Source: Zygaena filipendulae | Lineage: Eukaryota; Arthropoda; Insecta; Lepidoptera; Zygaenidae | Assembly: GCA_907165275.2 (NCBI GenBank) | Contig: OU015664.1 | Location: 6,348,001-6,412,000 of the forward strand | DNA length: 64,000 nucleotides | Direction of reading: 5' to 3' | Shown here: positions 1 to 64,000 of the stretch, piece by piece | How the letters are laid out: every line of letters begins with the position of its first letter | Numbering within the stretch: the first letter of the stretch is position 1 | The notes under the pieces: model-generated | Databases searched by the model: none | Told to the model about the DNA's origin: nothing | What the model saw: the letters and a program-made list of their open reading frames with translations, nothing else | Program-made: the position numbers and the translations under genes

Positions 1-279
1 GTGTGCTGATGAGCTCTTTGTATGACGCGTGACTTAGGCATCCGATTAAGTATTTTTGAAAATTCAACCCCTAAGAGGATGAAAAGGGGTTGCAAAGTTT
101 GTATGGAACAATTCCGCGGAAACTTCGAAATTATCGCGGGTGAAACCGCGCGGGACAGCTAGTACTTTATAAGTAGGTAGTAGTAAAGTGGGTATTACGA
201 TAAATTAAAGGTAGGTACGTAATTAAATTAGGTAGGTACATTACCCATTTACTAACACGGTCATAGGTATAAACCAGCC

Positions 280-435
280 GTGCCCCGCGGTTTCACCCGC
301 GATAATTTCGGAGTTCCCGCGGGAATTCCGGGATAAAAAGTACCCTATGTCCTTTTCTGTACCCCTGATAACGTGCATGCCAAATTTCATCCAAATCCGT
401 TCAGCAGTTTTTGCGTGATTGAGTAAACGTATGCG
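280..435 (-). repeat. SINE-like interspersed repeat fragment
   Basis: Reverse-orientation copy of the commonest repeat in the window. It shows GCGGTTTCACCCGCGATAAT, then GGAATTCCGGGATAAAAAG, then a tract resembling ATCCAAATCCGTTCAGCAG. A partial plus-strand copy ends near 165. Related copies occur near 6500, 23700, 30620, 39115, 46400, 49910, 50540 and as an array at 59.9-60.4 kb. A (GACA)n run follows at about 620-640. Non-coding; family name not assigned. Confidence 0.7.
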
Positions 436-819
436 AGGATAAGAGCTCGAAAGCGCATTTTCATCCGACTTGCTTCAAATTTACTTATCGTCACTGCTCA
501 GCTCCTATGTGTTTTAGCGTTATGTTATATAGCCTATAACCTGCCCAGGAGTATGGACTACAATCGTACCAAGTTTGGTTAAAATCCCTTCAGTAGTTTT
601 TGACCCATGCGTGCACATACAGACAGACAGACAGACAGACAAAAAATTTACTGTTTGCATTTTTGGCATCAGTATCGATCACCATTCATTCTCCAATATT
701 ACTTAATTTTGAATATATATTCAATGTACAGAATTGACCTCTCTACAGTTAGATGTAAGTGTATTCTTTCCACAGAGATATCTATTAGGTATGACACATA
801 TGACATAACAGTTACTTAT

Positions 820-1400
820 TTATGCCATTCAGCTACCGTCGCGTCTTTACTGTCGGACGTATAGTTGATTTTAAGGTACGAGTAGTACGTAGTATAATTT
901 TATTACTCTGAGGTACGAGTAAACGGCGCGCAAACACGCGAGCCGAGCCTGGCTCCGCTCGCGATTCAGCGCGCCACGAGCTGTTTAAGCAACTACGCTC
1001 GGCGCGGCTCGGCAAAGTTCGCACGATCCATCACTTGTCGGCTTTTTTGACACGGATCAATGGCGCGCGCACCATCTTCGGCTTGTGTTAATATGCACCG
1101 TCTAAACAGATGGTATCTACAGAGCGCGCGACGAAGGAAGACCCATGTGTGCCGCATCTCCAGGGACGACTCGGCTCGCGTAGGATCGTGCCTTTGATTA
1201 TATGGGACTATTTAATCAAAGGATCGTGCTACCCCGCGTCGTTTAAACGAGAATGCTTGCGTCCGAATTAAGCCGAGCTGCGCCTACACGGATGGTTCAG
1301 CGCGGTGCGACTCGTGTTACAGTGGGCCGTTCAACCGCACCTTACGCGCCTATTTTAAATGGTAGCAAAAATGGTGTTCCTATTCTTTTATAGTTTGCAG
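820..1400. other. GC-richer intronic/upstream stretch, no gene seen
   Basis: Lies 5' of the first visible LRRC58 exon and is probably intron. It is richer in CG dinucleotides than its surroundings. It holds the repeated word GGTACGAGTA (about 875 and 911) and a small hairpin (CCTTTGATTA ... TAATCAAAGG) near 1190-1222. No coding exon with good splice sites was found here, so the N-terminal exon of LRRC58 should lie before base 1. Confidence 0.5.
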
Positions 1401-3387
1401 ATACTATCGGTGGGAGGCAATCAAATAACGGAGGTGCCAGAGTCAGTCGGCCGTTTGATTGGCTTGCAAGCTCTAGTGTTAAGCGATAACCTCATAGAAC
1501 AGCTCCCAGCTAGCATAGCCGACTTGAAGCAACTGCGCTCGTTGCTGCTGCATAGGAATCGGCTGCGGACACTGCCAACACAGATCATCAAACTGAAATA
1601 CCTAACAGAGGTAGGTTCAGATCATAGAGTAATTTATAAATGGTTCAGATTCTACACGGTGAAATTTACTATGGACGCATTTTACTAACAATAAGTACCT
1701 ATTAACAATTTTGCTATGGCAATGCCTGTCATTTCCATAGTAATATAATATTCTCAATAGTGCATTAAAGACGGGCTCTAAAATGCTTCCATAGTTTTCA
1801 ATACGAGAATTTCACCGTGTAGGTAGGTCCTGCACACACCTGCAAGCACGTCGTTTCTGGATTGAGAATAGCCAAACAATTACATTGTTTGGTCCGTTTT
1901 GGTAATTGGTTTTCGTAATTACTAAAAATAAACGACCTTTACACTTAGGTATACTTATAGATAGCAGTGCCGCGGCTGTGTGTGAAACCAATTAAAGGGC
2001 CTCTTTACTTTAGTCCCTACTTTTGATTGAACAACTCTGATAGTAATATCGTAATTTTATTGGCTTCAGCTAAGTCTCCGCGACAACCCGCTCGTGGTGC
2101 GTTTCGTTCGAGACATGACGCTGCAGCCGCCGTCGCTGATGGAGCTGGCCGGGCGGACCATCAAGCTTCACAGCATCCCAGTGGGAAGCGCAGACGTGCC
2201 CGCCACGCTCTACCGGTACCTGCACGCCGCTCAGTGCTGTGTCAACCCTAAATGCAAAGGTCAGTATGCATACTCTACTGGCGATTTAAAAGGGTCGTTT
2301 TCTGCCATGCGGCTACTCACTTACCTACATAACTACCCTATTTACACTAGAAACTAGGTTCTTTTTAGGGTTTTGCACCTAAAAAGTAAAAAAGAACTTT
2401 GATGATAGTTACTTGACAATAAACTGAACTAAAAGGTCAAACTAACTACATACCTACTAAGGGCAAAAAGCGCCTTTAAAGAAACACTTCGTTGCCCGGT
2501 CAACACCCTTTTTCTCAGGAACGCATGGATGTGTTAAATTGAAATGAATAAGTACCTAACTCAGATTTCCGTTGAAATCCCTTGAAGCTGTGAAAAAATG
2601 AAACTTATAACTCACAGCATTGAAATAGTAGTTTATGCAACTGTCATATAATGAAATATAATATAATGAATTTTAATACCCGTGTTATATGCAGTTGCAT
2701 ACACTACTTTATCTTCACTAATGCAATTAATCAAACAAGAGTAAAAGCATTAAATTAAATTCACGCGTACGTGTATTGTCACAGTGATTTTGCCGCCATT
2801 AAAATCTAACCAATGAGAGCGCAGCTGCGCGCATCAATAAAACGCGACCAACCTGATTGGCCCTAAAATCAAGTTGGTCGCGTTTTATTGATGTTATAAT
2901 GAGATTTTACGATATCGATGTGGATATTATACCATCATGTGAAATTGCTTAAATTGAGTGTTTTGTTGTCTGCGCTATAACAGTAGTAATTATAAGTCAA
3001 GTATTGGAAACATAAGTAGAATGTTACAACATTAGTGTAGATAAAGATTTTTAAACTACTTGCAAATATTCAGTAAATAGCTGTTGGTTGTTATCCCGGT
3101 TCCACTCACGTGAATTTTGCAACACCTTCGTGGATCTTTTTTTGATCAGAACAATGGTCATACGTAGGTACATTGTGTTTTGATGTTTATAATAACTTTT
3201 TTCTATTTCAGGCGTGTTCTTCGACAACCGCGTGGAGCACATCAAATTTGTTGACTTTTGTGGGAAGTACCGTATACCATTATTGCAATACCTGTGCAGT
3301 TCAAAGTGCATCACAGGCAGCTGGGAGAGCCGCGAGGTAGACAGCAACCCGCATCCGCACATGATGCGCAAGGTCCTTTTGGGTTAA
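1401..3387 (+). CDS. LRRC58: Leucine-rich repeat-containing protein 58 homologue, 3' part
   Basis: Three in-phase exons: 1401-1610, 2070-2259 and 3212-3387, with AG acceptors and GT donors. They give 191 residues and a stop. Exon 1 encodes three leucine-rich repeats (ILSVGGNQITEVPESVGRL, then LQALVLSDNLIEQLP, then LRSLLLHRNRLRTLP). Exon 2 begins LSLRDNPLVVRFVRDMTLQP and ends in a Cys cluster (CCVNPKCKG). Exon 3 has IKFVDFCGKYRIPLLQYLC and ends in MRKVLLG. The order of LRRs, NPLVVRFVRD, paired-Cys module and KVLLG C-terminus is that of LRRC58. The N-terminal exon is not in the window. LRRC58 is a cytosolic LRR protein whose role I do not infer from sequence. Introns 1 and 2 are 459 and 952 bp; intron 2 carries a 21-bp inverted repeat. 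Confidence 0.93.
2832..2893. repeat. Perfect 21-bp inverted repeat (hairpin) in an LRRC58 intron
   Basis: Arms 2832-2852 and 2873-2893 are exact reverse complements (CATCAATAAAACGCGACCAA...) around a 20-bp loop. It looks like the core of a small palindromic MITE or a strong hairpin. Nothing around it is coding. Confidence 0.8.
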
Positions 3388-3793
3388 CTGTTTAATTATA
3401 TGGATAAAATAATAACGGTTGGACATTATCACACAACGCCACTTGCCCCCCTAGCCAAATTGATAATAATCTACAATCATTGATACATAGAAAACTAACG
3501 ACCCTCGTTATGCCACGTGGTCATGCTAAACTGGACTTTAGATTTGACGATTTTACGTAAACAAAAAACACGTGGCATTACGATTCGTTTCTCAGTTTTC
3601 TATGCATTGACGATTGCAAATCATCAACTAACAGTACTGTTAGGTAGAGTTTATGATCCCGAGCTATTGGAAAATTTTGACATAATATTAATATGTGTTC
3701 CCCATAATTACGTGCCTAGGGCGCCGGAGACGGCCGGGGTTTTTGTGGTTGCCGCACGCGCGCGCCAATCTGCAGAAGCGCGCTTCCCTCATT

Positions 3794-4107
3794 GGCTACT
3801 TGACAATTTTTTTTTTAGTCCGTCGTGTAGATTAGAAAAAAATATTGGACACGTATTTTTTTCTTTTTTACGTAATCAAAAAATAACGGCGATGCATTGA
3901 GTTAAAAGAGTTTCGCGTGACGTCACAACCGGGTGCAGTTTATATGGGACTTATACTGAATAATATTGACGTCACAAGTCCCCCACCCTAAACTTTAATG
4001 CGCTTTAGCTATGTTTATTTTCCTTAATTTCAAAAAGCATAAAATACGTGTCTATTATTTTTTAATTTCTAACTAACGAACTAATTAGAATTTTGATTTT
4101 CATACCC
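3794..4107. mobile_element. CRE-carrying MITE, copy A
   Basis: About 314 bp with inverted termini: TTAGTCCGTC at 3815 and the degenerate complement ending near 4084, outside them a GGCT...TTGACAA / ...CCC end. It contains two TGACGTCA palindromes near 3918 and 3967. Same family as 31821, 33456, 39948, 46890/47056 and 53931. This copy is diverged (ACGAACTAA in place of ACGGACTAA). Confidence 0.8.
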
Positions 4108-6490
4108 TAGAGAATACCCACTTTTGAGTGAGCTCACAAGGGTTGCATAATTATGTATGTATGTAAGCACGGAGCAATTAAATTAACTAGAAAGGACATG
4201 ACTGTAGGCATGGCACGGCGCCACCCTTGCAAAGGGAGTTAGAGCAAATGCTCTAACTTGCCCAAATCTTCTTTTGCCGCCATCTCAAATATATTTAAAT
4301 ACCACAATATTCCCAAAACTGTGAATTTTGAAAACAGTGACTAGTAATAATATAACTATAAAACGTTTAATACATTTATTTACGTTAATGAATGTTTTAG
4401 TGCGTGCATGATGAATAGTTTTGTGTGCGAAAATCACCCGGCGACACTGGTTTCATCTATTTTCATACTAAACTAAGTGATGTCCTTTCTATCTGTTATT
4501 TTCTGTTCTGTGGGTTTAAGTAACGTTACTTAAACCCATACGTATAGGCGGTATAATAAATAATTGTCTGTTTAATGTCGTCCTATATCTAACTGTAACC
4601 GCAATCGCATCAGGATATAGAACTGTAATGATTGTAGTTTTTTGATTATTGAATAAATAAAATAAAAATAAATTTTTTATTATTTATTCCCAAATAGAAT
4701 CGAACAGAATAGAAATAAAGAAAAACTTGTAGTAGTATAGGAGCGAGACCATTGATATATATTTTTTTTAAATACATAGTTACTTAATATGACACATACT
4801 AAGCACTCCGATACAGGGTGAACAAAAGTTCATCGTTATATTATAACCCTCGGCACCTCTACCGTCAAGCAGTCAGGTCCGTTAATCTGTAGACCAACAG
4901 TGCTGAACATGACATTTATTGGTGGAAAAGTTTATCGTACCGATAATCCGATTTATCGGTATCTAGGTACTTGCAAAATGGATAACAATTCTTTCCAACT
5001 ACCTATTTTGATAGATCAGCTATCTACCTAACATAATTTCCATCAATCACCAGACCAGACAGCAGAAGACGAATGTTAAATTGTCTCTATCCGATTTATG
5101 TAAATTGTAAACCATTTAAAACAGAATCCCTTACAAAAAATCTAATATAAGCCATACACTAGATATCTATATTATGATAAGATTCGATAAGCGTATTGTA
5201 GCGTTTATGGGACCCGGGTTAGAAATATAGAATTTCTTTCCGATTTTACATTGGTCGCCTGCTCTGTTTATGAATAACACAAGTCTTTTTAGTGCCTACA
5301 ATGATGACAAATTTTGAAATCCCCTTTTATAACGCAGGTACCTACACGTCTACTATTTCCGAAAAACTCATTATTTTAGCATTAAACTAAGTTTTAACGG
5401 AAAATTATTGCATTTTATTTTATCAACTTTGAGTTGTGCACGAAAACACTCGTGTCATGGCGTCCGCTTGTAACGTCACATCTAAGTTCACATAGCTTGT
5501 CTTAAAAATGAATACCAAAGGTGGTCAACGGTCAACAAGTGGTCTGCGGTCTCTATCTGCAAAGTGCAAAAACACCTCAATGGCATATCTAATAAATTGT
5601 CTGTTTATGTTCCTTACAAGAATAAAGTGAGAATTAAGCGGTTAAAGCTCGAAAAATAATACAAAACTACGATATTATGTTTTTTTTTCACTTGAACGTC
5701 CTTATCAACATAATATTATGCTACAGTTTTAATGCAAATGCAAATAAGACTCAAACTACGTATATGTTGCTATTATTGACTTTTTATTTCGTCTGAGCTA
5801 TTATTTAGATTGAATTTATTTGGAACATTTCTGACTTCACATGGAACGGGAGACAACTAGCGACATCTTTTAGCTTTGTCCGGCCATGCATGGGCATGTG
5901 CCGATCGTAAGCTTTTTTTAACAACAAGCAGAATGTACAACTTATTTTGAGTTTTTATGTTAGAAAAAATCAGATTTAGGTTTAATTTAAGGAATTATAA
6001 TATAATAGATAATTTATCATTGGAGACACATTTTAATTTAAAAAACATAAAATTTCATTTGTTTGTTATTACATTTTATTGTAATGGCCACACCGGAAAT
6101 CAATCGTCAGTTTGATTTCAATTTCAATCCAATCGACAACTCGATTTGCTCAAGAGTATCAATACATATATTCCAGATTGGAATTGAAACTGTTATTGTG
6201 AGATTGGGATAGAATTTAAGAGTAGGCCTCTAGATATCAATAAAATGTAAAGTACCTATAAGAGCTATGCAATTTAAACTTTCTGCCATCGACAGGTCGA
6301 GAATTTTGTAAATAAAATCTCTGGTAAATAAATAAATAAAGCCAAACCTAACTAATAAGGGTTCAAAAAACCGACGTAGCACTTCGAGAAAAGGTAGGGT
6401 ATTCCCCTTGCGTTTCGCTTGGCTCGTCTTGGCTGGGAGCCTTGGCTGCCGTGCCCCCAGATAATTTTAACCACTACCCTACGCCTTTTT
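4108..6490. other. Intergenic AT-rich DNA, likely LRRC58 3' UTR followed by spacer
   Basis: No coding region recognised. AATAAA-type signals cluster near 4655-4680 and could end the LRRC58 transcript. A 28-bp palindrome is annotated separately. At 6380-6490 an unassigned, GC-richer segment begins AGGTAGGGTATTCCCCTTGC and ends with ACTACCCTACGCC. Its ends are partly complementary; it may be a decayed repeat. Confidence 0.5.
4511..4538. repeat. Perfect 28-bp palindrome
   Basis: The half-site TGGGTTTAAGTAAC is followed immediately by its exact reverse complement, with no loop. Possibly a MITE remnant joined tip to tip. Confidence 0.8.
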
Positions 6491-6499
6491 TAGTATTAA

Positions 6500-6775
6500 C
6501 TAGCTGACCCAAGCGGTTTCACTCGCGATAATTTCAGATTTTCAAAATTGGTTCAAGAGATTACCCCCTACAACCTCACAATCTTCGGAGTTCCTGCGGG
6601 AATTCCGGGATAAACAGTACCTTATGTTACTCAGGATCACTGTAGCTTCCTATAAGTGAACGAATTTTCAAAATCGGTTCAGTAGATCCAGATATTACCC
6701 CCTACAACGTCACAAACTCACAATTCACAAACTTTTGCTCTTTATAATATTAGTATAGAACCTGCATGAATTTCA
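6500..6775 (+). repeat. SINE-like repeat
   Basis: Begins TAGCTGACCCAAGCGGTTTC, contains GGAATTCCGGGATAAACAG, a segment close to ATAAGTGAACGAATTTTCAA, and ends near ATAATATTAGTATAGA. Same family as the four-unit array in the protease intron at 59.9-60.4 kb. Confidence 0.7.
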
Positions 6776-7328
6776 TATTCAACTTTTAATTTGGTGAAAC
6801 GCCTGAAACGGAACAGACGACATACACGGCTAATATTTTTTAGTAGTTTTTTAAGGTTCGTTTATATCTATGGACATTGAGCGTGCCACATTCCGTGGCA
6901 GAGCCCGACAGACACCATTTATGTTCAAAGACCTCTGCACGGTTCCAATGCTCTACTATTCAAAGAGTACTTATATGTGGTGGTCATATTTTATTATATT
7001 AGTATATTAAGAACGAGTTATTTAAATAGACCTCATATTGAAATTGAAATGTTCATAAAAAAGATTTCACTCCTTCCTGGAAAATAATGAATATACCACT
7101 AGCCTCAACGTTTACAAGGCTAACATAATCCCTACTAATATTATAAATGCGTATATTATTACAGCCTACTCACTAAGCCCACTACTAAAAGATACCTTGA
7201 CAGTTCTTCTTGACAGCCTTCTTCTTAGTCTTTACTCTTGACAGAGTGGTCGTGGTCATCAGTTCCGGCCACTAAACAGTCTAAAATTCTAAATCTACTA
7301 TCTTTAAACGAGCAATTCTTGTATATGT

Positions 7329-7329
7329 C

Positions 7330-7354
<25 letters not shown>
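7329..7354. repeat. (AT)n microsatellite
   Basis: Uninterrupted AT dinucleotide run. It is followed by a diverged repeat (about 7370-7520) whose central part, GGGGCGATTAATCGATCTAG to TGAAAAATGAGTGTTTG, recurs at about 9536-9620, so the two sites carry the same dispersed element. Confidence 0.85.
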
Positions 7355-7362
<8 letters not shown>

Positions 7363-7742
7363 ATCCTGCCTGAAAATACGGAAAAAACGACGGCTCCGAT
7401 TTTCATGAAATTTGGTATGCAGGGGGTTTCAGGGGCGATTAATCGATCTAGCTAGTTTTCATTTTTAGAAAACGTCGTTTTTTCCGGCAATGAAAAATGA
7501 GTGTTTGTTTTCTACATAAGAACTTAGCACCTAATGACGTAATCTGATGACTAATCTCTGATACGGTCATTCTCCTTTTAACGGTAATGTATAAAGTAGA
7601 AACCTTAGAATGCTCTATTCAAATAATTTATACCTCTTTTTTGCGTCTTTAAAATAATTGAAAAAAAAAAAAAAACCATGCAGGTTCCCCATTGTTGGGA
7701 TGAAAAAGTCTAAAGTTACATACATAATTATACATTTATACA

Positions 7743-8717
7743 TCATTCCATATCTTTTAAAAATTTCTTCCTTTCTTCTTTGCCTCTAAGTATGGCTGTT
7801 TTGAACAACTTACAATAAAGTTCTATTGCCACTGGTGTATCATCATTCCCTGGTACAGGGTATGTAATCAAATTTGGATTGCAATTAGTGTCGACAATAC
7901 CAATAGTTGGTATTAACATTTTTGCACTGTCTCTAACAGCAGTGTGCTGGTTTAATATATTATTCTGCGTATTTAAAAAAATACAAAGGTCAGGTAATCT
8001 TGTCACAGCACCAAACTGATGATTTGCATTTGTAAATATACCTCCACGCCAGTATCTCGTGTGAGCATACTCACCACATTCCAGAGCAGTCTTCTCAACT
8101 AAATGTGCATTCAGTGCATTTCTATTAAAAAAACATATTATACCCCCTCTATATGCAATGTGAGCAGTAAAATTTAGAGCTCTTCGTAAATGTTCTGCTG
8201 TAGTATCCAAATCAAATATTAAGTGGCCTAATCTTGACCCATAAATATATGGCCTCATAAAATCATTTAGTGATCCCTCTTTGTGTCCAAAATGTACTCG
8301 GGCATCAAACAAGTCTTTCACAGTAAATAAATTGTGTACATGGAAATAGTCTGGATAGTGAAGAGGATTTTTCTTCTCTGGCGAAGAATCTGTAATAAAA
8401 TAGCAGTGTTGTGTGAATTAATAATACTTAAGGATAATTGCAAAAAAAATTAAGTGAAACAACTCAAGGAATACAGAATCAAACACAAATCACAACAGCT
8501 GCTTAAGTTTATGGAGGAATAATAGTAAACTAGTAAACTACCTTCAAGAGTTTCGGCCAGCTGGGGCTTTACATCGGCAGAAAAGCTTCGCTGGAATGGC
8601 AAGTAGTTTTTGAGGTTATAACCTGCTGAAAATAAAGAGACTAATAAATTATTAAAGAATAATGTTACAATCAACCAACGTACTTCTCGGAGATATACCT
8701 TGCAAATATCGATTCAT
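7743..8717 (-). CDS. mRpS2: Mitochondrial small-subunit ribosomal protein uS2m (mRpS2)
   Basis: Exons read right to left: 8717-8699, 8625-8542 and 8389-7743, phases 1 and 1, giving 249 residues (an acceptor 3 bp further in is equally possible for exon 2). The N-terminus, [20 protein letters not shown], is basic and aromatic with no acidic residue and could serve as a mitochondrial presequence. The body matches ribosomal protein S2: [20 protein letters not shown], then [33 protein letters not shown] and [20 protein letters not shown] followed by PGNDD. The IVDTN.NP and PGNDD segments are diagnostic of the S2 fold and the length suits a metazoan uS2m. It should act in the small subunit of the mitochondrial ribosome. 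Start chosen as the only ATG giving a short first exon with a good donor (CAAG/GTATAT). Confidence 0.95.
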
Positions 8718-8886
8718 TTTAAAGGTAAACATAGATAAAACATTAGTTTTAGCACTTATAAAAAAAATTGGTAGGTACTCAAAGGAATTTGAGGTAATAT
8801 TTGACGTTATTACATAAACTTTGGAGATTATTTTTGGCTCTTTTCCTTTTAAAGTTTTCAAATCAAAGAGTGTTTACCCTGCAAGA

Positions 8887-8920
8887 TATGATGAGAGAAG
8901 GTAATCACAGTCGGTATGAT
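8887..8920. repeat. 22-bp micro-insertion (alpha word) between TATGAT repeats
   Basis: Insert 8893-8914 (GAGAGAAGGTAATCACAGTC...) is flanked by TATGAT at 8887-8892 and 8915-8920. It shares GAGAGAAGGTAATCAC with the end of the THAP element at 11937. About 170 bp upstream of the mRpS2 start codon. Confidence 0.6.
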
Positions 8921-9029
8921 CGCTATGAAAGTATCAAAAATGATTGATTGATTTGAATTTGAAGTTGAACTTTTAAAATTGTTTTAAAAAGTACCAGACA
9001 GTAGACTAGTGGTTGGCGAAAATAGATAC

Positions 9030-9285
9030 CTATCTCGACAACTATCGATAGTTATCAAGTCCGACTCGGCCATGAGACGATTGGTGTTTCTCGACTGTAG
9101 AGAGTTACGACGTTACGGTAGTATCTCTAAGTAGTTTGTGGTTACGACTAGAGCGATTACCAGATTATCTCGACGGTAACTATCGGTGGTTTCGAGAGTT
9201 ATCAAGTCAGACTCGATAATAGTATCGAATGAGGCGATAAGCGATTGATGTATCTCGACTTGTTTATAGCGAGTTATGTCCGGTT
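9030..9285. repeat. Degenerate tandem duplication (about 120-bp unit)
   Basis: Two related units share ATCTCGACAACTATCGATAG / TAACTATCGGTGG, AGTTATCAAGTC.GACTCG and a later TCTCGACT...GAGTTA tract. Non-coding. A micro-insertion sits between the units at 9112-9146. Confidence 0.55.
9112..9146. repeat. 23-bp micro-insertion (beta word) between GTTACG repeats
   Basis: GTTACG at 9112-9117 and 9141-9146 brackets 9118-9140, which is the reverse complement of CACAAACTACTTAGAGATAC. The same word is at 12026, 27244 and 28893. Confidence 0.6.
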
Positions 9286-9299
9286 TACACATCCATGAG

Positions 9300-10240
9300 T
9301 AAGTTCAGCTGTCCATCCTACTTTGTTTGAAGAGCTTAAAAGCCTTATGGTATTTAATAAAACTCACCAATATTATCGATACATATTCTTTTCTATATTT
9401 TCACATTGTCAAAATCATATTAGGTATACCTTCAAAGAATCTGTAACATTTCTTTCATTCTTGTATATCTTGTGTATCTATAATCTGAATCTCGGAAACA
9501 GCTCCAACAATTTTCATTAAATTTGAGCAGAGTTTCCGGGGCGATTAATCGATCTAGCTAGGTTTCATTTTTAGAAAATGTCGTTTTATCCGTTTAGGCA
9601 ATGAAAAATGAGTGTTTGTGGAAGAACAGATGGCGCTATACACAATGAGCGAACATCGGTGACCTAGATATTATTTACTTAATCGAAAAGTAGACAGCAA
9701 CATCCAAACGGTGAGCATCCTTAGTTAAGTTCATGGACCAATTAATTGGTCCATGGTTAAGTTCAATACATTTCTTCATCCTACATACTTGTCGGCCGCC
9801 ATCCACACGATAGTAATAAGTGGGCGGGGAGCGGGATACGAAGCGGGCGGGTACGCGCTACTGTCCTGTCCAAAAAATAGAACTGGTTTCTATCCTCCGG
9901 CGAGTTGCTACTTTCACTTGCCGGTCACATGTGGTTTTTTTTCTTATGGAAGTGTAAGTAAACCGGCCATTGAGAAATCAACTCGAGTTAGGGAGAATCC
10001 GAGTTAGTAAATCGAGTTGACACATCTCTAAATTAGGTCTATATCTCAGAGTTCTCAGACCAAAAAACAAAGATCAAGATCATTATTCACCATAAAAGTT
10101 GAAGTCGTCTTAGTACCTATGTTTTTCTATTTTATTTTATTTTTATTATTACACAAATGATAGTTGCTATTGAGAAACTTACTGTTTATAAAAATAAAAT
10201 AGATGACATGTTAAATAAAATAAATATATGAGATAATAAT
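9300..10240. other. Intergenic spacer, no gene seen
   Basis: Includes the second copy of the GGGGCGATTAATCGATCTAG repeat (about 9536-9620). Open frames here are short, lack splice logic and have no recognisable domain. Confidence 0.5.
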
Positions 10241-10249
10241 TGCAATACT

Positions 10250-11751
10250 TTATTCCTCTTTCATTATGTCTTCCAAAAGTTTTTGCCTCTCAGCTGCTCT
10301 TCTCATCTTCATAGTTACTAATGATTCATAATCCCTGTCAGATACTAGTGACGATCCTTGGACTATTTTGTTATTAGTTAACACAGGTCTTTCATTTATC
10401 CATTTTAATGAGAGTGGATTAGCTGGCAAACCTAAAAAACATGGACATTATTAATGATCTTTGAATAATTTAATAATTAATAATAAATATTAATGTATCA
10501 TTTATTTCCCTCTTCTCCAATTGAAAACCACTTAGCTAATGCTGAGTTGGTGACCCTTTCAGCAGAGCATGCAAGAGATATTATGTCTTCAAATTTAGAT
10601 TAGGCACTGTTTATATTTGTTTCCTTTTCTTGTGTGTTGTGCTGAAATAAATGATGTATTTTCTTTCTTTCTTTAATACAAGTATGTCACAAGATATACC
10701 AACAACTTGGTCAAGGTGGGGGTCTATGTCCATTAGTGGACATCTTCCTGCATATGGCAGTGATCATTCATAGTTTGAAAATTAAAGTAGGAACATCACA
10801 AACAATACACACACAGAATACAATACAATACATACCTTTTTCAATTTCAACAGCCATTTCTGAAGCTTCTTTTGTAGAGAATTCTACTAAAGCACTACCT
10901 TTCCGTTTAGGAGACATGATAAGGGCAATTATTTCACCATATTTCTTCAGAATCTTTTTTAAAGTTGCTTCATCATATCCTCCATTGGTTGGATCATCTT
11001 TGTCAGCAGACCATTTGATTTTTATCCTGTTGAGACTTGAGTCCCAAACCGGCTCAGTTAGTATTCTCATTGTCCTTTTTACTTCTTCATTAACTCTCTG
11101 TTGTTCTTCTTGCAAAAGCCGGCTGCCTTCTTTTTGCAACCTTTCAATTTCTGCAGCAAGCTTCTGTTCGTCTGTAAGGTTGGCACCTTTCTCAGCGTTC
11201 GCCTCACGTTCACGTTTCTCTAAATCCTCTTTAAGTTTTTGCCTTTTACTGTCTAATTTTTTGTGCCGTAACTTTGCAGCAGCTTTAGCCCTAAGTACTT
11301 TGTCATAAGCAGCTCTAGCTGATACATCTGTTAAAATCTCTAGAGCCCGAGCCAGTTCATGGAAAACTTCACCTGCTTTAGGGTCATCTGGGTTCTTATC
11401 AGGATGGCATTGTAGTGCTTTCTTTCTATAAGCTCTCTTGATCTGCAATTGGTATTTACAATGTTATCATTATTAATAGGTAGGTACTAAAAATAATTAC
11501 GAAACCCTATATTTCTTTAATATTATCTGGTAGGTATATTATAGACTTATTAAGTGTACATAATCTACAACTAGTAGGTATTTCAGCTGATTAGTAGGTG
11601 CCTACTTAAAGCAAACACGAAAACTTGAAAGTGTTGAACTTGAAAATAGTTTGTTTCGATAATGTGTTAGACATACCTCTGATTCTGAAGCATCTATTTG
11701 TAAATCAAGTATTGCGTAAAGATCCACATCTTCTACTTTTATCGTAGCCAT
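10250..11751 (-). CDS. DNAJC17: DnaJ homologue subfamily C member 17 (J domain plus RRM)
   Basis: Exons 11751-11677, 11442-10836 and 10431-10250; phases 0 and 1; 287 residues. Exon 1 starts [20 protein letters not shown]. The J domain continues in exon 2 with [18 protein letters not shown], the HPD triad at residues 38-40, so an Hsp70-stimulating J domain is expected. A charged coiled coil follows ([20 protein letters not shown] ... [20 protein letters not shown]), then an RRM-like domain ([11 protein letters not shown] ... [20 protein letters not shown]). The tail is [17 protein letters not shown] domain, coiled coil and RRM in about 290-300 residues is the DNAJC17 layout; that family is a nuclear, splicing-linked co-chaperone (known for the family, not shown here). 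The large intron 2 (404 bp) is AT-rich. A micro-insertion lies about 150-190 bp upstream of the ATG. Confidence 0.95.
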
Positions 11752-11902
11752 TGCTTCGAAATTCCAATATCTATACCAAAGATCATATATTCACTACGAC
11801 CACGGACTTCGATCCACAAATTAGCAAATACGGTAGGTAGATAGCTCAACAATAATCCACACTTGATCCACAATCCACATTCCACACAATGAAGCAGCAG
11901 TC

Positions 11903-11938
11903 AAAGACACAAATTAACTAGACTTATGTCTAAAGACA
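11903..11938. repeat. 22-bp micro-insertion (gamma word) between AAAGACA repeats
   Basis: AAAGACA at 11903-11909 and 11932-11938 brackets CAAATTAACTAGACTTATGT... (11910-11931). Same word as at 26298 and, truncated, at 14686. It lies in the 5' flank of DNAJC17 and abuts the THAP element. Confidence 0.65.
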
Positions 11939-12016
11939 GAGAGAAGGTAATCACTACCAGAGAGAAGGTAATCACTACGTTTTAAGAGACGGGACTTCCT
12001 TACTTGGTTTTGGAAT

Positions 12017-12061
12017 CCATTTAGCCATAAACTACTTAGAGATACTACCGTACCATTTAGC
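12017..12061. repeat. 27-bp micro-insertion (beta word) with 9-bp CCATTTAGC duplication
   Basis: Insert 12026-12052 carries ACTACTTAGAGATACTACCG. CCATTTAGC occurs at 12017-12025 and 12053-12061. The other arm of the same element (14494-14502) and the third copy (21018-21026) have a single uninterrupted site, so this is a true insertion or excision scar. Confidence 0.85.
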
Positions 12062-12473
12062 ACACCCAGCAATACCAACACATCGAAAATTTAAATGTCA
12101 AAATACTTCATAACTCATTGGTACCAACATTAACGAGAACAATAGGGATAGCCACATGTAGTTCCTGATTAAATCGATATCGATAAATTATCATTAGGGC
12201 ATCGTGGGCTTCATATCAGGTGAATTAAATCTACAACGGGGGAAAACATTTGTCGTAAAATTGAAACAATAGATTATTATTTTTATTTATTTATTATTAT
12301 TCCTATATTTTAGTTTGTCATGATGATGATGTTATTAGATAGATAGATATTTATTTTCTCTTTAAAAATTACATTTACATTTTATGTCAAAATTAAATAA
12401 CCTATTTGGGAAAGTAAATTATTTACTTCGCAGTGCCTCCTTGTTGAGCCTTGTTTAAATTATCGGTAGAAAC

Positions 12474-12821
12474 TGTTAAGGTTGGATAGCAATGCCATGG
12501 AGTGTAGACATTAGTGAAGAGACATAAAGTGTAGTGTTCTAATTCTAAACGGTTGCTAGCCAACCGCCCATTGATTACATCTTGTCAAAAAAGTATAAAA
12601 ATAAACTGTTGTGAAATTCTGCTTTAAATATATCTGCCTTCTATATCTATATTTAACTATTGAACTATAACGTCTTAAAGTGAGTGATAGTGTTTTACCA
12701 GTGTGTGTTCAAAGACTTCTCTTAATATTTCGTAAAAATAACAAGAACCTTTAATCCGACGTGACGTAATATTCTCTTTCTAAGCTTCCTTACTTGCTTG
12801 GTATGCAGTCGCATTCTCTAA
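12474..12821. mobile_element. 348-bp insertion inside the left THAP arm
   Basis: Bounded by TAGAAAC at 12467-12473 and 12822-12828. The third copy of the element (near 20610) is continuous across this point. The inserted DNA begins TGTTAAGGTTGGATAGCAAT and ends ...CAGTCGCATTCTCTAA. It has no coding frame that I recognise. Confidence 0.65.
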
Positions 12822-13114
12822 TAGAAACATCCTCCAAAAGCGAAAAACTTTCGTTTATCTTCCGACATTCGTTCCTTATCAATAAACTTTAACAAAAATG
12901 ACTAGTGACATGATGTTAAATTATTATATAGCAAGGCAGTATAGGTATCTTTAATTTCTTTTAAATAGTTTATTTTTCAAATTTAGGTATGTGTCATATA
13001 TTTTTTTAATTTTCATATTCATCAAGGTACAAGGTATGGTTAAATCTTGATTAACGAAAGTGTAACTTCACTCAAATATTAATAGATAAGATAGATGTTA
13101 CATAAACAACTTAC

Positions 13115-13708
13115 CATTTCTTTAGACGACTTTTCTTTGTATTTAAGTCTTTGGACTGGAAATTATCTCCACAGACATATTTTATATCGTGAAGTTTTTC
13201 GATTGGAATGTAAGCTAAGTTATCATTTCCAATATTTTTTACCCATTGTCTACATCTGAAATTAAAATATCTATCAATCATGCAAGTACACTTAGAAACA
13301 AGATAGAGTATAATATAGTTCTTTATACAGAAGACGAGGTTCACTTTATTACAATACGATCATAATACTTAATGAAAACTGCAGTAAATAATGAAAAAAG
13401 TATACGCAGCAGCAGCTTCCAAAACATTCACTATAACAGCATCATTCATTTAAGTTTATCGACTCACTTTATCGATAGTGAAGATTTACATCACTATGGT
13501 TTACAAACATGCAAATATTTTTTCTCACTTATAAAAGATAGTGTATTATTTTAGTCTTGCTGATAGCTGAAGAGAACAAAATACTTTATTACTTTACTCA
13601 AACTGTACTTACCGGTCTTCATCTATAGGAAATATCGTAATAAATTTCCTTTTATTTAAATTTTATCGACTCTATCTTTTTCTACAAATTACACACGTAC
13701 TACACCGT
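13115..13708 (-). pseudogene. THAP zinc-finger domain, decayed, two exons
   Basis: Read on the minus strand: exon 1 ends at 13613 (FPIDEDR, donor GTAAGT) and exon 2 spans 13255-13115 (CRQWVKNIGNDNLAYIPIEK, then VCGDNFQSKDLNTKKSRLKK). Together with CVIC upstream of exon 1 (about 13690) this gives the C2-CH THAP pattern: CxxC, FP, W, then CGD(H)F. The final zinc-ligand His is Asn in this copy, and in-frame stops lie between CVIC and FPIDEDR, so it is not functional as it stands. THAP domains bind DNA. Here it belongs to the mobile element at 11937-14576. Confidence 0.75.
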
Positions 13709-14677
13709 CTAATCAGTGCTATTTCACTACACAATCACAAGAAAATAGTTTTTAATAGTCACACTGCACTTTTCAAAGCGTAAATCACACAATTTTTTTA
13801 AAAATCCCACAATTATTTTCTCAAATAACAACATGCGTCGCCATGACAAACAGATGACAGATTGTAAGAAAGATTCAGAGACAAAAGACTGAAAATATGT
13901 ATGACACATACCTAAATTTGAAAAATAAACTATTTAAAAGAAATTAAAGATACCTATACTGCCTTGCTACATAATAATTTAACATCATGTCACTAGTCAT
14001 TTTTGTTACAGTTTATTGATGAGGAACGAATGTCGGAAGATAAACGAAAGTTTTTCGCTTTCGGAGGATATTTCTACCGATATTTTACTTCGCAGTGCCT
14101 CCTTGTTGAGCACAAGGAGGCACTGCGAAGTAAATAATTTACTTTCCCAAATAGGTTATTTAATTTTGACATAAAATGTAAATGTGATTTTTAGAGAGAA
14201 AATAAATATCTATCTATCTAATAACATCATTATCATGACAAACTAAAATATAGGAATAATAATAAATAAATAAAAATAATAATTTATTGTTTCAATTTTA
14301 CGACAATTGTTTTCCCCCGTTGTAGATTTAATTCACCTGGTATGAAGCCTACGATGCCCTAATGATAATTTATCGATATCGATTTAATCAGGAACTACAA
14401 GTGGCCATCCGTATTGTTCTCGTTAATGTTGGTACCAATGAGTTATGAGTATTTTGACATTTAAATTTTCGCTGTGTTGGTATTGCTGGGTGTGCTAAAT
14501 GGATTCCAAAACCAAGTAAGGAAGTCCCGTCTCTTAAGACGTCGTGATTACCTTCGTAGTGATTACCTTCTCTCTGTGAAGCAGTGATCTCGATCGCACA
14601 GAACACACCTACCCAAGGCGCGTTCCTTGGCTTCGCACGAATGTACTCGAAGGCGCTCTGTACCCGATGCGCGTTCC

Positions 14678-14705
14678 GTGGGTTTTCTAGTTAATTTGTG
14701 GGTTT
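14678..14705. repeat. 12-bp micro-insertion between 8-bp GTGGGTTT repeats
   Basis: Insert TCTAGTTAATTT (14686-14697) between exact GTGGGTTT copies (14678-14685, 14698-14705). The sister MITE at 56084 reads CCGAGGGTTTGGG without interruption. The insert is the complement of part of the gamma word. Confidence 0.7.
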
Positions 14706-15025
14706 GGGCGCAGTTGTTCGGTTAAAATTTCACTTGTTTGAGTTTCAACCAAGCCACAGAACGATCGAGTTGTTTTAATATTTGAAATTTCAGGCGCTAT
14801 TTGTTTTCTCTCAACTCACATTGCATTCTAACAAACAAAGGGGTGGTGTCGAATCCAATTATAAACAAAAAGTTTATAATTGGATGAAAAACAGTCTTAT
14901 TTGCAATGTGAGTTGAGAGAAAACAAATGGCGCCTGAAATTTCAAATATTTTGAGGTTATAAAAACAACTCGATCGTTCTGTGGCTTGGTTGCAACTCAA
15001 ACGACAACGAGTGAAATAACCGAAC

Positions 15026-15071
15026 AACTGCGCCCAGAGAGAAGATAATCACTACGTTTTAACTGCGCCCA
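15026..15071. repeat. 24-bp micro-insertion (alpha word) between 11-bp repeats
   Basis: AACTGCGCCCA at 15026-15036 and 15061-15071 brackets GAGAGAAGATAATCACTACG + TTTT. The complementary arm of the same MITE has one uninterrupted site, so the duplication was made by the insertion. The word equals the terminus of the THAP element. Confidence 0.75.
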
Positions 15072-15462
15072 AACCCACGGAACGCACACTACGTCATAGA
15101 GCGAGATCGGTAGCGGGTAGAGTTGCCAGCTAAAATCGGTATATTTGTACCCAAAATCGGTACCGTCAAATGGGGTGAATAGGGTTGATGTTTGAGTCTT
15201 GGCTGTTTATGTATTTATTATGAAATGTTAAATTAACTAATTAACATTTAGATTTAAACAACAGGTAAAATAAATGCAATCCCCATTCACCCACAAATCG
15301 GAGTAAATAGTAATGAGTTGAGGGGTTATTGGGGAAAATTAGGGCTGACACTTTCTATTATTATAATACCTATAAAAAATATGAAATTTGTTTTTTTAAA
15401 CTATTAAAGACTAAGATATATGAAATGGTCAAAATTAAAAACTTTTTACAAATCTATAAAAG

Positions 15463-18318
15463 TCAATAAAAGTCATAGTCATAGAAAACCGCCGGTCTGG
15501 GTTGCTCCCGGCGGACACTCGCCGCATTGCCGCGTTGAATGGCCACGGACAACCTCTGCGCCAAAAACGACCCAGATCGGGGATCACCACCACTCTCCCT
15601 GAGGCGCCGTCCAATTTCAGTAATAAATTGTTTGGTATCTTTGCCCCAGCACCCCGACGTCTCCACCGCAAGGGGGACAAAGACATAGTCTCTCTCGAGC
15701 TGCGAATATTTGTCGCGTTTTCTCTGTGCGGCAAAGTCAGCGGCAGCCCCCGCCGAAGCGACGGTGCGCCCCAGGTGGGAGGCCGCCACCGTACTAACGC
15801 ACGTGGCGTCCCATAACAAACACCTGCCCCTTTCCCACGGCACTAAAGTTAAACCATCAGGTCTTTTCCCGTCAGATCGACACAGACCCGGCGGTTCGAG
15901 CACGCATGGTATATTGGCCGACACCAAGGCTCTGCGGACGATGTCATTCAGGGCATGGTGCCTAGGGAATCTCCCCGCACTACGACGGCAGCTCAATGCG
16001 TGGTGCGCTTTGGCCTCCACCATGGCGCCGCAAATGCATAAATGCGGTTCGCACACATCGCAGCCCAGGCGGAGAGCAACCGCCACACGCACAGAATCAC
16101 CGTCGAGAAGAGTCCCCAGCTGCGGAGAAGGCAGTGCATGGAGCCACGCTCCAGATTCAGGCTGAGAAACAGCTCTGAGCCTCGCTAGGTCCGCCCCTCC
16201 CGACTCGTCGATGAGCTGATCCAGCAATCGCTTCACCCCGATATCGTCCCACGCCCGCTGACTACTTAAGGTAGCGGGCACGGGGGCGCCCGGGTTGAGA
16301 GCTCCCCACGCCGCCATAGCCTCCGCAACCAAAGGGATGCCCTCCCAGTCACTGACAGAAGGTAGTATCACGGTGACCAGGTCCGCAACCCCATGCGCCG
16401 ATGCCAAGAAAGCCGGTAAGCCCACCCCCCCCACGCTCCGCACCCCCAGTCCCCCAAACCGTATAGGCAGGGTGGCCTGATCCCACTGTCGCGAATCAAG
16501 GGAAACGTTTAAGATAGACTCCATGGTATCCCTCAGCGTTCGGTCGAAGGCATCCACCTCCATGGGACACAACCACGTTGGCGCCGTCCGCACCAGGTAC
16601 GTCATCTTCGGCATCGCGCAGCACATTCGCAGTAGAGTAAGGGCCACATGAGTCGAGACACCACGGAGACGCTCACGAGTAAAGAGAAGAAGTTGCCTCC
16701 TCGCCTCAACCGCTCCAGGAACAGCCGCCGGAAAAATTGGCGAACCAAGTAAGTTAAAGTTGTCCGGCGACAATTCTCTGAGACCGGGAAGAATCGAAGA
16801 AAAACGAGAAAAGACTGAACGCACGATGTCACCACAGGGGAAAAACTCACACTTGGACGAATGCACAACCAGTCCAACCTCCCTAAGGCACGGCAGTAAC
16901 TTGGCCAAGTCTTGTGCCACCACCTCCGGCCTTCCTCCTATAGTAGCATCGTCAAGGTACCACACGTTTAGTGGAGATCTAAGTTCAGTCACCGCCTTAT
17001 GGATAGCGAGACTGAAAACCAGCGGCCCAAGTGGGTCCCCCTGCTGCGCTCCAACCTGAGAGAGGATGCGAGTTCCGTTGTAAAAAAGATAAGAAGGATA
17101 GCGATAAGCTTGAAATAAGAAGGGATACAGCGTAGGAGTTTTCTCCTGAACCTCAGTCAAAAGAACGTCCCTCTCGACTGTGTTGAAGGCGTTTCGCACA
17201 TCTAACTTAACGATCACTGCGCCTGCATTCTCCCGCTCCATCGCAAATGTACGCGTCGCATGTATAGCTGCCTCGCAGCCCAACCTCGTACCAAAGCCCA
17301 ATTGGTGAGGCTGCAGGTAAGTCGCCAAATCAGCCCTAACCGAGCGACATCCCAGCCTTCCAACCAAACGGCGGAACGAGCTCCCTATCGCAATAGGTCT
17401 CACCCCCCCATCCTTTTTAGTCAAAGCGCACAAAGACGCCCCGTACAGATAAGGGCAGACCTCAAGGTTGAGCTGGCCACTCAAAAGAAAATTACACAGC
17501 TTTGTAAGGGATTCCAGTAGTCGACGGCCGTTGTCGCCCGCAGACCCCGAAGTCAGTTCCTTCAAGTGCGCGGGGCGCATGCCGTCCAACCCCGCCGCCG
17601 ACGCGTTATGAAATGACCCAACAGCCTGAGCCACCTCCTCGACGCTAACGGTCAAAGCGGGGATGGACCGGTCCGGCGCCTGCGGGAAAACAAGAGGGCG
17701 GGAAGGACTCGGGTGCTTGGCTCGCAGTGAGGCGAGGACTTCAGGGCTCGCTGATGCGACTGCGTCCTCCGACATTAACACGCGCGCAGCGCCTCGTATA
17801 TCCCCCTCGAAAACTTTTCCCTCTATTGTCCTCCATATTGATGGCCGTCCGGAAAAGGAACCGCCACTAACGTTGTCGAATTGCGGAGATTGAGTACCAA
17901 CAGTCTCAACATTAGACTTGACCTTGGATGTCAAGTTTCCAGGCCCCGTGGCATCGGGGGTTTTTAATGCCGAGTAGGCGAAAGTGAGCAGTGAGTACCA
18001 GTCGTCGACCTGGTTCTTGTCAACGCAGTTGTTAATAATCTCATACAACTTACCCGCCGCTGTGCTTCTTGCGCCTCTGGGGATATGTTTCAGCACACGG
18101 ACGGTATTCCTAAGCGAAGACAAATCATCCAGTGACCGGACAGGGCCCACACTGGGCCCAGAAGCGGACAAAATCGGAGCGCGATCGGTAGTGGTGGCGC
18201 CGCGGCCGGATACACCTTTATGCATCCTCCCCATATGTACACTTAAACCGTGTGGACCAAAGACACGAGAGGAGCCGGGGCAAAGTGGGCACGTCGATGA
18301 AAGGGAGTTAGATGCCAT
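15463..18318 (-). CDS. Intact single-ORF LINE polyprotein (zinc finger, reverse transcriptase, restriction-like endonuclease)
   Basis: 951 residues, no internal stop, ATG at 18318. A C2H2 finger sits near the N-terminus (C10, C13, H28, H33: CPLCPGSS ... VHMGRMH). The central reverse transcriptase has motif A VIVKLDVRNAFNTVERDV, motif B GAQQGDPLGPLVFSLAIH and the catalytic YLDD box in NVWYLDDATIGG. Further on is LPIRFGGLGVRSVGG. The C-terminus has a Cys/His cluster (CDVCEPHLCICG ... HHALSC) and a PD-type nuclease segment (GKRPDGLTLV ... LLWDATCV). One finger, RT and a C-terminal restriction-like nuclease in one ORF is the R2/NeSL/Utopia-type architecture, without an apurinic endonuclease. I cannot assign the clade. 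The ORF is clearly GC-richer than its AT-rich surroundings, suggesting recent arrival. No 28S or other conserved target gene is seen beside it. Confidence 0.9.
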   Translation of the reverse strand: MASNSLSSTCPLCPGSSRVFGPHGLSVHMGRMHKGVSGRGATTTDRAPILSASGPSVGPVRSLDDLSSLRNTVRVLKHIPRGARSTAAGKLYEIINNCVDKNQVDDWYSLLTFAYSALKTPDATGPGNLTSKVKSNVETVGTQSPQFDNVSGGSFSGRPSIWRTIEGKVFEGDIRGAARVLMSEDAVASASPEVLASLRAKHPSPSRPLVFPQAPDRSIPALTVSVEEVAQAVGSFHNASAAGLDGMRPAHLKELTSGSAGDNGRRLLESLTKLCNFLLSGQLNLEVCPYLYGASLCALTKKDGGVRPIAIGSSFRRLVGRLGCRSVRADLATYLQPHQLGFGTRLGCEAAIHATRTFAMERENAGAVIVKLDVRNAFNTVERDVLLTEVQEKTPTLYPFLFQAYRYPSYLFYNGTRILSQVGAQQGDPLGPLVFSLAIHKAVTELRSPLNVWYLDDATIGGRPEVVAQDLAKLLPCLREVGLVVHSSKCEFFPCGDIVRSVFSRFSSILPGLRELSPDNFNLLGSPIFPAAVPGAVEARRQLLLFTRERLRGVSTHVALTLLRMCCAMPKMTYLVRTAPTWLCPMEVDAFDRTLRDTMESILNVSLDSRQWDQATLPIRFGGLGVRSVGGVGLPAFLASAHGVADLVTVILPSVSDWEGIPLVAEAMAAWGALNPGAPVPATLSSQRAWDDIGVKRLLDQLIDESGGADLARLRAVSQPESGAWLHALPSPQLGTLLDGDSVRVAVALRLGCDVCEPHLCICGAMVEAKAHHALSCRRSAGRFPRHHALNDIVRRALVSANIPCVLEPPGLCRSDGKRPDGLTLVPWERGRCLLWDATCVSTVAASHLGRTVASAGAAADFAAQRKRDKYSQLERDYVFVPLAVETSGCWGKDTKQFITEIGRRLRESGGDPRSGSFLAQRLSVAIQRGNAASVRREQPRPAVFYDYDFY

Positions 18319-18419
18319 TTTTTGTTGGATAAACAGGACCTATGCCGGGTTTAAATACTCAAGGAGTGGTGTGGATAGTCTAAGCGTATTTAACCATTGT
18401 GACAAAAGTTTATAGGGTA

Positions 18420-19530
18420 AATAGAACCTATGAATAAGTTACATTACATAGGTAGTCGAGTAAATAACCTACTACTACTACTACACAGAAAAAAAAAATA
18501 AGTTATTCATATCACCGTGTATAAAATGAATTACAATAGGTATGTCGATTTTTTCGGTAAAGTTAAATAATTAAAAAAGAAACTAACAGTAGTAAAATAA
18601 ATAAAATAATAACAACAACAACAATAATTTGTGGTGTAAAGGACCAACTTAATCAAAAACCATCGCCAAAAACACGGTAGGTTGTAATAAAATAAGCTGG
18701 AATTGTTACATCAGCCATTAAAAGTCTGAGATATAAAATAAAATCGAAACTACAGTTCAATAGATAATAATAATAGTACCTAATTCAGGAATAATACTTA
18801 CAGATTATAAATAAATAAATTAAATCAATCAAATCTATATACCAAATCTCTGCGAGATGTCAACAACTAACACAATATTTACAGATTATAAATAGGTTAA
18901 ATCCATCTAACAATACAAACTATATGATAAAAATTAAACTAAAAGGGCAAAATCCGCCAATACGTAGAAATCCTCAATAAACTCTTCAAGATAATCCGTG
19001 GACCATGGCCTTCTGGGCGTTGGCGACTAGTTAGGTAGTTGAAGATATTAAGGGGCTGGGCGCTTCGCGAAGAGTCGCCATATAATAGTAACGCCTGTCA
19101 AAATTTAATGGCAACTGGAGAGATTGCTCATTACTTTCCAGAAGGCGAATTGTTTATGTTTTCGTTTGTATATTATTGGTTTATTTTCTACCCACATGGG
19201 CTTCACAATTCATAATCACCAAATATGAAATTAGATTTATGATCTTAGATTTTTCCAAAACAAAAATAGCACCACACAAATCACTTATGATTAATTGAAG
19301 ACTTCGACAAATAGAACACGCGTCACTCCTTATTTAAATCAACAAGACACTTTCAAGTATTTTAATAATAATTTGTTTCCAGAGGACACGCACGCGTGTG
19401 CGTACCCGCGTCATCGTATATCTAGATGACGCTAGTTCTATCGATAGTTAGTGGTTATATACTCTTTGATCGATAGTTTATTTTTGCAAGCACTATTGCA
19501 TGCGCGCCTCACCACGAAAAAATGCGATGA
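18420..19530. other. AT-rich spacer, no gene seen
   Basis: Contains (AAT/AAC)n-like simple sequence near 18600 and two similar ACAGATTATAAATA tracts (about 18801 and 18880). No coding potential recognised. Confidence 0.5.
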
Positions 19531-19539
19531 AAATTGAAA

Positions 19540-19745
19540 ACCTGTTTTTTTTTTGTGAAGTTTACCCCTTTCGGTGAAGGCAGAAGGAAACTTAGTCCAT
19601 ATAGCCAATTCAGTGGTATATTTCTTCTGAAGTTATTTACATCGAAATGCATTGGTGAGATGCATTTCGATGCTTTACCGGAACATTTGGCAGCAAATCT
19701 TCACAGTAGAACCAGTCTAACGCAACTAGGAACAAATTAAATTTT
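19540..19745 (+). repeat. Dispersed repeat (GTGAAGGCAGAAGGAAACT family)
   Basis: Shares ACATCGAAATGCATTGGTGA and the AGTCCATA(TA/CA)G..AATT segment with 21910-22030 and, more diverged, with 53215-53300 and 53870-53930. Non-coding. Confidence 0.6.
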
Positions 19746-19819
19746 GTTCGTATTTAGCACTCATTATTTTTTTAATTTTTTTTTTCCATGGCATCAATGG
19801 CCTCACATGCTATTTCAGT

Positions 19820-21086
19820 CTTTTGTCTCTGAATCTTTCTTACTATCTGTCATCTGTTTGTCATGGCGACGCATGTTGTTATTTGGGAAAATAATTGTGT
19901 GATTTTTAAAAATTTTGTGTGATTTACGCTTTGAAAAGTGCAGTGTGACTATTAAAAACTATTTTCTTGTGATTGGGTAGTGAAATAGCACCGATTAGAC
20001 GGTGTAGTACGTATGTAATTTGTAGAAAAAGATAAAGTCGACAAAATTTAAATAAAAGGAAATTTATCACGAAATTTCCTATAGATGAAGACCGGTAAGT
20101 ACAGCTTGAGTAAAGTAATAAAGTATTTTGTTCTCTTCAGCTATCAGCAAGACTAAAATAATACACTATCTTTTTGAAATGAGAAAAAATATTTGCATGT
20201 TTGTAAACCATAGTGATGTAAATCTTCACTATCGATAAAGTGAGTCGATAAACTTTAATGAGTGATGCTGTTATAGTGAATATTTTGGAATATTTTTGTA
20301 TAGCTGCTGCTGCGTATACTTTTTTCATTACTTACTGCAGTTTTCATTAAGTATTATGATCGTATTGTAATAAAGTGAACCTCGTCTTCTGTATAAAGAA
20401 CTATATTATACTCTATCTTGTTTCTAAGTGTACTTGCATGATTGATAGATATTTTAATTTCAGATGTCAAGAATGGGTAAAAAATATTGGAAATGATGAC
20501 TTAGCTTACATTCCAATCGAAAAACTTCACGATATAAAATATATCTGTGGAGATGTAAGGAACGAATGTCGGAAGATAAACGAAAGTTTTTCGCTTTTGG
20601 AGGATATTTCTACCGATAATTTAAACAAGGCTCAACAAGGAAGCACTGCGAAGTAAATCATTTACTTTGCCAAATAGGTTATTTAATTTGGACATAAAAT
20701 TTAAATGTAATTTTTAAAGAGAAAATAAATATCTATCTATCTAATAACATCATCATCATGACAAACTAAAATATTGGAATAATAATAAATAAATAAAAAT
20801 AATAATTTATTGTTTCAATTTTACCACAAATGTTTTCTCCCGTTGTAGATTTATTTCACCTGGTATGAAGCCCACGATGCTCTAATGATAATTTATCGAT
20901 ATCGATTTAATCAGGAACTACATGTGGCCATCCCTATTGTTCTCGTTAATGTTGGTACCCATGAGTTATGAAGTATTTTGACATTTAAATTTTCGCTGTG
21001 TTGGTATTGCTGGGTCTGCTAAATGGATTCCAAAACCAAGTAAGGAAGTCCCGTCTCTTAAAACGTAGTGATTAACTTCTCTCTGA
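19820..21086 (+). mobile_element. THAP-domain element, third copy (not folded back)
   Basis: Colinear with one half of the 11937-14576 foldback, plus orientation, ending at the same terminus (CTTCTCTCTG at about 21086). AGTAGAACC follows the right end (21087-21095) and also occurs at 19706-19714, a possible 9-bp target duplication. The left terminus does not match the right one, so the left boundary is uncertain. It provides the uninterrupted reference for two insertions in the foldback copy. Confidence 0.65.
20005..20656 (+). pseudogene. THAP domain remnant fused to downstream exon
   Basis: Exon 1 ends at 20094 (KFITKFPIDEDR, donor GTAAGT). Exon 2, 20464-20656, reads CQEWVKNIGNDDLAYIPIEK, then YICGD, and then jumps to VRNECRKINESFSLLED ... 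QQGSTAK and a stop. The jump removes the last zinc ligand and most likely reflects an internal deletion joining two exons. One N-terminal Cys is also changed (CSTYVIC against CSTCVIC in the other copy). Non-functional remnant. Confidence 0.7.
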
Positions 21087-21344
21087 GTAGAACCTTAATA
21101 GGACGCACTGTTGGAAGTTGTATAGTAAAATGAAAACCTCCCGATGAACGCCCTATTTCATCTTATTTCACCGTTTCCGCACACTGTTCATCACTAATGG
21201 ATCACTATTATGCAAAATCCACCATATTCACACAATATTAATCACGATAAACTAATTTGCAAAACAATGAAATAAAACTGACGTCCACTCTGCTAAAAAT
21301 CCCGCCAAAAGTTCCCCAAAAGTCCGATGAAAATCTGAATGAAG

Positions 21345-21800
21345 TTTCCTGAATGAAGTATCCTGACTGAGAACCTACGTGATGACCTCGATTTAGAACG
21401 TGAGCGAAGGGCTCTGGCTGTTCGGTGCAATATGCTCGCTCGCCGTTTTTCACGGTGCAGTCCCGGGGCGAAGCTGACACTGTTTAGAGCATATTGTCAA
21501 TGCTTCTACACGTGTCAGCTTTGGTTCAACTGTGCCAAAAGTGCACGCAGCAGCATCAGAGTGCAGTATAATAATGCATATCGTATTCTGATGAAACTGC
21601 TTAAATACTGCAGCGCGTCGGGTATGTTCGACGAGGCCGGAGTGCCTGATTATTTCGCGATTATTAGATCTCGGGTTGCAGCCTTTTGGGCCCGCATCCG
21701 CGATTCTGAGAATGAGATCCTCAGGATATGCGCCGAGAGCCCTGATAACCCCATAATTAGGTACTGGCTTGGCGTACATCGCGACACTAATCGTAAATAA
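21345..21800 (+). pseudogene. LINE reverse-transcriptase C-terminal fragment
   Basis: Frame with ILTENLRDDLDLERERRALA, then NMLARRFSRCSPGAKLTLFR, AYCQCFYTCQLWF, QYNNAYRILMKLL and SASGMFDEAGVPDYFAIIRS. This is the post-catalytic region of a non-LTR reverse transcriptase. A stop lies just upstream and no catalytic box remains, so it is a 5'-truncated dead copy. Clade not assigned. Confidence 0.75.
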
Positions 21801-22263
21801 TATGCACCTCCACTTGGGGGTCATATTTCAATTTAATTTGAGTCTTTTTTTTGGTTTTGGATGGCAATGGTTTTTTTTTACCTGAAATAAATGATTTATT
21901 ATTATTATTATGCATGATTTTTTACCCCAATGGGGAAGGCAAAGGAAGTTAAGTCCATACAGTCAATTTAGTAGTATTTTTCTTCTTCTAAAGTTATTTA
22001 CATCGAAATGCATTGGTGAGATGGGTAAATATTTTGTTGAAGGTTGAGCAGTTGACGTTAGGCTATTGTAACTTTATCTATAAATTACAAACCGACTCAC
22101 GTAAAAGCGAGAAATAAACAAAATTTTAACAAAAACGTTAAAAACGACTTTCAAAAACAAAAAATAACAAAATACCGATTTAATCCAAAAGACAAAAATC
22201 GTAATATTATTATTGGTTTGTGCTGCACTGATCGGTTAGAATTCGGTGACAAGCCAAATAGGG

Positions 22264-22301
22264 AGTACCCAGAGAGAAGGTAATCACCACGTGGAAGTAC
22301 C
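22264..22301. repeat. 26-bp micro-insertion (alpha word) between AGTACC repeats
   Basis: AGTACC at 22264-22269 and 22296-22301. The insert 22270-22295 contains AGAGAGAAGGTAATCACCAC. The sister MITE at 63075 lacks it. Confidence 0.65.
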
Positions 22302-22349
22302 TAGATGGGGCATGAGCTGTCAACTCACGCCACGAGCTCGTCTTGAGCA

Positions 22350-22391
22350 GAACAACCCACGTAGTGATTATATGATCTTTGGAACAACCCA
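22350..22391. repeat. 22-bp micro-insertion (alpha word, inverted) between 10-bp repeats
   Basis: GAACAACCCA at 22350-22359 and 22382-22391 brackets CGTAGTGATTATATGATCTT + TG. The first 11 bases are the complement of TAATCACTACG. The sister MITE near 63245 reads straight through (GACAACCCAAGTGGG in complement). Confidence 0.75.
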
Positions 22392-22920
22392 AGTGGGCAG
22401 ACACAAGAGGGCTTGGCATCGAATTCAAATTGACAACTTACCTTACCTATTCTTATTCGGATTAAATCGGTATTTTGATATTTTTAACTTTTTGGTGTAG
22501 TGCATTTTTGTGTGGTTTGAAGTAGGTTTTAGTTTTTTAATAAAAATATTCAATGTACAGAAAAGTGGATTCTACTCTTTTAAGTTAAGATTATACTACA
22601 CGACGGATTAAAAATTAAAATTTAGTCATTTAGCTCATTATCAGTATTGCGAATGAAAAAGTAATCGACGACAGAATCCACGTGTGGGTGTGGGGGAGCT
22701 TCCCTGCGCGACACGAATAAACATCTAAAAAAAGTGTTGGAACCGAAATCGGGATTTGACTTAGCTAGTTTTTAACATAAATCCAAATTTAAATAAATTA
22801 AACCTAAAAGTAACATAGGGTAGATTATACCTATTATATCAACCTAACAGTATAGGTAACTACACTACAAACAGGACGTACACTTAACACTAACTTGCAA
22901 ATGCTTCAACGAAAATACAC

Positions 22921-23225
22921 TTGATTAGACAAATAATTAAGAGAGACAACGACACTCGTTTGAGAGGGCATCACTTTAAACTGCAAAGACCCTGCCTCTC
23001 CAGGAATAACCCACATAAACACTTTTTTGCTAACAGAGTGGTTGCACCTTGGAATGGTCTACCGGAAGAAGTAGTCTTGGCACCTAACATCAACATATTT
23101 AAAAACAGATTGGATAAATATTTGATACAATTAAAAGATAAGAAATAGTGTATAACTGGATACAGGCACCTATCAGTTGCATTAACTGCCTGCCTGAATT
23201 ATAAATAAATAATAATAAATAAAAT
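22921..23225 (+). pseudogene. LINE 3' end, copy 1
   Basis: Encodes RDNDTRLRGHHFKLQRPCLS, then HKHFFANRVVAPWNGLPEEV and a stop after KDKK. It is followed by a 3' UTR (AACTGGATACAGGCACCTAT) and an ATAAATA-rich tail. Same element as the longer minus-strand copy at 30763-31645. 5' truncated. Confidence 0.85.
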
Positions 23226-23352
23226 ACGTGAAAAAAAGCCAAGTAAAAATTTGTTTGTACTGAAATTACTAGCGCGACTGTCTCCCGAACCGCAGCGTTT
23301 GTGTCGATCCCCGGGGAGGGCCCCGGCCCCGTGACTGTATGGATTTCATAGA

Positions 23353-26240
23353 CTATTCTGTATTCGTTACTAAACCATCAAAAGGCTTCCATTCTTTTAC
23401 GAATTCCAAAACTTTTTTTCTTTGTATATCACCATATTCTCTTGGCGGATTTTTCCAAAAATGATGGTCTAAATCTAATATACCAGCAACAATTTCCTGT
23501 AAAAAATTAAAGGATATATTTTTAAAACTATAAAACAATTCTGTCATACATAATTTTTGTGAAACTTATGCCGTTTACGCAGCGTAGGCAATGGAAGCTC
23601 TCAAAAGGAATATTTTCCGTTTATTGCAACATTTTTCATTGCTGCTCCGCTCCTATTAGTCGTAGCGTGATAATATATAGCCTAGCCTTCCTCAATAAAT
23701 CGGCTATCTAACGCATTGAATTTTTTTTTAAATCGGACTAGTAGTTCCTGAGATTCACGCAGGTATTCTGGGATACCAAGTACCCTGACAATGTATATGC
23801 AAAATTTCATGATGATCAGTTGAGCCATTAAGGTGTGAAAGCTGACATAGTAGTAGTGACAGACTACTATGTCAGCATGTAGGTAATCATTTCAACAACT
23901 AGGCTTAGTTTCCATTCTGCTTTAGATTATTTTTATTGTGTTAATGGTAACCTACCTCAGCAAAATTTTTCTGGAACAACTGTTGATCTTCTATTATGTG
24001 GGCAAATCCGGGATCCATTCCAAAATCTATCCAGAAATATGGCAATCCCTTAGGTACACACTTACGTATATTTTTCCCTTTTAAATCTATTACTTTCTTG
24101 TTCATAGACCATTCTGCCTCACATTCAAGAATAGCTTTTTTAAAATATATTGCTGCTGCATCTCCAACATCACGTGGAAGGGGTACACAGTTTATAACCA
24201 TATGAGGAAACCTGTGTAATTTTGTTGCAGTTTCATAAAATATGACATCTTTATTTTGAGAGTTAAAGAATCTTGTCAGCCCTCTTCTGTAATCCTAAGA
24301 GAAAACAGATTATGAAAATAAATTTAAAATAATCTTAGTGAATACACGACAAAAGCAATAAGTGAATTTTACAAATATCAATACTATCAATCTATTTATT
24401 ATTAGTCAACAGCAAAAAATTTACCATTATCTCCTCCCAAACATCTTCATCAAGTGACGTGACACATGTTGTATGTTGCAATGTAGAAATAAAACACTGG
24501 CCTTTCACTATTGATTTTGTTGAAGGCAATGCCAAATATACTTTTCTTGCTCGACTGACCATTAGGTGTTTTAACATATTTTTAGATTCCACACAATATT
24601 GACATCCATCCAAAGTCTTTTCGATTTTAACATGTTGGTTAATGGCTCTTTGTCTCTCCCTTTCACTGTCTTTTGATTTATTTATATTTTTTGAAATTTC
24701 ATCCATGAAGATATCTTCAAGGTCATCATTGGGATTTTTGTGTTTGCCAACAACTTTAGCCAGTTGAGCTTCATCATCATAATTTGATCCATATTTTTCT
24801 TGTTGAAACTAAAAAAAAATAAATTACTTACATAATTTATGATAATCAAAAAATATGATAAACAAAATAATTACCAAATCTTTCAAAAGCTTTTAACATC
24901 TTTATGGTAACACTAACCATTTCTGACAAAGTATATTTGTCATCATTACTATAATAGTTCATCCTTTCTCCAGATTTATGTGTTTCTGTTTTTTGCCGTT
25001 TATTTTTACAGTCACCAGAATCCGTTTTTGTCAAAGGTCTGCTGTTTCCAGCACTATTTGTGGATGTTAACAATATACCTGTTTCTTCTTCTAGGTCAGG
25101 ATTTGGATTATGTTTCCTATATTCCCTTGCTGCATCTAATTTTTCTTTAAGATCATTCATAAGCTTAGTATCACCCATTATTTCAGCTTTTACAAGTTTA
25201 GCAGCTAGTTTGTTCATTTTCTCATCACTCAGATATTTTATTTTGTTATTTTTTGTTAAATTTGTCTCAAAATTAGAACTATTGACAATGTTTTCCCTGA
25301 CGACTGTATCGCTGGTGATGGCTTCTTTTTTCCAATTGCTTGACTTTCTGTGTGAGTTTATCTCATTTTGTGTAAAATTATTTGAAGAATCACGTGACAA
25401 TTTTGAATAGTAGTCTTCATCATCTGATGGTTTAACAAATGGTTGTGATTTCTTATGACTATCTAGTTTTTCTGGTAGACCCTTACCTCCTTCTTTCCAA
25501 TATGGATTTAGTTCTCGGACACTAGTACGTGGATTATATGACTGCATTTGATTTTTGTTTTTATGTTTATCTTTTGGTCTGATGTCATCTTTAGTGTAAG
25601 TTTTTAACATTCCGGTCATGGACATCCAATCTTCTCTCACCTCACGAATTGGTGAAGTCTTGCATTGAGCCATATCTTTTTCTACCCATTCATCAGACTC
25701 TGAGCTACTTGATCTTGAAGACTGGAAACAAATACAATTTATGTTTCACTAAGAAAATTATATTTTGAAATGACAAACATAATGCCCAATGCCTTGCATT
25801 TTCTGGCAGTTCTGACTGAGATTTAAGACCAAACAAATTACTATGTCATTGCATTACCCACTGACAGTATTCTAGATGTGGATGATCAATATAACTATGG
25901 TCAACTACAGTAGTAATTCAGTCTTTTGATTGGAAGTTTATCTAATTATTGCCAATCTATTGTTATAACATAAAGCAAAAACAGCAAAACTCTACACATA
26001 CCTAGCTATTTCTTAAAAATAAAAATGAGTGAAGTACTTAAAAGTTAAAACATTCTTCCAAGAGAAGATCACTGTGTGGTGTTCTTACTTCGGATGAATA
26101 ATAGGTACATAATTGATTAGTGCAGGATCCAAAGGGAGTACTAAATTGATACTCACGTCGTTACTTTTAGATTGATATTTCGTTTTGCGCCGTACATGTT
26201 CTTTGTGGATTTGCTTCCTCTTTTTTATTTTATCTTCCAT
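23353..26240 (-). CDS. CWF19L2: CWF19-like protein 2 (spliceosome-associated)
   Basis: Five exons: 26240-26157, 25721-24875, 24798-24425, 24294-23956, 23496-23353; 595 residues. The N-terminus is basic (MEDKIKKRKQIHKEHVRRKT), followed by a long low-complexity charged region and then EKYGSNYDDEAQL. The CwfJ C-terminal domain 1 starts near CQYCVESKNMLKHLMVS (C376, C379, H388) and includes SLDEDVWEEIM. Domain 2 reads LPYFWIDFGMDPGFAHIIED and ILDLDHHFWKNPPREYGD. This domain pair defines the CWF19 family, linked to late spliceosome and intron-lariat turnover (family knowledge). The exon 3 acceptor was placed at CAACAAG/AAAAATATGG because the nearer AG breaks the frame. A Gln replaces the first His of the HIT-like motif (KGQCFISTLQH). 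Intron 4 contains a decayed SINE. Confidence 0.95.
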
Positions 26241-26261
26241 GATTTACAAGCACAAATTAAT

Positions 26262-26375
26262 AAGACTTATGAAGTGAGCACCAGCACAAATTAACCACAA
26301 ATTAACTAGACTTAAGTCTAAAGATTAACCAAATAACCACAAATTAACTAGACTTATGATGTCTAAGGACAGATA
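26262..26375. repeat. Cluster of gamma-word units upstream of CWF19L2
   Basis: Three related units CACAAATTAA(C)TA.GACTTA lie within 115 bp just 5' of the CWF19L2 start codon. The middle one, 26298-26323, is bracketed by exact 8-bp ATTAACCA repeats (26290-26297, 26324-26331) and contains the palindrome AGACTTAAGTCT. The same word is in the 5' flank of DNAJC17 (11910). Confidence 0.65.
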
Positions 26376-27236
26376 GGAATCTGACAGTATTTTGAGGGGT
26401 CGTTAGAGATCCACCAATCGCAGAAGTTGACAGAGCCACAGATAAAAATATTTGTGTTGTTCATGTCGATAAAGTTTATCGATACTAGGGATGTCAATAA
26501 GTAGTGTCAATCATTATGATTTGTATTTTCATTTTTTTAGGAGAGTGACTGATCTGTTTATGTTTTTCTCTAAACATTTAATCGAACTAATTTACGTAGT
26601 GTTATATGCGTAGCCGTAGTTTTGGCGGGAACGTTTAGCTAACAACGGAACAAGATAGTATGGAGTGATCTCATGAAAAAGTTTTAGAGCTTTTATAGTG
26701 AATTGCATAAAAAAAACGTGTACCTAGTAAAACATAAATACAAAACTGCATATAGTAGTTAATAACACTCATGTAGTAGGTAAACTATAATAGCAGCTGA
26801 TTCAACTTCCAGTTTCCCCGCCACGTTAACATGATGATTAACGAGAAATTATAAACTGATGGAGTAGTGCGCAGATGTAACCATTTGCTTTAATGCGTTA
26901 AAATTAGCACGATAATGATTATGGCGCTAGTAACACTAACGCTAACGCTGGTGGAGCAGTACCATAATATAAAATACCTACATTGATCTAATTATTTTTA
27001 CTTGAAACTGACTAAATGCATTATATTATGCGAAAGTCCATAAAAAAGAGGAAATAAAGATAAAGGCGACATCAAGTTTTAGTTTGGAACAACTGACAAA
27101 ATATATCAGCTAGTATATTTTCTATTTTACACTGAGCAAAATAATATAATCACTACGTTTTAAGAGTCGGCACTTTCATACTAATCTCTGAAATCTATGA
27201 AGGCGTTTTGTGCCAACCTTATCCTTATCAATATTC

Positions 27237-27278
27237 AATTGGGCCACAAACTTCTTAGAGATACTACCGTGAATCGGG
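27237..27278. repeat. 28-bp micro-insertion (beta word), imperfect 7-bp flanks
   Basis: Insert 27244-27271 carries CACAAACTTCTTAGAGATAC + TACCGTG. Flanks AATTGGG and AATCGGG differ at one base. A further beta word at 28893-28916 faces a TAGTTTGTGG complement about 35 bp downstream. Confidence 0.5.
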
Positions 27279-27571
27279 CTTGTTACACTATAGGGAATCT
27301 AAATCGGCTACAATTTAGGATCAGTGAGTGTGTGAGAGAGAGAGAGAGTGATCACACTACATTAAATTGTAGGTACCCTAAATTGACTACTCTAGGGTAC
27401 ATTTTATAGTGCTAACAGACGTTCGAATTTGGTACAGGCCGCAGAACCGGCATGTACCCAGGGCCGTAAAACTGTTAATAAAAAATAAATAAAAGGTAGG
27501 TAGGTAGGTAATTGGTAAGTGGCAATAAAATAACTAGGTAGGTACCTACCTACCTAAATAATTTGATCTAT

Positions 27572-27806
27572 CGGCCGCACTCAGAGTCGACTTAAATGAT
27601 TACTTAGTTATGTATAGATTTTTAAAACAAAACTGCCGCAATCAGAGACGTTCAGTAAATTAATATTAATTGGCATTTAATGAGATGTAACTTAATTGGT
27701 TAAATGCCAATTAACATTAATTTATTAAACTTGTCTGATTGCGGCAGTTTAGTTTTAAAAATCTATTTTTAACTAAGTAATCATTAAAGTCGACTCTGAG
27801 TACGGA
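27572..27806. mobile_element. Palindromic MITE, CTGATTGCGGCAG family, copy 1
   Basis: 235 bp, nearly a perfect inverted repeat with ends CCGCACTCAGAGTCGAC and inner AAACTGCCGCAATCAGA. Copies: partial 54256-54393 and complete 58420-58657. Non-coding. Confidence 0.85.
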
Positions 27807-28413
27807 GGTAAGTCTCAGGGCTGGCAGATCGTATATTTGGATACAAAATATGTATAATCGGACGGTTCATTCTGTATAATATGATACAAAAGAAAATATG
27901 CATGAAATGGAATGGAGTTCGCCTCTTGCTTTTTTTCGAGGTTTGAGATTGAGATAACTTTAGAAATTGCCAACTTGACAAACTATGATAAAATGTGTGG
28001 CTATGGTTCATGATTATGACCTGTGACATTTGTGACCGCTTGAATTTCGTTTGGTAGTCTAATCTGGGCCCTTATTCACTATGACCAACAACATGTCTTG
28101 CCCATAACAGGCGTCCCAAAAACGCATTACCAAACGTTCTAAATGCCAAAATATTAGAAATCATTATTCTGTATGCTAGAAGAAACGTTGTAAATGTAAG
28201 TATTGATGTATTCTTTTGGAGTGAAACTTCTTTGATTACGACTTACGAGGGAAAGGCAATTTTTGTGGCGCGTTATCTTAACGCGCCGTGTTATGGTTGT
28301 AACTTTTAGTAAATAAGAGCCCTGTGGAGCTTTTCTTTCTTAAAACCGTATATCCGCGATTTATTTGCTGGCAGCCCTGTTAAGCCTAGTAATTTGTGTT
28401 GGTGACTGTGTTT

Positions 28414-28868
28414 GTTCTGTGGATTTGGGTGCGTTGTTTGGTTAAAATTTCACTCGTTTGAGTTGCAACGCCACAGAACGATCGAGTTGTTTTTATAACC
28501 TCAAAATATTTGAAATTTCAGGCGCCATTTGTTTTCTCTCAACTCACATTGCGAATAAGACTGTTTTACATCCAATTATAAACTTTTTGTGACTACGGCA
28601 CCTCCCCTTTGTTCGTAAGAACTCCGATTGATTTCTTTTTCGACAAATCCGGTTTTTGGCGCAAACTTTGACACTTACAATACATAGCTGTCAGAGTGAA
28701 AATTAAGGATGCTTCGGAAATGGTTATTTGGTTGCTGCACTCTGAGCCACGGAACGGGTGAAACTACGCTCTGACAGTTTTAGAGTAAAATTTCGCCAAG
28801 CCACAGAACGGGTATAGAGCGCGCTCGAGCGCGTTCGAGTGCATTCGTGCGAATCCACGGAACGCACC
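28414..28868. mobile_element. Foldback MITE, GTGCGTTCC family, copy 2
   Basis: Shares ACAGAACGATCGAGTTGTTT and AAACTTTTTGTGACTACGGC with copies at 14617 and 56084, and ends GAATCCACGGAACGCACC. Includes short inner repeats (GCTGTCAGAGTGAAAATTAA / ACTACGCTCTGACAG). Confidence 0.8.
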
Positions 28869-29361
28869 TTTGGTGTGGTGACCTTTTTTTTAGACCACAA
28901 ACTACTTAGAGATACTGCTTTCGACCGCTTTCGACTTATGCTAGTTTGTGGTGGTAACTTAAGTTATGGTGTAATTTATAGGATGCCGTGGAATTAGTCT
29001 GCAAATTGGTATTCGACATTCGTCTGACTGGTGTTAGGTTATATAAAGCAATATTATATTACTTTTCGGTTGGTTTTGAGGTTCGTAATCTGTTATTTAC
29101 TTACCTACGCTTTCGATAATATCGCCAATAATGAGCTAGTGGTGTGGTTTATGTTGTTGTTATTGTTAGATGTGGTGTTGTACCTACATAGCAATTGATT
29201 GTGGATACTTTGGAAATAGAAAGTTAATCTTTATGTACTTTGCTTTCTTTTTTTTGTATCTCTAACACTTTCAATGAACTTAGTAATGTACCTAGTGAAT
29301 GCTTTGCTGATAATACAGCAGCTGGAATCTAAATGCTTTTATTATTTGCAGTTTGTGAACA

Positions 29362-38996
<9,635 letters not shown>

Positions 38997-39087
38997 GTAT
39001 CCTTATCCTACTAATATCTCCTTTTTGCCGCACCAAATATAATAACATACTATGCTGTAACTTTTACTGTATAATTATGTGCTGGTA

Positions 39088-39093
39088 AATAAA
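39088..39093 (+). terminator. Candidate poly(A) signal of mbt
   Basis: AATAAA 92 bp after the mbt stop codon, preceded by a U-rich stretch. Alternative 3' ends further into the AT-rich DNA to about 42 kb cannot be excluded. Confidence 0.5.
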
Positions 39094-39114
39094 AATTTCT
39101 TTTATTTATTTATT

Positions 39115-39290
39115 TATTTATTATAAATGTGAAAGTGTGGATGTTTGTTACTCAATCACGCAAAAACTGCGGAACGGATTTGGATGAAAATTTGGCATGC
39201 ACGTTGTCAGGGGTACAGAGAAGAACATAGGGTACTTTTTATCCCGAAATTCCCGCGGGAACTCCGAAATTAACGCGGGGAACAGCTACT
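39115..39290 (+). repeat. SINE-like repeat (complete reference copy)
   Basis: Runs ATTATAAATGTGAAAGTGTG, AACGGATTTGGATGAAAATT, GGGTACTTTTTATCCCGAAA to ACGCGGGGAACAGCTACTT. Uninterrupted across the point where the sister at 30615 holds a LINE. Confidence 0.75.
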
Positions 39291-39947
39291 TATAAATAAA
39301 TAATTGGTTCAAAATAAAATTTGTGTATTCGCATGAATCTGTGGCACCTACGATAAGATGTGGCATTTTTAGTTTGTTAACCGCAGATTGGCCATGTTGG
39401 CCTAAAACGGTAGTAAGTGGCATGAAGTCATACCATTAAGTTGTGCTTAGTTTAAAATTCTCCAAACCCCGACTCCGGTTCCAAAGAAACTGGTGTGCGG
39501 CGCTACTCGTCGCTCTTTTATCGGATTGAGAAAATATCAACACCGCCGGTTCATCTGTTTTGCGTAAAAAATGAAAAATTAAAGTTGTCGCTTAGGACGC
39601 TTCGAAACAGATAACCACTGGTGAACCGCCCCGGGGTTTTCATACTTATATATTTTATGATTAACAGCAAAAGATGAATCAAAGTCAGTAGGTTGATTCA
39701 AGTATTTTGACTTTATTGTTTATTTTGACTTCAAAATAGTACCTAATAAGGCTATGATAGTTGTTTTCCTGAAAGTCCTCTATCTTCTAACCTTAGTGTG
39801 GTGTAAATTTGACAAGGTAACGGAGTGGTGATAATATTTGAATTTTTTTTTTTGTTTTAGGTAATTTTTGAATAGTAAGCAAGAATATGTGAAACCAGTG
39901 ATACTCGTTTCGACAAACGAGTAAATTGCACGCTAGTACCTACAAAA

Positions 39948-40270
39948 GGCTATTTGACTATTTTTTTTTCTTAGTCCGTCTTGTAGATTAATAAAAAATA
40001 TTGGACACGTATTTTTTCTTTTTTTACGTAATCAAAAAATAACAGAGATACATTGAGTTGAAATTTCGCGTGACGTCACTAACTAGTGCAGTTTGTATGG
40101 CGGCTTGTAGCGGTAAGTGACGTCACGAGCCCCCACCCTAAACTTTAATGCCTTTTATCTCTGTGTATTTTCATTTATTTGAAAAATAAAAAAATACGTG
40201 TCTAATGATTTTTAATTTTCTAAAAGACGGACTAATTAAAATTTTGATTTTCAAAAGTTGTCAACATCCC
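39948..40270 (+). mobile_element. CRE-carrying MITE, copy D
   Basis: 323 bp, inner TTAGTCCGTC (39971) to GACGGACTAA (40235), outer end GTTGTCAACATCCC, with two TGACGTCA sites. Confidence 0.85.
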
Positions 40271-42320
40271 TAATAAATTTCACAGTAAATTATTATCATA
40301 CAGAACACAATAAACGTAAATCATGACAAAAAATGTGCTTTAATATAATAGTACAGGTAATAATTACCTATCTAATAATATGACAACATTGTTTATTGTT
40401 TGTCTATTACTGAAAGGCACTATTGGTGTAAAATCAATAAAATTTAAGTATAGCGTGTTTATTTTCCAAATATGCATTTAGTCATTCCGTTTTCTTTAAC
40501 TTTAGCATCTATAGATGATCTTTTATATAAAAGCTATTTCTATACTGTTTGTCAATTCTGCCAGATTTATTGTACAAAATTCTAATCTATGACATACCTA
40601 ATTATGGTTTTTGTTTGCGAGAGTATAGTTTGGCTGTTTTATAACAAACTTTTTTCAATATATTATTATAAACATAAATTATAACATTCGGCGAAAGCTT
40701 ATTTATTTCATTCCATAATGAAATTAATTATATTGAGTCGATGAAATGTTTATCAAATATTTTTTATTGTTTTTTATTATTGCCATATAAAATTGTTGAT
40801 TATACACGATAAATTTTGTTGTAGGCTAATATATAAGGTACTTAAGAATTAAGTTAGACTTTTAACTGTTAGAAAAGAAATGATTAGTAAAACTGTATCC
40901 CATCCATTTTGTTGTGTCAAAATATGAAATCTGTAGCCTAGCTGGGACTAAATGATATACAAAGTGACTAATGATAACTCTCTTATAACCTAAGATATTG
41001 TAGCTTTAATAGTGTTGCTACATTTGTGAATAAGATAATCGAAATACTCTATTTTTCTTTGTAATAAAATTTAATTATTTTACTGTATTAGTGATTAGAA
41101 CTGATCACAATTTTGATTGTTTTTGGAGTATTTTCAAAATATTATCATACGCTTTATGTAAATAAAAACGATATTTATTGACGAACAAAAACCATTGACC
41201 GTACTTACATTTCTGGTAAATTGCGGATCTTCAATCTTTTTTGATAGGACACAAGATTTTGACATGCCAATGCGGATTATCTTGATTTTGTAAAAACTAA
41301 TGGATTGCAAAACTTTCCCCAGTAGATAAGTGCCACATTGTCCTATTAAAAGCCTTAAGTGAGTTGTTAAAAAAAAAATACAAGCAAATACAGGTTTTGG
41401 CGATAACTTCTTGTAGAGTCTGATAGCAAATTTAATTTATAGTAAAAATGGTGTTCTTAATGTTATGCATAGAAAATGTGCTTTGAAACGTCTCTATTTT
41501 TTTCAAATTGGAACTCATCAATTTTAATCAGTATTAATCATGTTACAAAATAATCACTATTGCTTATGTACTTACTAATTTATGAAAATTACTATATTTT
41601 AGTTAATAATATTATTTACTTTAGTATATTATTATAAGTGGTTAATATCTTTTCCATTCTATGAATCTTACATTCCACGATATAACTTTAAAATGATTTT
41701 TTGTCTATTTACATTATGGAACTCAATATTTAAAAGGAGTCACAAATAAGTTGTTATGACCTTGAGTCTGCCTTTTGCATCGTGTGCCTTTCTATAAAAA
41801 ACGTTAATAGCAACATCTCGTTTGATTGTATGGTAATTTAGGTAGATATTACGTCTTGTAGAACTAGATAGCATGCCTTATTGTAGAATCGCAATGAAAT
41901 CCAATGTAATATTATGGCATACAAAGCTATTCCAATTATTTATTTTAAATATTAAAATAACCATAGGCAGCTAGAAAGAGATTAAAGTTTTACAAAATTT
42001 ATTAAAATTAAATTACTGTTTAATTAATGGAATTAGTGCCTTAACACAACCTATAGAGCTTTATTTATGCACATTTTGCACCTGATGTCTAAGTACTTTG
42101 TAAGAATGTATCCATGTGCATTGTATTTATTATGGTATCCCACACCAGTGTTAAAATGATTTTTTTTCTTTACCGAATGTTACAAGATATAAGTAAAACA
42201 TTAGTCTAAGCCGTTTTAAAACATTTAATAACTTTAGAACTTTTTCGATCCCACACCGAATGTTATGTAGGTTAGTTTGGGAGCACCCTTATGTACTTAC
42301 TAGGCGTGGGGAAATTGAAG
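40271..42320. other. Very AT-rich stretch, no coding sequence seen
   Basis: About 2 kb of AT-rich DNA with no domain-bearing frame, no clear TIRs and no SINE. It could be an extended 3' UTR of mbt or intergenic spacer between two convergent genes (mbt plus, PSMC4 minus). Confidence 0.5.
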
Positions 42321-42327
42321 TAATATT

Positions 42328-42506
42328 GTGCGCCACACATAGAAGCCGGAGGCGAAGTGAAGGCAAAGGCGTGTATTTTGTATCGTTTAAGTTTGTATGA
42401 AGCACTACACACTCGACGCTCCGGATCGTGTGTAGTGCTTCACACAAAATTAAACGATACAAAATGCACGCCTTCGCTTCGCCTTCGGCTTCTGTGTGTG
42501 GCGCAC
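42328..42506. repeat. GC-rich 179-bp palindrome
   Basis: GTGCGCCACACATAGAAGCC at the left pairs with GGCTTCTGTGTGTGGCGCAC at the right. Pairing continues through CGTGTATTTTGTATCGTTTA and GAAGCACTACACAC to a short loop near 42415. Foldback MITE; conspicuous in AT-rich DNA. About 670 bp downstream of the PSMC4 stop codon. Confidence 0.85.
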
Positions 42507-43173
42507 TTAAATGCCGATAGCGGCAGGGCGGCGCTCTTTGATAAGTTAATAAGGATTGAAGAATAAGGATTGAAATTTTGTTTATTTCCAAGAAATAGAG
42601 AGGCGAGAGGCCTTCGCCAAAATGCGATACTTATATTTTATTTGATATGGTTTTAAAGTGAATTGGCAAACGTGCGAGGCGGTTTTGTGTAATTCTTAAA
42701 TACCTGAGATTATCTAATTGTGAGAATTGAAGGAGCTCACGCTAAAATCGCTTCCATTGTTAGATAGGGAAGATATTGACAATAATGTTTATCATACTTT
42801 GGAAAGTTGTTACATCTCCAAGAAATACTGGACTATTGCATCCACGATTAATGTAAATAGGTGATATGTTGTTATTCGCATCACAAATCTTAATAAAATC
42901 ATTGCGATTATTTGTGTACCTTTCCATATCAGTATGTCAATATCATGTTTGTATAGGTGTATATGCCAAATACTTGTAATAAAATTATAAAATCACATTG
43001 TTTATAAGATTTGTTATAAATTACATTATTTCAAACATCAGTTAATGTTTAATGATCCAATCCTGGTTATCAATAAAAAACAAAAAAAAAACACTGCACA
43101 TCTATCAATTTAAATCCGAGATATATTTTTTAATTACATAAACAATACATAATATCATTATGAAACTTCGTAG

Positions 43174-53101
<9,928 letters not shown>

Positions 53102-53930
53102 TTTATTTTCAAATTAATGTATTGACACACGAAAAAGGCAAAATCGAAAATTATTCACGATGAGAAATTGAGAATGACTGTCAAAACTCAAAATTATTGT
53201 TATTTTTTTTCACTAAATTTACCTCTTAAGGCAGAGAAACCGAAGTCCATACAGCCAGATCATATGCTTTTCTTTCTTCTTTTGGACTTTCGCATATAAT
53301 GCATTTAGCCAGTTTCAAGTACTTAAAGTTAAATAGATCTACGAATTTTCTATTAAAATGCTTCGTTGTACGGTTTGTAATTGCAAGCCACGGTACGCAT
53401 AGCTTGCAAGAACTTTCTCGGAGCTCTTGGAGGAAACCGTAGAAAACAATGTCTTCTTCTTCTTCTTTAATAATGGCGTCTATAATTATAATTTGCCAAT
53501 GACAATGTTTCTTAATAATAACAATCTTTTCATCTACTTCTTCAATTATGGCGAATCGCCAATGACAATGTTAGATTGTTCCCCAAGTTAAAACATGGCT
53601 CTTTTGAAAGTCAGTTTCCTGCTCAGGGTCCAAAATAGATGCTGAAAAGTGACTGAAATAACGAAAAACGTGACACGCGTGTTTTCGATACGGCTTTCAC
53701 TCGTCAACAACCGAAAACAATGTCATAAATCTTCTTGAGCACATACAAAACCGTCACTGTAAAAATTATTGTCCAATACAGAACCTTATAACTCAACAAA
53801 ATCCATTTTTAACAATTTTTTATCGACATGAAAATAAATTTAGCTTTTGAATTTTGAATTTTACCTATTTACATTGAAATACATCGGTGAGATGCATTTA
53901 GATGCTTTACCAGGACTTCTCGAAGCAATA

Positions 53931-54255
53931 GGCATATTGAGTAATTTTTATTTTTTAGTCCGTCTTGTAGATTATTAAAAAATATTGGACACGTATTTTT
54001 TCTTTTTTTACGTAATCAAAAAATAACGGCGATATATTGATTTGAAATTTCGCGTGACGTCACTATTCTGACAGTTTGTATGGCGGTTTTAGCGGTTAGT
54101 GACGTCACGACCCCCTCACCCTAAACTTTAATGCGCTTTATCTCTGTATATTTTAATTTATTTGAAAAAGCAAAAAATACGTGTCTATTGTTTTTTTTAT
54201 TTTCTAACTGACGGACTAATTAGAATTTTGATTTTCAAAAGTAGTCCACATCCCC
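53931..54255 (+). mobile_element. CRE-carrying MITE, copy F (full length)
   Basis: 325 bp, inner TTAGTCCGTC (53955) to GACGGACTAA (54219), outer GGCATATTGAG / GTCCACATCCCC, two TGACGTCA sites. Its right end abuts a half-copy of another MITE. Confidence 0.85.
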
Positions 54256-54393
54256 ATTGGCATTTAACTAATTAAGTTACATCTCATTAAATGCCAATTA
54301 ACATTAATTTACTTAACGTGTCTGATTGCGGCAGTTTTGTTTTAAAAATCTATACTTAACTAAGTAATCAATAGTCGACTCTGAGTGCGGCGG
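54256..54393. mobile_element. Palindromic MITE, CTGATTGCGGCAG family, half copy
   Basis: Only the right half and centre remain (ATTGGCATTTAACTAATTAA to CTCTGAGTGCGGCGG). Truncated exactly where MITE copy F ends. Confidence 0.75.
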
Positions 54394-54439
54394 TAACAAT
54401 TTTCCCACGTACCTAGTACCTAGTACTTTACTTAATAGA

Positions 54440-55870
54440 GATATGGGGAACAGCTGCCAAGACTAATCTTCAGAAGATACAAATACTGCAAAATAAATTA
54501 ATTAAAATTCTATATCATTACGACTTTTAAACATCCACTAAAAAAATATACCATGAAACAAAATTTCTAAACATCAAACAATTATACACCTATAACACTT
54601 GTATACTAATATATAAAATCACACATAACATGATCCACACAAATATAAATTTTATCACAAAAGGAAATATACAAAAATACTCATCACGTCGCGCAAACCA
54701 CCTTGTATTACCCAGTGTTCGTACTAATTATGGACGAAATGCCGTTACGTTTGCGGGAGCAAAGTTATATAATGAACTTCCCACAATTATAAAAGATGCA
54801 AGTTCGCTTAATATCTTCAAAAAAAAACTGTTAGACCACATTAAAAAACAAGACCTTTTATAACTTGGACCACCGCCTTATATTGTCAAATGTCAGCACT
54901 TGGAATATTGTCTCCTCGCAGCTAACTTGCAACTTACCTACCCTTTTTTTTTTTTTTTTTTTTTGACCCAGGGAAAATGCTTTATGCATACCACCGCCCT
55001 GGGGCGGGCGGTGGTTATGTGGGACTCCGCCCTGAAAAGGGCGACCTACCCACTAAAAACCCTGGGGTGTTCACCACCTCTGCGCCTGTTGCCGAGGCCG
55101 CGGGATCGCTCGTGCATACTCCGCAGCCCCGACAGCGCCAGCCCGAAGCGGGCTCCGTCTCGGAGGGGCCCACTAGTGCCCCTCGTCGATGACGGTGCGT
55201 CGGAACACGCGACACACCGCCATCGTCTCCTCCTCGGGGGACTGTGTGACTGGACGCCGGACGGCCCCACGTCCGACGCCCGAAGTCCCCAGCGGCGGGT
55301 CAGGATTGTGGCCCCGCCACCCGCCACGACGGCCGCAGGGGGTGAGTAGGGCGGTTTAGAACACCTGCACTACCCCACCCCCGCAGCCCCACCTCGCCGC
55401 CATTCACCGGTGGCGGCCCCGGATCCTCAGCCGCGGTACTCCGAGGAGGACCGCAGCCCGCCTCAGCAGCGCCGCCACCCAGCAGGGCAGCAGCGCCACC
55501 TACATGGGCCGCCTCGACCCCGTGCTTGCCGCCTGCAAGTGGGGGAAGCGGCCCCTCTGGTGCCTCATACCGGGCGCGGCGCCGCGCCTCAGCAGCAGCA
55601 CCGCATGCCCGATATTCCGGCCCGCCTCTGGGTCCCTCTTAGCTTCACCGTGGGTGGCTAGTCCACGGTTACTAGAGCCCCCCCGCCACGACAAGGCGAG
55701 GACCCAATTCGGGGGGGAACTTACCTACCCTACACTATGTTGATTTTTTTTAGCTATCAATTTTGTTCTGTGTGACTGATTTTAAATTTTATTAATGTAC
55801 TCATGTAAGTGGCATGTGTCTTAATGATAAAGATCTTTAAGCCGAATTATTTGCTCAGTGAATTTTCCGT
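54440..55870 (+). pseudogene. LINE C-terminal fragment with 3' UTR interrupted by a retroposon
   Basis: Frame IWGTAAKTNLQKIQILQNKL, IKILYHYDF, stop, then NMIHTNINFITKGNIQKYSS, VLPSVRTNYGRNAVTFAGAK, stopping at 54863. This is the RT C-terminal tail of a CR1/Jockey-type LINE. Its 3' UTR (CAAATGTCAGCACTTGG ... GTAAGTGGCATGTGTCTTAA) is split by the element at 54944-55717. One in-frame stop shows it is dead. Confidence 0.75.
54944..55717 (-). mobile_element. GC-rich poly(A) retroposon with perfect 13-bp target duplications
   Basis: Flanked by AACTTACCTACCC at 54931-54943 and 55718-55730. On the minus strand it ends ...GCATAAAGCATTTTCCCTGG GTC followed by a run of A (the T run at 54944-54964), so it is a retrotransposed, polyadenylated copy, 774 bp. 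GC content is far above its surroundings. A hairpin-rich 3' end (CACCGCCCGCCCCAGGGCGG) and a Pro/Arg-coding bias in all frames suggest no real protein. Best read as a SINE or an internally deleted derivative of a LINE; parent element not identified. Confidence 0.85.
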
Positions 55871-56083
55871 CACGGCATCATTCGGTCATCGCGCTTGTTT
55901 GGGTAGATTAATATTTTATTTGTGGTAATTAATAGGTATTAAAATTTTAAGGTATTAAGATTTAGTAGATAATACTAAAATAAACTACAAATTTTGTGCC
56001 AATAAACTACAAATTTTTAGGATTTAATAAAAATATGGTTTCTGGAACGATATTGTTAAAAAAAAAAAAAGTTGGTTAGTGGG

Positions 56084-56553
56084 TGTGCGTTCCGAGGGTT
56101 TGGGCGCAGTTGTTCGGTTAAAATTTCACTCATTTGAGTTGCAACCAAGCCACAGAACGATCGAGTTGTTTTCATAACCTCAAAATATTTGAAATTTTCT
56201 GGCGCCATTTGTTTTCTTTCAACTCACATTGCAAATAAGACTGTTTTTCATCCAATTATAAACTTTTTGTGACTACGGCACCTCCCCTTGGTTCGTAAGA
56301 ACTCCGATTGATTTCTTTTTTGACGAATCCGGTTTTTGACGCAAACTTTGACACTTCTAAAACAATACATAGCTGTCAGAGTGAAGATTAACCTGCTTCG
56401 GAGATGGTTATTTGGTTGCTGCACTCTGAGCCTCGGAACGGGTGAAACTACGCTCTGACAGCTGTCAGAGTAAAATTTCACCAAGCCACAGATCGGGTAC
56501 AGAGTGCGCTCAAGCGCGTTCAAGTGCACTCGTGCGAATCCAAGGAACGCGCC
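56084..56553. mobile_element. Foldback MITE, GTGCGTTCC family, copy 3 (full length)
   Basis: 470 bp with ends TGTGCGTTCC and GGAACGCGCC. The left half shows GGGTTTGGGCGCAGTTGTTC and the right half CGGAACGGGTGAAACTACGC. It gives the uninterrupted reference for the micro-insertions in the copy at 14617. Confidence 0.85.
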
Positions 56554-56764
56554 TCAAGATACATACCTATTGGTTCACGCTGACTGAACTCAGTGGCGCT
56601 TAGCCATCATAAAAGGAAAATAGATGGTGTTTTAATACAGACTATCGAATAGCTACCAATTTATCGTAACTATAGTCTAATTCATATATTCATTTATTTG
56701 CTCTCAGTCGTCGCAAACACTATTGATTCATTTAATTGTACTTATAGAATAATATAGAAAATAA

Positions 56765-58770
56765 CTTTTCATTACTCATACTCGGAAAGTAGGTCTGAAG
56801 TTGCTTGAAAAGCGGGTTGAAAGTAACCCTTTTCAGCCCTAGGGAGAATCGCTTTCAACTGACAACTGTCAAATTATTAAAAAAAAACTAGGTCTATTTT
56901 CACATTTCTATTGAACCATGTTTCAACTTTCTATACAGCCAGCGCGATGTAAAATTGAAATAACGTAAAGTTTAAGTAGGTATTAATTAAAATAAAATTC
57001 ACTCACTTTTTCTTAAGCTAATTCCTATTTATATTTTTTTATTTTCTTTAATTAATACTTAATAATTAAAGAAAATATTTTTTTTAGGTCTCCACAATGT
57101 AAATAAAAAATACTGGCTGAATAGCTAGCCGGCCAAAGAAATAGGTGGGAAAGTGTCAAGCGACTATCCGATCTTCACTCATTTTTTCTTTAGCTGATTC
57201 CTATTTTTATTTTGACTTTCCTTGCATTCGTAATGAAAAGCACAGTGTTACCCTCGGGAGAAAGACTTATTTAGTCCCGAGACGGGGTTTGGCGCCCGAG
57301 CGTAGCGAGGGTGCCAATAGATCGAGGGACTAAATAAGTCTTTCTCCCGAGTTACTTTCACCCCTAGGATAACAATGTACTATTTCATCCCATCTATTCA
57401 AAAACTGACATTTTATTCGCATATAAGTGCACCTAAAGTAGTATTGAAATCAATTTTAACCCGCTAAACAGCGTGTAATAATGAGTTGTGAATTTGGAAT
57501 ACGAAACTTGTAATGTCTATCGCCAGAGACGACCAAGGAGGTCGAACGTCAAATACTGTACTTTATGAATAAAGTACTGGCCGGTGAGACTCGCGCCTCA
57601 AACAAAAAAAAAAAAGAAAAAGGCGGCATTTGATGTGCAGCTGTGTATGTTTATTAAACTGATATTGCAATTTTAGCATCATTTATAATGTATTCGTCAA
57701 GTAGTGAAGAGAGCACAATATTAACACACTATTAATATAACACAATATTAACACAATATTAATAATATACAATATGAATCTGTGAAAATGGATGCAATAA
57801 ATATTTAGGTTTGTATTATAATTAATAACATATAATAGTACATTGTTATCCTAGGGGTGAAAGTAACTTTCTCCCGAGGATAACACTGTGCTTTTCATTA
57901 CGAATGCAAGGAAAGTCAAAATAAAAATAGAAATTAGCTAAAGAAAATTGTTATTAATTGTTAAATAAATAAATATATAAATAAATGAGTAAATTTTATT
58001 TTACATAAATCAACCATTAGGTGTGCTACTGGCCAGTAAGTATGCCCTCTATGACATAAAAAAAAACTTGAGTTTCTGCAGTATCCAGCTGTCAGTTGCA
58101 AGCGATTCTCCCTAGGGCTGAAAAGTGTTACTTTCAACCCGCTTCTCAGGCAACTTCAGACCTACTTTCCGAGTATGAGTAATGAAATAGTACATTATTA
58201 TCCTAGGGGTGAAAGTAAGTCTTTCTCCCGAGGATAACACTGTGCTTTTCATTACGAATGCAAGGAAAGTCAAAATAAAAATAGGAATTAGCTAAAGAAA
58301 AAATGAGTGAATTTTATTTTAATTAATACCTACTTAAACTTTACGTTATTTCAATTTTACATCGCGCTGGCTGTATAGAAAGTTGGAACATGGTTCAATA
58401 GAAATGTGAAAATAGACTAACCGCCGCACTCAGAGTCGACTTTAATGATTACTTAGTTAAGTATAGATTTTTAAAACAAAACTGCCGCAATCAGACAAGT
58501 TTAATAAATTAATGTCAATTGGCATTTAACTAATTAAGTTACATCTCATTAAATGCCAACTAACATTAATTTACTGAACGTCTCTGATTGCGGCAGTTTT
58601 GTTTTAAAAATCTATACTTAACTAAGTAATCATTAAAGTCGACTCTGAGTGCGGCCGCTAGTTTTTTTTAAATAATTTGACAGTTGTCAGTTGAAAGCGA
58701 TTCTCCCTAGGGCTGAAAAGGGTTACTTTCAACCCGCTTCTCAGACAACTTCAGACCTACTTTCCGAGTA
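56765..58770. repeat. Nest of interlocking inverted repeats
   Basis: The outer left arm (56765-57130: CTCGGAAAGTAGGTCTGAAG, TTCAGCCCTAGGGAGAATCG, CAGCGCGATGTAAAATTGAA) pairs with 58270-58419 plus 58661-58770. A third partial copy lies at 58085-58200. A central palindrome at 57200-57390 (AGTTACTTTCACCCCTAGG type ends) repeats at 57845-57960 and 58195-58300. No coding sequence. Probably several generations of one foldback element inserted into each other. Confidence 0.7.
58420..58657. mobile_element. Palindromic MITE, CTGATTGCGGCAG family, complete copy with CTA duplication
   Basis: 238 bp, ends CCGCCGCACTCAGAGTCGAC and the complement ending GAGTGCGGCCG. CTA flanks both sides (58417-58419, 58658-58660). 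It is inserted into the outer right arm of the inverted-repeat nest: the left arm at about 56880-56900 is continuous at the same place. Confidence 0.85.
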
Positions 58771-59250
58771 TGAGTAATGAAAAATATGTTACAGCGATTT
58801 CTTGTTTCATTTTCTCGTAGAGGGGGGTGAAAAGTAGAGTGTACCACTCGGCATTAAAATTATTTTTTCCTCTGGCGATTTCCTTTGTTGAATCCCTCTC
58901 TCCGTTCAGGATTCTATATAAGAATCCTTCACTCCGGTCTGGATTCAAAATAACGCCCTCGCCCTAAAAATACAATTTTAATACCTTGTGATACAATAAA
59001 ATCAATAAGTTATAATTTGTTTATAAGTTATAAATTGTAGAGGCGGTAGGGGCGGCAAAATTTGAATGGCCCACTGGCGGCAAAATGAGTAAATCTGCTA
59101 CTGGCCGTTCCAGTTTCCGACCGTTTACTTTTCCTGTAACTTATATTGTGGTAAAAAAGTTGCTTAAATTAGGTAGGACCAAATTATTATTTACCTAGCC
59201 ATGAAATGAAAAAAAAAATCTCAAGGTAGGTAGGTATAGATAATATAATC
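58771..59250. other. Spacer downstream of the serine protease, no gene seen
   Basis: Contains TATAAG-rich AT sequence and a short GC-rich GGCGGTAGGGGCGGCAAAAT segment. No coding frame recognised. Confidence 0.45.
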
Positions 59251-59254
59251 AAAT

Positions 59255-61920
59255 TTACAAAATATTGTTGTTGATGAAATCCACGTACGACGTGACTCTG
59301 GAATATACACCCGGCATGCCAACCTCACAGCCTATTAGTGAACGGAAGGTAGTCACGCCGATCTGTTCAACAAAAAAAAAATTACATAAGGTGCAGTTCG
59401 CAAAATTTTGGCTGCTTTTGTTATAAACATGGACGTATCTAACCTCACGCCCCTAAATTAGAGACAGAAGCAGCAAAATTATGTTTTGAATTTATAACGC
59501 TGCGAACTTAGCTCAGACGAAATAAAAACTTATTTCGTCTGAGGCTGCGAATTGGTGCAATTGCTTTTATTATCTTATGATGAAATGCACATAGGTAGTG
59601 ATTTATACCTACTAATATTATAAAGAGCAAAAGCAAAGAGTATATAACCACTAAAAGATTGTGAGTTTATGACGTTGTGGGGGGTAATCTCTGGATCTAC
59701 TTGTAATGAGGCGGCTATATGCCACTCGTTATGATATCCTGCCTCATTTCTAAGAATTTTTATTTTTTTTTGTAATCTGTTCTTTTTGTATTTAAAATAC
59801 TTTTTGATAGAACTGGGACAATTTTACCAATACAACAACACAAAATACAAAAATTATCTTTGATTTATTATTGGGCTAGCCGAAGCCTTAGACCTACCAC
59901 GAACCTCACATACTGAACCGATTTTAAAAATTCTTTCACTTATAGGAAGCTGCAGTGATCCTGAGTGTCATAGGGTACTTTTTATTCCGGAATTCTCGAG
60001 GGAACTCCAAATTTTCCGCGGGTAAAACCACAGGGGAACAACTATCTCTAGATCTACTGAACCGATTTTGAAAATTCTTTCACTTATACGGAGCTACAGT
60101 GATTCAGAGTGATAAAAGGTATTTTTCATCCCGGAATTCCCTCGGGAACTCCAGAGTTTGTGAGTTCAGGAGTTTGGGAAATTGTAGTGGGTAATCTCTA
60201 GATCAACTGAACCGATTTTAATAATTCTTTCTTATCCCGGAATTCCCGCGGCAACTTCAGAGGGTACTTTTTACTCCGGAATTCCCGCGAGAACTCCGGA
60301 GTTAGTGAGGTTATAATCTCTGGATTTACTGAACCGATTTGAAAAATTCTTTCACTTATAGGAAGCTAAAGTAATCCTGAGTGACATAGGATACTTTTTA
60401 TTCCAGAATTCCCGCGAGTACTCTGAAATTATTGCGGGGGTCAGCTAGTTATAAATATAAATTGTCCTTGATGAATGCCTGGGTGTGTATCATACGAAAG
60501 AAAAGTGTTTCTTGTGTGAGGGTTGTTGAGGGAATATTTTTTTCGCATTCCTATATAGGAAGTCTAAAATAGAGACTATAGGAGTCCTAAATATTGTCAA
60601 CCGATATTATCTTTTAAGTTTGCTAACGTTTCAAAATCCTCATATTATGCGGTGAACAAAGATAACCCTCTTATTACTATAAGGTACGCTATTATTGATG
60701 AAACAATAATAAATAAAATACATCAAAATAATACAAAAAAATTACCAAGATATATCTGTCGTTGCTTTGAATGACGAGGGGTCCACCAGAGTCTCCAGCG
60801 CAAGGACCAACGGCTCCCGTGCCTCTAGTACAGATGTTGGTTGCCCTGACGCTCATTGGATAGGCCAGCGTACAAAGAGTATTTGACATCACGGGCACAT
60901 CCAGTTGAATCAGGCCCTGAGTAATACTGATAGCTTCGCCTAAGGATCAATTTATAATAATTTCATGAAGTAAAATATAACCAGTCATAGTTAGTTATAA
61001 CACAAATAATTCACTTACTGTCACTTGTCATGCCAAAGCCGGATACTCTTGCTATTTCATCATTGAATGTATCAGACAGCTCAGATCCGGATGGTAATGC
61101 AATTGGAGCGATGCTTTCTGGAGAAAAATAACATTTAGGTACACAATGTCGACAATTAGCGATTTTAAATACACTCTTTGAATCGTTATTCTAGAAAACT
61201 GGTTGAGAAAAAAAATAAGTAAAACTTTTATTATGATCACTTCTGTAGCAACTGTATGCAACCTTATAACGTATGTACTCACGGATATCTACTCTAATGT
61301 ACTACTCACTGGATGTGGCTACTGCTTCTTGGAGGTATATCATGGCGATATCGTTGCGCAACAATGAAGGATTCCATTCTGGGTGCAAGACCACAATGCT
61401 CGTCCCTAAACGTTCGCCTCCGTAGAAAAGGGTTGTAGATCCGAGAACAACAGTCATGTGGTAACCCTGGTACAAACCGTCGGACCAACAGTGAGCAGCG
61501 GTTACTAGCCTTTGGTTACTGACCAGAGAGGCGCCGCATACAGCTTGTCCATTCACGCCGATTATACTTATAAGAAGTCCAGCCTACAGAAAATAGATAT
61601 CTATTATACATACAATATGAATTAGTATAAAAATATTTTTCTATTGATAAAAATGTGAATATTCCAACGCCATGGTAGAGTACAGCAAAAATATTTCAAT
61701 AAATGAATACCTGCCACGGATTATCCTCAATCGCAGCCGCCTCACCGCCCACTATTCTTAAACCGTTTCGTAGGCTTTCTTCTTCTGCATTGTGAATTCT
61801 TTTCGCTTCAGGTATGCCAACATTCTTCAAGTAACCGAATACAGGATTTGCGGATGGATATTCAATGTCCAATCCTGAAGACACTGTTACTAATGTTATT
61901 AATGTGACTAGAACCTTCAT
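59255..61920 (-). CDS. Secreted chymotrypsin-like serine protease (S1 family)
   Basis: Five exons: 61920-61711, 61583-61310, 61117-61019, 60939-60746, 59362-59255; 294 residues, phases consistent. Signal peptide [16 protein letters not shown], then a propeptide to [11 protein letters not shown] (activation cleavage after R55). Catalytic His101 (TAAHC), Asp148 (RNDIAMI) and Ser245 (CAGDSGGP) are all present. The residue six before the serine is Gly, and the last exon has [20 protein letters not shown] with Gly at the 226 position, so the S1 pocket is chymotrypsin-like rather than trypsin-like; the segment resembles lepidopteran chymotrypsin/brachyurin midgut enzymes. Digestive secretion is the likely role (inference). 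The last exon was found 1.4 kb away, beyond a repeat array filling intron 4. Confidence 0.93.
59920..60445 (+). repeat. Four-unit tandem array of a SINE-like repeat
   Basis: Units start CTGAACCGATTTT.AAAATTC at about 59920, 60058, 60208 and 60329. Each holds CACTTATA.GGAGCT..AGTGAT and an EcoRI-like GGAATTCCCGCG segment, and ends near TCTCTAGATCTA. Unit length is 120-150 bp. It lies within intron 4 of the protease gene. Confidence 0.8.
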
Positions 61921-62156
61921 TGCTAATGGCCGAGACCGCGAGTAAAATGAGTTAAAACAACATACCTACTCGCATCTACGTAAGTACCTATGTAGCTACC
62001 TACAGTTTTCATGATGGATCGTTTAGTGGGATTATGACGATATTGACGATAAATTTCCAAGATCGATCGTCATTATAAGTATTTTATCAGTTGTATGGTG
62101 CCCAAAGTACAAGCCATGCTTAGTTTGAGACCAGACGACGCTGTGTGATAATTTTT

Positions 62157-62820
62157 TAACCGACTTCCAAAAAGGAGGAGGTTCTATGTTCGATTGTATG
62201 TATGTTTTTTTTTTTTTTTCTTTTTTTTTTATGTATGTTCACAGATTACTCGAAAACGGTTGGACCTATTTGGAAAATTCTTTTTTTGTTTGAAAGGGTA
62301 TACTCCCAAGTAGGTCCCATTACCACCAAGTCGGGATCTGATGATGGGATCTTGGAGAAATTGAGGGAACTCTTCAAAAATTATAGGCACACCTAAAGCG
62401 ATTTCATTATTTTTTAAAGTAAATCGTTCATTTGCTCCCGGAAAGCAAAATTTTAAGAAGTTGAACTGATGATGAAGATCACAGATGCTCATCGCAACTA
62501 CTCAACAATAATACGTATTTCACGGTTTCCGATGGGAACGATTTCAAAAATTGTTTTTTTGTTTGAAAGGAGATACTCCAAAAATTGATTCCATTGTCAC
62601 TAAGTCGAGATCTGATGATGGGATCTTGGAGTAATCGAGGGAACTCTTCAAAAATTTATAGGTACACCTATAGCGATTTTTGTTTTTTTTTTTGTAAATC
62701 GTTTATTTGATTTCGGAAAGCAAAATTTGAAGAAGTGGAACTGATGATAAAGACCACAGATGGTCATAGGAACTACTCAATAATAAGTATTTCACGGGTT
62801 CCGAATCGTTAAGTTTAATA
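62157..62820 (+). repeat. Tandem pair of the TTAACCGACTTCCAAAAAGG repeat
   Basis: Unit 1 about 62157-62530 and unit 2 about 62531-62820 share TCTGATGATGGGATCTTGGA, GGGAACTCTTCAAAAAT and AAGCAAAATTT.AAGAAGT. T-rich microsatellite at 62203-62230. Non-coding. Confidence 0.75.
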
Positions 62821-62898
62821 TGGTTTCTAAACAATTTATGCTTGTCACAATGTATATGGTGAAGTGGAACTGATGGTGATAGATAGATAGATAGATAA
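62775..62898 (+). repeat. LINE 3' end fragment with (GATA)n tail
   Basis: GGTTTCTAAACAATTTATGC ... ATATGGTGAAGTGGAACTGA is the complement of 63615-63725, and ends in a GATA run (62878-62898) followed by AACACTTTATTGCACACC. It is thus the same LINE as the minus-strand fragment at 63605. Confidence 0.7.
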
Positions 62899-63074
62899 CA
62901 CTTTATTGCACACCAAACTAAAAGAAAAATGTTTACAAATTTTCCTACATTCAACTTAAAGGTATACAAAAGGCGGCCTTATCGCTTAAAGCGATCTCTC
63001 CCAGGCGACTTTGAGTGGACAGATTCATAAGAGAGAGGAAATCAGATAAGTGTTTACATAATATATTAGATAGG

Positions 63075-63459
63075 AAAACCGACTTCCAAAAACACAAAAC
63101 TAAAAATCTTAAAAATAAAACGCTAAAAATAACAACATACCGATTTAATCCAAAAGACAAAAACACACGTAATATTATTAATGGTTTGTGCTACCACTAA
63201 TCGGTTTGAATTCGGTGACAAGCCCGCTGGTGTCTGCCCACTTGGGTTGTCCTGCTCACGAAGAGCTGGTGGCGGGAGTCGACTTAGCCCATCTACCTCC
63301 TCCATATTTGGTTTGTCACCGACTTCATACCGATTAGTGGTAGCACAAACCAATAATAATATTACGTGTGATTTGTCTTTTGGATTAAATCGGTATGTTG
63401 TTATTTTTAGCGTTTTATTTTTAAGATTTTTAGTTTTGTGTTTTTGGAAGTCGGTTTTA
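63075..63459. mobile_element. Foldback MITE, CCGATTTAATCC family, complete copy 3
   Basis: 385 bp. Left arm AACCGACTTCCAAAAACACA to ACTAATCGGTTTGAATTCGG; right arm is its near-perfect complement; the central spacer includes CTCACGAAGAGCTGGTGGCG. Provides the uninvaded reference for copy 1 at 22130. Confidence 0.85.
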
Positions 63460-63604
63460 ATTTTTTTGTTAAAATTTTGTTTATTTCTCGCTTTTAAGTG
63501 ACTTAGTTTGTAATTTCTCTAAGTTGCAATAGCCTTATGTCAACTGCTCATCACCTTTTACAAAATATTGCTTTTCCCGACGCAGGGACGTTAATTATTG
63601 AGGA

Positions 63605-64000
63605 GTTCTCCTGGTACATCATCATCAGTTCCACTTCACCATATACATTGTGACGAGCATAAATTGTTTAGAAACCATATTAAAGTTAACGAATCGGAAT
63701 CTGTGAAATACCTATTATTTAGTAGTTCCTTAAAAATAGATAAGGATCTAGCCGTGCGAACCTCCACAGGCAGTGCATTCCACAGTCGGGCTGCCTGTAC
63801 AGAAAATGACGAGCCATAGAAATTGGTACTGTGAGCTGGGATCTTAAGTAGTAAGGTCTGAGATGAGCGAAGAGCCAGGCTATGAGAAGAACCGAGAAAT
63901 TCAAAGCTCTTTTTCAGGTAGGATGGAGCAGATGGATTGAACATTATGTTGTAGAGAAGATGCAGAACATGTGCGTTCCGGCGGAAGCGGATGGGCAGCC
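63605..64000 (-). pseudogene. LINE reverse-transcriptase C-terminal fragment, runs off the window
   Basis: Minus-strand frame MFNPSAPSYLKKSFEFLGSS, LLLKIPAHSTNFYGSSFSVQ, ARLWNALPVEVRTARSLSIF, KELLNNRYF, then the 3' UTR shared with 62775-62898. RT-tail signature (ARLWNALPVEVR) of a CR1/Jockey-type LINE. The 5' part continues beyond the window end. Confidence 0.8.

Follow-up and report, generated by a model that had tools for sequence, protein, structure and literature searches.

The closest described system is the P element of Drosophila, whose transposase, according to excerpts from two reports, cuts 17 nt inside each end of the element and leaves 3′ tails (PMC7776569, PMC2895639). In the excerpted part of one of these, many P junctions keep parts of both ends and others collapse to 5–8 nt of one end (PMC2895639); excerpts of the other describe P insertions as prevalent around promoters (PMC7776569). 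We analysed a 64,000-nucleotide stretch of Zygaena filipendulae contig OU015664.1 (hereafter the window, part of C15) and searched the genome to which it belongs (365.9 Mb, 56 contigs, one assembly). Tiny inserts of ~20–28 bases between 8-base duplications are a genuine feature of this genome. Judged by their sequence, they are probably polar excision scars of P-like (THAP) cut-and-paste transposons, with ~28 nt left from one end only.

The initial annotation had reported ten inserts between direct repeats in the window, carrying words here called alpha, beta and gamma, and reading the sequence confirmed all ten words in place. With the anchor set by hand at the word's first base, an 8-bp direct repeat with at most one mismatch was found at eight of the ten sites, exact at 9112, 12017, 15026 and 22350 and with one mismatch at 8887, 22264, 26290 and 27237. 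At these eight, and at an extra site at 19440–19476, part of a transposon end lies between 8-bp repeats that differ at no more than one base (Table 1), but the sites at 11903 and 14678 failed the test. Site 11903 is ambiguous because its repeat, AAAGACA, is partly the gamma word's own end (GTCTAAAGA). At 14678 an insertion is nonetheless supported by eye, as the partner arm of a palindromic host repeat (near 15070) and a third copy (near 28418–28440) both lack the insert; ~20 nt thus appear to have been inserted and the right duplicate damaged.

Eight-mer pairs 10–40 apart numbered 92 in the window versus a mean of 30 in 20 shuffles, but many of these pairs are other repeats, so the signal is carried by the words rather than by repeats alone; a de novo 8-mer list showed many unrelated repeats, and repeats by themselves were rejected as evidence. 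Self-alignment of the window's repeats, an unbiased source of indels, returned 20 rows with gaps of at least 9, of which two were the 12017 insert, one (59648) lay within an epsilon word and the rest were not word inserts. Two word clusters (11777–12061 and 26253–26358) lie, by eye, just upstream of inferred start codons (those of a DnaJ/RRM gene at ~11752 and of another gene at ~26241). The beta word at 28896–28950 is followed, ~20 nt on, by TAGTTTGTG; the pair has no duplication and may be what remains of a two-ended form. On the minus strand, 15463–18339 forms an open 958-codon reading frame that encodes a reverse transcriptase domain (1.7e-17) and is probably the gene of a non-LTR retrotransposon. 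A palindrome pair, GTGACGTCAC, with a spacing of 34–37 nt, occurs in four copies (33601, 40070, 47149 and 54054) and belongs to a ~330-nt repeat family that is found at 3794–4102 as well.

Table 1 Words, scars and THAP element copies in the window (positions are those of the window).
Feature	Positions	Strand	Details
Alpha-type insert without CA start, insert 8893–8912	8885–8920	+	Flanks GATATGAT / GGTATGAT, one mismatch
Beta scar, 29-nt insert 9112–9140	9104–9148	-	Duplication GTCGTAAC, exact
Delta word, no detectable duplication	11777–11798	+	Just upstream of inferred DnaJ/RRM gene start codon (by eye)
THAP element copy 1: rearranged, with inverted arms and alpha flanking the body on each side	11898–14576		Duplication TGAAGCAG at 11890–11897 and 14577–14584 (ends by eye)
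Gamma word, 29 nt (listed site 11903), ambiguous	11908–11936	+	8-bp duplication not found
Two tandem alpha ends	11938–11979	+	Repeat ATCACTAC lies within the word itself
Beta scar inside THAP copy 1, 28-nt insert 12026–12053	12018–12061	+	Duplication CATTTAGC, exact
Gamma insert of ~20 nt, right duplicate damaged	14681–14700	-	By eye; fails 8-bp test
Alpha scar, 27-nt insert 15035–15061	15027–15069	+	Duplication ACTGCGCC, exact
Epsilon scar absent from the earlier list, 21-nt insert 19448–19468	19440–19476	-	Duplication CTATCGAT
THAP element copy 2, ends CAGTCTAACG... and ...CTTCTCTCTG (alpha)	19713–21085	+	Duplication AGTAGAAC at 19705–19712 and 21086–21093
Alpha scar, 24-nt insert 22270–22293	22262–22301	+	Flanks GGAGTACC / GAAGTACC, one mismatch
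Delta scar, 24-nt insert 22358–22381	22350–22389	-	Duplication GGTTGTTC, exact
Nested gamma words at 26296 and 26338	26288–26358	+	AAATTAAC / AGATTAAC flank the first word, one mismatch
Beta scar, 27-nt insert 27245–27271	27237–27279	+	Flanks AATTGGGC / AATCGGGC, one mismatch
Beta word, no detectable duplication	28896–28920	+	Followed ~20 nt on by TAGTTTGTG

Genome-wide, the beta 24-mer occurs in 297 exact copies and the gamma 17-mer in 813, with none for either reversed control. An 8-bp repeat with at most one mismatch flanked 31 of 51 beta matches (50 from the genome and 1 from the window; 22 exact) and 16 of 32 gamma matches (10 exact) from 28 stretches out of the 813 copies plus the window, compared with 6.9% of random positions in the same records (0.95% exact); binomial tails were computed for these comparisons. 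The excess of flanking repeats, whose absence had been named as grounds for refutation, is therefore large. In an extended beta sample (72 of the 297 genome matches, of which 100 were listed, taken from the first 30 places and 40 further stretches, plus 1 in the window), the repeat was present in 42 of 73; the other 31 had no detectable duplication, at least 6 of them being parent elements. For alpha, 17 of 30 distinct matches, mostly from loci picked for other words, had an exact repeat, one of the 17 being a tandem within the element end in the window. Loci L015 and L067 overlap and have one alpha site in common. Matches were deduplicated by sequence context for alpha and beta tail lengths, unfilled sites, downstream bodies, recurrent inserts and duplication base counts, and duplicates were retained in the 51- and 73-match beta counts, the 16 of 32 for gamma, the insert lengths and the duplication-extension count.

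The other ground for refutation, that the words are internal pieces of a long repeat, fared no better, as most copies are not followed by a common body: one was seen in 12 of 85 beta and 5 of 34 alpha matches in the sample. Among 68 gamma matches, four small downstream clusters comprised 11 matches, which we interpret as host repeats or as words nested in one another. Forty 2-kb stretches taken at round coordinates on 11 contigs (80 kb) contained six word-like matches versus none for the reversed words, and three of the six were clear scars (L118 and L146, exact; L132, one mismatch). Extrapolation from these three scars in 80 kb, a rough sample, gives ~14,000 scars per genome (Poisson 95% range, 2,800–40,000). 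Exact scans of IMG/VR for three words and of GTDB genomes for one word returned no matches.

The scars share a consistent anatomy. Among 64 exact duplications, 51 had no leftward extension, 8 reached 9 bp, 4 reached 10 bp and 1 reached 11 bp, and 36 extended on neither side, which is about the chance expectation for 8 bp; the duplications do centre on ~8 bp, as first proposed, and the 6–11-bp spread reported earlier fits a fixed 8 bp plus chance extension. Across 63 deduplicated scars, the duplication consensus was GT....AC on both sides (G at position 1 in 28, T at position 2 in 35, A at position 7 in 38 and C at position 8 in 35). The target preference of the Drosophila P element is GTCCGGAC. 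An additional C in the terminus (CCA...) was considered and dropped after this symmetric consensus emerged. The word starts with CA directly after the duplication, where our scans were anchored, and the opposite side of the insert varies; the CA starts noted in the window hold genome-wide.

Beta inserts are most often 28 nt long. In a scan reaching 60 nt, 42 beta inserts comprised 15 of 23–27 nt, 16 of 28 nt and 11 of 29–53 nt with extra bases or nested words; the commonest was CACAAACTACTTAGAGATACTACCGTAT (15 cases), followed by forms of 25 nt (6) and 24 nt (4). Element-matching sequence in beta inserts mostly spans at most 28 nt, and the few values of 29–30 may run into the duplication by chance. 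In alpha scars the element sequence ends at 27 nt or sooner in 16 of 16, excluding a 13-nt tandem in an element end. Gamma inserts, for which no parent was found, diverge after 28–29 nt by eye against a 29-nt reference; two 'full-length' gamma rows match that reference and are not parents. A link between this length and that of piRNAs (28 nt) was considered. Longer inserts hold extra bases, with nearby sequence apparently copied in L023, L046 and L063 and a word nested in L057. At the far junction, the last bases before the duplication are TG in 4 of 17 exact-repeat alpha inserts, as if 1–2 bases of the opposite end may have been retained, and TGC in a fifth. In a listing of recurrent CA-started inserts, zeta (CACTGAGCAAATAATCACTACGTTTTA) and eta (CACAGACGAATAAGAGAAC) were also present, but beta, gamma and alpha were commonest; this dominance follows in part from the sampling, since beta or gamma had served to select most loci. 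Seven other starting dinucleotides gave counts for one 9-mer of up to 11 for AC and up to 6 for CT, which may be the same words shifted in frame.

Larger elements that end in these words exist for alpha and beta, but none was found for gamma in the sample. Alpha was correctly identified as a terminus of a THAP-domain element: with stops read as X, copy 1 scored 28.6 bits (cut-off, 23.9), copy 2 fell just under the cut-off at 23.2 bits, and this THAP evidence concerns the alpha element rather than beta. The termini of copy 2 are dissimilar (CAGAGAGAA versus CAGTCTAAC), and since its THAP exons run towards the alpha end, the retained end is the downstream one in that copy. Reading of mainly the two ends of a further stretch, on C1, placed CTCAGAAC next to a left end at 7125454 and also next to an alpha end at 7127470. 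The alpha end with its inner sequence occurs 221 times exactly, although alpha elements may be fewer because elements such as copy 1 carry that end twice.

The beta end with inner sequence occurs 45 times exactly, marking parents of ~3.5–4.1 kb with 8-bp duplications and dissimilar ends. A matching 8-bp duplication was present in three of four fetched beta parents (L124, GCCGTGAG; L119, ACCGGAAT; L126, GTTCCAAC; L125, none), that of L119 being weaker evidence because its flank is itself a repeated stretch. Parental duplications mostly depart from GT....AC; only GTTCCAAC fits. The two beta parent ends (CACAAACTA... and CACGCCCAG...) have no matching terminal inverted repeats, and the opposite end of all four parents, read inward, is CACGCCCAGTAATCTTC, without a match to beta beyond CAC. 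The idea that beta and gamma form two ends of one element, which came from L064, was ruled out by the beta parents' other end, CACGCCCAG. Pfam searches of seven ORF pieces from one beta parent gave no match, so no catalytic transposase domain was seen there, and an ORF listing of three more (at least 60 aa, strand listed) contained none longer than 68 aa. A polyadenylation-like signal and a short ORF weakly suggest the direction of the beta gene. The sample contained no parent for gamma, delta or epsilon (68, 19 and 15 matches, respectively), and delta and epsilon had no common body.

The most informative feature of the scars is that they are one-ended. The earlier objection to a simple P scar, that most inserts carry a single end, was right, and the same end is retained nearly every time. 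The opposite beta end has 35 exact occurrences. For 34 of them a beta parent end facing the occurrence lies no more than 20 kb away (at 3.5–4.1 kb for 30 and at 8–14 kb for 4), leaving one unpaired. By comparison, ~250 of the 297 beta ends lie outside known parents, an estimate and not a floor because changed 24-mers or inner words (for example, at L084) escape the 297 or the 45, and one that includes ends not proven to be scars (the repeat was present in 42 of 73 sampled). For alpha the count is sample-based: 17 exact-repeat matches keep alpha (one being the tandem) and none keeps CAGTCTAACG, and the opposite alpha-element end, seen at four places in the sample, had the repeat at none. Of the two transposon ends, then, it is nearly always the same one that survives in beta scars, a bias not predicted by the textbook mechanism.

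Paralogous stretches provide unfilled versions of several sites. When 89 scars were queried by their joined flanks against all retrieved sequence (at most 5 mismatches in 25 columns), 16 of them matched a paralogue containing a single target copy and no insert; two of the 16 were discounted as matches to a word or element end itself. Site 12017 is unfilled in two other stretches of the window and in L048 and L070, site 15026 at another place in the window as well as in L034 and L057, and site 22350 near 63205 and in L099 and L119. The site at 19440–19476 has an unfilled match in L020 at 83% identity.

We propose that a full element (copies seen, ~1.4–4.1 kb) would insert and duplicate 8 bp of target; the duplication itself was observed for several copies, and the GT....AC preference for the duplications of scars. 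The element would later excise. To judge from insert lengths, the break at the beta or alpha end would leave the first ~28 nt on the flank, and the break at the opposite end would fall at or within ~2 nt of the duplication. Cutting would then be asymmetric, leaving a long tail on one side but breaking almost flush on the other, and we place the asymmetry in cutting because repair has no evident reason to favour a side. End joining would close the break and, in doing so, shorten the tail or introduce a few bases, sometimes templated-looking, of the kind observed at the junctions, and the product would be a duplication, a one-end tail and a second duplication. The usual maximum of 27–28 nt, the fixed CA side, the frayed opposite side and the flanking 8-bp copies fit an excision break followed by end joining, and scars can outnumber their source elements because scars persist. 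L064, which looks two-ended with gamma at one side and beta at the other, fits poorly, as does L084, where ~70 nt of beta end, longer than the proposed tail, precede other sequence in a form between scar and parent. The polarity departs from the known P mechanism, yet P too gives some nearly one-ended joins, as excerpted in PMC2895639.

The main competing explanation is insertion of an end only, in which transposase pastes just the terminal ~28 nt of one end, perhaps through an abortive two-strand attack or from a cleaved end fragment, and the full element was never present at most sites. This would account for the near-constant single end (34 of 35 opposite ends are paired with parents), for inserts exceeding parents in number (297 beta ends versus 45), for gamma, delta and epsilon lacking a parent in the sample and for the peak of beta insert lengths at 28 nt. 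Both models predict much the same sequence. We consider end-only insertion unlikely: an 8-bp duplication requires both strands to be cut, normally by two ends, the far junction resembles trimmed end joining rather than transposase work, and the TG of the opposite end may persist in 4 of 17 alpha junctions. The related proposal that the THAP transposase repeatedly pastes one 20–28-nt element end into GT....AC targets, sometimes twice per target, is similarly doubtful; if true, such end-only fragments would be the shortest DNA transposition products known to us.

Three further explanations were weighed against the same observations. Symmetric cleavage of the P type, in which each flank receives a long 3′ tail and the tip of one tail is joined to the recessed strand of the other flank with removal of the other tail, would yield one-ended scars with an upper length, and such tails on both sides are known P chemistry according to excerpts of PMC7776569 and PMC2895639; the model was our first proposal but was demoted by the polarity count, as it leaves unexplained why the same end is nearly always kept, and it now seems improbable. 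Self-contained mobile micro-elements of 22–28 bp, recognized and moved as units, could draw on the many copies of the same word and on the 24-nt CA...TG form that recurs in alpha and delta. We regard them as very improbable, because a transposase-defined end would be fixed but the far end is not (13 distinct tails in beta inserts of at most 40 nt), because two binding sites would hardly fit and because larger parents with the same end exist. Truncation of retrotransposon copies at the 5′ end during target-primed reverse transcription, which typically gives one fixed and one variable end, or derivation from pieces of longer repeats, could accommodate the intermediate length of L084 (~70 nt), but is scarcely credible given that the duplications fit a fixed 8 bp, that lengths pile up at 28 without a spread (scan to 60 nt), that most matches have no common body after the word and that parents have both ends fixed.

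Some targets seem to have been used more than once. Three exact copies of one 8-mer surround two words in two cases identified by scan (L014 and L097); two independent events on one 8-bp site in 366 Mb are unexpected by chance and may reflect target choice or a memory of the earlier site. By eye, L041 and the parent L124, which is followed by a gamma-like scar, resemble reused targets. At L036/L123, L057 and L038, alpha and epsilon inserts occupy an identical spot (GATACTAC) inside beta ends, one of which is a full beta parent end. If polar excision is the correct reading, the genome would record past jumps as readable marks of 20–28 bases, in a rough number of ~14,000 (2,800–40,000), and transposition would become countable even where the transposon is rare or gone. 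Each scar leaves behind a transposon-end word and fresh 8-bp repeats, and ordinary repeat finders probably overlook these marks because they are so short. The one-sidedness would further predict a P-like transposase whose cut at one element end differs from its cut at the other.

A search of titles and abstracts in the open PMC literature found none describing one-ended 28-nt scars, but several known systems overlap with parts of the pattern. Truncated LINE and SINE copies show variable duplications and a continuum of truncations, which were not seen here within 60 nt apart from the one intermediate, L084. Like MITEs, the scars are short, numerous and derived from larger elements; unlike MITEs, which have two inverted terminal repeats around a short body, nearly all have one end (L064 is a possible exception), are far shorter (20–28 nt) and have an unfixed far end. 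A genome-wide survey of DNA transposon footprints in rice, as excerpted, likewise described scars with filler bases, although exactly two target copies remained after only 8 of 94 excisions there and the mean filler length was 13 bp (PMC4423477). In the present genome, a recurring end word is commonly bordered by clean 8-bp copies.

The strongest resemblance is to the P superfamily (P, Pdre2 of zebrafish and Galileo), with which, according to excerpts of PMC7776569 and PMC10983969, these sequences share the THAP domain of the alpha parent and CA...TG ends, and the 8-bp duplication is as in P and Pdre2 (PMC7776569, PMC10983969). The traits observed here are that duplication, the THAP domain (in alpha copy 1 only) and a palindromic GT....AC target preference (in scars only); unlike in the superfamily, the inverted ends of beta parents agree only as far as about CAC. 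The RNase-H-like catalytic domain with a GTP-binding insertion that is typical of the superfamily was not seen in the seven ORF pieces of one beta parent. The lack of matching terminal inverted repeats in beta parents and alpha copy 2 is why we call the elements P-like and not members. The suggestion in the initial annotation that the inserts are P-like excision scars stands as the best reading, together with its CA starts, 8-bp duplications and THAP link, but its 17-nt figure is not supported, as retained tails reach 27 nt for alpha and 28 nt or slightly more for beta. Excerpts describing Drosophila P excision junctions report the same 8-bp duplication, terminal DNA left at the donor site, microhomology and templated insertions, with 17-nt tails at both ends (PMC2895639), whereas the scars of this genome suggest that one end is kept, up to 27–28 nt long.
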